NCBI RefSeq assembly: GCF_004959855.1
Contig: NZ_SPNT01000013.1
Coordinates: 1 to 64,000, forward strand
Reading direction: 5' to 3'
Length of the DNA stretch: 64,000 bases
Source of the DNA: Nitratireductor sp. XY-223
GTDB taxonomy: Bacteria; Pseudomonadota; Alphaproteobacteria; Rhizobiales; Rhizobiaceae
How positions within the stretch are numbered: position 1 is the first letter of the stretch; every line of letters begins with the position of its first letter. Shown here in pieces: positions 1-64,000 of this stretch. Made by a program: the position numbers and the translations under genes. A model generated the notes under the pieces. It searched no databases, was not told where the DNA came from, and saw nothing but the letters and a program-made list of their open reading frames with translations.

Positions 1-193
1 ACGGTCCGTCGTATCGCGGTCCGGGAGCATGAGGGCTCCCGGGCCGGCTCTGCCCTGGTCCGGCTGGCGCCGGGAGCCTCGCGTTGAACGGCGCCGGTTT
101 CGTCCCGGCGCCGGCCGCGCAGACCGCAATCCCGTTCAATACAGGCGTGCCGGCGGCTTGATTCACACCCGGTTCGGCCCGCCATACGATGCC
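1..193. repeat. Direct repeat copy A (pair with 45232-45441)
   Basis: This stretch is almost identical to 45232-45441. By eye there are three single-base differences plus a 17-base tandem duplication present only in the right copy. Both copies contain a perfect 8-bp hairpin (CCGGGAGC / GCTCCCGG around position 22-42) and a second GC-rich palindromic block around 100-125. The copy touches the window edge, so it may extend further left. A short third copy of the first 18 bases (GTATCGCGGTCCGGGAGC) occurs at 1672-1689, where the hairpin is followed by a T-run. The family therefore includes a terminator-like hairpin. It is not a recognised IS end. Confidence 0.9.
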
Positions 194-1011
194 AGCGGGC
201 TTTCAGCCTTCCAAAATATGCGCGGGGGAAACGCCCTCGCCCATCCGGTCGTTGCGCGCCATTGCCAGGGAAGTCCGTGGAGTTTCCGGCCGACTCGACC
301 AACGAGCGAATGAACCGGGCTGACATCCACGTCGAACGCTCCGATCTGACCTGTGGATGCAACGGCGCTGTGGTTCGTCGATCCCAGATCCATGTAGCGG
401 TACTCCAAACCGAAAATGGCCTGGCCCCGTGCATATTCGACGCCGGCTCCTACCGTGTAACCGTTGTGCCAGGCGCTGTTGCTCCAGGTTCCTGTATTGG
501 GCGCGATATTGTCAACGACGCTCATGTCGATCTGGCTGCCGGCCCAGCCGCCGTTGGCGTAAAGCAGCCAGTTATCGGACGCATAACCAACCCGCGCGAC
601 CGCTGTCACAAGCAGATCGAGGCTCGTCGTAATGTTGTCATCCGCGGCGCCCTGGGTCGATACCGAACGCCCATCGACATCGCCACCCGCGATGGTGACT
701 TCCGGCCCGAGTACGATATTGCCGTTCTGGAAGTTATAGCCGAGCTGGCCGCCGCCCAGAAAACCGTCCATATCGTGGCTGTCCGATTGGCCGACCGCGT
801 AATCGAAGAAGGGCGGACTGCTGTTGGTGTTTGTCCAAATCGTATCACCGTTGAACGCATAGCCCGCATGGCCACCGATATAAAGACCCGTCCAGTCATA
901 CGATCGGATCAGCGCATCGACGGGTTCGACAATTGCGTCCGCGGAGTGAGCCGCCGTGAATGAAAGGGCGCCTGCCAGAATTGTAGGCCCGGCGCTGCGT
1001 CGTCTCCAATT
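163..1011 (-). pseudogene. Omp25/OmpA-like outer-membrane porin remnant
   Basis: Reading right to left, the frame encodes a signal-peptide-like stretch (ILAGALSFTAAHSADA), the typical DWTGLYIGGHAGYAFNGDT start of Omp25/opacity-family beta-barrels, and strands such as EYARGQAIFGLEYRYMDLG. This family is an 8-stranded outer-membrane barrel common in Hyphomicrobiales. Two defects are visible. There is no start codon before the upstream in-frame stop near 1036-1038, where IS21-like sequence abuts. At the C-terminus, after VHSLVGRVG, the frame departs from the expected last strand ending in aromatic-x-Phe and runs about 40 residues into the direct repeat. Both ends appear damaged, so the gene is probably inactive. 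Confidence 0.7.
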
Positions 1012-1448
1012 AGAGCGAGTTGTGACCAGGTTGAATCATTTGACCGCGGCGATTTTGGTCTCTGGCTAGGTGGGTTGCGCGCCGTGGTGCCAACCCACCA
1101 CAAGCGCAAGCCAACGACGCCAGGGGTCAAAATCGCCCGGCCCATTCAACGTTGGTTTTCAACATCATCTTCCTTTTCCAGGGTGGCGGCAAATCGGCCC
1201 ATCGGCGTCGTTGCGCCGCTTGCCCGATGCCCCACATCGCGCTGCGCGACGCGCCTAGCCGAGTGGACCGATTTTCCGCCATCAAATGCTTCAAGCTGGC
1301 CACAACTCGCTCCAATGCCCGGTGTTGCCGGTCTCGACGTTCTCCCGGTGAAGCGTGAGGCGGTCGGGCGGAGCGGTGGCCGCCCTGGCGTCACCGCCGG
1401 CGTCCGGACATTCGCCAAAGGCCAGGTTCGTGGTGACGATGATCAAGG
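1004..1448 (-). mobile_element. Degraded IS21-family (istB) remnant with paired ends
   Basis: On the minus strand 1309-1448 translates to [12 protein letters not shown] followed by diverged sequence ending VETGN...HWSEL, which matches the C-terminus of the IstB ATPase of IS21 elements. The 50 bases after it (1268-1320) recur in inverted orientation at 1004-1060, sharing blocks such as TCAAATG, TTCAA and CACAACTCGCTC. This leaves a ~315-bp inverted-repeat structure. It looks like two IS21 right ends facing each other after deletion. No istA is present and the Trp of the conserved GEW is lost. Confidence 0.6.
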
Positions 1449-1982
1449 TGCGCTAGCAGGGCCTGCTGATGCTGAACGCGGTATAATATGCGGCGCTGCG
1501 CTTCACCTGTCCGTCAGTCTGATTGAAACGATAGTTCTCATTGTTTGTGGCGCGTGCCATGATGCGGTGGCGTTACGCGGATCGAAAGCAGTTCCACTTG
1601 TTGTAGGGTCTTGCCCTATTGTGAAAGTAACCACATAGCCTGTGTGTACTTCTTCAGATGCATGATCCGTTGTATCGCGGTCCGGGAGCCTTGTGCTCCT
1701 GGATCTCTTTTTTGGTGTTTCGGCTGGCCGGTTTACCCCGCACTTGTCCGCAGCTTGGCATTGTGTATGGATTGTCGTTCGGCACCCTTTTGCCCTTCCT
1801 GATGCCTTTTGTAAACACTATCGGCACAAATCCCGTGCAAGTCCACAGTTGAAGGAACAAACAAAACCGCGCCCGCCCTTGAAAATAAACACGATCACAT
1901 CCAATCGAATCTACGGGTTCAGGAAAACCGACAGGTAAAACCGATCAGATCGACGAGAGAACATCCCCTGCCCCGCGGGGTT
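1449..1982. other. Gene-free stretch with a hairpin, no recognised gene
   Basis: No frame here gives a recognisable protein. The only structure seen is the terminator-like hairpin at 1682-1713, which carries the third partial copy of the direct-repeat start. The rest is presumably decayed mobile-element sequence. Confidence 0.5.
1682..1713 (+). terminator. Rho-independent terminator-like hairpin
   Basis: CCGGGAGC and GCTCCTGG pair as an 8-bp stem (one G-U) around a short loop, followed by ATCTC and six Ts. The left arm and the bases before it match the start of the long direct repeats. No intact gene lies directly upstream on the plus strand. Confidence 0.6.
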
Positions 1983-2396
1983 TCAGGCGTCCGTTTCAAA
2001 CGGGTTTTCCAGCGCCACCCCTATCGGCGCGAAATCATCCACGTTGCGGGTGACCACCGTCGCCCCATGGTGCAGCGCCGTCGCGGCGATCATCAGATCC
2101 GCCCCTGTGTGGCCAATCTCGGCGCTCAGACGTCCCCAGATCCGCGCGTCTTTCGCACCAAACTCCAGAATCCGGTCACCAAAGACCAGAATGGTGTGAT
2201 CGAGCCAGAGCTGCAAATCGCGCGTAAATCCGGGATCGCGCCGTTTTTGCTGTTGGATGCCCCGTTCGATCTCGCCCAGAGTGATCGCGCTCAGAAAGAG
2301 CGAGGTCTCCGGCTTGCCCTGAAGCCAGGCAGCGACCTGCGGCGCCCGCTCTGGTCGACGCGTGGCCGAAAGCACGTTGGTGTCGATTACATACAT
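1983..2396 (-). CDS. vapC: PIN-domain toxin, VapC/FitB type
   Basis: This 137-residue protein has the PIN-domain fold signature: MYVIDTNV with Asp5, LGEIERG with Glu42, GADLMIAATAL with Asp100, and TRNVDDF near 116-122. These are the four acidic metal-binding positions of VapC-type ribonucleases, which cleave tRNA or rRNA when freed from antitoxin. The length is normal for the family. Its start codon directly follows the antitoxin stop (2397), so the two genes form one unit with antitoxin first. Overall it resembles FitB-like PIN toxins. The active residues are intact, so the pair is probably functional. Confidence 0.9.
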   Translation of the reverse strand: MYVIDTNVLSATRRPERAPQVAAWLQGKPETSLFLSAITLGEIERGIQQQKRRDPGFTRDLQLWLDHTILVFGDRILEFGAKDARIWGRLSAEIGHTGADLMIAATALHHGATVVTRNVDDFAPIGVALENPFETDA

Positions 2397-2642
2397 TCAG
2401 AAGTCCGCGTCACGCGGTTTGACCAGCGCGCGCTCCACCTTTAGTCCGGGAAAGGCCAACAGGTGTTCGGCAAAGCTCTCTCTGGTCTCAACCGCGCTCT
2501 GCACAAGTTGTTGGTAATCGGCGGCGCTGAGCACCACAACCGCCGGCTTGCCGCGGCGGCTGACCTCTTGTGGTGTGCCGGCCAATGCCGCATCCACCAC
2601 GGCAGAGAACTTGTTCTTGGCATCCTGAAGCGTCCAGACCAT
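2397..2642 (-). CDS. Phd/YefM-family antitoxin of the VapC toxin
   Basis: The protein (81 residues from the chosen start) begins MVWTLQDAKNKFSAVVDAAL and continues EVSRRGKPAVVVLS, the typical Phd/YefM N-terminal DNA-binding and dimerisation domain. The C-terminal half (FPGLKVERALVKPRDADF) would be the toxin-binding tail. An in-frame ATG lies five codons upstream, but AGGAG sits six bases before the ATG at 2642, which decides the start. It lies upstream of, and abuts, the PIN toxin. The palindrome at 2662-2677 lies in its promoter region and is the likely autoregulatory operator. Confidence 0.88.
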   Translation of the reverse strand: MVWTLQDAKNKFSAVVDAALAGTPQEVSRRGKPAVVVLSAADYQQLVQSAVETRESFAEHLLAFPGLKVERALVKPRDADF

Positions 2643-2661
2643 ATCTGACTCCTGCATTCAT

Positions 2662-2677
2662 CTAGCTATATAACTAG
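2662..2677. promoter_or_regulatory. Palindromic operator upstream of the Phd/VapC pair
   Basis: CTAGCTATATAACTAG is a near-perfect 16-bp palindrome 20 bases upstream of the antitoxin start, in the place where Phd/YefM dimers normally bind to repress their own operon. The assignment rests on position and symmetry only. Confidence 0.55.
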
Positions 2678-2765
2678 CCAGCTACGGGAGTTCAAGTGAT
2701 GGCGGCCCCCTCACCCCCTGCCCCGCCGTCCCTGGACGTCGAGGATCGGGAGGAACTGGGTGATG

Positions 2766-2945
2766 GCGCGTTTATTTGGCGCGCAGGTATTGCCAGACGT
2801 TTCCCATTGGGTGAGTTCCGGTGCATGGGGCGGCAGCTTAAGGGGCGTGATGTTATCCGGTAGCCTCAGGGTTTTTGCGCCATGCCATCACGCCCCGTCC
2901 ACGATCAACAGGGCATGCGCACCTGTGGTCACGGTCCTGTCGGTC
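2766..2945 (-). mobile_element. IS630-family transposase remnant
   Basis: The minus strand reads HALLIVDGA, a stop, WHG, KTLRLPDNITPLKLPPHAPEL, then a frameshifted version of the usual continuation (ENVW..YLRANKLAI). These are the second and third catalytic segments of IS630-type DDE transposases. The fragment is interrupted by a stop and at least one frameshift, and the rest of the element is missing. It abuts and probably truncated the RTX gene that starts just to the right. Confidence 0.75.
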
Positions 2946-3460
2946 TCGGTACCTGTCGGCTTCAGGGACCGCATGGTGTTCACCCTGGGAGCGGCGACAA
3001 GATGTGGGGCTATGGCGGCGACGACACCATGAACGGCGGCAAGGGCAACGACACGATGCGCGGCGGCAGGGGTGACGACACCATGGACGGCTCGTGGGGC
3101 AACGACACGCTGCGCGGCGGAAGGGGCGAAGACAGGCTGATCGGCGGTCGCGGCGACGACACGCTGACTGGCGGTGCTTGGGATGCGGATACCTTCGTGT
3201 TCGGCGGCAACAGCAATGGCCACGACACGATCACGGACTTCGGGTCTATGAACATTTACGACATAAATAATGGGAACATTATCGAGACCGATCGCGACAA
3301 GATCGAGATCAGGGGCGGCACGACGTTCTCCGATTTGACCATCACGAACAACGCGGAGGGCGATGCGGTGATCACCGGCTACGCGGATGACAGCAGCATC
3401 ACGCTGGAGGACGTGTCCGCGTCGGAACTGACCGAATCCGACTTCATCTTCGTTGCCTGA
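2882..3460 (+). CDS. RTX (hemolysin-type calcium-binding repeat) protein, 5' end displaced
   Basis: From about residue 38 the protein is a run of nonapeptide RTX repeats (GGDDTMNGG, GNDTMRGG, GDDTLTGG and similar), each binding Ca2+ and stacking into a parallel beta-roll outside the cell. The rest is a C-terminal domain: DTFVFGGNSNGHDTITDFG, then a block ending SASELTESDFIFVA. That domain and tail are shared by the other RTX genes in this window and probably include the type I secretion signal. The first ~37 residues are not RTX-like and overlap the opposite-strand IS630 remnant, so the true N-terminus was probably lost. ATG at 3002 is an alternative start. No type I secretion genes occur nearby. 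Confidence 0.75.
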   Translation: MPSRPVHDQQGMRTCGHGPVGLGTCRLQGPHGVHPGSGDKMWGYGGDDTMNGGKGNDTMRGGRGDDTMDGSWGNDTLRGGRGEDRLIGGRGDDTLTGGAWDADTFVFGGNSNGHDTITDFGSMNIYDINNGNIIETDRDKIEIRGGTTFSDLTITNNAEGDAVITGYADDSSITLEDVSASELTESDFIFVA

Positions 3461-3495
3461 GAGGGCGATTCAGGCTCGGGAAAAGTCGATTCCGG

Positions 3496-3509
3496 GGGCA
3501 CGCGTGCCC
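3496..3509. other. Perfect palindrome after the RTX gene
   Basis: GGGCACGCGTGCCC is a perfect 14-bp palindrome 36 bases after the RTX stop. It could form a transcript hairpin between the convergent RTX and TRAP genes, but no strong T-run follows, so it is only a weak terminator candidate. Confidence 0.4.
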
Positions 3510-3637
3510 GGCCTTTGCTCAGCCTCTATCAAAGGAAGCGGTCAAGCCCCTGTCTTATAACTGCGTTGTTCGAGATCCGTCCGGGCATGCGCAAGAACGA
3601 CCCGAACTGTTACACCTGTTGCCCGAACGCGGTACAA

Positions 3638-4972
3638 TCAGTTTCTCATTGTAGCCGGCAGGTACAATGACAATTGGGGCAGTGCGACGACAATGATCAG
3701 GCAGATCAGCATTGCCAGCCAGAATGGCATGATACCCTGATAGATTTCATTCAGGGGAATATCCGAAACGCCTTTGACGACAAACACGTTCATGCCCACC
3801 GGCGGGCTGATCAGCGCCATTTCCAGAATGATCACCATGACCACGCCGAACCAGATTTTCAGATCCGAACCGCCCGTGATGCCCAGCGTCTCGCCGAGCC
3901 CGGATTGCTCGATGATCGGCAACACGATCGGCAGCACCAGAACCATCATGGCAAAGCCGTCGAGAAAGGTGCCGAGCAATATGAAGACGGCCAGTACCAG
4001 GAAAAGCAGAAGCAGAGGGTTGAGCTGCATCGCCTCCAAATGCCCCGCCAGGGCCGATGGCACTTGCGTCAATGCCAGAAAGGGAGAAAAGACGCTGGCG
4101 CCGATGATGATGAAATAGATCATCACCGTGGTGGAAACCGTCTTGAGCAACGCTTCGCGAAACCCGGCCAGCGTAAACCCTTTGCGCGGCAGGGCGAACA
4201 GGAATGCCAGCACCGCGCCGACGGCCGCGGCTTCCACCGGCGTGAAGATGCCCGCATAGATGCCGCCGATGGCAATGATAATGATGGCCAGAATTGCAGT
4301 GCTCCTGGCCAGGAACCGCAGGCGTTCGGCCAGATTGAACCGTTGACCGGCCGGACCGATTTGCGGGCGAAGCATGGTCAGCAACCAGATCGCCAGCATG
4401 AAACAGGCCGACAGCAGCAAACCCGGCACGACGCCGGCAAGAAACAGCCGGCCGACCGATTCCTCCGTCAGGATCGCATAGATGATGAAGCCGGTGGACG
4501 GGGGAATGAGAATGCCCAAGGTACCGCCTGCGGCGACGGAACCGGCAGCAAACCTCGAATCGTAGCCGAAGCGCCTCATCTCCGGCAGCGCGACCCGCCC
4601 AAGGGTCAGGGCCGAGGCGACGGAGGAGCCGGACAGCGCCGCAAACCCGGTGCATCCGAGGATTGTCGCGTGGGCAAGCCCGCCGCGAAAATGGCCGATC
4701 CAGGCATAGGCGGTATTGTACAGATCGCGGCTCATGCCGGAGGCTCCGGCAATGTTTCCCATCAGAACGAACAGCGGAATCACGGTCAGTTCGACATAGG
4801 TCAGTGTGCCCCATGTTTCGGTAAACAGCGTTGAAAAGGCCGCCGGCCAGGAATTCAGCAGCCCGATACCGATGACCCCGGCAATCATCATTGCGAAGGC
4901 GACCGGCATCCGCAGCGCCATGAGCGCAAGCAGAATCGCCAGGCCGAGAAATCCGGTCAAAGCGGGGCTCAT
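3638..4972 (-). CDS. dctM: TRAP transporter large permease, DctM family
   Basis: This 444-residue, very hydrophobic protein of 11-12 predicted membrane spans is the DctM subunit that moves a carboxylate substrate with Na+ across the inner membrane. Family landmarks are the start FLGLAILLALMALRMPVAFAM, the GCTGFAALSGSSVASALTLG segment, GGTLGILIPPS, and the C-terminal ISPPVGMNVFVVKG. Its start overlaps the end of the DctQ gene by ATGA (4969-4972), showing translational coupling. Gene order on the minus strand is dctP, dctQ, dctM. The substrate cannot be read from sequence. The divergent IclR and catabolic genes suggest that the operons share a substrate. Confidence 0.93.
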   Translation of the reverse strand: MSPALTGFLGLAILLALMALRMPVAFAMMIAGVIGIGLLNSWPAAFSTLFTETWGTLTYVELTVIPLFVLMGNIAGASGMSRDLYNTAYAWIGHFRGGLAHATILGCTGFAALSGSSVASALTLGRVALPEMRRFGYDSRFAAGSVAAGGTLGILIPPSTGFIIYAILTEESVGRLFLAGVVPGLLLSACFMLAIWLLTMLRPQIGPAGQRFNLAERLRFLARSTAILAIIIIAIGGIYAGIFTPVEAAAVGAVLAFLFALPRKGFTLAGFREALLKTVSTTVMIYFIIIGASVFSPFLALTQVPSALAGHLEAMQLNPLLLLFLVLAVFILLGTFLDGFAMMVLVLPIVLPIIEQSGLGETLGITGGSDLKIWFGVVMVIILEMALISPPVGMNVFVVKGVSDIPLNEIYQGIMPFWLAMLICLIIVVALPQLSLYLPATMRN

Positions 4973-5460
4973 TTCGACCCGCCCTTATCGTCTGAGGGCG
5001 AGGGATCAAGGAAGTATTCAAGGACAATCAACACGGCATGCAGCGCCGCCATTGCCATAATCGCCAGAATGAACGGCCGATGGGCGATGGCGATCATGTT
5101 GGTCGCCTCGTTGAACAGCGCGGCATCTTCGGCTGCCAGCCAGGCGCGCCACGCGATCAGGCAAAATACGCCCGCGACTGAAATTCTCATCAGCAATTCC
5201 CGGGCGCGCTCCAACGCAGGGAACGCCAATCCGGAGTAGAGATCCACGCTGATATGTCCGCCGATACGCCAGGTGTAGGGAGCGGCGAGCAGCACCGAAA
5301 GCACCATACCCATTTCAACGATATCCTGCCGGCCGCGAAGCGGATCGGAAAGAAAATAGCGCAGGATAACGTCCGTGAATGTAAGAACGACGAGCCCGGC
5401 CAAGACCAGCCCCGCCGCGATCGCCATCAACGCGGCCAATCTGTCCATCTGCCGCATCAT
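4969..5460 (-). CDS. dctQ: TRAP transporter small permease, DctQ family
   Basis: The 163-residue protein has four hydrophobic segments and the DctQ hallmarks: an N-terminal span followed by FTDVILRYFLSDP, then GRQDIVEMGMVLSVLLAAPYTWRIGGHISVD. DctQ joins DctM in the inner membrane and is needed for a working TRAP complex. It lies between dctP and dctM, with a four-base overlap into dctM. Several Met codons lie close together at the start (MMRQMDR), so the exact start may be a few residues later. Length and topology are normal. Confidence 0.9.
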   Translation of the reverse strand: MMRQMDRLAALMAIAAGLVLAGLVVLTFTDVILRYFLSDPLRGRQDIVEMGMVLSVLLAAPYTWRIGGHISVDLYSGLAFPALERARELLMRISVAGVFCLIAWRAWLAAEDAALFNEATNMIAIAHRPFILAIMAMAALHAVLIVLEYFLDPSPSDDKGGSK

Positions 5461-5484
5461 TGGTCGATCCTCGGTGATGTGCCG

Positions 5485-6495
5485 TTACTGCTTCATGGCC
5501 GCGACCACTTCAAAGGCCGGCAGGCCGTCGCCATCGAGCTTCTTGAGCAGGCCATCGACGGCTTCGGCCGCCTTTGCGTCAAAGGCCGCGCGCGCCTCAC
5601 CCGACAGGACGATGGTTTCGTTGCCGTCAATTTCGGCGAATTTGCCAAGCGCAATCTGACCGAATTTGGCCAGTCCCGCCGCGGAACGCTGCGAGATATC
5701 AAGGCCTGTCAGGTTGTCGAGCGCCTTGCGTTCGTCGTCGGAAAGCTCGTTATAGGCTTCCTCGTTGGCGACGAGGAAAATGGTCGTCGGCATTTCCGGG
5801 AGATTTGTGGTCACGTATTTCGTCGTCTCGATCAGTTTGAAGATCAGAAGCGAATCCGAACCCATCAGCGCACCATCCACGACTCCGGTATTCATTGCGG
5901 TGTAAACCTTATTGGCGGGCATGGGGACAGGGGTCGCGCCGTAGGCTTCAATTACCGCAGCCGCGGAAGAGGACGACACCCGGATCTTCAGACCGGCGAG
6001 ATCTGCGAGGCTGCGGACCGGCTTGTCCCGCATCATAAGCACCGCCGGCGGCGTCACGAACAGGGCAAGCGGCACGGTTTTCTTGAATTCATCCCGCAGA
6101 TGCTCGTCCATGACTTTCCACAATTTCGCGGTGGCGTCCTCGTGCCCGGCCGTCACACCCGGAAGTTCGATCAACAGCGTCTTCGGAAATACCGAAGACG
6201 TATAGCCCGGCAGGCCGTAGGAGATTTCCGCAATCCTGCTGACGGCCCGCTTGTACTGTTCAACCGGCCCCTTTCCGAGCTCGCCCGAGGGATAGATGTC
6301 GATCTTGACCGACCCGTCGGTCGCCGCTTCCAGATCGTTCGCCAGTTTCACGAAGATCGGCTCATGCAAAATGTATATGGGCGGAACGAAACTCGCCAGC
6401 TTCAATGTCCTTTCCGCCGCAATGCCCATGGCAGGTGTGGTGACCGCAAACAGCGCCGCAGCTCCGGCAACAAGGGTTCTACGCAAAATGTGCAT
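5485..6495 (-). CDS. dctP: TRAP transporter periplasmic substrate-binding protein, DctP family
   Basis: From the ATG at 6495 the protein has 336 residues. It begins with a Sec signal peptide (MHILRRTLVAGAAALFAVTTP, cleavage after the Ala run) and continues with DctP motifs such as VRSLADLAGLKIRV, VDGALMGSD and KYVTTNLPEMPTTIF. The conserved Arg in the GLKIRV region is the usual carboxylate anchor of DctP proteins, so an organic-acid ligand is likely. A more upstream in-frame start exists, but GGAGG sits nine bases before the chosen ATG. It is the first gene of the TRAP operon, divergent from the IclR gene. Confidence 0.92.
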   Translation of the reverse strand: MHILRRTLVAGAAALFAVTTPAMGIAAERTLKLASFVPPIYILHEPIFVKLANDLEAATDGSVKIDIYPSGELGKGPVEQYKRAVSRIAEISYGLPGYTSSVFPKTLLIELPGVTAGHEDATAKLWKVMDEHLRDEFKKTVPLALFVTPPAVLMMRDKPVRSLADLAGLKIRVSSSSAAAVIEAYGATPVPMPANKVYTAMNTGVVDGALMGSDSLLIFKLIETTKYVTTNLPEMPTTIFLVANEEAYNELSDDERKALDNLTGLDISQRSAAGLAKFGQIALGKFAEIDGNETIVLSGEARAAFDAKAAEAVDGLLKKLDGDGLPAFEVVAAMKQ

Positions 6496-6576
6496 GAATT
6501 GGATCCTCCAGATGGCGCCCTTTTGGTGAGCCAAAAACTATTCCATATTCTGGGACTATGCAATATATATTGGGAT
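6496..6576. promoter_or_regulatory. Divergent promoter region between dctP and the IclR gene
   Basis: The 81-bp gap holds an AT-rich core (TTCCATATTCTGGGACTATG, then CAATATATATTGGGATATG) with short inverted elements such as CATA...TATG and ATAT...ATAT. It must carry promoters for both operons and is the expected IclR binding site. No single clear consensus was recognised. Confidence 0.45.
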
Positions 6577-7401
6577 ATGAGTGATCGATCGACTGAAATC
6601 CCGCAGACGGCCGGCGTCGGGCTTGTCCAGAAAACACTGCAGGTCCTCGATCTGTTTCAGCTCGACAGGCCGAACTGGTCGCAAAGCGAGCTGATGCAGG
6701 CGACCGGCATGCCAAGATCAACCATCAATCGGCTGGTCCGCTACCTTACCGATCGCGGATATCTTGCACTTCCGGAGGGCAGGAACAGGTATACCCTGGG
6801 ACCGGCGGCCATCGATCTCGGAAGGCGTGCCTCGGCATTGTTCGATTTTCGCGAAATCTGCCAGCCGGCACTGGAACAGCTGGCGCGCCAAACCAAGGAG
6901 ACCGTGCTGCTGACGTCTGTCGTGAGCGCCGGCAATGCGGTGCGGTGCGTCGATCAGATCGAAAGCACGCGCGAGGGTCTGCGTGTGTTCGAGCAGATCG
7001 GAGCCGTGTTTCCGCTGCATGCCGGCGCGGCGCCGAAAGCGGTTCTGGCGTTTTTGCCGGAAGAAGACCGCAAACGCTATCTGTCACGTCCCATGTCGGC
7101 GATCACCGGCGCAACCATCATCGATCCGGATCTTCTCGAGCGCGATCTGCGCAGCACGCGAAACCGGGGGTATTCGGTCTCCCGCGAGGAAACCTATGAA
7201 GGTGTCGCCGGTGTCGGGGCGCCGTTTTTCTGGAGCGATGGCCGGCCGGCCGGCAGCATGGCCGTGGCAATGCCCATTCAGCGGGCATCGGGCGAGGCCA
7301 TCGCGTGGTGCGGAGATCTGTTGCAGCAGGTCTGCAGCAAGGTCGACGAACTGCACTCCACCCAGTGGCGCGGGCCGGAACGGAAAGCGGCGTCAAGATG
7401 A
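6577..7401 (+). CDS. IclR-family transcriptional regulator
   Basis: The 274-residue protein has an N-terminal winged helix-turn-helix (residues ~10-75: VQKTLQVLDLFQLD, WSQSELMQATGMPRSTINRLVRYL) and a C-terminal IclR effector domain (residues ~90-265, including GAAPKAVLAFLPEE and GYSVSREETYEGVAGVGAPFF). IclR proteins bind small organic acids and control nearby catabolic genes. The frame stays open far upstream, but the ATG at 6577 gives a normal length and begins after the divergent promoter. Its stop overlaps the next start (ATGA at 7398). It probably controls both the TRAP operon and the operon it leads. Confidence 0.92.
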   Translation: MSDRSTEIPQTAGVGLVQKTLQVLDLFQLDRPNWSQSELMQATGMPRSTINRLVRYLTDRGYLALPEGRNRYTLGPAAIDLGRRASALFDFREICQPALEQLARQTKETVLLTSVVSAGNAVRCVDQIESTREGLRVFEQIGAVFPLHAGAAPKAVLAFLPEEDRKRYLSRPMSAITGATIIDPDLLERDLRSTRNRGYSVSREETYEGVAGVGAPFFWSDGRPAGSMAVAMPIQRASGEAIAWCGDLLQQVCSKVDELHSTQWRGPERKAASR

Positions 7402-8384
7402 AGGCATGGATGTCCGGAAAAACGCCCGGTGTCGACGCTCTCGAGATGGCCGAGACAGGCAACCCGGAACCGGGTGACGGTGAACTTCTGGTCCGGGTCT
7501 GTCACGCCGCGCTCAACTTTTCCGATCTTCTGATGATCGATGAAAGGTACCAGGTACGTCCGCCACGGCCGTTCATTCCAGGCCAGGAAATCGCCGGGAT
7601 TGTCGAGGAAGCCCCGTCCGGCGTTCCGTTTTCGGCGGGCGACCGGATCGCTAGCAAGGTGCTTTGGGGCGGCTTTGCGGATTATGTCTGCGCGCGCGCG
7701 GACATGGCGATCAAGGTTCCTGCCGGATTCAGCCTTTCGCATGCCGTGGCGCTGCCGGTCTCCTATGTGACCGCCCTTGTGGCGCTCGATCACTGCGCGC
7801 GGGTCAGGCCGGGCGATACGGTCCTGGTTCACGCCGCCGCTGGAGGGATCGGCCTGGCGGCCGTTGAAGTCGCGGCCGCGCGGGGCGCAAATGTCATCGC
7901 CACGGCGAGCGCGCCGGACCGGCTGGCGGTCGCGCAAGCGCATGGCGCCAGCCATTGCATAAATTATACGCAAGAAGGCTGGTACCGGCAGGTCAGGGAC
8001 CTGACGGAGGGCGTCGGCGCCAATATCATAGTCGACCCTGTCGGAGGGCGCGTCGGCGAGGACAGCTTGCGCTGCATCGCGGTGGACGGATGCCTGCTGG
8101 TGGTGGGCTTCTCTTCAGGGACCATGCCGCAACTGGCGGCCAATCGCCTGCTTCTGAAACGGGCCTCGGCAAAGGGCGTTTACTGGAACCACGATACCGA
8201 TGCGGATCTGTTGAAACAGGTTTATGCGGATCTCTTCGATCTTGTTTCATCCGGGAAGATCGATCCGGTGGTCGACACCGACCGCCAATTTGACGAACTG
8301 CCTGCGGCGCTTGGCGACCTCGCGAGCCGCAAGGTCACGGGCAAGATGGCGCTTCGCATCAGCGACGAGGGAGAAAGCCGATGA
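7398..8384 (+). CDS. Zinc-independent quinone oxidoreductase-like dehydrogenase (MDR superfamily)
   Basis: This 328-residue protein has the GroES-like N-terminal domain (HAALNFSDLLMIDERYQV, PFIPGQEIAGIVEE) and a Rossmann domain with VLVHAAAGGIGLAAVEVA near residues 140-160. It lacks the structural-zinc cysteines of zinc alcohol dehydrogenases and fits the NADPH:quinone oxidoreductase (QOR)/enoyl reductase branch. It probably reduces a conjugated double bond or quinone-like intermediate with NAD(P)H. It overlaps both neighbours by ATGA (7398 and 8381), so it is co-translated with the IclR regulator and the CoA-transferase. The true substrate is not visible. Confidence 0.85.
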   Translation: MKAWMSGKTPGVDALEMAETGNPEPGDGELLVRVCHAALNFSDLLMIDERYQVRPPRPFIPGQEIAGIVEEAPSGVPFSAGDRIASKVLWGGFADYVCARADMAIKVPAGFSLSHAVALPVSYVTALVALDHCARVRPGDTVLVHAAAGGIGLAAVEVAAARGANVIATASAPDRLAVAQAHGASHCINYTQEGWYRQVRDLTEGVGANIIVDPVGGRVGEDSLRCIAVDGCLLVVGFSSGTMPQLAANRLLLKRASAKGVYWNHDTDADLLKQVYADLFDLVSSGKIDPVVDTDRQFDELPAALGDLASRKVTGKMALRISDEGESR

Positions 8385-9586
8385 ACGCGATGACAGCACG
8401 CGCGGGATTGCTTGAGGGCATTCGGGTGCTGGATCTGTCGCGCGTCATGTCCGGTCCGTTCTGCACGTCCATGCTCGCCGATCTGGGGGCCGAGGTCATC
8501 AAGGTCGAAATGCCCGGATCCGGTGACGAGGGGCGGTCGTTCGGGCCGTTTGTCGAGGGCGAGAGCAGCTATTTCATGCTGCTCAACCGCAACAAGAAGA
8601 GTGTCACCGTCGACATGAAATCCGAGGATGGCCGGGCGGTCATCCGGGCGCTGATCCCCAAATGCGACATATTGGTGGAGAACTTCCGTCCCGGTGTCAT
8701 GGCCCGCCTGGGCCTGGATGAACCAACGGTCCGCCAGATCAATCCCGGCATCATCTATACAAGCATTTCCGGCTTTGGCCAGGACAGCCCCCTCAAGGCC
8801 TGGCCGGCCTTCGACCTTGTCATTCAGGCGATGAGCGGTCTGATGAGCCTGACCGGGCCGAGGGGCGGCCCGGCCACGGCGGTCGGCGAGTCCGTTGCCG
8901 ATGTTTGCACCGGCATGTTTGCGGCGTTCGGGACGTTGGCCGCCCTGTTCGACCGTGAGCGCAGCGGCAGGGGACGGCATGTCGATGTCGCTATGCTGGA
9001 CTCGATGATGGCAATGCAGCTTACCGGACTGGCGCGCCGGCTTTATATGAACGATACTCCGAAGCCGGCAGGCAACAGGCATCCGGTCACCTATCCGGTC
9101 GATTCCTTTGCGACCACAACCGGCGACGTCGTCATGGTGTGTTTTTCGGACAAGGCCTTTTCGGCGCTGGCCGAACTGATGGGTGAACCGGAATTGGCCG
9201 GCGATCCGAGGTTTTCGACAAACTCCGCCAGAAACGATCATGAAGACCTGCTGCGTTGCAGGATCGCGGCGTGGACCGGTGGTTTGACGCAGGATGCGGT
9301 CACAAAATCCCTGCTCGACGCCGGAATTCCGGCAGCTCCGGTCTGGGACATGAACCAGCTTGTCGGGTCGGACCATGTGGCACAACGCGGACTGGTCGAA
9401 ACCGGACATCACCGCACGCTGGGCGACGTTCCCCTTGTTCCCCAGCCGGTCAGGTTTTCCGGTGACGATCCCCAGGATGCGCCGACCACACCCGAGCTCG
9501 GCGAGCATACGGAAGCGGTCCTGCGCGATGTGGCGGGTGCGGACGACACAATGATCAACCGCCTGAGGGACAACGGGACAATCTGA
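8381..9586 (+). CDS. CaiB/BaiF family III CoA-transferase
   Basis: The 401-residue protein matches family III CoA-transferases throughout: [18 protein letters not shown]-like start, [47 protein letters not shown], and the active-site region [18 protein letters not shown] with the expected catalytic Asp. These enzymes move CoA between carboxylic acids (for example formyl-CoA:oxalate or carnitine-CoA transferases). The neighbouring TRAP transporter, reductase and urocanate hydratase suggest activation of an organic acid for degradation. It overlaps the oxidoreductase by ATGA, and hutU follows two bases after its stop. Confidence 0.92.
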
Positions 9587-9588
9587 AC

Positions 9589-11274
9589 ATGTCTGCAAAA
9601 TTCACCCGGACAAACAACCGGATTGTCCGCGCACCCACCGGCACGGAGCTGAGTGCAAAGAGCTGGCAGACCGAAGCGCCCTTGCGGCTGATGATGAACA
9701 ACCTGGATCCCGATGTGGCGGAGCGGCCGGAGGAACTTGTCGTCTATGGCGGCATCGGCCGGGCCGCGCGCAACTGGGAATGTTTCGACGCGCTGGTCGA
9801 TTCATTGCGGCAATTGGAGGATGATGAAACGATGCTCGTCCAGTCGGGCAAACCGGTCGGTATATTCAAGACCCACCGGATGGCGCCGCGTGTCCTGATC
9901 GCCAATGCCAACCTGGTGCCGAACTGGGCAAATTGGGAAAAATTCAACGAGCTCGACCGCCTCGGCCTGACAATGTACGGCCAGATGACCGCCGGTTCCT
10001 GGATCTATATCGGATCGCAGGGGATCGTCCAGGGAACCTATGAGACCTTCTCCGAGATCTGCCGGCGGCATTTCGACGGCCGCCCCGAGGGCAAACTGGT
10101 GGTCACCGGAGGCCTCGGCGGCATGGGCGGCGCGCAGCCGCTTGCCGCCACCATGGCCGGACTGAATGCCCTCGTGGTGGAGTGCCAGCGGGAAAAAACC
10201 GAATTCCGGATTCGCACCGGCTACCTCGACGGCGTGGCCGATGATCTTGATGAGGCCCTGGCGCGGATAGACCAAGCCAACAAGTCCGGCAAACCGGTTT
10301 CGGTCGGCCTGGTCGGCAATGTGGTGGATGTTCTGTGTGAACTCGACAGGCGCGGGATCGTGCCTGACGTGCTGACGGACCAGACTTCGGCGCACGATCC
10401 GGTCAATGGCTATCTGCCGGCAGGCTGGGATCTTGGCAAATGGGAAGAGCTGCGCGAGCGGGATCCCGCACAGGTCTCGTTGGCCGCGAAACAGACCATG
10501 GCACGGCATGTTGAACGGATGCTTGGCTTCAAGGAGCGCGGCGCCATTGTCCTCGAATACGGAAACAACTTGCGGGCGATGGCCGAAGAAGCCGGCGCAC
10601 AAAACGCGTTCGGATTTCCCGGCTTCGTCGAGGCCTATGTCCGGCCCCTGTTTTGCCTGGGCAAGGGACCGTTCCGCTGGGTGGCGCTGTCCGGCGACCC
10701 AGAGGATATCTACAAAACCGATGCCAAGGTGCGCGAGCTGATGCCGGACGATGCATTCCTGCACCAATGGCTCGACAAGGCGCGCAAACATGTCAGGTTT
10801 CAGGGACTTCCCGCACGCATCTGCTGGGTCGGCCTCGGTGACCGACACCGGCTTGGACTGGCATTCAATGAAATGGTGCGAACGGGTGAGCTTCAGGCTC
10901 CCGTGGTGATCGGTCGCGATCACATGGATTCCGGATCCGTCGCCAGCCCCAATCGCGAGACCGAAGGCATGAAGGACGGTTCGGATGCCGTTTCGGATTG
11001 GCCGATCCTCAATGCAATGCTGAATTCGGCGAATGGCGCGACATGGGTTTCCTTTCACCATGGCGGCGGTATGGGCATGGGCTTTTCCCAGCACGCCGGC
11101 ATTGCGATCCTCGCCGACGGGTCCCGGCAAGCGGACGAGATCATCGCACGCACACTCTGGAACGATCCGGCCACCGGCGTTATGCGTCATGCCGATGCCG
11201 GATATTCCAGTGCGCGCAAATGCGCATGGCGAAACGGCCTCAAATTGCCGATGGCGGAACAGCAACAACCATGA
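9589..11274 (+). CDS. hutU: Urocanate hydratase (imidazolonepropionate hydrolyase family)
   Basis: The 561-residue protein has the usual HutU length and strong family motifs: [101 protein letters not shown] written here in parts, and [17 protein letters not shown]. HutU uses bound NAD+ as an electrophile to convert urocanate to imidazolone propionate in histidine breakdown, and the Cys and HHGGG active region are present. Unusually, no hutH, hutI or hutG is nearby. Instead it ends an operon with IclR, an oxidoreductase and a CoA-transferase. It may be true HutU fed by imported urocanate, or a paralogue for a related imidazole acid. Confidence 0.93.
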
Positions 11275-11723
11275 TTGCCCGCGAAATTTGTCATGTCAGC
11301 GTCGCCATATGGCCGACCCGCAGAGACCCGACCGAACTTGGGTGTCGATGAAATCCGCAACGCGGTCGTCTAGCGACATTGAGTTGAAGCGCGGATTCCG
11401 GACGCAGCGCACCGTTTTGTGGATTGCGGAAGGAATTTTGTGCTGCTTCCGAGGGTCAATAACGGTTGCGCCATTAAGTTCGTTCGAGCGGTACGCAGGC
11501 GCCATTGCCCACATTCTCAAAGTGGTTTTTGACGTCATGGATTTGGCTTTGTCGAAAATGATCAGCGCCCGCCGGAGCGAGCGCCTTATCTGGTGCATAT
11601 CTCTGTTCAGAGATCGCAGGCCAACCGCAACATGTGTCCCATGACAGCACCGTCCCGATCTTGTCTGTGCCCTTCATTCTGGACGCAGACACATTCGAAA
11701 GGTGATCTCCGGATTCTGTGCCC
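11275..11723. other. No recognised gene; probable mobile-element debris
   Basis: Both strands carry only short, unconvincing frames. A minus-strand segment around 11300-11600 has protein-like composition (for example NPRFNSMSLDDRVADFIDTQ) but no family was recognised. It lies directly next to tniQ/tniA debris. Confidence 0.4.
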
Positions 11724-11930
11724 TTAATTGCTGGACATCCACAGGATGCTGGCGGGTCGTTTTAATGTCGCTTCTGCACACCTAAAGTAGATCACCACTG
11801 TCTGCAGTTTCACCAAGTTGATTGATCGCTTGCCTTGCCGCTGCGAGATATTCAGGCTGAGATGGGTTCGCCCCGAGCAGTGGTTGGCACGCGCAAGGCG
11901 AGCGATCCAACTCGACAACAGCTCATCATG
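11724..11930 (-). mobile_element. TniQ remnant, left flank of the defence-type operon
   Basis: The minus strand begins HDELLSSWIARLARANH, the conserved N-terminus of TniQ (the TnsD-like targeting protein of Tn552/Tn5053/Tn7-like transposons). It jumps after a deletion to a C-terminal piece. In another frame that piece reads PEYLAAARQAINQLGETADSGDLL and ends near HPVDVQ, which closely matches the fragment at 25.0 kb (LEYLAAARKAINQLGATADRGELL, ending QQPVDVS). The gene is deleted internally and frameshifted. Confidence 0.7.
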
Positions 11931-11934
11931 AAAC

Positions 11935-12600
11935 GGGGCCGGACGCCTCGGCGGGGGTCGGGTGCACCGCGCCCATGGTCGTCCCGGCCAGACGCTCGAT
12001 ATGGCCGCCATAGCGAACACGACCCGGCGGCCCATACTCGACCAAAATATCCTACTCCGCACAGGCCGCCTGGAAGGTATGGCTGCGGAAATCTCGCCCG
12101 TTGTCGACGTGAATGGCATGCGGGATTCCCGCCGACGGCCAATACAGCTCTTCCAGTGACTCTGGCATTCGGATCGACTTCGGCCGAACACAATGATCCA
12201 AACACAGGCCAATGGACAGAACCGATGGCGCGTCAAAGCTAACGTAGGCGCCCAGGACAACCCGGGTCACGACATCAATTGCAAGCGTCAGCCACGGCCG
12301 GGCCAAAGGTTTGCGCTCAACCTGATCGACCAGAATGATATCTGCAAAAGTGTGATCGATCTGGATTACCTCCAATGGGCGTTCCACGCCTAAACCTCCT
12401 GCCCTCGCCTCGAAACCTGCCTCGCCGCCTTCGACCCTTTCCGCAACCTATGCACCTCGCGCTGGTCCATTGCATCAAGACGGGCCTTGATCGTACGACG
12501 GGTTGGAAGTCGAAAACCTCGGGTGATGCACTCTGCCCGAATCTCGCCAACGACTCTCAGAAAACTTGGAGGTTCCGGCACCAGATTATGCTGGCGCAAA
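11935..12600 (-). pseudogene. TniA-like transposase pseudogene (Mu/Tn5053 DDE integrase type)
   Basis: Reading right to left, one frame gives VPEPPSFLRVVGEIRAEC, TRRTIKARLDAMDQREVHR and LRKGSKAARQV, and the next gives MERPLEVIQIDHTFADIILVD, RPWLTLAIDVVTRVVLGAYVS and HVDNGRDFRSHTF. This is the DDE integrase core of TniA transposases, with catalytic Asp residues in QIDHT and HVDNG. A third frame then carries YGGHIERL-like and GAVHPTP-like residues. At least two frameshifts and loss of both ends make it inactive. TniB is absent. It runs directly into the tniQ remnant, the normal tniA-to-tniQ direction. Confidence 0.75.
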
Positions 12601-12894
12601 CCCGCTCGATGATGCTCTCCAAAGCAACGGCAATGGCGCGCCTTCACCGACATGGTCGCGATCGATCCGGGAACTCTGGTGCCGGTTCTTGAGGACCTGT
12701 CCGCCTTTTTGATGCCGCATGCCCATCTCGCAGAGGAATTGAATCCATAGCGGCCAGGCCATGACAAACGTGTAGAATACTTCCGTGGTAGCCTGAGCGT
12801 GCATGGTTTCGAGCAGCCTGCGTTGTTCGATATCGAGGACGTTTGAGCTATGCGCCGGCCGACGGTGCTGGCAGTGAGTTGCGGTTGGAACGGC

Positions 12895-13434
12895 ATGAGA
12901 ATAGCAGCGATTGCGGCGGCCCTGCTGGCCGCCACGCCCGTGTGGAGCGAAGACAAACCCGAAGAAACCTGCGACTACGCCAACTATTCAGACTATTCAG
13001 AGCTATCCTTTCCCTTGGGCAGTTTGGTTCTTGTTAAGGCACGGCTTTGCGGCGATACCCGCTACAGCTATCTGGAAAAGAAAATGATCGCGTTGGGCGG
13101 CTGGCGGGAATGGCGCTGTAAAGATATCCTTAGCCTGGGCAAAGTCGACGATCATAACCTGATCCTTAAAAGCCTGGGCAAAACCGGGTTGGCTGAGATA
13201 ACTGGGCAGAAGCGAAAAATTGTTGCGATATACCTTGAAGAGGGCCTGTCCCATCTATTCGGGTGGGATCTAACGGAAAAAGGCTACGTAAATTACTCTC
13301 TCAAAATTTATCCTGATCAGTCCGTCTATTACAGCAGTTACAAAAACGCACCGATAGACGAAGAAACCAAAACACGAACGTCCCAATCACAACAGCTGCT
13401 CGGCACTTGCGCACTGGTGAAGGGCGGGGACTGA
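12895..13434 (+). CDS. Hypothetical exported protein
   Basis: From the ATG at 12895 the product is 179 residues with a clear signal peptide (MRIAAIAAALLAATPVWSED). The mature part starts with acidic, Tyr-rich sequence (CDYANYSDYSELSF). Four cysteines lie in the mature chain (in EETCDY, ARLCGD, EWRCKD and GTCALV), consistent with two periplasmic disulfides. No family was recognised. An upstream frame extension to 12850 is less likely because it would bury the signal peptide. Base composition is visibly less GC-rich than the operon that follows. The helicase start lies about 9 bases after its stop, so it may be co-transcribed with that operon or merely adjacent. Confidence 0.6.
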   Translation: MRIAAIAAALLAATPVWSEDKPEETCDYANYSDYSELSFPLGSLVLVKARLCGDTRYSYLEKKMIALGGWREWRCKDILSLGKVDDHNLILKSLGKTGLAEITGQKRKIVAIYLEEGLSHLFGWDLTEKGYVNYSLKIYPDQSVYYSSYKNAPIDEETKTRTSQSQQLLGTCALVKGGD

Positions 13435-13442
13435 GAAGCTGT

Positions 13443-16400
13443 GTGAGCGGATTGGAAGACCTGAAACCTGGGGCCCGCGTGAGCGGTATAGCACCAGGCT
13501 CTCCTGTCGAAATCGTTTCCGTTGACCCGATCGGAGAGCAGGCGGTGAATGTTGTCTACCGTTCGCCTGCCGGCGAACCGGCGGAAACGACCCTGTACCG
13601 GGACGACGAATACCGGCTCAAGGTCGAAGAGCCCGGCAGGATGTGGTCGTTCGACGCCGACGGGGCGATGCTCCGGCTGGTCACCGAAGCCAACCGGATA
13701 AGGCTGGCGCACTGTTTCGATCCCTATCTCGCCATCCATACCAGCCTGGTCGACCCGCTGCCGCATCAGATTTCCGCGGTGTACGGGGAAATGCTGCCGC
13801 GCCAGCCGCTTCGCTTCCTGCTCGCCGACGATCCGGGTGCCGGCAAAACTATCATGGCCGGGCTCCTGATCAAGGAACTGATGGCGAGAAGCGATCTTGA
13901 CCGGTGTCTGGTGGTCGCACCGGGAAGCCTTGTCGAGCAATGGCAGGACGAGCTTGGCGAGAAATTCTCGCTGGAGTTCGACATTCTGACCCGGGACATG
14001 ATCGAAACCTCGCGGTCGGGCAATGCCTTCAACGATCGCAATCGCCTGATCGCCCGTCTCGATGTGCTGGCGAGGAATGAAGACCTTCAGGAAAAGCTCG
14101 CCTCTTCCACCGAGTGGGATTTGATCATCTGCGACGAAGCCCACAGGATGTCGGCCGGCTATTTCGGCGGCGAAGTCAGATACACCCGGCGCTATCAGCT
14201 CGGTCAGGCGCTCGGGCGTCTGTGCCGTCATTTTCTCCTGATGACCGCGACGCCACACAATGGCAAGGAGGAAGACTTCCAGCTGTTCATGGCGCTTCTG
14301 GACGGCGACCGCTTCGAAGGCCGTTTCAGGGACGGCGTCCACTTCGCCGACAGCGCCGATATGATGCGGCGCCTGACAAAGGAAGAGCTTCTCAGGTTCG
14401 ATGGCCGTCCGCTGTTCCCGGAGCGCCGCGCCTATACCGTCAAATATGAACTCTCGCCCGGGGAAGCCGCGCTTTACGGCGCCGTCACCGGATATGTCCG
14501 CAACGAGATGAACCGCGTCCAGCGGTTTGCCGAGGCGGACGGCAGGAAGAGGAACAATGTCGGCTTCGCGCTTCAGATCCTGCAACGGCGCCTCGCATCG
14601 TCGCCGGCCGCGATCCATCAATCGCTCAAGCGTCGGCGCGAGCGTCTCGACAACGATCTTGCAGAGGCGCGGCTCGCACGCAGGGGCGCTCGCGCGGGAC
14701 CCGGTCCGCACGACGTCACGGATGAAGTGCTCAACAACATCGAGGAACTCGGCCAGGACGAAATCGATGAACTCGAAGACCGGATCTCCACGGGCGCCAC
14801 GACGGCGGAAACGATCGAGCAACTCGAACGCGAAGTCGCAACGCTCAAGGATCTTGAATCCATGGCGCTTGGAGTTCTGCGGTCAGGCAAGGACACCAAG
14901 TGGACACAGCTCGACCGCATCCTCGACGACGCATTGATGATCGACAGCGACGGCAATCGCCGCAAGCTGATCATATTCACCGAGCCGAAGGACACGCTTT
15001 CCTATCTGGCGCAAAAGGTCCGCGCCCGTCTTGGACGCCAGGATGCGGTCGAGGTGATCCATGGCGGGGTCACCCGTGAAGAGCGCCGCAAGGTGGTCGA
15101 GCGGTTCATGCAGGACCGTGACATGCTTGTGCTGATTGCCAATGACGCGGCCGGCGAAGGCGTCAACCTGCAGCGCGGGCACCTGATGGTCAATTACGAC
15201 CTGCCCTGGAACCCGAACAGGATCGAACAGCGGTTCGGCCGGATACACCGGATCGGGCAGATGGAAGTCTGTCACCTCTGGAACCTCGTTGCGGCGGACA
15301 CGCGAGAGGGCGAAGTCTATGCCCGCCTCCTCGACAAGCTTGAAGCCGCGCGCGAGGCGCTCGGCGGAAGGGTCTATGACGTTCTGGGCGAGCTGTTCGA
15401 GGGCACCGCGCTGCGCGATCTCCTTTTCGAGGCGATCCGCTACGGCGAGCAGGACGATGTCAGAGCCAGGCTGTTCGAGGCCGTCGATGGAGCGGTTGAC
15501 CAGCAGCATCTCATGGATCTGCTGCGGGAACGGCAACTGACCGAAGATACGATGCCTGCCGCGAAAGTTCAGGAATTGCGGCTGGAAATGGAACGGGCGG
15601 AGGCCCAGCGGCTTCAGCCCCATCACGTTCAGAGCTTCTTCGTCGCGGCGTTCGGGGAACTCGGCGGGCGGATCAGGAAGCGCGAGGAAAGCCGTTACGA
15701 GATCACCCACGTGCCCATGCGTATTCGCGAGCGCGACCGGCAGATCGGAGCCGGTACGCCGGTCCAGAAAAAATACGAACGCATCTGTTTCGACAAAAGA
15801 CACATCAATCAGCAGCCCGTGGCGGCATTCGTCTGTCCAGGTCACCCGCTTCTGGATGCCGTCATCAGTCTCGTCCGGGAACGCTTCGACCACCTCATGA
15901 AACAGGGCGCCGTTCTTGTCGACGATACCGATCCCGGCGACGAGACCGGCGCGCTGTTCCTGCTTGAACACAGCGTGCGGGACGGGCGCACCACTGCAAC
16001 GGGCAAGGCGCATGTCATCTCCGAGCGGATGCAGTTCACGTTTATCGACCGGAGCGGCCGGGCCGTGAATGCCGGCATCGCGCCGCATCTCGATCTTCGC
16101 CCGGCGGAAGCGGCGGAGATCGACGCGGTTCGCGACCTTCTCGACGAAGACTGGCTGCGCGGCGACCTGGAAAGGACCGCGATCGAATTCGCGACGATGG
16201 AACTCGCCCAGGCTCATGTCGGCGAGGTCCGGGCGCGCCGTCTGCCCGAGATCGACAAGGTGGAACGGGAAGTCAAGGCACGCCTCGGCAAGGAAATCAA
16301 TTACTGGGATGCCCGCGCATTTGAACTGAAAGAGGAAGAACGCGCCGGCAGGAAGACCCGTTTGAATTGGCAGAATGCCGGGCGCCGGGCCGAGGATCTC

Positions 16401-16949
16401 GCCGAACGCCTGAAGCGCCGCATGATCGTGCTGGAACAGGAACGGTTCATTTCCGCCCGGCCGCCTCGCGTGCGCGGCGGCATGATCGTCATCCCGCGCG
16501 GCCTGCTGGAGACCCGCACGCCAGCAGCAGGCCAGGGCAAACCGTCCGGCTTTGCCGAAGACCCGGTTGCCCGGCGCGGGATCGAATGCAAGGCCATGGA
16601 CGCCGTCATGGCCGCCGAACGCGCACTCGGCAACACGCCGACGGACGTATCTGCCCGGAAGGTCGGCTATGACATCGCGTCCTATGATCCGAAGACAGGG
16701 CACTTGCGCTTCATCGAGGTGAAGGGCCGCATCGACAGCGCCGACACGGTGATGGTGACGCGCCAGGAAGTGATCACCGCGCTGCACGAACCGGACAAGT
16801 TCATCCTCGCCATCGTGCAGGTCGAAGACGGTTTTGCCCGCGAACCGCGTTATGTCCGCCGCCCCTTCGGCCAGGAACCGGAGTTCGGCGTCACGGCCAT
16901 TCAGATCCGATTGAAGAGTCTTCTCGAAAGAGCGGAGGCGCCGGCATGA
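13443..16949 (+). CDS. SNF2/DEAD-family helicase with C-terminal DUF3883 domain (DrmD-like)
   Basis: This ~1168-residue protein has an SNF2/HepA-type helicase core: Walker A DDPGAGKT near residue 130, DEAH box CDEAHRMS near 230, motif III LLMTATPHNG, and motifs V/VI VNLQRGHLMVNYDLP with NRIEQRFGRIHRIGQ near 580-605. The last ~130 residues form a DUF3883 domain with FIEVKGR near 1090, a PD-(D/E)xK-like nuclease signature. This architecture is that of DrmD in class 1 DISARM. GTG at 13443 (VSGLEDLKPGARVSG) is preferred because the ATG at 13407 would overlap the upstream gene. The stop overlaps the next start by ATGA (16946). It probably translocates on DNA to scan or restrict invaders. Confidence 0.88.
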   Translation: MSGLEDLKPGARVSGIAPGSPVEIVSVDPIGEQAVNVVYRSPAGEPAETTLYRDDEYRLKVEEPGRMWSFDADGAMLRLVTEANRIRLAHCFDPYLAIHTSLVDPLPHQISAVYGEMLPRQPLRFLLADDPGAGKTIMAGLLIKELMARSDLDRCLVVAPGSLVEQWQDELGEKFSLEFDILTRDMIETSRSGNAFNDRNRLIARLDVLARNEDLQEKLASSTEWDLIICDEAHRMSAGYFGGEVRYTRRYQLGQALGRLCRHFLLMTATPHNGKEEDFQLFMALLDGDRFEGRFRDGVHFADSADMMRRLTKEELLRFDGRPLFPERRAYTVKYELSPGEAALYGAVTGYVRNEMNRVQRFAEADGRKRNNVGFALQILQRRLASSPAAIHQSLKRRRERLDNDLAEARLARRGARAGPGPHDVTDEVLNNIEELGQDEIDELEDRISTGATTAETIEQLEREVATLKDLESMALGVLRSGKDTKWTQLDRILDDALMIDSDGNRRKLIIFTEPKDTLSYLAQKVRARLGRQDAVEVIHGGVTREERRKVVERFMQDRDMLVLIANDAAGEGVNLQRGHLMVNYDLPWNPNRIEQRFGRIHRIGQMEVCHLWNLVAADTREGEVYARLLDKLEAAREALGGRVYDVLGELFEGTALRDLLFEAIRYGEQDDVRARLFEAVDGAVDQQHLMDLLRERQLTEDTMPAAKVQELRLEMERAEAQRLQPHHVQSFFVAAFGELGGRIRKREESRYEITHVPMRIRERDRQIGAGTPVQKKYERICFDKRHINQQPVAAFVCPGHPLLDAVISLVRERFDHLMKQGAVLVDDTDPGDETGALFLLEHSVRDGRTTATGKAHVISERMQFTFIDRSGRAVNAGIAPHLDLRPAEAAEIDAVRDLLDEDWLRGDLERTAIEFATMELAQAHVGEVRARRLPEIDKVEREVKARLGKEINYWDARAFELKEEERAGRKTRLNWQNAGRRAEDLAERLKRRMIVLEQERFISARPPRVRGGMIVIPRGLLETRTPAAGQGKPSGFAEDPVARRGIECKAMDAVMAAERALGNTPTDVSARKVGYDIASYDPKTGHLRFIEVKGRIDSADTVMVTRQEVITALHEPDKFILAIVQVEDGFAREPRYVRRPFGQEPEFGVTAIQIRLKSLLERAEAPA

Positions 16950-18580
16950 AATTTCCAAACGAACCCTCCGGACAAGCCGATTTCGAGAACAGGATCTTTG
17001 TCTGGCTTTCCTCGCAAGTCTCTTTGGAGGTGAGCGGAGAGAATATTTTCCGAACGCTTCAGGAGCGCATTCTGAAATGGGCTTTCGATCCGCAGCGAAA
17101 CCTGAAGGGGATTCCCGACGGCGCATGGGAAGGAAAATCGTTCGAGATCGATGCGGACAACTCTGAAGGGGCTGCCGCGGTCGCTCTGGACGACCTAAAA
17201 TATTATGCGTTCAGATTGCGCGAACGGCTAAAGGACCGGAACCGGATTTGGACAACGGAGGTGGGTCTTGCCGAGCGTTCGGCGGATGAAGCGATCTTTG
17301 GATGCCGCCTGATCTGCTCCCAGCGTGGTGACTCGGAGCCGGCTCCGCGGTCAATACCGCGTTTCGTCCGGGGAATGGCGTTCAAGCAAAACGCTCGACT
17401 CGATGGGCGTCGGACGTCGCCGGATCCCTGGATCGTCAATCGCGAAAACGACGTAAGCGAACTGATTTCATTCCTGGAATCGCCTCGGCGCAAGCACCCG
17501 GTCGTGGTCTTCGCGCTTCCGGAGGAGAGTGGTGACGTCGACCAGACGATCGTTCCGGTAAGACCATTCATTCGGCGCACGGTCGGGTTCGTGCACACGG
17601 CCGTTCTGACCTCGGAAGCGTCCTTCGCCTTGACGGATAAGCTGGGGCGCGAATTCTCCGTCTTTCGTCAGGCCGTTCGAACCTACAATCCGGGATTTGA
17701 CCCGGAAAGCGGCCTCTTTTCCGACCACCCAATGGCGACTGCGGCCAGAGTCCGGGAATGGGAGAACACGGAAGAAGGCGCTTTTGTCGAGTTTCTGGTG
17801 CATCAGACGCTGCGCCTCATGCGACCAAGGTCCGACCTGGAACGGGAACATCCGCCTTTTCAGCAGGTCAAGCGCTTGTCAGTGGAAAGAGCGAGACGTG
17901 CCGCCAAGGCAGCGGGCCAAAGCGATACCGAATTGCTCGCTCTTGCGGAAGAGGAAGTCAGCACTGCAAGAGCGGAAGCTCAGGAGAGTTTGGATCTCGC
18001 AGTTAACGCCGTCGCCGAAAAAGAACAGGCACTCACCGATCTTCGGGAAATGAAAGCCAGATACATGGCGCTCCAGTCTCGTGTCGATGCCCTGCAGGCG
18101 CAAAGCGCCGGCGGCAATCGCCAGGAGACGGAAATTCCCGACAGCCTGGATGAACTCCAGGTCTGGGCCGAAAACAACCTCTCCGGTTCCGTGGAACTCC
18201 ATAGCCGCGCCCTTCGGGGCGCCAAAGACGCCGAGTATGAAGACGTTTCCCTCATCTACAAGGCGCTTCTACTGCTCAGGGATTTCTATGTTCCGATGCG
18301 TCGCAATGGCGGCGCCGAATTGAAGTCGGCTTTCGATAACCGTTGCCGGGAACTCGGCATTGAAGAACAGCCCGCTTTCGCAGGCACGCGCGCCGCAGAA
18401 CAGGGTGACGCATATTTTGTTCGTTTCGGTCAGCGACGCATTGAACTGGACCGGCACCTCAAAAAGGGGACCAGCCGCGAACCGCGTCATTGTTTCCGAT
18501 TGTACTTTTTCTGGGATGAAACAACGAGACAGGCCGTTGTCGGCTGGCTTCCATCTCACCTTGCGACGAGAGCCAGTTGA
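16946..18580 (+). CDS. Unrecognised coiled-coil protein of the defence-type operon, candidate effector
   Basis: I do not recognise a family over most of this 544-residue protein. The N-terminal ~130 residues (QADFENRIFVWLSSQVSLE, GIPDGAWEGKSFEID) look globular. Residues ~310-395 are a charged, Ala/Glu-rich coiled coil (EEEVSTARAEAQESLDLA, AEKEQALTDLREMK). The C-terminal ~100 residues carry RELGIEEQPAF and end GTSREPRHCFRLYFFWDET followed by VVGWLPSHL. From general knowledge, a similar Arg/Phe/Trp-rich ending occurs in several standalone defence proteins. It starts inside the helicase stop (ATGA) and is followed five bases later by the methylase, so it belongs to the system. It could be an effector or a specificity subunit. 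Function unknown. Confidence 0.8.
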   Translation: MKFPNEPSGQADFENRIFVWLSSQVSLEVSGENIFRTLQERILKWAFDPQRNLKGIPDGAWEGKSFEIDADNSEGAAAVALDDLKYYAFRLRERLKDRNRIWTTEVGLAERSADEAIFGCRLICSQRGDSEPAPRSIPRFVRGMAFKQNARLDGRRTSPDPWIVNRENDVSELISFLESPRRKHPVVVFALPEESGDVDQTIVPVRPFIRRTVGFVHTAVLTSEASFALTDKLGREFSVFRQAVRTYNPGFDPESGLFSDHPMATAARVREWENTEEGAFVEFLVHQTLRLMRPRSDLEREHPPFQQVKRLSVERARRAAKAAGQSDTELLALAEEEVSTARAEAQESLDLAVNAVAEKEQALTDLREMKARYMALQSRVDALQAQSAGGNRQETEIPDSLDELQVWAENNLSGSVELHSRALRGAKDAEYEDVSLIYKALLLLRDFYVPMRRNGGAELKSAFDNRCRELGIEEQPAFAGTRAAEQGDAYFVRFGQRRIELDRHLKKGTSREPRHCFRLYFFWDETTRQAVVGWLPSHLATRAS

Positions 18581-18585
18581 GACCC

Positions 18586-21561
18586 ATGCCCATCCCCCGC
18601 AAGAAGAAACTCATCGAAGTCGCCCTGCCGCTGGAGGCGATCAATGCTGCGTCGGCGCGGGAGAAGTCGATCCGGCACGGGCACCCGTCGACGCTGCACC
18701 TTTGGTGGGCGCGGCGGCCGCTGGCGGCGTGCCGGGCGGTGCTGTTCGCGCAACTGGTGGACGATCCGTCGGGTTATGTCGAAACGCTGCTGAAAAACCC
18801 CGAGTTCCGGAAACCGGCCGAGGAAGAGCTGGAAGGGAAGCTTGCATCTCATGAAGACCGGCTGGGCGAACGCGGGGCCGATTCCGGGACGGCGCCCATG
18901 CCGACCCTGGAGGGCTGCGCCGCCGATCTGGAGCGCAAACGCCTGTTCGCGATCATCGAGGACCTGGTAAGGTGGGAGAACTCGACCAATGAAGAGGTGC
19001 TGGAATGCGCGCGGGTCGAAATCCGCAAGAGCTGCGCCCGCCGGCCCGACGGCTCTCTGCCTCAGGGCGACCTGAAAGACGTCGAATTGCCGCCGGTCTA
19101 CGACCCGTTCTCGGGCGGCGGGTCGATCCCGCTGGAGGCGCAGCGCCTCGGCCTGCCGGCTCACGGCTCGGACCTCAATCCCGTGGCGGTGATGATCGGC
19201 AAGGCCATGATCGAGATACCGCCGAAGTTCAGGGACATGGAACCGATCCATCCCGAAGGAAAGCAACGCGCCTTTTACCGCAATGCGGAAGGCCTGGCCG
19301 AGGATGTGAAGCATTACGGTGAATGGATGCTCGACCGCGCCGCCGAACAGATCGGGCATCTCTATCCGAAGGTCGATCTTCCGAAAGAGTATGTAAGAAG
19401 CATGGATCAGAAACAGGCAACCGTGATTGCCTGGATCTGGGCGCGGACTGTCCCCAGCCCGGACCCGGCTTTTGCGGACGTGCAGGTGCCGATCGCGTCA
19501 AGCTTTCTGTTGAGTTCGAAGGCCGCGAGGACGGCGTGGGTTGAACCGCTTGTCGACCGACAAGCCAGAACGATCACCTATCGCATCAGGCATGGCGGGA
19601 CGACCGAGGAAATTGCAATGGCGCGACAGGGCACAAAGGCAGGGCGCGGCGCGAATTTCCGTTGTATTCTTTCCGATACTGCCATCACACCGGATTACGT
19701 AAAGCGGATGGGCCGCAATGGGGAGATGGGCCAGACTCTTATTGCAATCGTTGCCGAAGGTAAGCGCGGCAGAGTTTATTCTGCGCCATCGGAACACCAT
19801 GCTCAAGCCGCTATGACTGCTGTGCCAGAATGGAAACCGGAAACGGATTTACCAAATGATCCTCGGAATTTTTGGACAGTAGACTACGGCCTGACCACCT
19901 TCGGCGATTTGTTCACCGACCGCCAGCTTGTAGCGCTGAACACGTTTTCGGGTTTGGTTCACGAGGCGCGGGCGCAGATCGAGCAGAACGCTCTGGCGGC
20001 AGGTATGAGCGGCGATGAAACCCCGCTTCGCAAGGGCGGAATTGGCGCCAAAGCCTACGCCGAAGCCGTGAGCGTGTATCTGGCGTTTGCGATTAATAGA
20101 TCCGTTGATCGAGGATCGTCTATTTGCACTTGGGATTCTTCTCCCAAGATGCAGGCCCTCCGAAATACGTTTTCTCGTCAGGCCATCCCGATGACGTGGG
20201 ATTTTGCAGAAGGTAACCCATTTTCTTCAGCAAGTGGAAATATACTAAACAATGTAGATTGGGTAGCAAAAGCTGTTGGCCTTTTTGTACCCGTTGGCAA
20301 AGGCCAAGAAAAAAACCGCGACGCTCAAACGGTCGATTACCCGGATCGAACCGTCATTTCCACCGATCCGCCCTACTACGACAATATCGGCTATGCGGAC
20401 CTGTCAGACTTCTTCTTCACATGGATGAAACCTGCCATTCGACCGGTTTACCCGGAGCTTTTTGGCGTTCTGGCAACCCCGAAGGCCGAGGAACTGGTCG
20501 CCACACCCTATCGGCATGGAGGCCGTGAGGCGGCTGAAGAGTTCTTTATGACCGGAATGAGCCGCGCGGTTGCAAACATGGCGGATCAGTCGTCGCCGGA
20601 CTTTCCGGCCACGATCTACTATGCGTTCAAGCAGTCCGAGATCGATCAGGACGGGATCAGTTCGACCGGCTGGGCCACTTTCCTGCAAGCGGTCATCGAA
20701 GCCGGATACGCGGTGGTGGGCACCTGGCCGATGCGAACCGAGATGGCGAACCGCATGATTGCATCCGGCACCAACGCCCTCGCAAACTCGGTGGTTCTTG
20801 TCTGCCGCAAGAAGGAAACCGACGCCGACACCATCACCCGCGCCGAGTTCATCCGTGCCCTGAAACGCGAACTGCCCCCGGCCATCGCCGAACTCCAGGC
20901 CGCCAACGTCTCCCCCGCCGACATGCCGCAATCGGCCATCGGCCCCGGCATGGGCGTGTTCTCGCGCCATGCGGCGGTGCTCGAATCCGATGACAGCCCG
21001 ATGAGCGTGAAGACCGCCCTGCAACTCATCAACAAGGAGCTCGATGCATTCCTCAACGATGTGCAGGGCGAGTTCGACGCCGACACGCGTTTCGCCATCA
21101 CCTGGTACGAACAGAACGGCATGAAGCCCGGCGATTATGGCATCGCCGACAGCCTCGCCCGCGCCCGCGGCATCTCGGTCGAGAGCGTCAAGCATGCGGG
21201 CATCGTCGAGAGCGCGGCGGGCAAGGTGCGCATCCTCAGGCGCGACGAACTCGATGCCGGCTGGACGCCGGAAACCGACAGGCACCTCACCGTCTGGGAA
21301 ATGCTGCAATACCTCATCCGCCAGCATGAGGGAAGCGGCCTCGGCGAGGACGCCGCGGCGCTGCTCAAGCGCTATGGCGCGCAGGCCGGTGCGGTGAAGG
21401 ACCTTGCCTATTGCCTTTATGACATCGCCGCCAACAAGCGCCGCGAGGCGGGCGAAGCAACGCCTTACAATGCGCTGATCGCGGACTGGACCGAGCTCAG
21501 CCGCATGGCCGCCAGCGTCTCGACCGGCAATGCCGGCCGTCAACTCGGATTGGAACTCTAG
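18586..21561 (+). CDS. DUF1156 adenine-specific DNA methylase (COG1743, DrmMI-like)
   Basis: This 991-residue protein begins with the DUF1156 segment (KKKLIEVALPLEAINAASAREKS, then HPSTLHLWWARRPLAACRAVLFAQ, in parts). It has methyltransferase motif I YDPFSGGGSIPLEAQRLG near residue 173 and catalytic motif IV STDPPYYDNIGYADLSDFFF near 592, the DPPY of amino-group DNA methylases. The long spacing between them is typical of COG1743. It would methylate host DNA as the self mark; class 1 DISARM uses this family as DrmMI. ATG at 18586 is chosen because the earlier in-frame codon is a TTG overlapping the previous stop. The middle part (~19600-20350) is slightly less GC-rich. Confidence 0.9.
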   Translation: MPIPRKKKLIEVALPLEAINAASAREKSIRHGHPSTLHLWWARRPLAACRAVLFAQLVDDPSGYVETLLKNPEFRKPAEEELEGKLASHEDRLGERGADSGTAPMPTLEGCAADLERKRLFAIIEDLVRWENSTNEEVLECARVEIRKSCARRPDGSLPQGDLKDVELPPVYDPFSGGGSIPLEAQRLGLPAHGSDLNPVAVMIGKAMIEIPPKFRDMEPIHPEGKQRAFYRNAEGLAEDVKHYGEWMLDRAAEQIGHLYPKVDLPKEYVRSMDQKQATVIAWIWARTVPSPDPAFADVQVPIASSFLLSSKAARTAWVEPLVDRQARTITYRIRHGGTTEEIAMARQGTKAGRGANFRCILSDTAITPDYVKRMGRNGEMGQTLIAIVAEGKRGRVYSAPSEHHAQAAMTAVPEWKPETDLPNDPRNFWTVDYGLTTFGDLFTDRQLVALNTFSGLVHEARAQIEQNALAAGMSGDETPLRKGGIGAKAYAEAVSVYLAFAINRSVDRGSSICTWDSSPKMQALRNTFSRQAIPMTWDFAEGNPFSSASGNILNNVDWVAKAVGLFVPVGKGQEKNRDAQTVDYPDRTVISTDPPYYDNIGYADLSDFFFTWMKPAIRPVYPELFGVLATPKAEELVATPYRHGGREAAEEFFMTGMSRAVANMADQSSPDFPATIYYAFKQSEIDQDGISSTGWATFLQAVIEAGYAVVGTWPMRTEMANRMIASGTNALANSVVLVCRKKETDADTITRAEFIRALKRELPPAIAELQAANVSPADMPQSAIGPGMGVFSRHAAVLESDDSPMSVKTALQLINKELDAFLNDVQGEFDADTRFAITWYEQNGMKPGDYGIADSLARARGISVESVKHAGIVESAAGKVRILRRDELDAGWTPETDRHLTVWEMLQYLIRQHEGSGLGEDAAALLKRYGAQAGAVKDLAYCLYDIAANKRREAGEATPYNALIADWTELSRMAASVSTGNAGRQLGLEL

Positions 21562-21572
21562 GGGGAAAGATC

Positions 21573-24500
21573 ATGGCGAAAAGTACACGCCAGCACATCT
21601 TTGACGGCATGGAACTGCTCCCCGAGGGACTGACGCCGTTCGTGGAAAAGCGGCTTGAAAGCGCACTGAAAGGCCATTGGCAGGTTGAGTTGGCGGATCG
21701 GGTTCAGGGCCTGCGCGCCACGGCGGATGGCGGCATCAACTGGGATCAGCAGGGCTTGCTGAAGACCATGATGTTTCTGTGGAAGGAGGCTTTCGGCACT
21801 GCGCTCGGACATCAGGAACGCTCCTATGTGTCGGAACTGCTGGAGGTCCGTAACCGCCTTTCGCACAACGAGACATTCACCTATGACGATGCCGAGCGCG
21901 CGCTCGACACGATGCGTCGGCTCCTGGAGGCGGTCAGCGCAAGGGAGATTGCGGAAAGGATCGGCCATGCCCGCGATACGGTTCTGCGCGTCAAGTATGC
22001 GGAACTTGCCCGCAATGAGGAGCGTCGAAAGACGCAGCGCTCGGACATCAATGTCGAAACCGTGTCCGGCCTGCTGCCCTGGCGGGATGTCGTCGAGCCG
22101 CACCAGGATGTCGCCACCGGCGAGTTCCGGCAGGCCGAGTTCGCCGCCGACCTCGCCAAGGTGCACAACGGCAGCGCGCCGTCGGAGTACAGGAACCCGA
22201 CGGAGTTCTTCGCTCGCACCTATCTGACGGAGGGGCTGAGCAACCTTCTCGTCAGCGCGGCCAGGCGCCTGAATGACAGCGGCGGCGATCCCGTCGTCGA
22301 GTTGCAGACCAATTTCGGCGGCGGCAAGACCCACTCCATGCTGGCCCTCTATCACATGGCAAGCGACACGCCGGTGCAGGACTTGCCGGGTCTCGACCAG
22401 TTGCTCTCCCGGCACGAACTGAGCGTGCCTGAAAGGATCAACCGCGCCGTGCTGGTGGGCACCTCGCGCGGGCCGCTGGATGTCATCGAACTCGAAGGCG
22501 GGCGGAGCATCCGCACGACCTGGGGCGAGCTTGCCTGGCAACTGGGCGGCACGGCCGGTCTTGAGATGGTTGCCGAGAACGATGCGAACGGCATCGCGCC
22601 CGGTTCGAACCTCCTCGAAGCACTGTTCGGGAAATTCTCGCCAACGCTGATCCTGATCGATGAATGGGTCGCCTATCTGCGGCAAATCTACAAGGTGGAC
22701 GGCCTGCCGTCGGGATCGTTCGATGCGAACCTTTCCTTCGTGCAATCGCTGACCGAAGCGGTAAAGGCGAGCCCCGGCACGCTGCTTGTCGCATCTCTCC
22801 CCGCGTCGCAGATCGAAGTGGGCGGCGAAGGCGGCCAGGAGGCGCTCGCCAGGCTGAAACAGACCTTCAGCCGCGTGGAATCCTCGTGGCGGCCGGCGAG
22901 CCAGGAAGAGAGCTACGAGATCGTCCGGCGCCGCCTCTTCAAGGACATTCCGGGCGACAGGTTCCGTCACCGCGACAATACGCTGAAACAGTTCGTCAGG
23001 CTCTACCGGGAAAACGCCGATGATTTCCCGCGGGGCTGTTCGGACGAGGAATACCGCCGCAAGCTGGAAAGGGCGTATCCGGTGCATCCCGAACTGTTCG
23101 ATCAGCTCTATACAAGTTGGGGATCGCTCGAAAAATTCCAGCGCACGCGCGGCGTGCTGCGCCTGATGGCGCAGGTCATCCATGAACTGTGGATGGGCGG
23201 CGACCCGTCCGTGATGATCATGCCGGCAAGCGTGACGGTCGGTTCGGCGCGGGTCGAACCGGAACTCCTGCATTATCTCGACGCGAACTGGCAGTCGATC
23301 ATCGCCGGCGACGTGGATGGCGTCACCTCGACACCCTACAAGGTCGATCAGTCCGCCCCGAACCTGAACCGCTACTCCGCCGCGCGGCGTGTGGCGCGCG
23401 CCGTCTTCATGGGAACGGCGCCGACGCATGGCCAGGAGAACAGGGGCCTTGATGACAAGCAGATCAATCTCGGCGTCGTCCAGCCCGGTGAAAGGCCGGC
23501 TATCTTCGGAGATGCGCTGCGCAGGCTGACCAACCAGGCCAGGTTCATGCACAGCGATCTCGGCCGCTACTGGTATTCGACATCGGCCAGCCTCAACCGG
23601 ATCGCGGCGGATCGCGCCGGACAGTTCGAGGAAGCGCTTGTTCTGATGGAAATCGACAAGGCATTGTCGGCCTACATCAACGGGCTTGCCGACCGCGGGC
23701 ACTTTGACGCCGTGCAGGTTGCGCCGGGAAGTTCGTCCGATGTGCCGGACGAGCCCGGCGGCGTTCGCGCCGTGGTGCTGGGTGTCGCACACCCGCATAC
23801 CGGGCGGGACGGATCCGAAGCGCTGACCGAAGCCGCGGACATCCTGATGCGGCGCGGAACAACCCCCCGTGTCTACCGCAACATGATGGTCTTCCTCGCC
23901 GCCGAGCAAAGACAGCTTGACGATCTCAAGGCCGCGCAGCGCTCGGTGCTGGCCTGGACCGAGATTGTGGCGCACACGGACAGGCTCGATCTCAAGCAAA
24001 GCGACATCGCCCTTGCCGGAGCCAGGTCGAGAGAATCGATGGATACTCTGAACACCCGGCTCCGGGAAAGCTGGTGCCATCTGCTCTATCCTGTCCAGGA
24101 GACAGCGCAGTCGGACCTTGAATGGATGTGGTCCAGGGTGCCGGCCCAGAACGGGTTGCTGTCGCGAGCGAGCAAGGAGCTGGTGAGCGATGAGGAATTG
24201 TTGCCGGAACTCGGGCCATCGCGTCTGGACAGGGAACTGCAGAAATACATCTGGAACGGGAAACCGCATCTGAGCCTCAGGGACCTGTGGGAGTTCCTGA
24301 ACAGATTCACCTATCTGCCGCGCCTGAAGAACAGATCCGTACTGACCCGATCGGTGCATTCGGCCATAAGCGGCATGTTGCCGGGGCCGTTTGCCTATGC
24401 CGAAGGCTGGGATGAAGCCAAGGAGGCTTATCAGGGGCTGGTGGTTTCAGGGGGCATGAGCGCGAACGTCGTTATCGACGGCAATTCCCTGATCGTGAAG

Positions 24501-24866
24501 CCTGACATAGCTGCGGCGCATACGTCTGAAGCGGACGTTCCGGAGACGGAAAACCGGCTCACCGGAGAAACCGCCGGCGCGGAGAAGGCAACGCAGGCAA
24601 CCGGTACTGGCGATCCCGGAACCGGGGAAGGCAAGAATCCCACCAGGTTTCAAGGGGCCGTGATGATCTCGGCCGACCGTCCTGCGCGGGAAATCCATAA
24701 GGTTGTCGAAGCCGTCGTCGAACAGTTGACGACGCTTCCGGGCGCCGATGTATCCCTGAAACTCGAAATCGATGCGGAAGTCTCCGGCGGGCTGGACAGC
24801 GGCAAAGTGCGCACGCTGATGGAAAATGCGGCAACGCTCGGGTTCATAGACAAGAAGATCGAATAG
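21573..24866 (+). CDS. Swt1/HEPN domain fused to DUF499 AAA+ ATPase (COG1483)
   Basis: This is a 1097-residue protein. Residues ~1-125 match Swt1-family HEPN domains, with VRNRLSHN at 92-99 giving an R93-x4-H98 motif of the kind that forms HEPN ribonuclease active sites. The rest is DUF499: FARTYLTEGLSNLLVSAARRL, Walker A NFGGGKTHSMLALYH near 248-262, Walker B PTLILIDEWVAYLRQ near 355, and a C-terminal region ~890-1097 with a low-complexity acidic linker before a final small domain. DUF499 ATPases are known companions of DUF1156 methylases. The RBS AGGGGGAAAG precedes the ATG, 11 bases after the methylase stop. It may couple ATP-driven sensing to RNA cleavage. Confidence 0.88.
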   Translation: MAKSTRQHIFDGMELLPEGLTPFVEKRLESALKGHWQVELADRVQGLRATADGGINWDQQGLLKTMMFLWKEAFGTALGHQERSYVSELLEVRNRLSHNETFTYDDAERALDTMRRLLEAVSAREIAERIGHARDTVLRVKYAELARNEERRKTQRSDINVETVSGLLPWRDVVEPHQDVATGEFRQAEFAADLAKVHNGSAPSEYRNPTEFFARTYLTEGLSNLLVSAARRLNDSGGDPVVELQTNFGGGKTHSMLALYHMASDTPVQDLPGLDQLLSRHELSVPERINRAVLVGTSRGPLDVIELEGGRSIRTTWGELAWQLGGTAGLEMVAENDANGIAPGSNLLEALFGKFSPTLILIDEWVAYLRQIYKVDGLPSGSFDANLSFVQSLTEAVKASPGTLLVASLPASQIEVGGEGGQEALARLKQTFSRVESSWRPASQEESYEIVRRRLFKDIPGDRFRHRDNTLKQFVRLYRENADDFPRGCSDEEYRRKLERAYPVHPELFDQLYTSWGSLEKFQRTRGVLRLMAQVIHELWMGGDPSVMIMPASVTVGSARVEPELLHYLDANWQSIIAGDVDGVTSTPYKVDQSAPNLNRYSAARRVARAVFMGTAPTHGQENRGLDDKQINLGVVQPGERPAIFGDALRRLTNQARFMHSDLGRYWYSTSASLNRIAADRAGQFEEALVLMEIDKALSAYINGLADRGHFDAVQVAPGSSSDVPDEPGGVRAVVLGVAHPHTGRDGSEALTEAADILMRRGTTPRVYRNMMVFLAAEQRQLDDLKAAQRSVLAWTEIVAHTDRLDLKQSDIALAGARSRESMDTLNTRLRESWCHLLYPVQETAQSDLEWMWSRVPAQNGLLSRASKELVSDEELLPELGPSRLDRELQKYIWNGKPHLSLRDLWEFLNRFTYLPRLKNRSVLTRSVHSAISGMLPGPFAYAEGWDEAKEAYQGLVVSGGMSANVVIDGNSLIVKPDIAAAHTSEADVPETENRLTGETAGAEKATQATGTGDPGTGEGKNPTRFQGAVMISADRPAREIHKVVEAVVEQLTTLPGADVSLKLEIDAEVSGGLDSGKVRTLMENAATLGFIDKKIE

Positions 24867-25001
24867 TTCCGGAATCCGCACTGTCAGCCGGTATGGCGTT
24901 GCATGACCGCTTGCGCCGCCTTTGGGCGCTGCTGTCATGGTAACGTTATTCGCCGGACTGCTTCGTTTTGGAGGCATCCTTTGTGTGTTTGGTAACGCTC
25001 T

Positions 25002-25749
25002 TCATGAGACATCCACAGGCTGTTGCCGGACGGATTTCAGGATGGTTTCGGCGCATTGTAGCAGTTCACCGCGGTCCGCGGTTGCGCCAAGTTGATTGAT
25101 CGCTTTCCTTGCCGCCGCGAGATATTCGAGCTGAGGTGTAGTTATACTGGTTGTGCGCTGCCTCCGTGACCGATCCGTGCGCTTCCCTCCGTTCCCTTTT
25201 CCAAGGCATGGCAAATCGCCAGCAACGCTGGCCAGCCGATCCAGCAGTTTCCGTTTGTGTGGAAAGGCCAAACGAAGCCGTGTTTCGGCAGCAGGATATC
25301 CTCCCAAAGCCACTGCCAAGGCGAGTAAAGGTCGCGTCATCCCCGGCGGCAAGCATGAAATACCGGTCGTGGAGGTTCTGCGAGTAGAACGCCCCATGAC
25401 GGTGTTCTGGCTCGAGAACCCCAGCATGACAAAGTCCACGCGCCGACCGGCATGATGGTTCCCTACACGGTAGGCCTGCTTCAACTGCCCTGCCCCTGGG
25501 CAGCGCGGTTAAGAAGCCGAGAAGGAAGCTGACTACTTGCCTTTGGATCAGACCGCAAGGGCAACAGCAGATCTCACAGAGAATGGACCACGCGTATCGC
25601 CAATGGCGCAATGTGCCGGCCAAGGCCGCCGGGCGGAATCGTTGCGCGGACACGTACTGGAAAGGCCCGTTCATCGAGCTTCCTTTGTGGCGTTGATCGT
25701 CGAACCATCGTAAGCATTCGCGGAAGGCCGCCTTGTTGCACCGTTTTAT
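25002..25749 (-). mobile_element. TniQ-like remnant, right flank of the defence-type operon
   Basis: The minus strand carries decayed TniQ-like protein in two frames: a central part with RFRPAALAGTLRHWRYAWSI and LLGFLTALPRG, and a C-terminus LEYLAAARKAINQLGATADRGELL ending QQPVDVS at 25002. The C-terminus is clearly homologous to the fragment ending at 11724. The match to TniQ in the middle is weaker. The fragment is frameshifted and lacks the normal N-terminus. Confidence 0.55.
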
Positions 25750-25752
25750 TTG

Positions 25753-26149
25753 ATGTCTGACTGGCTCATGGAACTCGATGGCATCAATCAAGCGGAACCC
25801 TTCGGGGCGGCGCGCGTATCAGCGAAGCCGCGCAGGCGTTCCCGGCAGTGGACGGAAGCTGAGAAACTGGCAATCGTTGAAGAAAGTTATTCGTCTTCCG
25901 GCCCGGTTACGGCAACGGCGCGGCGTCACGGGGTTTCGACCTCGGCGCTTTCCAGATGGCGCCAGGCCTATCGTGAAAGCCAATTCGGCGGGGATCAGGC
26001 TTCAGCAGGTTTCGTGCCTGCGGAGGTCGTTGCTGATGTGTCCGAGACTTTCGGTCGCATGGAGATCGTGAGTGCGAACGGCCGTCGTGTTCTGGTTGGG
26101 AATGACTTTGACGCCGCGGCTTTGTCGCGCCTTCTGAACACCAAACCGT
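25753..26149 (+). CDS. IS66-family accessory protein TnpA (OrfA), C-terminally disrupted
   Basis: About 130 residues match the IS66 OrfA protein: a basic helix-turn-helix start (RRRSRQWTEAEKLAIVEESY), GPVTATARRHGVSTSALSRWRQAY, and the C-terminal block GRMEIVSANGRRVLVGNDFDAAALSRLL. OrfA is needed for IS66 transposition. The match ends at SRLLN, exactly where the intron-like domain V region begins, and the frame continues with unrelated residues to 26211. IS66 genes normally lie in one direction, but here OrfA is on the plus strand and OrfB on the minus strand. The element is therefore rearranged or two elements are involved. Confidence 0.75.
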
Positions 26150-26164
26150 GTCGCCGCGCCAGAT

Positions 26165-27965
26165 CCGTACGTGCCCGATTAAGGCATACGGCTCCTACCG
26201 CTGGTGTTTGACGAGAAAGCGTTGTTCCGGCCATGGGTGCATCACGCGCGGCATCGGCAACCACCTTTTGGCAATCACGTTCATGCGTCGCCATTTGAAC
26301 CGGCGGCCGCGTTGGCTGCGTCTGCATAGAGACAGATACCAACGCACCTTGATCGCATGGCGAACGTTACGAACTGCGCTGATGTTGGTCGGTACCGCAA
26401 AGTAGGCATAATGCCCCTGCAGTACCCTGGCCAACCATCGGCCCTGATCGTCAATCGGCTGGTGCCGCATGCTTTCAGTTCCCGCGTGACCTTGTTGATG
26501 AAGGTCTGCTTGGCGTGCCGCCGCGTCTTGCGATGAAGTTGGAAACCACGTCCGTTGCGCTTGACGCCACAAATGTGGGTGAAGCCAAGGAAGTCGAACG
26601 TCTGCGGCCTCTTCTCTCCCCGCCGCTTGCGCCCTTCGGCCACAAAACGGCCAAAGGCGATGAGACGGGTCTTCTCACCATTCAACGACAGCCCGAACCG
26701 GGCAAGACGCTCGTCAAGCGCGCGCCGGAACCGATCAGCCTCGTCCTTGTGCTGGAAACCGACTACCGTATCGTCGGCATAGCGCACGACAATCATGGCG
26801 CCGGTGGCGTGATGCTTGCGCCACGCCTCAACCCACAGATCATACACATAGTGAAGGGTAATGTTCGCAAGCAATGGCGAAATCACCGCGCCTTGCGGCG
26901 TGCCCTTCAGTGTCTCGACCCGTGTGCCGTTTCGAAACGGATCAGCCAGTCATGGCTGATTGTGTCGAAGAATGCACGGATATCGGCATCCAGGATCCAG
27001 GCGATACTGCGTGATTTGAGTCCGTACCCAAGGGCGTCCAGCGCATCGTGCTGACCGCGCCCCGGCCGGAACCCATAGCTGAAACCCAGGAACTGCGCCT
27101 CGTAGACAGGCGTCAGAACCATGACCACCGCCATCTGGACGATCTTGTCCTCAATGGCTGCAATGCCGAGCGGCCGTTGCCTGCCGTCCGGCTTCGGGAT
27201 CATCACCCGCCGTGATGGCAACGCCCGATACGCTCCCCGGTGCAGGCGGGCATGCAGGTCGTGAAGCCGGGGCTCCATGTCCCGTGCATAATCCGCCCAC
27301 ACCTCATCATCAATGCCCGCGGCGGCCCGCTTCTTCAGTGCGAAGAACGCACCGCGCAAAACATCGACGCCGGGATGATGGAAAAGCGCCGTCATTCGTT
27401 CCTGTTTGTTCCTGTTGACTGCTTCTCGTATGCGGTGCTGCGCCTGTGACACGGCTGCCCGGCTCTGCGTCCGGACCGTGCTTTGCATCACCGCATTCCC
27501 TTCGGTCCGGCCCCTTTCCTCCATCGGCTCCGCAGAAGAATAGTCCGCCTTGTTCGCCGGTTTCACGGGTAATATGGGCCGGTCTGACTTCTCTATCCCG
27601 TGCATCATGGTCGACGGCTCCCAGCCTTCACCATGCGGCCCGCATTACGGCGATTGCGGACAGGACAGAGATCTCTTGCTTCCCGAGGAGAGACGTACGC
27701 ACATGCCAGGGTCTAACGACGGCGCGGGGCCGGACCGGCACTTGCATAGCGCACCGCTCCGTATTGCCTTCTGCAGACTGGAAAGCATCGGCACCCCGAA
27801 TTTGAAGTCTTTCGCCACTCAATGGCTGGCCTATGCGCATCCCTGTCAACGCTTCACGAATGGCCTCGCGGCCAGCCGCGCATGACTCGGGGCCGGTGTG
27901 GTTTGCCAAACCTTCACCGTAAAGGACTTCCACCTTCTGTCTCCTCCTCAGTTAGAGCAACGCAC
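26165..27965 (-). mobile_element. Group II intron inserted in IS66 orfB (degenerate)
   Basis: On the minus strand the intron begins GTGCG at 27965, directly after the OrfB codons for FEGLDW. It has the domain I-like AGGTGGAAGTCC stretch near 27930 and a reverse-transcriptase/maturase frame in domain IV. It ends with a domain V-like hairpin, GAGCCGTATGCC...GGCACGTACGGATCTG, at about 26164-26200. The size (~1.8 kb) fits bacterial group II introns with a short ORF. The 3' exon expected to finish orfB is missing, and OrfA sequence in the opposite direction sits there instead. The intron end has therefore been rearranged and splicing is unlikely. Confidence 0.75.
26195..27524 (-). pseudogene. ltrA: Group II intron reverse transcriptase/maturase, broken
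   Basis: Reading right to left, the first frame covers RT domains 0-4: RMTALFHHPGVDVLRGAFFALKKR, GIDDEVWADYARD, RRVMIPKPDGRQRPLGIAAIEDK, FRPGRGQHDALDAL and DADIRAFFDTISHDWLIRF. There the frame jumps: about 26 residues are deleted and reading resumes as TLKGTPQGAVISPLLANI, VVRYADDTVVGF (catalytic YADD) and FDFLGFTH. A second shift near 26465 leads to the maturase-type C-terminus, YFAVPTNISAVRN to WPEQRFLVKHQR. Three frames and a deletion in the RT palm make it inactive, although YADD survives. Confidence 0.85.
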
Positions 27966-28289
27966 CCAGTCAAGACCCTCGAACAACGCCGAGAACTGCG
28001 CCGGCGACAGTCCGATCACCCCGTCCGAGGGGCGCGGCCACTGGAAGCCGCCGCCCTCCAGGCGCTTGTAGACCATCACCAGCCCGGTGCGGTCCCAGAC
28101 CAGGATCTTCATCCTGTCGCCTCGCCTGGAGCGGAAGGCGAAGACCGCGCCGCTATAGGGGTCGTGACCCAGCACCGTCTGCACCACCGCCGACAGCCCG
28201 TCATGTCCCTTGCGGAAGTCGACGGGGCGGGTCGCCAGCCAGACCCGGATCTTCTCCCCGGTCCGCCGATGATGACATCGACCCGTCAT
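27966..28289 (-). pseudogene. IS66-family TnpB (OrfB), split by the group II intron
   Basis: About 95 recognisable residues match IS66 OrfB: EKIRVWLATRPVDFRKGHDGLSA, FAFRSRRGDRMKILVWDRTG, and FQWPRPSDGVIGLSPAQFSALF with EGLDW at the break. The last few codons (VRCSN) come from the intron. The 3' part of orfB is absent. Upstream of 28289 the frame continues with residues of unclear origin. OrfB is an accessory protein of IS66 transposition. The DDE transposase gene (orfC) is not in the window. Confidence 0.8.
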
Positions 28290-28413
28290 TAACGAGTCGA
28301 CGCTTCCCGCCATTGGCTTTCTCGGCAGTCGTAAGCGGACGTGAAGTCGCGATGGTCTTGACGACCCTGTTGTTGCGGACAAGAACGGATGTCATTTACT
28401 CTCTTTCATCCCA

Positions 28414-29343
28414 TTACCCGACAAAAATGAAATCAGACGCGGTCAGTTCCGATGCATCCACGCCTTCCAGTGTGACGCTGCTACGGAGTTCGATGAACTG
28501 ACCCCCGATAACTTCGCTAATGTCGCCATAGCCGGTTATCACCGCATGGCCGTCCGCGTTGTTCTTGATGGTGAGGTCCTCGAACGTCGTAGTGCCTACT
28601 TTACTCCCTAAAAGGGTAAAGTAGTGGAACTCCAGTTTGTCTTTCCCCACCTCGAAGTCCGTAATGATGTCATCACCTTCATTACCAAGAAAGGGGTTGA
28701 CAGTGGTCCTGAACATAAACTTGTCCCTACCCGCTCCTCCGGTCATGGTGTCATCGCCGAAGCTGCCCCAGATGTAGTCATCCCCTCTTCCCCCATAGAG
28801 AACGTCATCACCAGTCCAGGCGTTCAGATTGTCATCTCCGTGGCCTCCACGCAGAACGTCATTGCCGCTGTCACCGCAGAGTATGTCGTCACCTTTACCA
28901 CCATAGAGCTCATCATCTCCGGCGTGACTCCAAAGGTAGTCATTACCATCACCACCATAGAGCTTGTCATCACCCTTGCCACCGTAGAGACGATCGTCTC
29001 CCTTGTTTCCATGGAGCGTGTCATCACCGTCCCCGGCGACAAGCCAGTCATCACCCTTCTTGCCTGAAATAGTGATGGGGTCGGACCCCTTGTCAATAAT
29101 TACATCATTGCCATTGCCGCCATTTACTTCACCCTCGTCTGGATTGTAAATCAGTTTACCCTTCTGTTCGATAATGACAGAACGGTAAAAGGAGTCCTCA
29201 TCTATTGAGGAGGCATCGGTGTCAGGCAGAATTTTACGGTAGAGGTCATTATTAACCGGGTGGTAATAATAAATGTGCGTATCGTTATCGACTTGAAAGA
29301 TGCGTACTACGCCGTCTTGAACAATACGTATTACACTGCTCAT
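28414..29343 (-). CDS. RTX calcium-binding repeat protein, full length
   Basis: The 309-residue protein has a unique N-terminal ~75 residues (SSVIRIVQDGVVRIFQVDND, NDLYRKILPD). About 11 nonapeptide repeats follow (GGNGNDVII, GDDTLHGN, GDDRLYGG, GDDKLYGG, GNDYLW, GNDVLRGG). The C-terminal domain starts DKFMFRTTV, continues ITDFEVGKDKLEFHYF and ends TLEGVDASELTASDFIFVG. The tail is nearly identical to those of the RTX genes at 3.4 and 44.7 kb. RTX proteins are normally secreted by a type I system and fold with extracellular Ca2+. GGGGA six bases before the ATG supports this start. It is the only family member here with an apparently intact non-repeat N-terminus. Confidence 0.88.
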   Translation of the reverse strand: MSSVIRIVQDGVVRIFQVDNDTHIYYYHPVNNDLYRKILPDTDASSIDEDSFYRSVIIEQKGKLIYNPDEGEVNGGNGNDVIIDKGSDPITISGKKGDDWLVAGDGDDTLHGNKGDDRLYGGKGDDKLYGGDGNDYLWSHAGDDELYGGKGDDILCGDSGNDVLRGGHGDDNLNAWTGDDVLYGGRGDDYIWGSFGDDTMTGGAGRDKFMFRTTVNPFLGNEGDDIITDFEVGKDKLEFHYFTLLGSKVGTTTFEDLTIKNNADGHAVITGYGDISEVIGGQFIELRSSVTLEGVDASELTASDFIFVG

Positions 29344-29356
29344 CTTTTATCCCCTA

Positions 29357-29599
29357 TTATTTTTTCCTCATGCAGCTGATTTTGCGAATGACGAGGGGTG
29401 GCGGAAGCGCGGAAGCTGGCGATCTGAATGAAGCGCATGAGCCGCCGTCGCCGCCCCAAATCCTGTCGTTGCCGTCGCCGCCGTGAATGGTATCGCCGCC
29501 GCCGCGACCGGTTATGTGATCAACGCCGGGCAGGCCATTCGGGTTCCCCCACGGAAGCGTGTCGTCGCCTTCGGTGCCCCATGTCTGACGTATTGTCAT
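29357..29599 (-). pseudogene. RTX protein N-terminal fragment
   Basis: Eighty codons start MTIRQTWGTEGDDTLPWG, contain RTX-like repeats (GGGDTIHGG, GNDRIWGG) and then run into non-RTX residues ending CMRKK. The start has a good GGGGGAG ribosome site, and the upstream 60 bp recur before another RTX gene at 42.7 kb. The repeats and C-terminal domain are lost. It probably represents an RTX gene truncated at the edge of the 28.4-kb paralogue. Confidence 0.65.
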
Positions 29600-29661
29600 G
29601 TTATACTCCCCCCGGGGTGGATGTGGCTATGGAATGAATAGGCAAACGCGCCGGACCGGAC
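29600..29661 (-). repeat. Conserved ~60-bp upstream element, copy 1
   Basis: Read on the minus strand, this stretch contains GGCGCGTTTGCCTATTCATT and CCATAGCCACAT followed by a C/G run, directly before the RTX fragment start. The same sequence occurs on the plus strand at 42718-42785, upstream of another RTX gene. It faces the RTX genes in the same way at both loci, so it may be a promoter or 5' leader. It also covers the presumed start of the divergent lipoprotein gene. Confidence 0.7.
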
Positions 29662-30814
29662 CCGCGAAAGGGCGGAACGAAAGCGGCCGCACGGCAACGC
29701 AAGACGCGCCCTGCTGTGCTGCACGGCGCTGCTGTCGCTCGACCTCGCCGCCTGCAACACCACCGGCGGCGGCCAGGGCGGAACCGGCAATGGCGGCGCG
29801 CCCGCGACAACCGAGCTCGGCACTGCGCAGGCGGCCGCGAAGACGGCCCATGAGACGGCGCAGGCGGCATCGGCCAGGGCGGCGGCCGCGACCACGGCCA
29901 CGACGGCGGTGGAGCAGCGCCTGGCGGCCGAGGCGGCACTGGAGACGGCGCAGGCCCAGGCGAAGATCGCCGAGGAGAAGGCCGCCGCGGCGGTGGAGGC
30001 GGCCGGGCTGGAGGTGAAGGTCGCCTACGACGAGGACGGCAAGGCGACCTACAGGGTCGGCGACGTGACGATCGTTGCGGCCGCGCCGAAGATGGAGAAG
30101 ACCGAGGACGGCAAGGAGGTCGTGACCGGGCGGCTCGGGGACTTCATCACGGTCGGGAACACCGGCCGGGCGGCCGTCGCCTACCGCGAGACCCCGGAGC
30201 GCCTGGCCCAGCCGGCGTTTGCGGCGCGCAGCATTGGCATCGGCAGCTTCACCGACTCCGCCGATGACAGCGCGCGCCTGTTACTCGTCGACAAGTACGT
30301 GACCCCCGACACCGACACGACGGCCGGGATCTACACGATCGCAGACACTCCTGCGGAAGATATTGCGGGAGAGTCCGTGATAACCGACACCACGCCCTAC
30401 GGCACGGTGAGCCGGGGAGGCGGCAACTTTGTGATCAGGCGGGCGCAGGGCGTGTTCTACCTGGCGACCGGCCCCGATCTGGCCCTGCAAGCGAAGCCCG
30501 GCAACTCTCGATCGGCGAACGCCAACCGGTTCACCATCGCGGGCAATGTGCGCGCCGCGGCCGCGGACGGCGATGGCGCGGTCGCGGCCTGGTCGAATAC
30601 CATGACGGCAACGGCCGACTTCGAAGACAACACCCTCACGACCACGCTGACCGGCCTGGCCACGCTGGAGGGCGATATCGACGGCAACGGGTTCTCGGGC
30701 ACCGATGTCAGCGGCGTCGGCACCACAGGCGGGCTGACCGGCGGCGACCGGTACACCGGCAACTTCTTCGGCCCGGAGTTCGAGGAGGTCGAGGCCGAGG
30801 CGGCGTTTGCATGA
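29635..30814 (+). pseudogene. TbpB-like surface lipoprotein, start region frameshifted
   Basis: The main frame carries a lipoprotein signal (ALLSLDLAAC, with Cys at 29753 the likely lipidation site), an Ala/Glu/Lys-rich coiled segment (QAQAKIAEEKAAAAVEAAG), and a C-terminal half resembling the beta-barrel domain of transferrin-binding-protein-B-like lipoproteins. That half includes NRFTIAGNVRAAAADGDG, ATLEGDIDGNGFSG and a final YTGNFFGPEFEEVEAEAAF. Such proteins are exported to the cell surface. The lipobox frame has no start codon after an in-frame TAG at 29639. The only nearby ATG (29635) is in the next frame, so a one-base shift is likely. A GTG at 29909 could give a non-lipidated fragment. 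Confidence 0.6.
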
Positions 30815-31661
30815 TGCGTCAGTTGCCGGTGAGGTTGTCACCTGTCACCGACGAACTCCTGTCGTCCTGGATAATCCGTCATGCCGCGTTCTACGCGGTG
30901 CCACCGTTGGCCATGCTGCGGCATTGTCTGCCGGAGGCATCCTCATTACGGACAACCGACCTCCTTCTGAGCGATGATCAGGAAAGTCGTCTTGCCAGCA
31001 TGTTCGCTATCGAGCCGGCCATCGTGCATCGAATGACCTTCGCAAATGTCGCGCAATCATCGCATCGGCTCATTGCCACGCGTCCGATACAGGTCTGCAC
31101 GAACTGCCGCAAAGGACATACGGAGCCGACGCCTATATTGCGAAGCCAACTGCTGGGGTGGTACATCACGTGCCCTCTATGCGGGAACCAACTCAGCGAC
31201 GTCGACGGTCGCAAACTCCCCTCTCCCTTCCGGCAGTATCGCGGCGCCGCTCTGCGCGATGAAAAGCTGCTCGACGATGAAGCCAAATGTGGTATCGGAA
31301 GCTAGACATCGCCAACCGATATTGCTCGGCTTCTGCTGATGCGACGCATTCCAAGACCTATACTGCACGAACACGACCTCTGGCTCTTCCGGGTTCTCGG
31401 CGCCATCATCCCGGATATCGACAGTGTCGTTGCCGCGCAACAGGAGAACCTGCCCACGCCTGCAAAGCAGATCATGCCACTTTACATGAGATCCGCCCTG
31501 CTGGCGGGGATCGCAATAGTCTAGCGCGCTGGACCGGAGATGCTCCGAATGCTTCGTGGTCACATGATGAGTGAAAACAAGGTCCGGTTCACTGACGCAG
31601 CCGAGAGTATGATAGCCCGATCTCGTAGGTCGAAGGCTTCCGCGCAAATGCACTTAATTTG
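30811..31661 (+). pseudogene. TniQ-family transposition targeting protein, frameshifted
   Basis: The N-terminal 164 codons match TniQ: LPVRLSPVTDELLSSWIIRHA, then a zinc-finger-like pair CTNCRKGH and CPLCGNQL. Near 31300 the frame shifts, and the protein continues RPILHEHDLWLFRVLGAIIPD and AKQIMPLYMRSALLAGIAIV. A TAG stop follows, after which the same frame goes on RAGPEMLRMLRGHMMSENKVRF to a final stop at 31661. One frameshift plus one nonsense codon inactivate it. TniQ guides Tn5053/Tn7-like transposons to their target. It overlaps the lipoprotein stop by four bases. Confidence 0.8.
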
Positions 31662-31705
31662 AGAAACAGATCATAATTGTTCTCAAATAAACTGCCCAAT
31701 CGAAC

Positions 31706-33189
31706 CTAAAGCCGCGCATTATTGCATTTAACTGCCAAGCGACAATTGGCGATGACGGTGGCGTCGCCGAGGCGTAGATCCTGGCGGGTGAAGCGGCCGA
31801 CGAACTGGATGGTGACGGCGATGCTCTTGTGCGGATCGTGCAGGGCGGCGATCTTCAGTTCCGGCAGATCGAACCCTTCGCCGAGCATGTCCACGCAGAT
31901 GATGATCCGGCTCTCGAAGCGCCGAAGAGCGGCGAGGTTTGGGCGGCGTTCACGGATCGACTGCTGGCTATGGACGATGACCGGACGAAGTTCCGGGTAC
32001 AGCTCGCTGTAAAGCTGGTGGAGGGTTCTGGCGCGGTCGATAGTCTGGCAGCGCGCCATGGCGAGATGGTTGAGGCCGGCGTCCAAATCACCCTGGAGGA
32101 CTTCGCCGAGCTTCTCCGCGATCGCGAGATCGGCGTCCGCCTGATCGAGCCCGAAGACGGCCTCGAAGCGGATCGGTTTGAAACGGTGTGGCGGTGAACT
32201 GGACGATCGTAAGCGGCGGCTCGCGATCGACGAAGAGGCCCCGAAAGCGCGCCCAGGTCGGGGCGCCGATGTGATGAGCCTCGTCGATAAACAGCGCCGA
32301 GGCACGTGCTGCCATCTGCTCACGGACCGCTGCTTCGGCGCGGCTGGCGATCTGCATTGTGGTGACGATGACATTGGCGCTGTCGAAGATCTCGGCCACC
32401 TCGGCTACGGTCGTCGGAATGTGCGAAAGGCGCATCACCACGGGAAATGCTGCCTTGTCTTCCAGGCCTTGCTGTTGCCTCAGCGCGCCGAAGGTCTCGA
32501 ACTTGCCCGCGATCTGCTCGCGCTGGGCGTCTGTCGGCACCACTACCGGTAGTCTCTCGAAGCGCTGGTGGGCGTTGAGCGCGAGCATGGTTTCCGTCTT
32601 GCCGGTGCCCGTCGGCATGACGATGGTAGCCGGATCGGTTGATCGCGTCGCATGAGCCAAAGCCGCATACAACGCGCCGATTTGAGGACGTCGCAGTCCG
32701 GGCCGGGCTGGCCGCTCGTTTTCGGCTGCTCGTCCCTCCCGGAGATGAAAGGCGCCCGACCAGGATGCCGAAACCGTTGCCAGCCGTTCGACCCGCGCCT
32801 GGCGGTTCAACGTGTCGACGTGGATCGGCAACGCAGTCATCCACCGGCCTTCACCGGCATCGCGCGCTTCGACGATCTGCGCCGGCTCCCGTGCGCCGGG
32901 AACCAGCAGAATGAGATCTCTGCCTCCAGCGACGTGGCGGCCTTCGCACTGATGATCCTGAGTGTCTCGCCGGACGGCAGCGTGGTTTCATGCCCCGTCA
33001 CACGGCGGACCGAAAAGGGCCGCAACCGGCAACGCACGCGCAGCGTCGGAACCGCCAACTGGCGTATCGGACTTCCCAGGACCTTCCCCTCGACCGCAAG
33101 CTTGCCGGCAGCAGCAGTTCGACCTCCGGATTGAAGAGATCGTCCCGGGCGGGTTCGGTGCGCTTGCGGGAGGCCGGTCGCGTCCTCGG
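31706..33189 (-). pseudogene. DEAD/DEAH-box helicase (type III restriction/Res-like) remnant
   Basis: Reading right to left, several frames together give a start-like DDLFNPEVELLLPASL, LAVPTLRVRCRLRPFSVRR, then VPGAREPAQIVEARDAG, IVMPTGTGKTETML (Walker A), FIDEAHHIGAP (DEAH) and VQFTATPFQTD. A shift near 32190 leads to FKPIRFEAVFGLDQADADL, ICVDMLGEGFDLPELK and TIQFVGRFTRQ (motif VI). It ends soon after in ANCRLAVKCNN, without a normal C-terminal region. At least three frameshifts make it non-functional. It follows the RecB-like gene directly and was probably a third gene of that operon. Confidence 0.8.
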
Positions 33190-36100
33190 CTACGCCACAA
33201 TCGTCTGGGGCGAAGGCGGGACGGTGATCACCGTCCCGCTCGTCATCAGAACGATCAGGCCCCGTTCGGCGCCGGTCATATCGAGATAGGCACGCACCTG
33301 AGCCCGATAGTGATCGAGTGTCTCCCGGGTGGGATTCACGTCGCTCTTCCAGTCGATCACGACGGCTGGCCGACCTTCCGGATCAACCGTAAGCGCGTCC
33401 GCGATGCCGGCCGTCGCAACCAGCTCGGCATCCCCTTGTTGAAGGGCATAGACCGGAAATTCAGCGAGCAATGAGGGACGCAAGGCCGCCACCTCCGACA
33501 AGGCCAGCGTTCGCGTCACGCAACCGGCCAGTTCCTCAGGCGAAAGCCCGTTCGCCGGATCGGAGGAGGGCTCCTCGCCGAGCGCACGGATGAGGTCAGC
33601 GGCGCGCGCGGTGAGCGCCTCGCCGGCCTCGTCGCATTCCCCTGTCAGAATTTCTTCCATGAGCTTGTGAAGGATCAGTCCACGCTCGCGCCCGCCCTGG
33701 ACAGAGGCGGACGCTTCGGCGTCTGGTGACGGACCGTCATCCGACCCGGCCCAGATGTCCGGTTCTTCTTCCTGAAAGACCGAACCGGTCGCCGTCTCGT
33801 CGCGGCTCGGCGCAAGCCAGGTCAGGTGCATCAGCCTTTCGGCAATCGTTCCTGCCTCAGCGGCGAAACTCTCCCGTGTCTGGTCGTTTGCGGTATCGCC
33901 GGTCACCGCGATCGGATCGAGCGGAAGATGCGACACGTCAAGGACAGGAAGACCGGTGAGCGACAGGTCCACAAGGCCGATCCAGGCCGACGTCGAAGGC
34001 GTTACGTCGAGCCGCGGCAAGACCAAGAGCTCCCGGGCGCGGGTTGCCGCGACATACCAGAGCCGGACACGCTCGCGGTCCAGTTCATCCTTCTCGGCCT
34101 GACGCGCCGCGTCGTAACCGGCCGGAGGGACGCCCAGAACCGGGCAGTAGATGGTATCGGTCTGCCGATCGGTCACGGCGCTATCGGGCGCCATCACCCC
34201 TGTCATGGTGTTGATGGGGATAACGACCGGCCATTCAAGACCCTTCGCGGCATGCATCGTGTATAGGGCGACGGCTTCTTCCTGCGCATCGGGCCGGCCT
34301 TCCACCGCACGGGCCTCATCGGTCCATGCCGCCGTCATAGTCTCGGAAAAGGCCCGCAGGCCGCGTACTGCATAGCCGGTGGCGAGGCTGAGATAGAGAT
34401 CGACATTGGCGAGCGCACGTTCTGCCTGACCGCGATGCCGCTCCAGAAGAACCGGGCGTACCCGAAGGACATCGACGGCCTGCGAAAGAAGGTCGTGCGG
34501 TGTCGTGCTGTTGGAGCGTTTCTGGAGCGCCTGCAGCCGCTCAATAACATCGCGCGCCAGCGGATGCATTATTGCCGCCGGGTCGATACCAAGGTCGAGC
34601 CGTGGGATCCGGTCGGATTCCTCTTCCGAACGCGGAAGCGCCCAGACGATGTCCAGGAGTTCCTCTTCGCTGAGCCCGACAAGCGGCCCGCGCAGCAATG
34701 CGCCGAGCGCCAGCGTATCACGACGATCGGCGAGAACCCGCGTGATCGCGATGAGGTCCTGCACTTCCTGCCGGCGAAACAGCCCTTTGCCGGCCTGGGT
34801 TGCGACCGGAATGCCCAGGCGCTCAAGGGCCTCTTCATAACACCAGAGCTCCGCGCCGGTCGGTGCAAGTAAGGCGATGTCGCCCGGCTGGCAGGGGCGT
34901 TGTGCACCGGCTTTGCGATCCTGGACCGGATGGCTGCCGATCAAGCGGGCGCAAAGTTCAGCCACCGCTTCGGCTTCCGCGTCGCGTCGCTGTTCGGCGC
35001 TGGCCTTGCCGTTCTCATCAGCGACCGCGATATCGATTGCGGCGACGCAGACGCCGTCGTCCGGATCGTCGTGGAAGGGATTGAGCGCAGTGAATCCGGG
35101 TTGCCCATCAGCCGACAGAACAGCCTCGAACCGTTCGTTGACGAAAGTGAGGATCGAGGCACAGGAACGGAAATTGGTCGAGATCGAGACGAGGCCATCC
35201 GCGGCCTGCGTCGAGAAGGCGGCGCGGGCCTGGACATAAGCGCCGACATCCGCGCCGCGGAAACGATAGATTGCCTGCTTGGGGTCGCCAACCAAGAAGA
35301 GTGCGCCCGGCCGAATCCGGAAGCTCGTCCAGTCCTTCGGGTCATCACCGGGATCACCGCATAGACGCCAGAAGATTTCGGCCTGGAGCGGGTCGGTATC
35401 CTGAAACTCGTCGACGAGGACCTTTGAATACCGTTGGCCGAGCGCCTGTCGCACGGATTCATGATCGCGCAACAGGTCGCGCGCGGCGTAAATGAGATCG
35501 CCGAAATCGAGGTGAGCGCTGGCGCGCTTGCTCTCGCGATAGCGCGCAAGGATTGTGCGTGCTTCGTCCATCAATGTCGTAAGGACCTGGCCGGAAACCG
35601 CCTGGCGCAGCGCGGTCCACGCGACGCAGCACGCCTCGTACAGGCAGCTGGCCGTATCGTTCAGTCTGTCGCCGTCTGCCCTGGAGAGCCCTGCCTGCTT
35701 GGCCGCCGCCGCCCATTTGCCCTTCTTGCGGTAGGCGGAAAAGCGGCCCGTCCCGGTCGTAAGATCGGGATGCGGGCGCGCAACCAGCAGCCCGACGAGC
35801 CCGGCGGGCGTGGAACCATCCGCAACCGATGGCAGGGCGGCCGCCATTTCAGTAAGACGCATGGTGATGACCTCCGTTTCCGGCTCATCGACGCCGACGC
35901 CCTGCATAAAGGCCGAAAGTTCGTCGGCCGCCTGCCGGAAGGCTTGCAGGTGACCTGCAAAAGGCATCGCGTTCGGTGCGACCAGATTCCTGGACCGCCT
36001 GAGGGCTTCGGCGATCTTGTGCATCAGAGCGACGGTCTCTCCCGGGCCGTGCAGCACCATCTCGGCCAGGACACCGCCTTGATCGCCCGACAGGCGCTCG

Positions 36101-36585
36101 CGCAGCCAGCCATCGACGATTTCGAGGAAATTGAGATCGGCCTGATTGCGATCAATGACCGCTGCGCCCGGATCGATATCTGCTTCAGCCGGGTACGGCT
36201 TGATCAATCTCTGGCAGAAGCCGTGGATCGTCGAGCAGGTGATTTCGTCGATCGCCGTGCTGGCCGAAATCAGATTGTCGCGCTGAGCCGCAGATAGTCC
36301 CTCCGGCAGTCCGGCACGGAGCTCCGGTGCGATATGGCCGGCGGCGAGATCTTCGACGAAATCCCGGACGCGCAGGAGGAGCTCGCTGGCCGCCAGTTCG
36401 GTAAACGTGACCGCCGCGATGGAACTTGGCGCGACACCCTGTGCCAGCATGACAGCGATTCTGCCGGCCATGACGGCGGTCTTGCCCGATCCCGCGCCGG
36501 CCTCAACCAGGATGGACCGGTCGTGACGGCTGATAGCGTCATGCCGGGCACCATCATCCTTGAGAACTCTCGCGCTGCTCATCAT
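33190..36585 (-). CDS. RecB/AddA-like UvrD helicase with PD-(D/E)xK nuclease domain
   Basis: The 1131-residue protein has a full superfamily 1A helicase: Walker A LVEAGAGSGKTAVMAGR near residue 30, STIHGFCQRL, VLVDEFQDTDPLQAEIFWR (motif II), FLVGDPKQAIYRFRGAD, STNFRS, TMHAAKGLEWPVV and RLWYVAATRARELLVL. The C-terminal ~250 residues carry a nuclease domain with RGLILHKLMEEIL (His) and VVIDWKSDV (Asp and Lys) near 1080. This is the plan of AddA/RecB, which processes double-strand ends. It is coupled to the AddB-like gene by ATGA at 36582. The genomic setting, next to a helicase remnant among mobile debris, suggests a defence paralogue rather than the housekeeping copy. Confidence 0.9.
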   Translation of the reverse strand: MMSSARVLKDDGARHDAISRHDRSILVEAGAGSGKTAVMAGRIAVMLAQGVAPSSIAAVTFTELAASELLLRVRDFVEDLAAGHIAPELRAGLPEGLSAAQRDNLISASTAIDEITCSTIHGFCQRLIKPYPAEADIDPGAAVIDRNQADLNFLEIVDGWLRERLSGDQGGVLAEMVLHGPGETVALMHKIAEALRRSRNLVAPNAMPFAGHLQAFRQAADELSAFMQGVGVDEPETEVITMRLTEMAAALPSVADGSTPAGLVGLLVARPHPDLTTGTGRFSAYRKKGKWAAAAKQAGLSRADGDRLNDTASCLYEACCVAWTALRQAVSGQVLTTLMDEARTILARYRESKRASAHLDFGDLIYAARDLLRDHESVRQALGQRYSKVLVDEFQDTDPLQAEIFWRLCGDPGDDPKDWTSFRIRPGALFLVGDPKQAIYRFRGADVGAYVQARAAFSTQAADGLVSISTNFRSCASILTFVNERFEAVLSADGQPGFTALNPFHDDPDDGVCVAAIDIAVADENGKASAEQRRDAEAEAVAELCARLIGSHPVQDRKAGAQRPCQPGDIALLAPTGAELWCYEEALERLGIPVATQAGKGLFRRQEVQDLIAITRVLADRRDTLALGALLRGPLVGLSEEELLDIVWALPRSEEESDRIPRLDLGIDPAAIMHPLARDVIERLQALQKRSNSTTPHDLLSQAVDVLRVRPVLLERHRGQAERALANVDLYLSLATGYAVRGLRAFSETMTAAWTDEARAVEGRPDAQEEAVALYTMHAAKGLEWPVVIPINTMTGVMAPDSAVTDRQTDTIYCPVLGVPPAGYDAARQAEKDELDRERVRLWYVAATRARELLVLPRLDVTPSTSAWIGLVDLSLTGLPVLDVSHLPLDPIAVTGDTANDQTRESFAAEAGTIAERLMHLTWLAPSRDETATGSVFQEEEPDIWAGSDDGPSPDAEASASVQGGRERGLILHKLMEEILTGECDEAGEALTARAADLIRALGEEPSSDPANGLSPEELAGCVTRTLALSEVAALRPSLLAEFPVYALQQGDAELVATAGIADALTVDPEGRPAVVIDWKSDVNPTRETLDHYRAQVRAYLDMTGAERGLIVLMTSGTVITVPPSPQTIVA

Positions 36586-39236
36586 TCCGCCTCCCAGATC
36601 GGCGCGACATTGCTGAGCCGCTCGGCCGCGGCGGCTTGCTTGCGTTTGCAGTAGGTGGCGCCTGCGTTTGCCGGCAGGGCGAGGGCGAGATCGTCATAGT
36701 CGCCTCCCGTATCCGGTCCGGGCAGTGCTGCGCCGCTGGCCAACGCGGTTCTCGCTGCCTGCAGATATGCCTTGATCTCCGCCAGGACGGTGTCCGGATC
36801 GTCGAGTTGGAGGTCCATCGGCTCACGCGGGTAGAGCAGCGAGGCGCTGATCGCGATGTGGTCGCCCAGGAGCGCCCTGACGGCGAAGGCATAGAGACAA
36901 CGCTGAAGCTCGCGGCCGCCGTTCACGCGGATGTCGCCTTTGGGCGGCTTGCCGGTTTTATAGTCGCGCACGAGCGCACGGCTTCTGTCATCAGCGATGT
37001 CGAGCCGGTCGATATAGCCGGCAATCTGAAATCCGGTGTCCGGGATGATCACCGGCACACTGGGGTCCCAGGGCAATGCCGCCTCCGACTTGGGCTCGGA
37101 CCCGCCGAACGGGACTTCGCCAAAGGATCGGCTGCCCGGCAAATGATCATTGCCATAGGCAAGCGCCTGTCCGGCAAGGGCGCGCGCATCCCCGAGCGTG
37201 CGGCCCCAGATAACAGCGGGCGGAACGGACCGCTCGCTTTCCCATTCGGCAGCCACCGCACCGGCAGCTTCGTTCACCGCAGCCTGAATGGCAGCCTCGT
37301 CGGCCGACGCCAGACCGCCCTCCGCTTCGAGGATTCGGAGGGCGCGGTCGAGCACGAGATGGACAAGGTCGCCGGTTTGCAGGGCGTCAAGCACGAGCGG
37401 CTCGGCACTGCCTTGCGGGGATTTCCAACCGAGAGCATAGCGCCAGAGGAAGTTGAGGGGGCTGCGCAGCAGTGTTTTGAGCGAACTCGCCGACTGGATC
37501 CGCGCAAGGATCGCGAGAACCAAAGGATGATCGGACCTGATCAGACCATCGTGAGCTGTCACATCGGCCAGACGCCAATCGCGCCAGCAGGAACGCGCAC
37601 TCAATGCCTGGGGACCGGCGGCGAATTCCTGCGGTCGTGCCATCAGCCGGTCGGTTTCACTGAAGGCATGGGCGGGAACGGCGTTGCGCCGCAGATAGGC
37701 TTCCTCGTCATAGGTGGCGAGGAGGGGGCTGCGACCCGGCAGCCGGCCGTCGCTGTCGCGTCGGGCGCGGGAGAGGACAACTTCGCTGCCCGTGGTGGCG
37801 AGGATCGTATCAAAGTCGCGGCGATCTGCCAGATTGACGGGAAGCGGGTCGAGGTCGTCAGTCGGAATGATGTGGTCCGGAATCAGCCGATCTTCGGCGA
37901 TCCCACGTGGCCAGCGGGAGGAATTGAGACCGATCAGCCGAGCGAAGCGTCGCGGGGACGCGGCCAGGGCACTGGCCGGCATCCAGGCCACGGAGACGCA
38001 GGCCTCGAGTCCGTCATCCTGTTTCAGTGATTCCAGCGTGCTGTCGATCGCACCGGCGGGCCCTGCCAGAAGGGCTTTGCGCCAGATGGACAATGCCCGG
38101 CCCTTAAGGAAGGCTTCACCGATCTCTTGTGCCGCGTGCGGTCCCTTTGCCAGCAGGTCGACCGCAGCACGCAGTACCGCGGCGTGATCCATGCTGTCGG
38201 GCCAGTCGTCCGGCGCGAGGCGCGCCAGCAGTTTGTTCCAGGCGGACGGTGTCGACAAGGGTGCATCGCTTGGAAGGACGCGCATCCAGCCATCGGGAAG
38301 GGACGCCAGGGGCGCGGAATCCCGGCAAAGGGCGACGAGACGGCGCAGGCGCGACTGTGAGAGCCCGCGCACGACGATGTCGGCGAGTGCCGCTGCCGCT
38401 TGTCCGTCACGTGTGGTGACGGCCGGGACGCCATGAACGAAATGCAGATCGATATTGGCATCGGCGCGCAGCGCGAGAAAGTTATCGTCGTAATCGGCCG
38501 GCGACGCCGTGGCGATGGCGATGTCGGCGGGCGATACGCCGGACGCGAGTAGCGACCGCACCCAACGCAGCGTCTCGATTGCCTCATGGTAAGCCGTCGC
38601 GGCGCTGACGGAGCGGATTGCCGGCGCCTCGGCATCGCCTCGAGCGACAGCGACGCCGCTTTCCCTGAGCCAGGCCGGGACAGGGCGAGGGCCTGACGTC
38701 CATTGCATGGATATGCGCTGGGCGAGCGCTTTTACCAGAGGCCGCCAGCAGGGGGACAGTTCGGTCAGTCCGGAGATTTCCATCGAGCCGAATATGGCTG
38801 GCGCATGCGCGATCCGGCTGATGGCTGCGGCAACAATATCGACCGGACGCATCATTCCGCCCGGGAGTTCGGCGAGGACAGCGGCCTCCAAGCGAGCGAT
38901 GGCTTCAAGCCTTGGATGATCAGCTGACCGGGAGGCGAGATCGACACCGGCCCGCCACGCCTTGTGCAGTGTGTCGGCGGCCGCGCCGATCATGCCCGGC
39001 AGCATCTTGATATCTTCCAGTTCGCCCATCGGTGTTTCGGGGAGGACCGTCTGGATCGCCGAGCGCAGGCTTTCTTCATCGATCGCGCGGGTGAAGCCGC
39101 CCGCGAGCCGCACCGCGGCTTGTTCGAATGACATGATCTGGAGACCATGTTGACCGTTGCGGGCCGCCGCAAGGCGGGCCTCCCGCATTGCCAGGCGACC
39201 ATACACGACAAGGGTGGATCGCTTCGCGGCCGTCAT
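36582..39236 (-). CDS. AddB-like PD-(D/E)xK nuclease
   Basis: The 884-residue protein shows the AddB pattern: an N-terminal degenerate helicase-like half (STLVVYGRLAMREARLAA, GLQIMSFEQAAVRLAGGF), a central LIGLNSSRWPRGIAEDRLIP, and a C-terminal RecB-type nuclease domain. That domain includes LLRSPLNFLWRYALGW, LQTGDLVHLVLDRALRIL (His), GYIDRLDIADD (Asp) and LVRDYKTGKPPKG (Lys). Classical AddB has an iron-sulfur cluster of four Cys around the nuclease; here only one Cys is seen near the end (YCKRKQ), so the cluster seems absent. It leads the operon, with the AddA-like gene following by ATGA overlap. The partner of a two-subunit end-processing complex is the best inference. Confidence 0.85.
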   Translation of the reverse strand: MTAAKRSTLVVYGRLAMREARLAAARNGQHGLQIMSFEQAAVRLAGGFTRAIDEESLRSAIQTVLPETPMGELEDIKMLPGMIGAAADTLHKAWRAGVDLASRSADHPRLEAIARLEAAVLAELPGGMMRPVDIVAAAISRIAHAPAIFGSMEISGLTELSPCWRPLVKALAQRISMQWTSGPRPVPAWLRESGVAVARGDAEAPAIRSVSAATAYHEAIETLRWVRSLLASGVSPADIAIATASPADYDDNFLALRADANIDLHFVHGVPAVTTRDGQAAAALADIVVRGLSQSRLRRLVALCRDSAPLASLPDGWMRVLPSDAPLSTPSAWNKLLARLAPDDWPDSMDHAAVLRAAVDLLAKGPHAAQEIGEAFLKGRALSIWRKALLAGPAGAIDSTLESLKQDDGLEACVSVAWMPASALAASPRRFARLIGLNSSRWPRGIAEDRLIPDHIIPTDDLDPLPVNLADRRDFDTILATTGSEVVLSRARRDSDGRLPGRSPLLATYDEEAYLRRNAVPAHAFSETDRLMARPQEFAAGPQALSARSCWRDWRLADVTAHDGLIRSDHPLVLAILARIQSASSLKTLLRSPLNFLWRYALGWKSPQGSAEPLVLDALQTGDLVHLVLDRALRILEAEGGLASADEAAIQAAVNEAAGAVAAEWESERSVPPAVIWGRTLGDARALAGQALAYGNDHLPGSRSFGEVPFGGSEPKSEAALPWDPSVPVIIPDTGFQIAGYIDRLDIADDRSRALVRDYKTGKPPKGDIRVNGGRELQRCLYAFAVRALLGDHIAISASLLYPREPMDLQLDDPDTVLAEIKAYLQAARTALASGAALPGPDTGGDYDDLALALPANAGATYCKRKQAAAAERLSNVAPIWEAE

Positions 39237-39254
39237 CGCTGCCCCCTTTCCGGG

Positions 39255-39398
39255 TTACTTCTTGCTCGGACGCTGGGTGAGCGCCGACGCTGCCGCGCTC
39301 TTGGCGGCCTTGCTGCTCTTCGGGTCCCGCAAGACTTTCGCGGATGCGCTCGCCGCCTTCTTGCTGGTTACCTTACGATTTGTACGACGCTTCGGCAT
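39255..39398 (-). CDS. Small Lys/Ala-rich conserved hypothetical protein
   Basis: A 47-residue protein starts at the ATG at 39398, with GGAAAGGCGAA directly before it. The sequence MPKRRTNRKVTSKKAASASA is highly basic and resembles short proteins of unknown function common in alphaproteobacterial islands. A longer frame exists, but the ribosome site fixes this start. It lies immediately upstream of the AddB-like gene on the same strand, 18 bases away, and may be its first gene. Confidence 0.65.
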   Translation of the reverse strand: MPKRRTNRKVTSKKAASASAKVLRDPKSSKAAKSAAASALTQRPSKK

Positions 39399-39500
39399 TT
39401 CGCCTTTCCTCCGAATCCCCCTATCGCCAGTGCGCCCCTGCGGGTGGACACTTAGGGTCTTGGGATTTCCCCCATCCGGGGCCTTCGTTAAGGAGGCCCC

Positions 39501-39614
39501 ATGAGTAAGAGACATCGACGCCACAGCATAGCCAAGAAGCGGGGAATCGTGGAAGCGTATCTGAACGGAGAGCCAACCGGTCCACATGCCTTTGCTGTAT
39601 CTGCGCAGCAGTGA
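39501..39614 (+). pseudogene. Transposase OrfA N-terminal fragment (IS3-like)
   Basis: Thirty-seven codons start MSKRHRRHSIAKKRGIVEAY after a strong AGGAGG site, a pattern seen at the start of small IS transposase OrfA proteins. The frame stops at 39614 without the helix-turn-helix being completed. It lies beside other IS debris. Confidence 0.45.
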
Positions 39615-39660
39615 GCGAAGTTGATTCCGCCGTCCACTTTCCTTGTGAATGTACGTATTC

Positions 39661-39927
39661 TCACGAAGGCAAATGTAAATGGAACATTGTTTTCATGAGG
39701 AATTCCAACCCTTTATTACCGATGAACTCTCGGCCGGCAAGCAAAACCTCAATGGATGAAACACCAAACACGCGGAGATACCGATGTACCACCACATCTT
39801 CATCAAGGCGGATATGCTGGAATAAGCGTTGCAGGCGACGGTAGTTGGAGGCGTGGAGCGCCGTGCCCGGGAACTGGCTCGCCAGATGACTGAGGTTCAC
39901 AGTTCTGGCATTCGCCAACCCGACCAC
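39661..39927 (-). mobile_element. IS4-family transposase fragment with internal deletion
   Basis: The 88-codon frame begins MVGLANARTVNLSHLASQFPG, ASNYRRLQRLFQHIRLDED, which is the N-terminus of IS4-type transposases. It then jumps to LLAGREFIGNKGLEFLMK, part of the later catalytic region (GREFIG). Most of the DDE domain is missing. It lies directly downstream of the AbiE pair. Confidence 0.75.
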
Positions 39928-39945
39928 ACTTGTCGTTCGGCATGT

Positions 39946-40737
39946 TCATTCCATCTGGTCCAAGAGAGCTGCGGAGACACGTTTTGCCATCCCCTCAAGA
40001 TCCCACTCGAAGTCACTCCTTAAAAGAGCAGAGATGTCCGCATTGAAATCCGGGTCCTCCAGTTTTGCGGTCAGGTTGTCTTGAAGCTGCTGTCGCGTGA
40101 CCGCATGACCGCCATGATCCATATAGGCCCTGAAGGCCGCTATGATCTCTTGCGAGTTGGCATCTTTGTGCTGGAGCGCAACATCAAGATCGAATAGATC
40201 ACGACCCTTCTTTCTTTGATAGAGCGCACGAAGCTTCGTTCCTAACAACTCATTGAGCCCATAGCTCGGAATATCGCACCCACCTTCGAACCAACGAGAT
40301 TGGACCCCAAAGGGGATCAAACGGGTGCCATAAACAGAGAAGTGCTCTCGCGTGTTGATCTCCACCTTCAGCTTCAATTGTACGGGCGGGGTTTCCTCTG
40401 ATCCAAATCGGTATGTAAAGGTAACGCGCCCTTCCGTTTGCTTGTAGCGCGGTTTTCCGAGCCAGGGATCGAGGACAGCATGAAAGCGATCCATGAGATC
40501 ACCTGCGGGATCTGCCTCAATCTGCACGAGATCGATGTCTTCGGAGTATCGTGCGGCTGGCCTGAGGAAGAGCTTGTAGAGGGCAGTGCCCCCACGAAAT
40601 GCAAGCTGGCTGCGCAGAAGTTCGTCAGAGAATATCTCGACCAGGGCGCGGCTAATGACCAGATCCTGCTCGACTTGACGGTCGTCGATCCATGGCGCTT
40701 CAACTCGCCACTCAGTGATAAAATCGCGTGGGATCAT
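39946..40737 (-). CDS. AbiEii/AbiGii-type nucleotidyltransferase toxin
   Basis: The 263-residue protein has the DNA-polymerase-beta-like nucleotidyltransferase motifs of AbiEii toxins: LAFRGGTALYKLFL near 45-58 and RYSEDIDLVQI near 63-73 (catalytic Asp pair). Next come KLKVEINTREHF and the conserved GLNELLGTKLRALYQRKKGRDLFD region that completes the active site. AbiEii arrests growth by modifying host nucleic acid or tRNA and acts in abortive phage defence. It overlaps the upstream antitoxin gene by ATGA at 40734. Motifs are intact, so it should be active. Confidence 0.92.
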   Translation of the reverse strand: MIPRDFITEWRVEAPWIDDRQVEQDLVISRALVEIFSDELLRSQLAFRGGTALYKLFLRPAARYSEDIDLVQIEADPAGDLMDRFHAVLDPWLGKPRYKQTEGRVTFTYRFGSEETPPVQLKLKVEINTREHFSVYGTRLIPFGVQSRWFEGGCDIPSYGLNELLGTKLRALYQRKKGRDLFDLDVALQHKDANSQEIIAAFRAYMDHGGHAVTRQQLQDNLTAKLEDPDFNADISALLRSDFEWDLEGMAKRVSAALLDQME

Positions 40738-41534
40738 TCATCGATCTCCACCGAGGCGTTCACATAGATCTTCCAGCGGTCATCTTTGGCCGAGCTTTCA
40801 TGCGATCGACTCGGCGCAAGTGGCGTGTAATCACGCGCTTTCTCCGCGACGATGACCAACAGAGGCTGCGAAACATCGAATTGATCGACATGATCGAGCA
40901 AGTGCCCCAGTCGCTGCACTCTAGAGATCGGTGCGGCCCAAGAGAGACGTGCAAGCTCATCGGGTTCCACTTCTTCAGCCAGACCGGCGATTACAGTGGC
41001 GATCATATCCAGCCCACCCGCTCTTCCACTGTACTCGATGAGATCGAGCAAAGTTGCTTCTGGCGTGGATACTTTGAGTGTGCCCCGCGGCGTGTTGAAA
41101 AGGCGCGTCGGGACTGTATCGACTGACTTGTTTGCTATGAATGTGACCTTGACGCTACCGCACTTGATGTCTTTGCGCGACTTTCCAACGACGACCTGGA
41201 ATGCTTGTGGTCTTTGGTGTGCGGCTCCGTAGTATTGTGCGGCCGTCAGAAGGCCAGCGTAGTAGGGTTCCGCCTTTCGATCAAAGAGTGCGGGAATAAA
41301 CTGCTCTGCCGGGAGACATCCAAGCGAGCGGTATTCCGGCGGCACGATGACGTAGAAGCCTTTTGCCGGGGATGCTATCAAGCCTTGATGCGCTAGTCGC
41401 GACAGCGCGTTGTTGGTTGAAGCTGCCGAGACCCCTAGGCTTTGACGCATGTCGGACGCATCGAAATGATAGCGCCCGCGCGCGGCGCGGTCGTCGATGA
41501 AGTCTTTGGGTCTTCGCTGTTTGTTTTCCGACAT
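40734..41534 (-). CDS. AbiEi-type antitoxin
   Basis: The 266-residue protein starts with a winged helix-turn-helix (GRYHFDASDMRQSLGVSAAST, NNALSRLAHQGLIASPAKGFY). It continues with the AbiEi effector-like region: YRSLGCLPAEQFIPALFD, YYAGLLTAAQYYGAAHQRPQ and STPEATLLDLIEYSGRAGG. AbiEi represses its own promoter and neutralises AbiEii. It is the first gene of the pair and overlaps the toxin start by four bases, the standard AbiE order. Length is normal. Confidence 0.92.
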   Translation of the reverse strand: MSENKQRRPKDFIDDRAARGRYHFDASDMRQSLGVSAASTNNALSRLAHQGLIASPAKGFYVIVPPEYRSLGCLPAEQFIPALFDRKAEPYYAGLLTAAQYYGAAHQRPQAFQVVVGKSRKDIKCGSVKVTFIANKSVDTVPTRLFNTPRGTLKVSTPEATLLDLIEYSGRAGGLDMIATVIAGLAEEVEPDELARLSWAAPISRVQRLGHLLDHVDQFDVSQPLLVIVAEKARDYTPLAPSRSHESSAKDDRWKIYVNASVEIDE

Positions 41535-41572
41535 TGCGGTCAGAAAATAACACTTTTCGTTAGATAAGAGAA

Positions 41573-42019
41573 GTGACCTCGGATTTCTTCGACCAACTGA
41601 AACTCAGCGGGCGACCGATTGAAAGGGCATACGCTCTACAGCGAGCAATGACCAAAGCCAGATTCAAACCCCAAAAAATCGCCCGTTCAGCGGGAAAAAA
41701 GCGTCAAACCCGCAGGGTTTTGCAAGAGGCTCGAAGAGGTGCCGAGAAGGCGCAGGAAGCCGCAAACGCGCTGGATGCCGCCTGCAAGATCGCGCGGGAT
41801 GTCGGGCAAAAAGCCCTTGACGCGGAAAAGGCTGGGCGTAAGGCCCTTGATTCCGTTGATCCGTTGGACATGTCGAATGATGCCTGGAATGCCGTGTATG
41901 AAGCCGAGGACGCGGCTGCGTTGGCCGCTGTCGCTGCGTTAGACGAAGCGCTGGTCCTTTTTCCGCGAAGCGGTGGCACAATAACCATGAGCGTACACGA
42001 CTTCGAGATCATCAACTAA
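41573..42019 (+). CDS. Hypothetical Ala-rich helical protein
   Basis: No family was recognised. The 148-residue product has a basic N-terminal third (AMTKARFKPQKIARSAGKKRQ) and then long Ala/Glu/Lys helices likely to form a coiled coil (EAANALDAACKIARDVG, AEDAAALAAVAALDEA). A short C-terminal tail ends SVHDFEIIN. There is no signal peptide. It starts 38 bases from the divergent AbiE pair, so the two share an intergenic region. It may be a bystander gene of the island. Confidence 0.5.
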   Translation: MTSDFFDQLKLSGRPIERAYALQRAMTKARFKPQKIARSAGKKRQTRRVLQEARRGAEKAQEAANALDAACKIARDVGQKALDAEKAGRKALDSVDPLDMSNDAWNAVYEAEDAAALAAVAALDEALVLFPRSGGTITMSVHDFEIIN

Positions 42020-42135
42020 ACCCGCACCAGGGCGGCCACCGTTCCTCTCAGCCCTACATCGGGTGTAACGGCATAAAGGTACCGAATCCACCGTAGGACT
42101 TTAGTATCCTGTTGAAACGGCGTCTGCATCATCGA

Positions 42136-42700
42136 TTAAGCCGAAAACGCTGTTCCCGGCTCGCAGATGCGGCCCACCGGGCCTTCCGGCTCGGGAACAG
42201 GGCGCGCGCAGCTGCACCAGCTGGCCATGCGGGCCGGACCCGACGGCAACGGGGCGACCTGCCATGAAGGAGGAGAGGCGGGAGGGTCGTGATGCTTTGA
42301 TAGTGGGCTTGATGTAGCGTCCTTTGCGAGCTTACCAAGATCGGCTTGTACCTGTCCCAACATCAACTCTGTGGCGCATTTTCCTTCGCTGGTCTGGACT
42401 AGGGACGAATTTGGCGCTGATTGGTTCAAAAGGGCAGAGATACGTTCCAATTCAGCATCGGATGCGAGGTCTTGTTTGTTTAGAACGATCAAATCGGTCG
42501 CTGCGGCGTCGTCAATGATCGTTTCAGTGTCTTCAAAATCAACTCTGTGGAACTGATCCGCATCGACGAGATAGATACGATTGTCGAACCTGACGGCATC
42601 GGTCAAGCGCACGAGTATCTGCTATGCCGCTGGCTTCAATGACAAGTGCATCCGGCCTTTCATCCTCATCCAAGAAGCTCTTCAGATCCGTTATTGGGCC
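42136..42700 (-). pseudogene. CobW/P47K-type GTPase fragment
   Basis: Two frames together give DLKSFLDEDERPDALVIEASG, IADTRAL, then VRFDNRIYLVDADQFHRVDF and AAATDLIVLNKQDL. These match the Walker B/EASG and NKxD (GTP-specificity) regions of CobW-family metallochaperone GTPases. The N-terminal P-loop part is missing, a frameshift lies near 42610, and the C-terminal ~60 residues are unrelated sequence. It is clearly a broken internal piece. Confidence 0.65.
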
Positions 42701-42717
42701 CATGTGTCGGGCATGGC

Positions 42718-42785
42718 GGTCCGGTCCGGCGCGTTTGCCTATTCATTCCATAGCCACATTCCCCGAGGGGGGGGTACACTTCCCG
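42718..42785 (+). repeat. Conserved ~60-bp upstream element, copy 2
   Basis: GGCGCGTTTGCCTATTCATT and CCATAGCCACATTCCCC followed by a G-run repeat the element at 29600-29661 in the opposite window orientation. As at copy 1, it points toward an RTX gene, here the one at 42961. Just after it (about 42800-42850) is a partial lipobox-like stretch (LPSLGLAACNST), another echo of the 29.7-kb locus. Confidence 0.7.
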
Positions 42786-42960
42786 GGACGCGAGCGCGGC
42801 GCTGCCGTCGCTCGGCCTTGCCGCCTGCAACAGCACGGGCACGCTGAAGTCGGAAGGCGGACGATCCCGGACGGGTGCTTTACAGGGCGATAGATATGGC
42901 AGGTTTCCTTCGCCAATGCCGTCCGCCGGGCGGCTTCGATAACGGATAGGAGGAAGAATC

Positions 42961-43857
42961 ATGGCTGCGATCAATGGTGATGACGGCAACAACACCCGGC
43001 ACGGAGGCTCCGCCACGAACGTGATGTACGGACGCGGCGGCGACGACACGATGTACGGACACGGCGGTGCCGACTGGATGTCCGGCGGCGACGGCGAAGA
43101 CACGCTGGACGGCGGCGACGGCGACGACACGATGTACGGAGACAAGCATCACGACAAGATGTACGGTGGTGACGGCAACGACACGATGAAGGGAAACGGG
43201 GGGCAGGACTGGATGTATGGCGGGCGCGGCGACGACACCATGTGGGGCGGCGACGGCGACGACACGATGTACGGCCAGGACGGCATCGACACGATGGTAG
43301 GCGGCGCCGGCAACGACACGCTGACTGGTGGCGCGGGCGACGACACGCTTTACGGCGGCACGGGCCTAGACAAGATGTTGGGCGGCGGCGGCGTTGACAC
43401 GATGCACGGCGGCGACGACGACGACGAGATGTGGGGCGGCGGCGGAAACGACAAGATGTGGGGTGACGCTGGCGATGACAAGATATGGGGCGAGGCCGAC
43501 AATGACTCTCTGTATGGCGGTTTCGGCAATGACAAACTATACGGCGGCGCCGGCACCGACACGCTGCACGGCGGCGCCGGCGACGACACGCTGACTGGAG
43601 GCGATGACGTGGACTATTTCGTTTTCGACAAGGACGTGCCCAATGGCCATGACACGATCACGGACTTTAATCTCGGCACGGACAAGATAGTGATAAGGAT
43701 CAATGTCGCTGAAACCATGAAGTCCGGCTTGACCATCGAAGACAACGATGACGGCGACGCGGTGATCACGGGTTTTGGGGGAGCTGGCTCCAGCATCACG
43801 GTCGAAGGCGTGACGGCGGCGGAACTGGAAGCGGAAGGAAACGACTTTCTTTTGTGA
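42961..43857 (+). CDS. RTX calcium-binding repeat protein
   Basis: The 298-residue protein is almost entirely RTX nonapeptides from residue ~10 to ~220 (GDDTMYGH, GEDTLDGG, GDDTMWGG, GNDKMWGD, GNDKLYGG and others), with an unusual share of Met in the fifth position. A C-terminal domain follows (DYFVFDKDVPNGHDTITDFNLG, then VITGFGGAGSSITVEGVTAA, ending EAEGNDFLL). Its tail differs from the paralogues (NDFLL instead of DFIFVG). AGGAGG sits seven bases before the ATG. It is probably secreted by a type I exporter encoded elsewhere. It lies 57 bases upstream of a second RTX gene in the same direction. Confidence 0.87.
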   Translation: MAAINGDDGNNTRHGGSATNVMYGRGGDDTMYGHGGADWMSGGDGEDTLDGGDGDDTMYGDKHHDKMYGGDGNDTMKGNGGQDWMYGGRGDDTMWGGDGDDTMYGQDGIDTMVGGAGNDTLTGGAGDDTLYGGTGLDKMLGGGGVDTMHGGDDDDEMWGGGGNDKMWGDAGDDKIWGEADNDSLYGGFGNDKLYGGAGTDTLHGGAGDDTLTGGDDVDYFVFDKDVPNGHDTITDFNLGTDKIVIRINVAETMKSGLTIEDNDDGDAVITGFGGAGSSITVEGVTAAELEAEGNDFLL

Positions 43858-43914
43858 AGAAGAGAACCGGGGAAGTGCTGGACTAGAACCTGTAAACCAA
43901 GCTTGGAGGTAATC

Positions 43915-44706
43915 ATGTCTCACGATAACGATTACGATTATACATTGGGGAAGTTAATCGCTTCGCGCACGCCCCCCAAAACGCTGAACGGTGGCGAGGA
44001 TGACGACACGCTGGAAGGTGGCATGGGCCACGACACGCTGGACGGCGGGAATGGCGACGACACGCTGGACGGCGGGAATGGCGACGACACGCTTTCCGGC
44101 AGTCGCGGCGACGACACGCTGAAAGGCGGACGCGGCGACGACACGCTGGACGGCGGCGACGGCGATGACACGCTGGATGGTGGCATGGGCCACGACACGC
44201 TGGACGGCGGGAATGGCGACGACACGCTGGACGGCAGTCTCGACGACGACACGCTTCACGGCGGACGCGGCGACGACACGCTTCACGGCGGAAGCGGCGA
44301 CGACACGCTTTACGGCGGACGCGGCGACGACACGCTTTCCGGCAGTCGCGGCGACGACACGCTGAAAGGCGGACGCGGCGACGACACGCTGGACGGCGGT
44401 TGGGGCGACGACACGCTTTACGGCGGACGCGGCGACGACACGCTTTCCGGCAGACACGGCGACGACCGCTTCGTGTTCGGCAGGAAGACCGGCCATGACA
44501 CGATCACGGACTTTGGCGGTCCGTCCTTCGCGCCGCAAGCCGACGTGATCGTGATCAAGGGCGGCGCGAAATTCGCCAACCTGACCATCAAGGATGACGC
44601 CGACGGCAACGCGGTCATAACCGGTTACGGCCAAGACGCGAGCATCACGCTGGAAGGCGTGTCGGCTTCGGCGCTGACGGAAACCGACTTCGACTTCATC
44701 GGCTAA
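43915..44706 (+). CDS. RTX calcium-binding repeat protein with internally duplicated repeat blocks
   Basis: From the ATG at 43915 (GGAGGT just upstream) the product is 263 residues. A short N-terminus (SHDNDYDYTLGKLIAS) is followed by about 17 very regular repeats (GDDTLDGGN, GDDTLSGSR, GDDTLKGGR, GDDTLHGGS). The C-terminal domain reads DRFVFGRKTGHDTITDFGG, NLTIKDDADGNAVITGYG and EGVSASALTETDFDFIG. At DNA level, 27-base units are nearly identical, and longer blocks recur (44098-44157 with 44341-44400; 44010-44070 with 44165-44230). This shows recent tandem duplication. Type I secretion and Ca2+ folding are inferred from the family. Confidence 0.87.
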   Translation: MSHDNDYDYTLGKLIASRTPPKTLNGGEDDDTLEGGMGHDTLDGGNGDDTLDGGNGDDTLSGSRGDDTLKGGRGDDTLDGGDGDDTLDGGMGHDTLDGGNGDDTLDGSLDDDTLHGGRGDDTLHGGSGDDTLYGGRGDDTLSGSRGDDTLKGGRGDDTLDGGWGDDTLYGGRGDDTLSGRHGDDRFVFGRKTGHDTITDFGGPSFAPQADVIVIKGGAKFANLTIKDDADGNAVITGYGQDASITLEGVSASALTETDFDFIG

Positions 44707-44754
44707 ACTGGACGCGGGGCCGGGCGGCCTCGTTGAAGGCCCGCCGGGTCAATC

Positions 44755-44787
44755 CTTACCGATGCCGATTTCGACTTCATCGCCTGA
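44755..44787 (+). pseudogene. RTX C-terminal tail fragment
   Basis: Eleven codons read LTDADFDFIA and stop, matching the conserved end of the neighbouring RTX protein (LTETDFDFIG). It lies 49 bases after that gene's stop and looks like a leftover from a further RTX copy removed by recombination. Confidence 0.55.
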
Positions 44788-45231
44788 CCGGCCGGCTGGA
44801 CCTTCGGGGAGGATTACGGGCGCCGGTGCCGCCGGCCCATGCGCTTCATTTTGCGGGTTGCGGCGGCAGCGAAGGTCCGGCCGGAAGCGGTGAAGGCGCG
44901 AATTGTGGCGCGCGGCATATGAAGGGCATAAAGAGCCGGGGGCCGGCGACCTTCTTCCGGCGGCGGTTCCCCGGGCTTTGCCCGCGCCCCGAGCCTGATG
45001 CGGTATCCGCAGGGCCGCCGTCATGGCGAAAGACACGGCTAGTGCGCAGGCGGATGCCGCGCAAGAATCAAAACGATAGCCCGGCGAATGCGCTGCGTGT
45101 GTCATCAACGAACCACGGTATGCGGATCGCAGGCGACACGCACATCGTCCGCGGGAAACCCCTAACATTCTCGAACGCCCGCGGATGAAGAGGTCAACAT
45201 CGCCTGGGTTGCGCCCCTGTGCAATGGCCTG
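44788..45231. other. No gene recognised before the right direct repeat
   Basis: GC-rich sequence with long non-coding-like frames on both strands; none gives a recognisable protein. It lies between the RTX tail fragment and the right copy of the long direct repeat. Confidence 0.45.
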
Positions 45232-45441
45232 ACGGTCCGGCGTATCGCGGTCCGGGAGCATGAGGGCTCCCGGGCCGGCTCTGCCCTGGTCCGGCTGGCA
45301 CCGGGAGCCTCGCGTTGAACGGCGCCGGTTTCGTCCCGGCGCCGGCCGCGCAGACCGCAATCCCGTTCAATAGAGGCGTGCCGGCAATACAGGCGTGCCG
45401 GCGGCTTGATCCACACCCGGTTCGGCCCGCCATACGATGCC
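45232..45441. repeat. Direct repeat copy B (pair with 1-193)
   Basis: Same orientation and nearly the same sequence as the window start, ending at the same point (GCCATACGATGCC). The differences are three substitutions and a 17-base tandem duplication of the unit ending AGGCGTGCCGGC near 45375-45395. The sequence beyond is different on the right. In copy A the repeat is followed by porin-gene sequence; here it is followed by non-coding sequence and then catabolic genes. It may mark the right edge of an island. Confidence 0.9.
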
Positions 45442-45587
45442 GTATAGTCTGCCGTGAAGGCACGATCCCCGTCAGGTTGTACGGTCTGGGAATTGCGGAA
45501 CGTCTTGTCTTATCGGCTACACAATACAATGCCGACAACCAGCGGACGCGTGACGGCCAGTTGAAGTAACCCGCTGAAGGCAGCCCG

Positions 45588-46610
45588 TCAGGCGGAGCCA
45601 CGATCCATCAGCACCAGTGGCATTTCCCGCCGATGCGGATTTGGTGTAACGCCGTTTTCATTCATGTCCACGATCATCGTGGCAGCGGCTTCACCAATAC
45701 GGCGAGCGGGAATCCGCACCGTGGTCAGGGGTGGCTCCATGTGCTCGGAGCCTCGAAAATCCCCAACGCCGACGATGCCGATATCGTGCGGGACTCGCAT
45801 CCCCGCCTTACCGATGGCAAACATCGCCCCCTGGGCAATGATGTCGTTGCCGCAAATCACCGCCTCTGGCGGATGGCTGTCCAGCAGCGCGCCCATCAAC
45901 GTCTTGGCGGCCCCAATATCGTAGGGGCAGCGCAGAATGCGTTCCTTGGGAAGGTTGACGCCATGATCCTCGAGCTCCGCCCGGGCACCCAACAGGCGCC
46001 CCCTGGCGCGATCATTATTTTCCGTGTCCGGAAACAGCAAGACTATGTCCCGGTAGCCGCTCTGCACCGCGCGGCTCGCGGCCAGTTTCCCGGCCTTGAA
46101 ATTGTCGACACCAATGCACGGCATGGCGCTGTCGGCCCGGTAGTTCCACACCGATATCACCGGCACGTCCCTCTGCATCAGCATGTTCATCGAAACGGCC
46201 TCGTGATCGAGACCAACAAGCACGACGCCATCGGTGCGTCGCTCGAGGAGCGAGCGGATGATCGACACTTCCTTGCCAAGATCATAGCCGTGGGACGCCA
46301 CCAGCATGGTGCGATCGTGATCCTGCAGGCCAACGGAGAAGGCCTCGATCAATTCGGCAAAGATGGCGTTATCGATGGTCGGCACCACCAGGCCGATCGT
46401 GCCGGAGAACCGGTTGAGCAGAGCGCCCGCCATGCGGTCGCGAATGTAGCCCAGATCCTCAGCGGCGCGGCGGATACGCAGCCGCGTCGGCTCCCGGACC
46501 ATGTCCGGCTCGTTAAAGGCGCGGGAGACCGTAGCCGGCGACACGCCAGCGCGGGCAGCCACGTCAACAATGCCAGGTGCACCCTTTCTCGAGCGCGGTC
46601 TTTTGGCCAT
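45588..46610 (-). CDS. LacI-family transcriptional regulator, SauR-like
   Basis: The 340-residue protein has an N-terminal LacI helix-turn-helix (PGIVDVAARAGVSPATVSRAF, NEPDMVREPTRLRIRRAAEDLGY) and a periplasmic-binding-protein-like effector domain (GLVVPTIDNAIFAELIEAF, DGVVLVGLDHEAV, DIGIVGVGDF). It is divergent from the TctABC/aldehyde dehydrogenase/ligase operon, with a LacI-type operator between them. In Cupriavidus necator the sau (sulfoacetate) genes are, as I recall, next to a regulator gene called sauR, so this is the likely equivalent. The effector would be the imported compound or its metabolite. Confidence 0.9.
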   Translation of the reverse strand: MAKRPRSRKGAPGIVDVAARAGVSPATVSRAFNEPDMVREPTRLRIRRAAEDLGYIRDRMAGALLNRFSGTIGLVVPTIDNAIFAELIEAFSVGLQDHDRTMLVASHGYDLGKEVSIIRSLLERRTDGVVLVGLDHEAVSMNMLMQRDVPVISVWNYRADSAMPCIGVDNFKAGKLAASRAVQSGYRDIVLLFPDTENNDRARGRLLGARAELEDHGVNLPKERILRCPYDIGAAKTLMGALLDSHPPEAVICGNDIIAQGAMFAIGKAGMRVPHDIGIVGVGDFRGSEHMEPPLTTVRIPARRIGEAAATMIVDMNENGVTPNPHRREMPLVLMDRGSA

Positions 46611-46623
46611 CGAAGCTTCAAAA

Positions 46624-46637
46624 TGAAAACGTTTGCA
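46624..46637. promoter_or_regulatory. LacI-type operator
   Basis: TGAAAACGTTTGCA, an imperfect palindrome around the central CG typical of LacI-family operators, lies 14 bases upstream of the regulator start and about 70 bases before tctA. It is placed to control both divergent units. Confidence 0.75.
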
Positions 46638-46704
46638 TTTTTATTTTCATAAAATAGCCTATTCGGGCAGGAAGCAACCGGCCGATGCGGAAGGAACGCA
46701 AAAA

Positions 46705-48237
46705 GTGGAGTTTATCGCCTATTTTTCCGGCGTTTTTGAACCCGTCGCCTTCACGCTTCTGATCCTCGGCACGGTGGGCGGGCTGATCCTCGGCGCGACG
46801 CCCGGCCTTTCGCCAACCATGGCGGTCGCGCTGCTCATTCCCTTTACCTTCCACCTGTCCCCGACCCAGGGGCTGGTGCTACTGGGCGCGGCCTACACCT
46901 CAACCGTTGCCGGTGGTGCCGTCAGCGCCATCCTGCTGAAAATTCCCGGTGCCCCGGCCAACATCGCAACGGCGCTCGACGGCCACGAAATGGCCCGCCA
47001 GGGCCATGGCGCGCGGGCCCTGCAACTGTCTTTCCTGTCCTCCGGCATCGGCGGCGTGTTCGGGGTGCTGCTGCTGATTTTCCTGACCCCGGTGCTGGCC
47101 AAGTGGGCACTCGTCTTCGGGCCCTCACACCTTTTCTGGCTGGCCATCCTCGGCGTCACCGTCATCGGCTCGCTGGATTCAAAGTCCTTCGTCAAGGGAT
47201 TGCTGTCGGGATGCCTCGGACTGTGGCTGGCCATGATCGGCTATGACGACATCCAGGGCGCGCCGCGCTTTATCTTCCACGATTCTCTGACCGGCGGCAT
47301 CAACATCATCGCCGCACTGATCGGCCTGTTCGCCATCCCGCAGGTGATCAACATGCTGGCCAAGGGCCGCACCCGGGCGAACATCGAATCGCTGAAGGTG
47401 GAGCGACGGAGCCTTGCGGCGTCTGTGCGCGAGGTTGGCTCGAACAAGCGCGCGCTGTCGATCGGCATCATCGTCGGCTCGATCATCGGCCTCATCCCCG
47501 GTGTCGGCGGCCAGATCGCCGGCCTCGTGGCCTACGACCAGACCCGCAAGCTGTCGCCCGAGAAGGACAGATTCGGCAAGGGCCACCCGGAGGGCGTCAT
47601 CGCCGCCGAGTCGGCCAACAACGCCATGGTCGGCCCCTCCCTGGTGCCGCTCCTGACGCTGTCGATCCCGGGCAGCCCGACCGCGGCCGTGCTGCTCGGC
47701 GGGCTACTGATCCACGGCATCTTCCCCGGTTCCGACCTGTTCGAGCGGCACCCGGATGTCATCTGGACCTTCGTCAATTCCATGCTGATCGGGCAAATCC
47801 TGATGGTCATATTCGGCATCTACACAGCCCTGTGGGCCGCCCGCGTCGCCAAGGCACCGATGCCGATCATGGCGGCCGCCGTCAGCGTGCTCGCGGTCTT
47901 CGGCTCCTACTCGGTCTCGCAGTCGATGGGTGACGTCTACATAATGTTCGTGCTGGGACTCGGTATGTGGATCCTCGAGCGGTTCGGCTTTTCCGCCGCG
48001 CCACTGGTGCTCGGTCTGATCCTCGGCCCCATCGCCGAAGCGAATTTTGTCCAGGGCAACATGATCGCCACCGCCCAGGACGCGCAGTGGAGCTACTTCC
48101 TGACCGGGCCGCTCAACCTGCTCCTGATCGCCCTGATCATCGCCTCCATCGGTTACAGCTTCTGGAGCAACATGCTGGCCCGTGGTTCCGCCACGGATTC
48201 CGGGGCAACCGGCCAGGAAGAAGGGGCCGCAGAATGA
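46705..48237 (+). CDS. tctA: Tripartite tricarboxylate transporter large permease, TctA family
   Basis: The 510-residue, 11-12-span membrane protein has TctA signatures: GGLILGATPGLSPTMAVALLIP near the start, GAAYTSTVAGGAVSAILLKIPG, IGLIPGVGGQIAGLVAYDQ, PEGVIAAESANNAMVGPSLVP and LLTLSIPGSPTAAVLLGGLLIH. These TTT permeases import carboxylates or related acids with a periplasmic TctC partner. A longer frame exists, but the GTG at 46705, nine bases after AAGGA, gives the normal family start (VEFIAYFSGV). Its stop overlaps tctB by ATGA (48234). The downstream ligase and dehydrogenase point to sulfoacetate or a similar acid as the substrate. Confidence 0.93.
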   Translation: MEFIAYFSGVFEPVAFTLLILGTVGGLILGATPGLSPTMAVALLIPFTFHLSPTQGLVLLGAAYTSTVAGGAVSAILLKIPGAPANIATALDGHEMARQGHGARALQLSFLSSGIGGVFGVLLLIFLTPVLAKWALVFGPSHLFWLAILGVTVIGSLDSKSFVKGLLSGCLGLWLAMIGYDDIQGAPRFIFHDSLTGGINIIAALIGLFAIPQVINMLAKGRTRANIESLKVERRSLAASVREVGSNKRALSIGIIVGSIIGLIPGVGGQIAGLVAYDQTRKLSPEKDRFGKGHPEGVIAAESANNAMVGPSLVPLLTLSIPGSPTAAVLLGGLLIHGIFPGSDLFERHPDVIWTFVNSMLIGQILMVIFGIYTALWAARVAKAPMPIMAAAVSVLAVFGSYSVSQSMGDVYIMFVLGLGMWILERFGFSAAPLVLGLILGPIAEANFVQGNMIATAQDAQWSYFLTGPLNLLLIALIIASIGYSFWSNMLARGSATDSGATGQEEGAAE

Positions 48238-48695
48238 CCGCAAGAGCCTGGCAACACGTCATCCCGTCCCTCGCCGTCCTGGTGATCGCCCTGGCGGTCG
48301 GCTGGTTGAGCTTCACACAGGAGCCCGCCGCCGCGTTCCTGTTTCCGCGCATCATCTCGGTCGTCTTCATCATCCTTGCCGTGTGGAATTTTGCCCGCGC
48401 GGCGCTTGGCCTGGCGCGGGTGGGAACCGGCATTGACCGGGCAACCCTGATCAACCTTTTGCCGGGCGTGGCGGTGATCGGCCTCTACGTGCTGCTCGGC
48501 GCCAGGAATCTCGGCTTCTACACGGCCGGCACCCTGACATTCCTGGTGCTCTACACGCTCTACGACCCGGCGCCGCCGAACAGTGTCCAGGACTGGGGCA
48601 AGCGCATTCTTGTCACCGCCATCTTCATGCTCGTCATCTACGGATTGTTCGCTCTTGTTCTACAGGTGCAAACGCCGCGCGGGAGTTTCATGTGA
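48234..48695 (+). CDS. tctB: Tripartite tricarboxylate transporter small permease, TctB family
   Basis: The 153-residue protein has four predicted membrane spans, in the layout of TctB: an N-terminal span (IPSLAVLVIALAVGWLSF), AAFLFPRIISVVFIILAVWN, INLLPGVAVIGLYVLL, and a C-terminal pair ending AIFMLVIYGLFALVLQV with the family's short polar tail. TctB is the accessory subunit of TTT transporters and is poorly conserved. Position between tctA and tctC and the four-base overlap with tctA support the call. Confidence 0.88.
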   Translation: MTARAWQHVIPSLAVLVIALAVGWLSFTQEPAAAFLFPRIISVVFIILAVWNFARAALGLARVGTGIDRATLINLLPGVAVIGLYVLLGARNLGFYTAGTLTFLVLYTLYDPAPPNSVQDWGKRILVTAIFMLVIYGLFALVLQVQTPRGSFM

Positions 48696-48732
48696 TTCAA
48701 CAACGGCGCACTCATCAAAATGGGAGGAAACC

Positions 48733-49704
48733 ATGAAAACACTGTTCACCAAACTGGCCCTGGGAGCCGCGGCGCTCGTCGTGGCTGCTGGCGGCGCGCT
48801 CGCGCAGGACTTTCCGGACCGCCCGATCGGCGTTTCGGTGTCCTATGGCGCCGGTGGCGCAACCGATTTCCAGGCGCGCATCGTCACCATGGCGGCCGGC
48901 AACGAGGATCTGCTGGGCCAGCCGATCTACATCATCAACAAGCCGGGTGCCGGCGGCCGCGTGGGCTGGAACTGGTTTGCCTCGGAGGCCGACAAGGACG
49001 GCTACACCCTGGCTGCATACAACATCCCGCATTTCATCGCTCAGTCGATCAAGGGCGGTGTCCAGTACAGCGCCGATTCCTTCGAACCCATCGCCAACTG
49101 GGGCGAGGACCCGGCGGTCGTGGTTGTCGGCAATGACAGCGACTTCAATTCCATGGAGGACTTCATTGCCTTCGCCAAGGAAAATCCGGGCAGGCTGACC
49201 ACCTCGGGCGCCGGCCTGTTTGTCGGCCACCACATCGCGGCCCTGCAGATCGAGAACGCCTGCGACTGCAAGCTGGCCTACATTCCGACGAAGGGCGGGG
49301 GCGCCGCGGCCATGAAGGCCGTCATTGCCGGTGATGTCCTGGCGGGCATAAACAACCTGTCCGATGCCTTCCGCGCCCGCGAGGCCGGCAATGTCAAGAT
49401 TCTGGGTGTGGCCGATCTGAAGCGCAACGAGGAGTTCCTTCCCGATGTTCCCACGTTGATGGAAGCCGGGCTGGACGTGCACAATTCATCGGTCAACTAC
49501 CGCGGCATCATGGCGCCGGCCGGCACGCCGCCGCAAGTCATCGAAGTGCTTGCCGCCAAGGTGCCGGAGATGTTCAAGCACAAGCGCGTGGCGCAACGCA
49601 TGAAGGCCGGCGGTTCGCCGATGAACATTATGACCCGCGAAGAGGTTCAGAAAATGTGGGCCGAAAGACAGGAATACCTGTCCGAACTGCTGCAGGGGCT
49701 GTAA
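48733..49704 (+). CDS. tctC: Tripartite tricarboxylate transporter binding protein, TctC family
   Basis: The 323-residue protein begins with a signal peptide (MKTLFTKLALGAAALVVAAGG, cleavage near ALAQD). It carries TctC/Bug motifs: FPDRPIGVSVSYGAGGATDFQAR, IINKPGAGGRVGWNWF, GGGAAAMKAVIAGDVLAGINN, and NYRGIMAPAGTPPQVIEVLAAK. TctC delivers the acid substrate to TctAB. GGGAGG lies just before the ATG. Binding proteins usually sit first or last in the TTT operon; here it is between the permeases and the catabolic enzymes, 67 bases before the dehydrogenase gene. Confidence 0.93.
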   Translation: MKTLFTKLALGAAALVVAAGGALAQDFPDRPIGVSVSYGAGGATDFQARIVTMAAGNEDLLGQPIYIINKPGAGGRVGWNWFASEADKDGYTLAAYNIPHFIAQSIKGGVQYSADSFEPIANWGEDPAVVVVGNDSDFNSMEDFIAFAKENPGRLTTSGAGLFVGHHIAALQIENACDCKLAYIPTKGGGAAAMKAVIAGDVLAGINNLSDAFRAREAGNVKILGVADLKRNEEFLPDVPTLMEAGLDVHNSSVNYRGIMAPAGTPPQVIEVLAAKVPEMFKHKRVAQRMKAGGSPMNIMTREEVQKMWAERQEYLSELLQGL

Positions 49705-49771
49705 CAGGTTCCCCAGAACAATGCGGCCGGGCCCCGACCCGGCCGCGCCAACACAGAACGGGTTTTGAGCA

Positions 49772-51202
49772 ATGGCCGTGAATGTGCAAATGGCTGAACC
49801 GACTGCCGAGGAAGCGATCGTGGACGCACTTGTCGAACGCGCCCGTGCCGCCCAGCGTCGGTTCGAGCGCAACGCCACGCAGGAACGCTACGACGCGGCG
49901 GCCCTTGCCGCGGGCTGGGCCCTGATGGAACCGACACGCAACCGGGAGCTCTCGGAACTGGCCGTCGAAACCACCGGCCTTGGCAACGTGCCAGACAAGA
50001 TCACCAAGAACCACCGCAAGACGCTCGGCCTGCTGCGCGATATCAAGGGAGCGGTCACCTGCGGCATCGTGCGGGATGACCCCGAAAGCGGTATCACCGA
50101 AGTCGCGCGGGCCGTCGGTGTGGTGGGCGCCGTGGTCCCGTCGACCAACCCGGTCGCCACGCCGACCAACAACGTGATCAACGCCCTCAAATGCGGCAAT
50201 GCCATCATTCTGTCGCCGTCGCCAAAGGGCGTGGCCGCCTGCGAGCGGCTGCTCGGCTGCATGCACGCGGAATTTGCAAAGCTCGGCATTGACCGTGACC
50301 TGGTCCAGATGATCCCCGCCCCCGTTTCGAAGGCCAAGGCGCAGCGGCTGATGGAACGGGTCGACCGGCTGATCGTCACCGGTAGCCAGGACAATGTGCG
50401 CCGGGCCTATTCTTCCGGCACACCCGCCATTGGCGTGGGCGCCGGCAACGTCACCGTGATCGTCGACGAAACGGCAGACCTGAAGGACGCGGCCGCCAAG
50501 ATCACGGTATCCAAGGCCTTTGACAATGCGACGTCCTGCTCGTCCGAAAACGCCGTCGTCGTGCTCGACGCCGTCCATGACGCCTTCATGACCGAGTTGC
50601 ACGCAGCCGGCGGCCGCCTGCTGACGGGGGACGCCGGGGCAAAGCTGAAACAGGCCCTTTTTGCCGGCGGACACCTCAACCGGGCCATGCTGGCCAAGGA
50701 CATCGACCGGGTCATCGCCGTGGCGGACGTGCCCGTGGAGGACGCGGACACCGCCCGATTCCTGCTGATCGAGGGTGAGGGAATCGGTCGCGACTATCCG
50801 GAATCGGGCGAGAAGCTCTCACTGGTCGCCACGCTCTACCGGGCCCGTGATTTCCATCATGCCCGGCAGCTGACCCATGAATTGTTCCGCAATGTCGGCG
50901 CCGGCCACTCCGTCGGCATCCATACGAGCGACGCGGAAAGGCCCCTGGTGCTGGCGCGTACGCTGCCGACCTGCCGGGTCATCGTCAACCAGGCCCACTG
51001 TTTTGCCACCGGCGGGTCTTTCGACAATGGCGCGCCGTTTTCGCTGTCCATGGGCTGCGGCTCCTGGGGCGGCAACTCGATCGACGAGAATTTCAGCCAC
51101 AAGCACCTGGTGAACATCACACGAATTGTCCGCACCATCGCGCCCAACGAGCCTGCGCTGGACGATATTTTTGGCCCCCATTGGGAAAAGGCCGGGAAAT
51201 GA
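49772..51202 (+). CDS. sauS: CoA-acylating aldehyde dehydrogenase, probable sulfoacetaldehyde dehydrogenase
   Basis: The 476-residue protein belongs to the acylating aldehyde dehydrogenases (AdhE/EutE/PduP branch): VGVVGAVVPSTNPVATPTNN, NALKCGNAIILSPSPKG, LIVTGSQDNVRRAYSSGTPAI, VGAGNVTVIVDE, and the catalytic Cys in KAFDNATSCSSENAVVV near residue 255. It would interconvert an acyl-CoA and an aldehyde. With a LacI regulator, an acyl-CoA ligase and a dedicated acid transporter, the set matches the SauS/SauT pathway in which sulfoacetyl-CoA is reduced to sulfoacetaldehyde. Its stop overlaps the ligase start by ATGA. The next enzyme, Xsc, is not in the window. Confidence 0.75.
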   Translation: MAVNVQMAEPTAEEAIVDALVERARAAQRRFERNATQERYDAAALAAGWALMEPTRNRELSELAVETTGLGNVPDKITKNHRKTLGLLRDIKGAVTCGIVRDDPESGITEVARAVGVVGAVVPSTNPVATPTNNVINALKCGNAIILSPSPKGVAACERLLGCMHAEFAKLGIDRDLVQMIPAPVSKAKAQRLMERVDRLIVTGSQDNVRRAYSSGTPAIGVGAGNVTVIVDETADLKDAAAKITVSKAFDNATSCSSENAVVVLDAVHDAFMTELHAAGGRLLTGDAGAKLKQALFAGGHLNRAMLAKDIDRVIAVADVPVEDADTARFLLIEGEGIGRDYPESGEKLSLVATLYRARDFHHARQLTHELFRNVGAGHSVGIHTSDAERPLVLARTLPTCRVIVNQAHCFATGGSFDNGAPFSLSMGCGSWGGNSIDENFSHKHLVNITRIVRTIAPNEPALDDIFGPHWEKAGK

Positions 51203-52698
51203 CCGCGGCCGAGTTCGACGGATCGATACGGGACCTTGTCGACCGGCGCGCCGACGGGGCACCCGACCACATTTTCCTGATCGATCCGGACAGCGGGGAG
51301 ACCACCACATTTGCCGAACTGGCGGATCGTTGTCGGTTCGTGGCCGGCCAAGCGGGTGCCCAGGGCGTGAAACCGGGTGAGGCCGTTGGCTACGCCATGG
51401 TCAACGGCACCGACACGGCAACGGTCATCCTCGGCCTGCTCTATGGCGGCTATCTGGCGACCGCCATCAATCTCGTGGCCGGCCGCCAGACCATCGACTA
51501 CGTGCTGGCCGACAGCGGCGCGAAGCTGGTTTTCTGCCACGAGCACACGCGCGATCTGCTGGGAGACAGCCCGCCCTGCAGGACGCTGGTGGTCGCCGGC
51601 GAAATGGCGGGAACAGGCCGCCAGCCCAGTGCCACGCGACCGGCCGCCTCCGATCCGGGCCTGTTGATGTACACCTCGGGCACCACCGGCACGCCGAAGG
51701 GCGTGCTGCTGACCCACCAGAATCTCATCGCCGGCGGCACCAACACGGCGATCGCCCACGAACTGACACCGCAGGACCGGGGATTGTGCGTCCTGCCGCT
51801 CTACCACATCAATGGCCTGTGCGTCACGCTGATTGGCGCGCTGGTCTCCGGCTCCGGCCTGATCCTGCCGCAGAGGTTCTCGGTCGGAAAATTCTGGGAC
51901 CAGTTGCGCCGGCATCGCGGCACCTGGTTTTCTGTGGTCCCCACCCAGATTTCCTATCTGCTCAACGAGGCCGCTGCCAACGGACACGACCCGAAGGACC
52001 TTGACCAACTGCGCTTCGGCCGGTCGGCCTCCGCACCATTGTCACCCGACGTCCAGCGAACCTTCGAGGCACAGTTCAACGTGCCGGTCATCGAGACCAT
52101 GGGCCTGACCGAGACGGCGGCGCAGATCCTGTCCAACCCGATGCACGGAACCCGCAAGATCGGCTCGCCCGGCATCGCTTTCGGCAATGAGGTCATAATA
52201 GCCGACGCTGAACACAAGGAACTGCCGCGCGGCGAGGAAGGCGAGGTCCTTGTGCGTGGCCGCAACATAATGCTGGGCTACCTGAACAACCCGGACGCCA
52301 CACGCGCCGCCCTTGCGCCGGGGGGTTGGCTGCGGACCGGTGATCTTGGCCGCATGGACCCGCAGGGATACGTGACCATCACCGGCCGGCTGAAGGAATT
52401 GATCATCAAAGGCGGAGAAAACATCGCACCCCGCGAAGTCGACGAGGCGCTCTACTCGCACCCCGATGTCATTGAAGCGGCAGCTTTTGGTCGCAGTTGC
52501 GACCAGTATGGCCAGAGGGTGGAGGCAGCGGTCCGCCTGCGCGATGGCACCACCGTCCAGCCGGCTGACCTCATCAATCTGTGCCGTGACAAGCTTGGTG
52601 CCTTCAAGGCGCCCGACCGGCTGCACGTGCTGCCCGAACTACCAAAGGGCCCATCCGGAAAGATCCAGCGGGCCCGTCTGTCCGACCTGACCGAATAG
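51199..52698 (+). CDS. sauT: AMP-forming acyl-CoA ligase, probable sulfoacetate-CoA ligase
   Basis: The 499-residue protein shows all ANL-superfamily motifs: LLMYTSGTTGTPKGVLLTHQN (P-loop) near 155-175, PLYHINGL, MGLTETAAQ, GWLRTGDLGRMDPQGYVTI, GRLKELIIKGGENIAPREVDE, and the C-terminal catalytic Lys in PKGPSGKIQR. It activates a carboxylic acid with ATP and CoA. Directly after the acylating dehydrogenase, and after a TTT transporter, it fits SauT, which makes sulfoacetyl-CoA. The substrate could instead be another small acid. The gene begins inside the dehydrogenase stop, so the two are translationally coupled. Confidence 0.8.
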   Translation: MTAAEFDGSIRDLVDRRADGAPDHIFLIDPDSGETTTFAELADRCRFVAGQAGAQGVKPGEAVGYAMVNGTDTATVILGLLYGGYLATAINLVAGRQTIDYVLADSGAKLVFCHEHTRDLLGDSPPCRTLVVAGEMAGTGRQPSATRPAASDPGLLMYTSGTTGTPKGVLLTHQNLIAGGTNTAIAHELTPQDRGLCVLPLYHINGLCVTLIGALVSGSGLILPQRFSVGKFWDQLRRHRGTWFSVVPTQISYLLNEAAANGHDPKDLDQLRFGRSASAPLSPDVQRTFEAQFNVPVIETMGLTETAAQILSNPMHGTRKIGSPGIAFGNEVIIADAEHKELPRGEEGEVLVRGRNIMLGYLNNPDATRAALAPGGWLRTGDLGRMDPQGYVTITGRLKELIIKGGENIAPREVDEALYSHPDVIEAAAFGRSCDQYGQRVEAAVRLRDGTTVQPADLINLCRDKLGAFKAPDRLHVLPELPKGPSGKIQRARLSDLTE

Positions 52699-53197
52699 GC
52701 TCGAGCCGTCATTCGGCCGCACCACCTGTTGCAAAGTAAGAGCATCCGGCCAAGACCGCAGGGGTGCTCAGTGTTGTTTCTGGCGACGAGACGGTGGATT
52801 CTTACCGTGATTGTCGTGCAAGATTACGTGGATGCAGAGCTGCGGCCTATGCGGCCTGATCAAGCTTCTGCGCCGCCCGGTGCACGGAGATTTTCTTTGA
52901 GACCTACCCGGAGGAACCGCTCATCCTCCGGGTAAATATATCCGGTTTTATTTTAGTGATTCTTGCATACGACGATCATCCTACAAAGGGGTCGAATCTA
53001 TCAACTAGCCGATCAAATGGCGAACGAAAGATAAAGTTCACTTTGCTCGTATCGAGAAAGGGTAAAATGGGGCGCCTTTGCTTATGCTCCGACCTTCGCC
53101 AGACATGCCCAGTGAACATATTTCATACACCAGATACACGTTGAAAATGTTTTACGATTAGTCGGACGACATGTATCTACATCACGGCACCCATCTG
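52699..53197. other. Intergenic region after the sau-like operon
   Basis: About 500 bp without a recognisable gene. It holds the strong hairpin at 52906-52933 and AT-rich sequence from 52934 to about 53165. No IS fragment was identified. Confidence 0.5.
52906..52933. terminator. Strong hairpin, probable terminator
   Basis: ACCCGGAGGA and TCCTCCGGGT form a perfect 10-bp stem with an 8-base loop, followed by an A/T-rich stretch with TTTTATTTT some bases later. It lies about 210 bases after the ligase stop and could end transcription of that operon or of the convergent dehydratase gene. Confidence 0.6.
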
Positions 53198-54703
53198 CTA
53201 GGGCACGAATTCGGCACCGCCGAAGCCGAGTTCCTCGCTCTTGGTCTGCTCGCCGGAAGCGACGCGGATGAAGGCCTCGAAAATCTCCTGGCCCTTTTCC
53301 TCGATGCCGATGCCGCCGGAGACGATATCACCGCAATTGATGTCCATGTCCTCGGACATGCGCTGGTACATTTCGGTGTTGGTGGCAAGTTTGATGCACG
53401 GCGTCGGCTTGTAACCCGACACCGACCCGCGCCCGGTGGTAAAGACGATCAGGTTCGAGCCCGAGGCCACCTGCCCGGTCACCGAACAGGGGTCGTATCC
53501 GGGACTGTCCATGAAGACAAAGCCCTTCGCATCGACCGGTTCGGCAAATTTGTAGATCCCGGCCAGAGGTGCCGTGCCGCACTTGGCCACGGCGCCAAGC
53601 GACTTTTCCAGAATGGTCGTCAGGCCGCCGCGCTTGTTGCCAGGTGAAGGATTGTTGTTCATTTCGCCGCCATTTCGGGCGGTGTAGTCCTCCCACCATC
53701 TGATCCGCTCGACGAGTTTTTGCGCCACTTCCGGGGTTTGCGAGCGGCGGGTCAACAGGTGCTCCGCACCGTAAATCTCCGGCGTCTCCGACAATATGGT
53801 CGTGCCGCCATGGCGCACAAGCAGATCTGACGCGAATCCGAGCGCCGGATTGGCGGTCATGCCCGAGTAACCGTCCGATCCGCCGCACTGCATTCCGACC
53901 GTCAGTTCGGAAACGGGCGCGGGCTCGCGGACGGCCCGGTTGGCGATGAGGGCCATTTCCCGCAGTTCCGCAAGACCTGCTTCAATGGTGCGCCTGGTGC
54001 CGCCGGTCTGCTGGATGGTCATATAGCGGTAATTTCCGTCGGAGCGGATCTTCCGCTCGCCGACAAGATCCGGGATCTGCATGACCTCGCAGCCGAGACC
54101 AATGAGCAGGACACCAGCAAAATTGGGATGCTGCGCATAGCCCGAAAGGGTGCGGAACAAAGTGGCGTAGCCTTCGTCCCGCCCGGACATGCCGCAGCCG
54201 GTGCCATGGACGATCGGCACGATGCCGTCGACATTGGCAAATTCATCCAGCAGGTCGGCGCGATCCGCGGCTTCGGCGATGAAACGGGCAACCGAGCCGG
54301 AACAGTTCACCGTTGTCAGGATGCCAAGGTAATTGCGCGTGCCGACACGACCGTCCTCGCGGTGGAATCCCATGAATGTTCGGTCGCTTGAAACTGCCGG
54401 CAGGGGCGTGTTGGAAGATGCAAATGCGTAGTCCTGCGTGTGCTCGGCCATGCCGAGATTGTGGACATGCACGTGTTCTCCCGGCGCAATATCGGACTTT
54501 GCCTGGCCGATGATCTGGCCATAGCGCACCACATTGCTGCCGGCGGCAATGGGCGCCAGAGCGATCTTGTGACCGCGGGCAATATCGGAAAGAAGCGGCG
54601 CGGAAACATTGGCCGGCGTTTCACCGCGGGCGATGTCGCGCAATGCAATCACCACATTATCGGCATCGTTCAGGAGAATGGTTTCAGGCATTGGGCGGTT
54701 CAT
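53198..54703 (-). CDS. UxaA-family altronate/galactarate-type dehydratase
   Basis: From the ATG at 54703 the product is 501 residues with the two UxaA parts: an N-terminal SAF-like domain (NDADNVVIALRDIARGE, HKIALAPIAAG, IGQAKSDIAPGEHVHVHN) and a C-terminal catalytic domain (GFHREDGRVGTRNYLGILTTV, IVPIVHGTGCGMSG, NPSPGNKRGGLTTILEKSLG, GTAPLAGIYKFAEPV). Enzymes of this family dehydrate sugar acids such as altronate, galactarate or related lactonate products with Fe2+. The frame extends further upstream, but this Met starts at the family's usual N-terminus. The divergent GntR regulator and the sugar genes beyond it suggest a sugar-acid pathway; the exact acid is uncertain. Confidence 0.88.
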   Translation of the reverse strand: MNRPMPETILLNDADNVVIALRDIARGETPANVSAPLLSDIARGHKIALAPIAAGSNVVRYGQIIGQAKSDIAPGEHVHVHNLGMAEHTQDYAFASSNTPLPAVSSDRTFMGFHREDGRVGTRNYLGILTTVNCSGSVARFIAEAADRADLLDEFANVDGIVPIVHGTGCGMSGRDEGYATLFRTLSGYAQHPNFAGVLLIGLGCEVMQIPDLVGERKIRSDGNYRYMTIQQTGGTRRTIEAGLAELREMALIANRAVREPAPVSELTVGMQCGGSDGYSGMTANPALGFASDLLVRHGGTTILSETPEIYGAEHLLTRRSQTPEVAQKLVERIRWWEDYTARNGGEMNNNPSPGNKRGGLTTILEKSLGAVAKCGTAPLAGIYKFAEPVDAKGFVFMDSPGYDPCSVTGQVASGSNLIVFTTGRGSVSGYKPTPCIKLATNTEMYQRMSEDMDINCGDIVSGGIGIEEKGQEIFEAFIRVASGEQTKSEELGFGGAEFVP

Positions 54704-54784
54704 GCTTGCGCGGGCTCCGGACGGTTCCTGTGTCAGACATCTGGCTGTGACTCTGTTTTGGGCTTGACGCCACTGAAATGTCAA

Positions 54785-54796
54785 CTAACATGTTAG
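54785..54796. promoter_or_regulatory. GntR-type operator palindrome
   Basis: CTAACATGTTAG is a perfect 12-bp palindrome, 19 bases before the GntR start and 82 bases before the dehydratase start, between the divergent genes. This is a typical place for GntR/FadR-type autoregulation. Confidence 0.65.
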
Positions 54797-54814
54797 CATT
54801 CTAGCGAAGTAAAG

Positions 54815-55528
54815 ATGGATCCAAGCGAAACCAGCGATCAAATGAAGACCCGGAGCATCGAGGATTTTTCCGGTTCACTCGCAAATCGTGTCCATCTGTT
54901 CCTCAAGGATGCGATCATGTCGCTCGACTACGCGCCCGGGGACATTCTGCGCAAAAACGACATCGCAGCAGAACTCGGTGTATCGCGCTCGCCGGTTTCA
55001 GAAGCCTTTGCGAAACTCGCCAGCGAGGGTCTCGTCGAAATCATCCCGCAATCGGGCACCTATGTGTCGCGGTTTTCGATGGACGAAATCCGCGAGGGCA
55101 CCTTCATCCGCGCCGCGCTGGAACTCGCCGCCGTCGAGAAGATCACAGCGGAACGAACCGACGAGCAGCTCACCCTGCTCAACCGGAATCTGCGCATGCA
55201 GGAGATCTTGCTGCAGGATGGCGACATTCCGGGATTCTACCGGGCGGATGAGGAAATGCACGCGCTGATCCTGTCCTTTACCGGTTACCGGCGGCTGGCG
55301 AAGCTCGCCGAAAGCACATGGCTGCTGGTCAACCGCGCCAGGCAGCTGATCCTGCCCACACCCGGCCGGGTCCAGGAAACACTCAAGGAACATACGGCGA
55401 TCGTCCAGGCCATTCGCGACGGCGATCCGGCGACGGCGCGGATAACGACAGCAGACCATCTCGGACAACTGATAAAGAGGCTGGAGCCACTGGAACGCGA
55501 CCGGCCGGAACTCTTCGACAACACATAA
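54815..55528 (+). CDS. GntR-family (FCD domain) transcriptional regulator
   Basis: The 237-residue protein has an N-terminal winged helix (ANRVHLFLKDAIMSLDYAPG, LRKNDIAAELGVSRSPVSEAF, LASEGLVEIIPQSGTYVSRF) and an FCD effector domain (FIRAALELAAVEKITAER, ADEEMHALILSFTGYRRLA, LKEHTAIVQAIRDGDPATA, TADHLGQLI) with the His/Asp residues that bind metal and sugar acids. It is divergent from the UxaA-type dehydratase and lies 22 bases before a truncated ABC binding-protein gene, so it probably represses both sides. Length and domains are normal. Confidence 0.92.
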   Translation: MDPSETSDQMKTRSIEDFSGSLANRVHLFLKDAIMSLDYAPGDILRKNDIAAELGVSRSPVSEAFAKLASEGLVEIIPQSGTYVSRFSMDEIREGTFIRAALELAAVEKITAERTDEQLTLLNRNLRMQEILLQDGDIPGFYRADEEMHALILSFTGYRRLAKLAESTWLLVNRARQLILPTPGRVQETLKEHTAIVQAIRDGDPATARITTADHLGQLIKRLEPLERDRPELFDNT

Positions 55529-55550
55529 TCTGCCAATCAGGTAGAATGAA

Positions 55551-56240
55551 ATGGCAAAATCACCAACCAAACTCAAACTGAGCGTGTTGCTACTTGCAGG
55601 CGCAACGTCGCTGGCGTTCACAACTCCGGCTCTCAGCGCCGGAAAGTTCGACGGAGTCACGGTCAACGTCATGACCTTCACCGGCCCACAGATCGCCGAG
55701 CCGCTGCAGCGCCGCGCGCCGGATTTCGAAAGAGCCACCGGCGCCAAGATCAACGTGATTACGGTGCCGTTCTCCGATCTTCATTCGAAACTGCTGACCG
55801 ACTGGGCAACCGGCACCAACTCGATCGACGCAGCGGTCCTCGCGCCCCAATGGGCGGTCGACTATGTGGGTCCAGGTTTTCTTGAGAAACTGACCGAGCG
55901 CGTCGCGGCAGACCCGGATCTGAAAGAAGACGACATCGCGCCCTTCTTCCGCGAATTCTCGCGGAAATATAGCGGCGACACCTACATGCTGACGCTCGAT
56001 GGCGATTTCCAGATGGCCTATTACCGGTCCGATATCTTTAAGGATAACGGCACAACGGCGCCGGAAACCTGGGACGACTACATCGCCGCGGCCAAGGCGC
56101 TTCACGGCAAGGACCTTAACGGTGACGGTTCGCCCGATTACGTTCCTGCATCTCCAAGAAGCGCGGCGCGCAGGCTTACTGGGCGATCTATTCGATCGCC
56201 GGTGCGTTCCTGCAGTCGCACGGCGCGGTGCTGGCGGCCG
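55551..56240 (+). pseudogene. ABC sugar-binding protein, truncated by a deletion
   Basis: The first ~195 codons encode a signal peptide (KLKLSVLLLAGATSLAFTTPA) and the start of an extracellular solute-binding protein: [60 protein letters not shown] and [21 protein letters not shown]. Near 56143 a one-base loss shifts the frame (the continuation [20 protein letters not shown] is in another frame). Around 56220-56250 the sequence switches to the inside of an ABC ATPase. The rest of this protein (about 200 residues) and any permease genes are missing. Confidence 0.85.
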
Positions 56241-56948
56241 CCACCAAGGTGCACTCGAGGACTACCTGGCGCGCATGCCGCGGCAGCTTTCTGGTGGCCA
56301 GCGGCAGCGCGTGGCACTGGCCCGCGCCATCGTGCGCACGCCGTCAGTGTTTTTGATGGATGAGCCGTTGTCCAATCTCGACGCCAAGCTGCGCGGCGCG
56401 ATGCGCGCGGAACTCAAGCGCCTTCAGGCGGAACTCGGCATTACGACGGTCTATGTCACGCACGATCAGATCGAGGCGATGACGCTGGCGCACCGGGTCG
56501 CGGTCATGGATGCCGGCGTGCTGCAGCAGGTCGCGCCGCCCAAGGAAATCTATGACAATCCGGCGGCGCGCTTTGTCGCCCGGTTCATCGGCTCGCCGGC
56601 CATGAATATAATATCGTGACAGGCGGCATCGCCAACGGCAGCGTGGCGGTCGAGGAAGGGTCCGTGCCGCTCGAGGGCTTCGCACCGCGCGAGCGGGTCT
56701 CCTTCGGCTTCCGGCCGGAAGACTGCACGCTGGTTCCGCCGGAAAGCAGCATGCTGAAGGCGCGCATCTTTTCGACCGAGATGACCGGCAACGAGACCAT
56801 CGTGACCTGCGAAATCGGCACGAAACACGTGGTCGTGCGCATGGACAAGGATTTTGACATGCAACCGGACGAATGGGTCGGTATTGATATCATGCCCGAC
56901 AAGGCACGGCTTTTTGATTTTGACAGCGGCGAGAGAGTACACCAATGA
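56241..56948 (+). pseudogene. ABC transporter ATP-binding protein, 3' part only
   Basis: The fragment begins inside the nucleotide-binding domain ([20 protein letters not shown], signature LSGGQ). It has Walker [15 protein letters not shown], the switch His in [12 protein letters not shown], and [13 protein letters not shown] frameshift at an ATATAAT run near 56605 gives an early stop. The C-terminal TOBE region (VSFGFRPEDCTLVPPE and onward to 56948) lies in the next frame. The Walker A half is missing because of the deletion. Its stop overlaps the aldo-keto reductase start by ATGA, as in the original operon. Confidence 0.88.
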
Positions 56949-57985
56949 AAGTTTCGGATACGGTCTTTTTGAACAACCGCACGGCCCGGCCGGTGCCGAT
57001 GACCCGCATGGGTTTCGGAGGCGCGCCGCTCGGCAACCTCTATCGCAAGGTCGAGGAAAGCGACGCACAGGCCACGCTGCAGGCCGCCTATGATGCAGGC
57101 ATTCGCTATTTCGACACCGCGCCGCAATACGGGCTGGGCACCTCGGAAATGCGCTTCAGAAGAGCCATCAAGCGGTTCGGGCGGGACAATATCCAGCTTT
57201 CGACAAAGATCGGCCGCCTGCTTGTCGATTGCGAGCCGCACGAGGTGACGCCGGAAGCCTTTGTCGACGTGCCGCAAAAACGCATCGTGTACGACTATAC
57301 CTATGATGGCGTCATGCGCAGCTACGAAGCGAGCCGCGAGCGAATCGGTATCGCCAATGCCGAAATTCTGCTGGTCCACGATGTCGACGTTTTCTCTCAG
57401 GGCTCGCAGGAAGCTAGCGACGCAAAGGTGCGCGAGCTTTTCGACGGTGGCGGCTACCGCGCACTCAGTGAATTGCGCGATGCCGGCGAGGTGGCGGCGA
57501 TCGGTGCCGGTGTCAATGAGTGGCAGGTCTGCGAGAAACTGATGGGACTCGGCGACTTCGACGGATTCCTGCTGGCGGGCCGCTATACACTGCTGGAACA
57601 GGAAGCGCTGGACAGTTTCCTGCCGCTGTGCGCCGAGCGCGACGTCGGCATCATTCTCGGTGGGCCTTACAATTCGGGGATCCTGGCGACCGGCGCAGTT
57701 CCGGGTGCCAAGTACAATTATGACAACGCCCCGGAACCGATCCTTGAAAGAGTTCGCAGAATTGAAGCTGTTTGTGCTGATCATGGGGTGCCGCTGATTG
57801 CCGCGGCCCTGCAGTTCGTGCTCGGTCATCCGGCGGTCAAGACTGTCATTCCGGGCGCCGTGTCCGTGACCGAGGTCAAAGCGAATGTCGCGTTGCTTCA
57901 GACCACCATTCCGACGCAACTTTGGACGGACCTGCGTTCCGGTGGCCTGATCCGGCCGGACGCGCCCTTGCCGGGAGGAAACTGA
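56945..57985 (+). CDS. Aldo-keto reductase, D-threo-aldose 1-dehydrogenase type
   Basis: The 346-residue protein has the aldo-keto reductase barrel: MTRMGFGGAPLGNLYRKV, AAYDAGIRYFDTAPQYGLG (catalytic Asp and Tyr), LSTKIGRLL (catalytic Lys), ILLVHDVD, AIGAGVNEW, LLAGRYTLLEQEALD and FVLGHPAVKTVIPGAVSV (NADP-binding end). It fits the branch containing D-threo-aldose (L-fucose) 1-dehydrogenase and pyridoxal 4-dehydrogenase, oxidising a sugar to its lactone. The adjacent FucU-type mutarotase supports a fucose-like sugar. It overlaps the ATPase fragment by ATGA and shares one base with the mutarotase start. Confidence 0.88.
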   Translation: MKVSDTVFLNNRTARPVPMTRMGFGGAPLGNLYRKVEESDAQATLQAAYDAGIRYFDTAPQYGLGTSEMRFRRAIKRFGRDNIQLSTKIGRLLVDCEPHEVTPEAFVDVPQKRIVYDYTYDGVMRSYEASRERIGIANAEILLVHDVDVFSQGSQEASDAKVRELFDGGGYRALSELRDAGEVAAIGAGVNEWQVCEKLMGLGDFDGFLLAGRYTLLEQEALDSFLPLCAERDVGIILGGPYNSGILATGAVPGAKYNYDNAPEPILERVRRIEAVCADHGVPLIAAALQFVLGHPAVKTVIPGAVSVTEVKANVALLQTTIPTQLWTDLRSGGLIRPDAPLPGGN

Positions 57986-58416
57986 TGCTGCGCGGTCTCA
58001 ACCCGATCCTGTCGCCGGATCTTCTCTATATTCTGCGGGCGATGGGGCATGGCGACGATATCGTCATCGCCGACGCCAACTTCCCCGCCGAAAGCATGGG
58101 ACAGAAGGTGGTGCGGCTTGACGGGCTCAGCGCCACGGACGTGGCCGAAGCGGTTCTGAGCGTCATGCCGCTCGACAGTTTCGTGGACGATCCGGCGATC
58201 ACCATGCAGGTGGTCGATGATCCGCAGGCCACGCCACCGGTGGTCGAGGCATTTCAGAATATCATTGAGGTGACTGCCGACAGTCCCGTACCGATCAAAT
58301 CAATCGAGCGTTTCGCTTTCTACGACCGCGCCAAAGCTGCTTTCGCCATTGTACAGACCGGAGAAGGCCGGCATTACGGCAATATCATTCTCAAGAAGGG
58401 TGTAATTGCGCCGTAA
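57985..58416 (+). CDS. fucU: RbsD/FucU-family sugar mutarotase
   Basis: The 143-residue protein is the normal size for FucU/RbsD: MLRGLNPILSPDLLYILRAMG, HGDDIVIADANFPAESMG with the catalytic His and Asp, LDGLSATDVAEAVLSVMP, and FYDRAKAAFAIVQTGEGRHYG with the Tyr and conserved ERFAFYDRA. It interconverts sugar anomers, feeding the dehydrogenase that precedes it; the start shares a base with that gene's stop (TGATG). L-fucose mutarotase is the closest role, but the precise sugar is not certain. Confidence 0.9.
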   Translation: MLRGLNPILSPDLLYILRAMGHGDDIVIADANFPAESMGQKVVRLDGLSATDVAEAVLSVMPLDSFVDDPAITMQVVDDPQATPPVVEAFQNIIEVTADSPVPIKSIERFAFYDRAKAAFAIVQTGEGRHYGNIILKKGVIAP

Positions 58417-58472
58417 GGTGCGATCCTGTGGTGCCAGCCTGGTTTATTCCGGCGAGATATTGTCTCTAAGCC

Positions 58473-59174
58473 TTACGGGAAAACAACCGCGCGGTAGATC
58501 GACGATTCAAAATGTCTGCGCAGGCAACGGGACGCGCCCTCCAAATCACCCACTTCGATCCGCTCGAACAGCTCCAGATGTTCCCTGCCCGCTTCAAGCA
58601 GATTGTTCTCATAGGCGGTCGTTCCCTGCATGGCGCGCACCATGCGGATGTTCTGCTGCAAACGGTTGTGCGTTGATAGTATCGACTTGTTGCCGAGAGC
58701 CTTGACTAAACTGGAGTGAACGAACTGATCGAGAGCAACGAACGCCTCGATGGCCTCCATGTCCCGTTTGCCCTTGTCGATCGCCGCCATGACGCTCTTG
58801 TGGCGGTCCCTGACCGCTGCAAGCCAGCCGTCAGGAACGTTTGCAACGAAGGCCCGCAGAGCCTCGATCTCGATCAGAATTCTGAACTGGTAGTTCTCGC
58901 GCACAAAGGACAGTTCCGGATTGATGATGGTTATGCCTGACCGCTGCTTGATCTCGATCAGCCCGTATTCTTCAAGCAGGACCAGGGACTCCCGCAACGG
59001 CGACAATGAGACATCGAGAAAATCGCACAGCTGAGCCTGGGTCAGCGTCGTTCCAGGACTCAATCGCCCACTGCCCACCGCCTCCACAAATTTTTCAAAA
59101 CCGATATTCGGATGCTTGGGCAGCTCGTCGATCGATGCCGGTATGTGGATCTTTTCCAATGTCGTCTGCGCCAT
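58473..59174 (-). CDS. GntR-family (FCD domain) transcriptional regulator
   Basis: From the ATG at 59174 the product is 233 residues: winged helix (VGSGRLSPGTTLTQAQLCDFL, DVSLSPLRESLVLLEEYGL, IEIKQRSGITIINPE) and an FCD domain (FRILIEIEALRAFVANVP, ALDQFVHSSLVKALGNK, AGREHLELFERIEVGDLEGA). Two earlier Met codons exist, but CGGAGA lies upstream of this ATG and the protein then has normal length. It is convergent with fucU and divergent from the enolase-superfamily gene and its ABC operon, so it is the likely regulator of that operon. Confidence 0.9.
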   Translation of the reverse strand: MAQTTLEKIHIPASIDELPKHPNIGFEKFVEAVGSGRLSPGTTLTQAQLCDFLDVSLSPLRESLVLLEEYGLIEIKQRSGITIINPELSFVRENYQFRILIEIEALRAFVANVPDGWLAAVRDRHKSVMAAIDKGKRDMEAIEAFVALDQFVHSSLVKALGNKSILSTHNRLQQNIRMVRAMQGTTAYENNLLEAGREHLELFERIEVGDLEGASRCLRRHFESSIYRAVVFP

Positions 59175-59267
59175 ATTAGTTGTCTCCGGCATTCGAGCAG
59201 AGCCTATCACCGGGGAATCTGATTTTAAATCCCCGCAATTCACCACCTATCAGCTAAAAAATGTCTT

Positions 59268-59299
59268 TAAAAGCTTTTATAATATATTTTTTATGCATA
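59268..59299. promoter_or_regulatory. Palindromes in the GntR/dehydratase divergent region
   Basis: TAAAAGCTTTTA (59268-59279) is a perfect 12-bp palindrome and TATGCATA (59292-59299) a perfect 8-bp one, in a very AT-rich stretch 13-44 bases before the dehydratase start. They are plausible operator and promoter elements for the divergent GntR regulator. Confidence 0.5.
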
Positions 59300-59311
59300 T
59301 AAATTGTATCT

Positions 59312-60439
59312 ATGACAAAGATTGCTAAATTTACCTGCTGGGTCCACGAGGCGCCCCGTCAGCCGCAGATCATTTGGCGGTTCGGTCTGCCTACGGCCCA
59401 TGGTGGATTGCCGGAAGGCGAAGGCCCGCGCCTGGCATCGATCCTGATGGAGACGGAATCCGGAGAATCCGGATTCATTACCGTCGAGATGGGCGATGCC
59501 GTATATGATGTAGTTCGCCGGCGTTTTGCGCATTTTGTCGGCGAAAACCCGATGATGACCGAGGCCCTTTGGACCAGGGTCTGGGAAGTCGACCGGATGG
59601 AGGAATTCCATCAGCGGCAGCTCGGTCTCATCGACATGCTTTGCTGGGATCTGAAATCCAAGGTCGCGGGCTTGCCGCTCCATGTCCTTCTCGGCGGAGC
59701 CAAGACGTCGATACCCGCCTATGCGTCAACCGCGACCTGGAAGGACCTTGCGACGTATGAACGCAACATAAAAACATGCCGAGATGTGGGATTCGGCGCC
59801 TACAAGCTGCACGCTTGGGGGCTGATCAAGGACGACATCGCGCTGATCCGAGCGCTGCGCCGCTGGGTCGGGCCGGACGCCCCGCTGATGTTCGACGGAT
59901 CGGCGGGCTGGGACTATGCCGACGCACTCGTTGTCGGGAAGGCGCTCCAGGATGAGGGTTATCTCTGGTACGAAGAGCCGATGCGTGAGTTTCATCTCGG
60001 CTCGTATGCGAAGCTTGCCGACAAGCTGGACATCCCGATACTCGCCGCGGAAACCTCCGATGGCGTCCACTGGAACGCGGCGAGCTGGATTGAGGCCCGC
60101 GCCCTCGACATGACGCGGATCAGCTTCCACTTCAAGGGTGGCTTCACGGGATCGATGAAGATAGCGCAGCTTTCCGACAGTTTCGGAATGCGCGCGCAGG
60201 TCCACGGCATGGGTCTTGAGAACGCACAGCTCTGCGGTGCCATCGAAAACAACGATTTTTACGAACAGATCATCTATGACGAAACGCATATCCACAGGCT
60301 TTCCGACCAGGGCGCGATCTCGATCGTGGATGGCCGGCTGAATATTTCGTCAGAGCCCGGGATCGGCCACCTGTTCGAACGCGAGAAGCTGGACGCCACA
60401 GCTATCGCGAAAACCGTTGTCGACACGCGGCGGGACTAG
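59312..60439 (+). CDS. Enolase-superfamily (mandelate racemase type) sugar-acid dehydratase
   Basis: The 375-residue protein has the enolase-superfamily layout: an N-terminal capping domain, then a barrel with AYKLHAWG (Lys ~165), MFDGSAGW (metal Asp ~193), YEEPMREF (Glu ~220), AAETSDGVH (Glu ~246) and QVHGMGLEN (His ~297). The His in this position places it in the mandelate racemase subgroup, which includes fuconate, rhamnonate and other sugar-acid dehydratases. The KLH (rather than KxK) around the first base is somewhat unusual. It leads the ABC operon, nine bases before the ATPase gene, so the imported compound is probably its substrate or a precursor. The exact substrate is unknown. Confidence 0.85.
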   Translation: MTKIAKFTCWVHEAPRQPQIIWRFGLPTAHGGLPEGEGPRLASILMETESGESGFITVEMGDAVYDVVRRRFAHFVGENPMMTEALWTRVWEVDRMEEFHQRQLGLIDMLCWDLKSKVAGLPLHVLLGGAKTSIPAYASTATWKDLATYERNIKTCRDVGFGAYKLHAWGLIKDDIALIRALRRWVGPDAPLMFDGSAGWDYADALVVGKALQDEGYLWYEEPMREFHLGSYAKLADKLDIPILAAETSDGVHWNAASWIEARALDMTRISFHFKGGFTGSMKIAQLSDSFGMRAQVHGMGLENAQLCGAIENNDFYEQIIYDETHIHRLSDQGAISIVDGRLNISSEPGIGHLFEREKLDATAIAKTVVDTRRD

Positions 60440-60448
60440 GAAACCGCG

Positions 60449-61546
60449 ATGTCAAGCGTTGAGCTATCCGATATTCGCAAATCCTTCGGCACGGTGGAGG
60501 TCATTGCCGGCGTCGATCTGGAGATCGAGGAAGGCGAATTCGTCGTCTTCGTCGGCCCGTCCGGTTCTGGCAAATCCACAATGCTACGAATTCTGGCCGG
60601 TCTGGAGGATGTCACATCGGGCACGGTTGCGATCGGTGGCAAGAATGTCACCTACGCCGCGCCGTCCGAGCGCGGTATTGCCATGGTCTTTCAGTCTTAT
60701 GCGCTTTACCCGCACAAGTCCGTGTTCGAGAATATCGCCTTCAATCTTCGCCTCAACAAGGTTCGCAACGCGCAGGTTCAGTCGCGTGTTCAAGAGGCCG
60801 CGCGGATCTTGAAGCTCGCCGATCTGCTGGACCGCAAGCCCAGCCAGCTTTCCGGCGGTCAGCGCCAGCGTGTCGCGATCGGCCGCGCAATTGTGCGCAA
60901 CCCCGAGGTTTTCCTGTTCGACGAGCCGCTGTCGAACCTCGATGCCGCACTTCGGGTGGAAATGCGGTTCGAGATCGAAAAGCTGCACCGCGAAATTGGC
61001 GCGACGATGGTTTACGTGACCCACGATCAGGTTGAAGCCATGACGCTGGCCGACCGGATCGTCGCCTTTGACAGGGGCAGGATCCAGCAAATTGGCACGC
61101 CCCTCGAGCTGTATCGGAATCCCAGCAATCTGTTTGTGGCCGGTTTTATCGGGTCGCCGCAGATGAATTTTCTCCCGGCCCGGGTCGATGAATCCGGAAC
61201 TGCTCGTGTCGATATCGAGCAACCCCGGATCATCGACCTGGGCAAAAGGGAGTTTGAGGGATCAAAGGTTCTGACGCTTGGTATCCGGCCGGAAGCCCTG
61301 CAGCTTGACGATGCCGGCACACAGGCTGACGGCGCCATTCGAATCCAGGGCGAGATCCTATCGCTGGAGCATCTGGGACATGTCAGCTACGCGCACGTCA
61401 TCCACGGCGATGCAGCACCCCTTGTCGTGCAGATCGAAGCCGACACCAAACGGGCACGCGGCGACAAGGTCACTGTCTCCGCGGCGCCGCGCGATATCCA
61501 CGTCTTCGACGAAGGCGGATTCTCTGTGCATGAACGGAAACCTTAA
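60449..61546 (+). CDS. ABC transporter ATP-binding protein, UgpC/MalK type
   Basis: The 365-residue protein is a complete carbohydrate-type ABC ATPase: Walker A FVGPSGSGKSTMLRILAGLE near 36-55, the Q-loop in [40 protein letters not shown], Walker [34 protein letters not shown], and a C-terminal TOBE region with TLGIRPEALQLDD near 270. It energises the transporter formed by the following binding protein and two permeases. It is very like the broken copy at 56.2 kb in type, but complete. The gene is 16 bases upstream of the binding-protein gene. Confidence 0.93.
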   Translation: MSSVELSDIRKSFGTVEVIAGVDLEIEEGEFVVFVGPSGSGKSTMLRILAGLEDVTSGTVAIGGKNVTYAAPSERGIAMVFQSYALYPHKSVFENIAFNLRLNKVRNAQVQSRVQEAARILKLADLLDRKPSQLSGGQRQRVAIGRAIVRNPEVFLFDEPLSNLDAALRVEMRFEIEKLHREIGATMVYVTHDQVEAMTLADRIVAFDRGRIQQIGTPLELYRNPSNLFVAGFIGSPQMNFLPARVDESGTARVDIEQPRIIDLGKREFEGSKVLTLGIRPEALQLDDAGTQADGAIRIQGEILSLEHLGHVSYAHVIHGDAAPLVVQIEADTKRARGDKVTVSAAPRDIHVFDEGGFSVHERKP

Positions 61547-61561
61547 GGGAGGAGATCATCC

Positions 61562-62815
61562 ATGAAACTGCGATCACTCATGATCACCGCGGCAACCGCG
61601 GTCCTCGCAGCGGGCGTTGCGAAAGCGGAGCCGGTAAAGCTAACCGTCTGGTCCGACACGGCGCGTATCGAGCCGTTCAAGGCCTTCGATGCAGCACATG
61701 ACAACATCGAGCTGGAAATCGTGACTGTAGCCCCGCCTGACCAGACCGCAAAACTGCAGCTGGCGATGCGGTCGGGCGACGATGTGCCCGATGCGATCTT
61801 CATGGCTGAGCTTCAGCAGATCGCACAGCTCTCGACGCGCCGGTCCAACTACCTGATGGATATCAGCGACAAGATCGACCAGTCCGTTGTCGACAGCTTC
61901 CTGCCCAACGCGCTGTCACCATGTCAAAGCGGTGACGGACGTCTGCTTTGCCTGCGCAACGATCTGGCGCATTTCATTGCCTGGTATAACAAACCGAAAT
62001 TTGACGAGCTCGGCCTGAGCGTTCCGACGACATGGGAAGAGTTCGAGGAGATCGGTAAGCTCGCCGCCGAAAATGGACTAATCGTCGGATCCGGCACGCA
62101 GCCGACACCGGTGCTCAACATGTTGATAGCGGGCGGTTGCGAACCGGGCTTCCTCGTTGAAGGATCGGACGACACCATTCGCGTCGACTTCACCTCAGAA
62201 GGCTGCATTGCCGCCGCCGCCATGGTCGATCGCATGCGAGAAAACGGTTCGCTCAGCCCGCACGGCCCATTCGAGCCTTCTTTCGTCACCGATGTCCAGG
62301 AGGGCAAGCTTCTGATGTTTAACGGTCCGACGTGGTTCGGCGAGCATGTCATGCGTCCCCTCTACAAAATGGACGCCGGCATCCTTGCCGCTTCAGAGTC
62401 GTTGAAATGGAAAGGCCAGGCGCAACCCCAGGCCTGGAGTTGGGGCGGAGGTGTGTTCGGCGGCTATCGCGACACCGAGCACCCGGATGAAGTTGTCGAA
62501 CTCATCCGTTGGATGACAACCGACACCGGACTTCAGGGGCGCGCGACAACCATGCCCGCCCATGCAGAGAGCTCATCGGTATGGCGCGACCGCGTTGCGA
62601 ACGATCCGTGGTACGCGCAAAATGACGTCTATGACAAGATGGAAACATCCGCACAATACGGGCATCCCTCCTATGGCGGCTATCGCTTCGATATCATGGC
62701 GGCTTTCTCCAAGATCGATGGCGCCTCGAATGCAAGCATTGTCGACAAGCTGCCCGACTATGCGGCCGAGATCGAGAACTCGGCGAAAGTGGCCGGCTAC
62801 AAGATCGCCAACTAA
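61562..62815 (+). CDS. ABC carbohydrate-binding protein
   Basis: The 417-residue protein starts with a signal peptide (MKLRSLMITAATAVLAAGVAKA, cleavage before EPVKL). It follows the extracellular solute-binding family 1 pattern: VTVAPPDQTAKLQLAMRSGDD, DAIFMAELQQIAQLST, LAHFIAWYNKPKFDELGLSVP, TWEEFEEIGKLAAENG, EGKLLMFNGPTWFGEH and SWGGGVFGGYRDT. It is the periplasmic receptor that sets the transporter's specificity, likely a sugar or sugar acid given the enolase-family gene upstream. A strong hairpin follows its stop, which often keeps binding-protein mRNA more abundant than permease mRNA. Confidence 0.93.
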   Translation: MKLRSLMITAATAVLAAGVAKAEPVKLTVWSDTARIEPFKAFDAAHDNIELEIVTVAPPDQTAKLQLAMRSGDDVPDAIFMAELQQIAQLSTRRSNYLMDISDKIDQSVVDSFLPNALSPCQSGDGRLLCLRNDLAHFIAWYNKPKFDELGLSVPTTWEEFEEIGKLAAENGLIVGSGTQPTPVLNMLIAGGCEPGFLVEGSDDTIRVDFTSEGCIAAAAMVDRMRENGSLSPHGPFEPSFVTDVQEGKLLMFNGPTWFGEHVMRPLYKMDAGILAASESLKWKGQAQPQAWSWGGGVFGGYRDTEHPDEVVELIRWMTTDTGLQGRATTMPAHAESSSVWRDRVANDPWYAQNDVYDKMETSAQYGHPSYGGYRFDIMAAFSKIDGASNASIVDKLPDYAAEIENSAKVAGYKIAN

Positions 62816-62821
62816 GCCAAC

Positions 62822-62849
62822 CGGGAATGCGGCACTAGCCGCATTCCCG
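62822..62849 (+). promoter_or_regulatory. Intercistronic hairpin after the binding-protein gene
   Basis: CGGGAATGCGG and CCGCATTCCCG form a perfect 11-bp stem with a 6-base loop, starting seven bases after the binding-protein stop and 27 bases before the permease start. No T-run follows. Such hairpins stabilise the upstream message or attenuate the downstream one in ABC operons. Confidence 0.7.
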
Positions 62850-62875
62850 ACCCGCCGGAACGATCTTTCACAGCT

Positions 62876-63793
62876 ATGACACCAACCCGAGCACCAAAAT
62901 CCAGAATCGTGTCGGATCCCGCGGCAAGGCGCCGGAAGGACCGCTGGTTTATTGTTGCCATGCTGTCGCCCTATCTGGCGCTGCTCTTGTTTTTTGGCAT
63001 GGCTCCGGTCCTATACGCCCTTGGTCTCAGCTTCATGGACACGATCGACTGGGTGTTCTGGGGCTTTACCAACTACCAATTTGTCCTGCAGGACTTTCGC
63101 CTCATCGAGAGCATCACCAACGTGTTCCAATATGTCGCCATCTGGTTGACCATGATGCTAGTCGGTATCGGCGCGTTGTCCCTGATGCTGGACGCCCTGC
63201 CGGACCGTTCCGCCACGGTCCTGCGAACATCGTTCTTCCTGCCCGGCGCCATCACGTCATCGGCCATTGTGATCCTCTGGCTGTTTCTTCTGGATCCGGC
63301 CGTCAGCCCCTATGGCAGCCTTTTCGAGGCTCTTGGCTGGGAAAATCGCCAGCAGGTGGTTTCACATATGGGTTATCCAATGGTGTTTTCGCTGATGGCC
63401 TATCTTGCCTATTCCGGCGGCTGGATCGTTGTCATCGGCGGCGCACTGAAGGGTATATCGACTGAGGTGATCGAGGCGTCGCGCGTGGACGGCGCCAATC
63501 AGTTTCAGATCGCCATCCGCATCAAGCTGCCCATGGTGTGGCGCTCACTGGCTCTGATGGCGATCCTCTCATTCGCCAACGGCATTCAAATGTTCGTCGA
63601 ACCGCAGCTCATGGCACTTGCCGGCCGGCAATACTCACGCCCAGACTGGTCGGTGAACCAGCTCGCCTTCCAATACGCCTTCAATCTCGGCGACTTTGGC
63701 GCCTCCGCGGCAATGAGCACCATGCTCCTGGCCGCGGCGATCTTCATCTCGCTGTGCGTCGTTTTCGGCACGCGCTTCTACAAGATGGATTGA
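62876..63793 (+). CDS. ABC sugar permease, MalF/UgpA type
   Basis: The 305-residue, six-span membrane protein shows the MalF-type layout: a basic N-terminus, IVAMLSPYLALLLFFGMAPVLYA, and the EAA loop VIEASRVDGANQFQIAIRIKLP that docks onto the ATPase. Further spans include LALMAILSFANGIQMFVEP and a final ALTM-like AAAIFISLCVVFGTRFY. It forms one half of the transmembrane channel. It is followed three bases later by the second permease gene. Confidence 0.92.
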   Translation: MTPTRAPKSRIVSDPAARRRKDRWFIVAMLSPYLALLLFFGMAPVLYALGLSFMDTIDWVFWGFTNYQFVLQDFRLIESITNVFQYVAIWLTMMLVGIGALSLMLDALPDRSATVLRTSFFLPGAITSSAIVILWLFLLDPAVSPYGSLFEALGWENRQQVVSHMGYPMVFSLMAYLAYSGGWIVVIGGALKGISTEVIEASRVDGANQFQIAIRIKLPMVWRSLALMAILSFANGIQMFVEPQLMALAGRQYSRPDWSVNQLAFQYAFNLGDFGASAAMSTMLLAAAIFISLCVVFGTRFYKMD

Positions 63794-63796
63794 GTC

Positions 63797-64000
63797 ATGA
63801 ACGCGGGACGAAGACACCTGACCTGGAACGCCCGTGTCGGCTGGACCGCTGTCTGGCTGTGTCTGATCTTCGCATTCTTTTTTTACGCAACGCCCATTGT
63901 CTGGCTGCTGCTCGCCGCCTTCCGGGACGAGCCGATGCTCTTTTCCAGCGGCCCTTTCAGCCTGGGCAGCATCGAGATGTTCAGGGCAACCTTGCACAAT
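63797..64000 (+). CDS. ABC sugar permease, MalG/UgpE type, cut by the window edge
   Basis: Only the first 68 codons are visible. They start MNAGRRHLTWNARVGWTAVW, then LIFAFFFYATPIVWLLLAAF and RDEPMLFSSGPFSLGSIEMF. This is the typical start of a MalG-type permease: one N-terminal membrane span then a periplasmic loop with the SLGSIEMFRATL-like segment. The gene continues beyond the window and completes the transporter. Confidence 0.85.
   Translation, partial: MNAGRRHLTWNARVGWTAVWLCLIFAFFFYATPIVWLLLAAFRDEPMLFSSGPFSLGSIEMFRATLHN

What the first reader, a model, noticed from the sequence alone, without database searches (positions are those of the whole stretch)
13443..24866. Four-gene DISARM-related operon without DrmA, DrmB or DrmC
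The sequence shows four plus-strand genes with overlaps of 4 bases or gaps of 5-11 bases: SNF2 helicase-DUF3883, an unrecognised coiled-coil protein, DUF1156 methylase, and HEPN-DUF499 ATPase. Helicase and methylase match the DrmD and DrmMI families of class 1 DISARM, yet the DISARM core genes are absent. DUF499 and DUF1156 proteins are known to travel together. The combination with the unknown protein looks like a self-contained modification-restriction system distinct from DISARM.
Basis: partly seen in the sequence, partly recalled or inferred. Interest (0 to 1): 0.88.

Follow-up and report, generated by a model that had tools for sequence, protein, structure and literature searches.

The report
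Hma defence operon with HEC-07 cassette
The four genes are a known restriction-like phage-defence operon (Hma) with a separate, exchangeable single-gene defence candidate (HEC-07) sitting in its middle, rather than a new DISARM-like four-gene system.

Summary
The operon is real and open at 13443-24866. Genes 1, 3 and 4 are HmaA, HmaB and HmaC of the known Hma system ("Type-1 BR" in a 2026 paper). Gene 2 is recognised by PADLOC as HEC-07, an "Hma-embedded candidate". Of 81 HEC-07 loci, 17 lie with Hma genes, 3 with Type I restriction genes, 46 have neither within 6 kb, and 15 are too short to judge. No flanking family recurs in more than 2 of 43 such solitary loci. So the locus is a restriction-like module plus an exchangeable solo gene. 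Not found in print by my searches: slot turnover on the HmaA tree, HEC-07 inside Type I restriction operons, and a HEC-07 C-terminal domain related to Menshen NsnC (hhalign 93.7%; 91.0% without the closest row) with weak, non-significant fold likeness to RelE-type toxins. HEC-07 as a sensor-gated RNA-cutting toxin is plausible, not shown.

The parts
13443..16949 (+). HmaA: RapA-like SNF2 helicase with C-terminal PD-(D/E)XK (NOV_C/DUF3883) nuclease domain
   Evidence: PADLOC HmaA 1606 bits over residues 1-1167; Pfam SNF2, Helicase_C, NOV_C; DEAH 228-234, QRxGRxHRxGQ 596-606 and GYD...IEVK 1075-1094; my Walker A pattern did not match, but the sequence reads DPGAGKT
16584..16826 (+). NOV_C/DUF3883 domain of HmaA, predicted restriction nuclease
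   Evidence: Pfam PF13020 1.2e-20, residues 1048-1128; DUF3883 described as a REase domain in PMC3710099 (passage)
16946..18580 (+). HEC-07, embedded single-gene defence candidate
   Evidence: PADLOC HEC-07 621 bits; AlphaFold model pLDDT 89.7
16994..17401 (+). HEC-07 N-terminal domain, residues 17-152, perhaps helix-grip-like
   Evidence: AlphaFold boundaries; whole-model Foldseek best E 8.4e-4, TMq 0.15, PR-10/START-like targets; the table gives no query range, so the assignment to this domain is inferred
17924..18109 (+). HEC-07 coiled coil, residues 327-388
   Evidence: AlphaFold secondary structure
18155..18577 (+). HEC-07 C-terminal domain with conserved H504, R518, Y520, W523, D524, P536, H538
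   Evidence: A3 conservation; pLDDT 93.1; related to NsnC C-terminus; RelE-like fold, not significant
18577..21561 (+). HmaB: DUF1156 adenine-type DNA methylase
   Evidence: PADLOC HmaB 1240 bits; DUF1156 1.6e-27; DPFxGxG 176-182 and DPPY 597-600
21573..24866 (+). HmaC: HEPN (Swt1-like) + DUF499 AAA+ ATPase
   Evidence: PADLOC HmaC 924 bits over residues 167-1094; HEPN_Swt1 6.3e-28, DUF499 7.7e-31; GGGKT 249-253, LILIDE 359-364, RNxxxH 93-98
21606..21938 (+). HEPN domain of HmaC with RNxxxH motif
   Evidence: Pfam PF18731 residues 12-122; motif

Best explanation
An intact Hma (DUF499-centred, Type-1 BR) restriction-like defence operon carries a second, independent defence candidate, HEC-07, in the variable slot between hmaA and hmaB. 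Inferred Hma action (from families and papers, not shown here): HmaB methylates host DNA at adenine, the BrxC-like ATPase HmaC assembles a recognition complex, HmaA translocates on unmodified foreign DNA and cuts it with its C-terminal nuclease, and the HEPN domain of HmaC is a backup RNase. HEC-07 is inferred to work alone: its N-terminal half senses infection, the coiled coil oligomerises, and the C-terminal domain, shared with Menshen NsnC, is the effector or an interaction head. The slot gives HEC-07 shared transcription, translational coupling and transfer; it is not a required Hma subunit.
For: Identity of all four genes. Motifs of HmaA, HmaB and HmaC present. HmaB-anchored samples: 21 distinct genomes, slot readable in 18: empty 5, HEC-07 2 (window included), other content 11, among it Septu PtuAB (L030), TmtA-like proteins, and GmrSD_N plus PDC-S21. 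On the HmaA tree (28 rows, quick method) the HEC-07 label needs 7 changes, 6 forced by starred branches. Window HmaA is 81% identical to L045 (HEC-07 in slot) and 80% to L200 (GmrSD_N/PDC-S21 in slot). HEC-07-anchored set of 81: 17 Hma, 3 Type I RM, 46 with neither within 6 kb, 15 too short. HEC-07 tree (78 rows): hma label 6 changes, at least 4 forced. No flanking family (E 1e-5, 4 kb each side) recurs in more than 2 of 43 solitary loci. HEC-07 G+C 0.576 against 0.608-0.627 for the Hma genes.
Against: Nothing here shows antiphage activity, methylation or cleavage. Where the joint could be read plainly, HEC-07 overlaps hmaA by 4 bases in 10 of 12 operons (window, L045, L046, L048, L061, L102, L105, L111, L117, L118; L041 and L042 have gaps of 10 and 12), and in the tree the label hma is far more clustered than in shuffles (0 of 500 as low), with the window's clade made of Hma-embedded copies and one of unreadable context; so some functional coupling is possible. 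On the HmaA tree the label is hardly less mixed than chance (32 of 500 shuffles as low) and a long-branch warning was given. The genome scan kept the best 80 of 131 relatives, ranked by likeness to an alignment headed by the window protein. 'Solitary' was tested only against Hma and Type I RM queries; L116 has an HmaA gene 6.2 kb away, and L077 follows a gene with MkoA/DpdJ-like matches.
Confidence: 0.8

Rival explanations
1. HEC-07 is a dedicated Hma subunit (sensor or guard against anti-restriction) in this subclade, so the four genes act as one machine; solitary copies are a different functional branch.
For: 4-base overlap with hmaA in 10 of 12 plainly readable operons; the window's HEC-07 groups at SH-aLRT 100 with 3 Hma-embedded copies and 1 of unreadable context; HEC-07 also sits inside Type I RM operons, where a restriction guard could be expected.
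Against: 16 of 18 readable HmaB-anchored operons lack it; close Hma relatives carry unrelated genes in the slot; HEC-07 and HmaA disagree on the nearest relative: L045 has the closest HmaA (81%) but HEC-07 only 46%, against 58% for L042.
Confidence: 0.13
2. The C-terminal domain of HEC-07 is a RelE/HigB-like ribonuclease, so HEC-07 is a one-protein, sensor-gated RNA-cutting toxin without an antitoxin gene.
For: 25 of the 50 printed Foldseek rows for the domain (16 PDB entries) are toxin-antitoxin entries of the RelE/ParE/YoeB/HigB kind, 24 by title and one (HP0892) by recall; that PfiAT is of this kind is also recalled, and which chain is the toxin was not checked. H504, R518, Y520, W523, D524, P536 and H538 are at least 90% conserved; no recurrent partner gene.
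Against: None of the 171 matches is significant (best E 0.16). hhalign to ParE (19 of 30 loci used) and HigB (13 of 14) alignments gives nothing, though the ParE-HigB control also fails, so that test has no power.
Confidence: 0.35
3. The C-terminal domain is a binding or recognition head (for a phage product or a partner), as its relative in Menshen NsnC may be, and HEC-07 kills by another route or acts as a sensor for an unlinked effector.
For: Profile relation to NsnC (93.7%); Menshen has a predicted OLD-type nuclease component (PMC10952713, passages; which Nsn gene that is was not checked); no Pfam nuclease domain found in 77 HEC-07 members beyond scattered single hits.
Against: HEC-07 has no recurrent partner gene, so a pure sensor would need an unlinked effector.
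Confidence: 0.4
4. A DISARM derivative that lost DrmABC.
For: HmaA is a distant DrmD relative (392 bits).
Against: Better and near full-length match to Hma models; NCBIfam DrmD cut-off missed (368 against 610); no MZB/DUF1998 domain (a DrmB mark, recalled) in the held genome; the best DrmA match in the genome is HmaA itself; the methylase hits no DrmMI model.
Confidence: 0.02

Closest known systems
Hma system (Payne 2021, PMC8565338) = Type-1 BR, DUF499-centred BREX-related system (Rakesh & Krishnan 2026, PMC12839542)
   Same: SNF2 helicase with C-terminal PD-(D/E)XK, DUF1156 adenine-type methylase, DUF499 ATPase with N-terminal HEPN, as one operon
   Different: An extra gene, HEC-07, between hmaA and hmaB. 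In L203 a WYL-domain gene stands directly upstream of hmaA (genes of similar size in other relatives were not scanned); the window's upstream ORF (194 aa) has no Pfam match
HEC-07, Hma-embedded candidate (PADLOC-DB; the 2024 preprint on embedded candidates, 10.1101/2024.01.29.577857, could not be read)
   Same: Gene 2 matches all four HEC-07 models, best over residues 11-544
   Different: Found here also inside Type I RM operons and mostly without Hma; C-terminal domain linked to NsnC
Menshen NsnC
   Same: C-terminal domain aligned at 93.7% probability, 91.0% without L028; shared H.K...RI.Y...VG..G.HL pattern
   Different: NsnC is about 310 aa and lacks the HEC-07 N-terminal half; the window protein's own domain hits no NsnC model; no Menshen genes were identified at this locus (its ORFs were not exhaustively scanned)
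DISARM class 1 (DrmD, DrmMI, DrmABC)
   Same: Related SNF2 helicase
   Different: DrmD cut-off missed, no DrmMI match, no MZB/DUF1998 domain in the genome
NCBIfam anti-phage PLD helicase / DUF1156 / DUF499 set (NF042964, NF042963, NF042962), probably Type-2 BR (inferred)
   Same: Related helicase, methylase and ATPase
   Different: All three cut-offs missed by far (165 of 1100, 128 of 1000, 160 of 1200); no PLD domain in the helicase and no DUF3780 match among the four genes

Membership tests
Hma / Type-1 BR | Helicase, methylase and ATPase genes of the Hma families in one operon | tested here: met
Hma / Type-1 BR | SNF2 helicase fused to C-terminal PD-(D/E)XK nuclease (79% of Type-1 taxa, PMC12839542) | tested here: met
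   NOV_C match and GYD...IEVK pattern
Hma / Type-1 BR | DUF1156 methylase with DPPY motif | tested here: met
Hma / Type-1 BR | DUF499 ATPase, often with HEPN | tested here: met
Hma / Type-1 BR | No DUF3780 (Type 2) or PglZ (Type 3) gene in the operon | tested here: met
   none among the four genes; not every ORF of the window was scanned
Hma / Type-1 BR | Adenine methylation and phage restriction | not testable with these tools
   needs bench work
HEC-07 | Match over nearly the full length of a PADLOC HEC-07 model | tested here: met
   621 bits, residues 11-544, model 13-553 of 553
HEC-07 | Embedded in an Hma operon | tested here: met
DISARM class 1 | DrmD helicase above curated cut-off | tested here: not met
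   368 of 610 bits
DISARM class 1 | DrmMI methylase | tested here: not met
   no DrmMI among 15 PADLOC matches
DISARM class 1 | DrmA | tested here: not met
   one DrmA model searched: best genome match is HmaA (225 bits); the other five are 31.5 bits or less
DISARM class 1 | DrmB (MZB/DUF1998 domain as its mark, recalled) | tested here: not met
   0 matches in the held genome, 98.7% complete; no DrmB model was searched
DISARM class 1 | DrmC | not tested
   not searched
RelE/HigB toxin superfamily (HEC-07 C-terminal domain) | Significant fold or sequence match | tested here: inconclusive
   25 of 50 printed Foldseek rows but best E 0.16; profile test without power
NsnC C-terminal domain family | Profile homology over the domain | tested here: met
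   93.7%, E 1.8e-7 for the single comparison, 127 columns; reversed control 0.2%; without L028 91.0%; without L028 and three far NsnC rows 47.7%, E 1.9e-4

The most novel reading that the evidence does not exclude
HEC-07 is a solo, sensor-gated RelE-like RNA-cutting toxin that recurrently plugs into a fixed cassette slot of restriction-like operons (Hma and Type I RM). There it rides with, and possibly guards, the host restriction system; with NsnC it defines a new effector-domain family shared across unrelated defence systems.
Probability: 0.22. Interest if true: 0.62.

Novelty: new member of a known kind. Interest (0 to 1): 0.4.

Why it matters
It corrects a tempting misreading of four co-oriented genes as one new system. 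It also gives a clear example of cassette turnover at a fixed slot inside a restriction-like operon, and links an uncharacterised solo defence candidate to a domain of Menshen, which makes the effector question testable with point mutants.

Tried and rejected
DISARM derivative: rejected on curated cut-offs and missing core domains. ARMADA and other YprA-helicase systems (PMC12458937, outline and abstract): not pursued, since HmaA is a SNF2 helicase with an Hma match. HEC-07 as obligate Hma part: not supported by distribution. Phage-borne HEC-07: no match in the phage collection at E 1e-5, 1 locus in viral contigs. Plasmids: 12 of 72,556 records match, none over 80% of the protein. Pfam on 77 HEC-07 members: scattered matches, many of coiled-coil kind, no family in more than 6 members. 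PDB by sequence: 29 chains for HEC-07 at E up to 1, all over the helical/coiled-coil stretch; 2 weak chains (E 0.33 and 0.56) for its C-terminal domain; nothing for NsnC, HmaC or HmaB; HmaA matches RapA best. Viral fold library: nothing at E <= 0.001. RelE link by profile comparison: nothing, and the ParE-HigB control also failed. A label of mine was wrong: the L114 gene taken as HsdM is not HsdM-like but carries a PDC-S05-like part; L114 still has HsdS and HsdR. In print: searches with DUF499/DUF1156/DISARM, ARMADA/DISARM, Hma/HmaA/HEC-07, the preprint's title words, Menshen/Nsn, guilt-by-embedding/HEC-06/HEC-07, HEC-07 alone and Snf2-nuclease listed no open-access paper on HEC-07 itself; the HEC-07 strings listed are under unrelated titles, and those papers were not opened. 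The embedded-candidate preprint and the 2025 Menshen paper are not held.
Full report
Observation. The four genes exist as described, tightly packed on the plus strand. The motifs sought are present: helicase DEAH and QRxGRxHRxGQ, a PD-(D/E)XK pattern in NOV_C, DPFxGxG and DPPY in the methylase, GGGKT, LILIDE and a HEPN RNxxxH in the ATPase. My Walker A pattern missed HmaA, whose sequence reads DPGAGKT. No gene is broken.

Identity. PADLOC names all four: HmaA (1606 bits), HEC-07 (621), HmaB (1240), HmaC (924). HEC stands for "Hma-embedded candidate" (PMC12988326, passages). Hma was proposed as a three-gene helicase-methylase-ATPase system (PMC8565338, passages). The same gene group was noted in 2013 for the HEPN-DUF499 fusion beside SNF2-DUF3883 (PMC3710099, passages) and in 2020 with EVE proteins (PMC7641849, passages). 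A 2026 paper renames it Type-1 BR and relates it to Type-3 BREX (PMC12839542, sections 29 and 33, part 1 of section 35, and passages). The window fits Type-1 BR: helicase-nuclease fusion, HEPN-DUF499, no DUF3780 or PglZ match among the four genes. The 2021 paper calls HmaB an m5C methylase and the 2026 paper an N6-adenine methylase; the DPPY motif favours adenine (family knowledge).

DISARM. The helicase is a distant DrmD relative, but falls under the NCBIfam DrmD cut-off (368 of 610 bits). The methylase has no DrmMI match. No MZB/DUF1998 domain, a DrmB mark (recalled), is in the held genome, and the best DrmA match there is HmaA itself. DrmC was not searched.

Do the four genes belong together? 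Two samples were anchored on HmaB (E <= 1e-50), independent of HEC-07 except that both include the window's own genome: 12 of 289 genomes of the class and 10 of 199 of the family, 21 distinct genomes. One operon per genome was read (a second HmaB match in G637 was not). The HmaA-HmaB interval could be read in 18; 3 (L033, L037, L040) could not. It is empty in 5 (L032, L034, L035, L039, L201), holds HEC-07 in 2 (the window and L203) and other genes in 11. Those include Septu PtuAB (L030; L195 has genes of similar size, not scanned), TmtA-like proteins (L199, whose HmaA is nearly identical to that of L031; and L036), a GmrSD_N protein with PDC-S21 (L200), and proteins without a PADLOC match or not scanned (L038, L196, L197, L198, L202). 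Conversely HEC-07 is in 7 of 289 class genomes and 5 of 199 family genomes, 11 distinct; only the window and L203 have it next to HmaB. G261 has both, but about 21 kb apart or further.

HEC-07 elsewhere. A scan of genome contigs with a six-row alignment found 131 relatives; the best 80 were kept, plus one viral contig. Of these 81 loci, 17 have Hma genes nearby (16 with HEC-07 just upstream of HmaB; one, L083, downstream of HmaC), 3 lie with Type I restriction genes (L094 and L097 with HsdM, HsdS and HsdR; L114 with HsdS and HsdR, its HsdM not identified), 46 have neither within 6 kb and at least 1.5 kb readable on both sides, and 15 were too short to judge. L116, counted among the 46, has an HmaA gene 6.2 kb away. 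The scan leans towards Hma because ranking was by likeness to the window protein. Four near-identical solitary loci (L055, L062-L064) come from two records. Around 43 distinct solitary loci no flanking family (ORFs of 80 aa or more, E 1e-5, 4 kb each side) recurs in more than 2 loci, so no conserved partner or antitoxin was seen at that sensitivity. On the HEC-07 tree (78 rows; four rows under 400 aa left out; quick method) the Hma label needs 6 changes, at least 4 forced by starred branches, and is clearly clustered (0 of 500 shuffles as low); the Type I RM label needs 2. On the HmaA tree (28 chosen rows; the duplicate L041 and short rows left out; quick method, with a long-branch warning) the HEC-07 label needs 7 changes, 6 forced; 32 of 500 shuffles are as low. 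Window HmaA is 81% identical to L045 (HEC-07) and 80% to L200 (GmrSD_N/PDC-S21), so near relatives differ in slot content.

What HEC-07 is. The AlphaFold model from 77 sequences has mean pLDDT 89.7: an N-terminal beta-rich domain (about 17-152), an alpha/beta region (about 149-250), helices, a coiled coil (327-388) and a C-terminal domain (404-544). The whole-model Foldseek search gives weak PR-10/START-like matches (best E 8.4e-4, TM by query 0.15), presumably to the N-terminal domain; the table gives no query range. In the C-terminal domain Y520 and H538 are invariant and H504, R518, W523, D524 and P536 are at least 90% conserved over 72 sequences. At E up to 0.5 the PADLOC NsnC model PDLC03912 matches this domain in 31 of 72 members (best 2.3e-4) and PDLC03899 in one (7.6e-11); the window's own domain matches none. 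In L028, the most distant row, the match runs over residues 328-559. A profile of 10 NsnC proteins aligns with the domain at 93.7% probability, E 1.8e-7 for the single comparison; the reversed control gives 0.2%. Without L028 it is 91.0%; without L028 and three far NsnC rows it falls to 47.7%, E 1.9e-4. The domain model (pLDDT 93.1) gives a Foldseek list in which 25 of the 50 printed rows, from 16 entries, are RelE/ParE/YoeB/HigB-kind toxin-antitoxin entries (two assignments by recall), but none is significant (best E 0.16), and profile comparison with ParE and HigB sets gave nothing, with a failed positive control.

Mechanism. Shown: gene identity, motifs, slot variability, separability of HEC-07, profile relation of its C-terminal domain to NsnC. 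Inferred from families and papers: HmaB protects host DNA, HmaC organises recognition, HmaA cuts foreign DNA, HEPN is a backup RNase. Inferred more weakly: HEC-07 acts alone as sensor plus effector; RNase activity is about as likely as a binding role. The 4-base overlap with hmaA in 10 of 12 plainly readable operons suggests shared expression.

Novelty. The system and the HEC-07 family are known. The Type I RM contexts, the measured slot turnover and the NsnC link did not turn up in the searches listed under Tried and rejected, but the two most relevant papers could not be read. Interest is moderate.

Noticed in passing
39946-41534 (-): AbiEii/AbiEi toxin-antitoxin pair (Pfam) about 15 kb downstream of the operon, so the region looks like a defence island.
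   Followed up: no
33190-39236 (-): Two overlapping large genes: UvrD helicase with PD-(D/E)XK (1131 aa) and a PD-(D/E)XK protein (884 aa), an AddAB-like pair (name by recall; domains).
   Followed up: no
26281-27608 (-): Reverse transcriptase (RVT_1) ORF followed by a second ORF in another frame, looking like a broken group II intron protein, just downstream of the operon.
   Followed up: no
12850-13434 (+): 194-aa ORF without Pfam match stands directly upstream of hmaA, where L203 has a WYL-domain gene.
   Followed up: partly
L114:5324-11470: In Pseudoxanthomonas suwonensis a PDC-S05-like gene, HsdS, a CD-NTase-like gene (PADLOC 'Cyclase', 354 bits) and HEC-07 precede HsdR.
   Followed up: partly
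L094:9866-12596: HEC-07 and PDC-S05 sit together between HsdS and HsdR in a Bradyrhizobiaceae contig.
   Followed up: no
L087: Mesorhizobium sediminum carries a degraded Hma operon with HEC-07, HmaB and HmaC in pieces.
   Followed up: no
L078:8974-9795: A DUF3800 protein precedes HEC-07 in the Hma slot of a Defluviicoccus contig.
   Followed up: no
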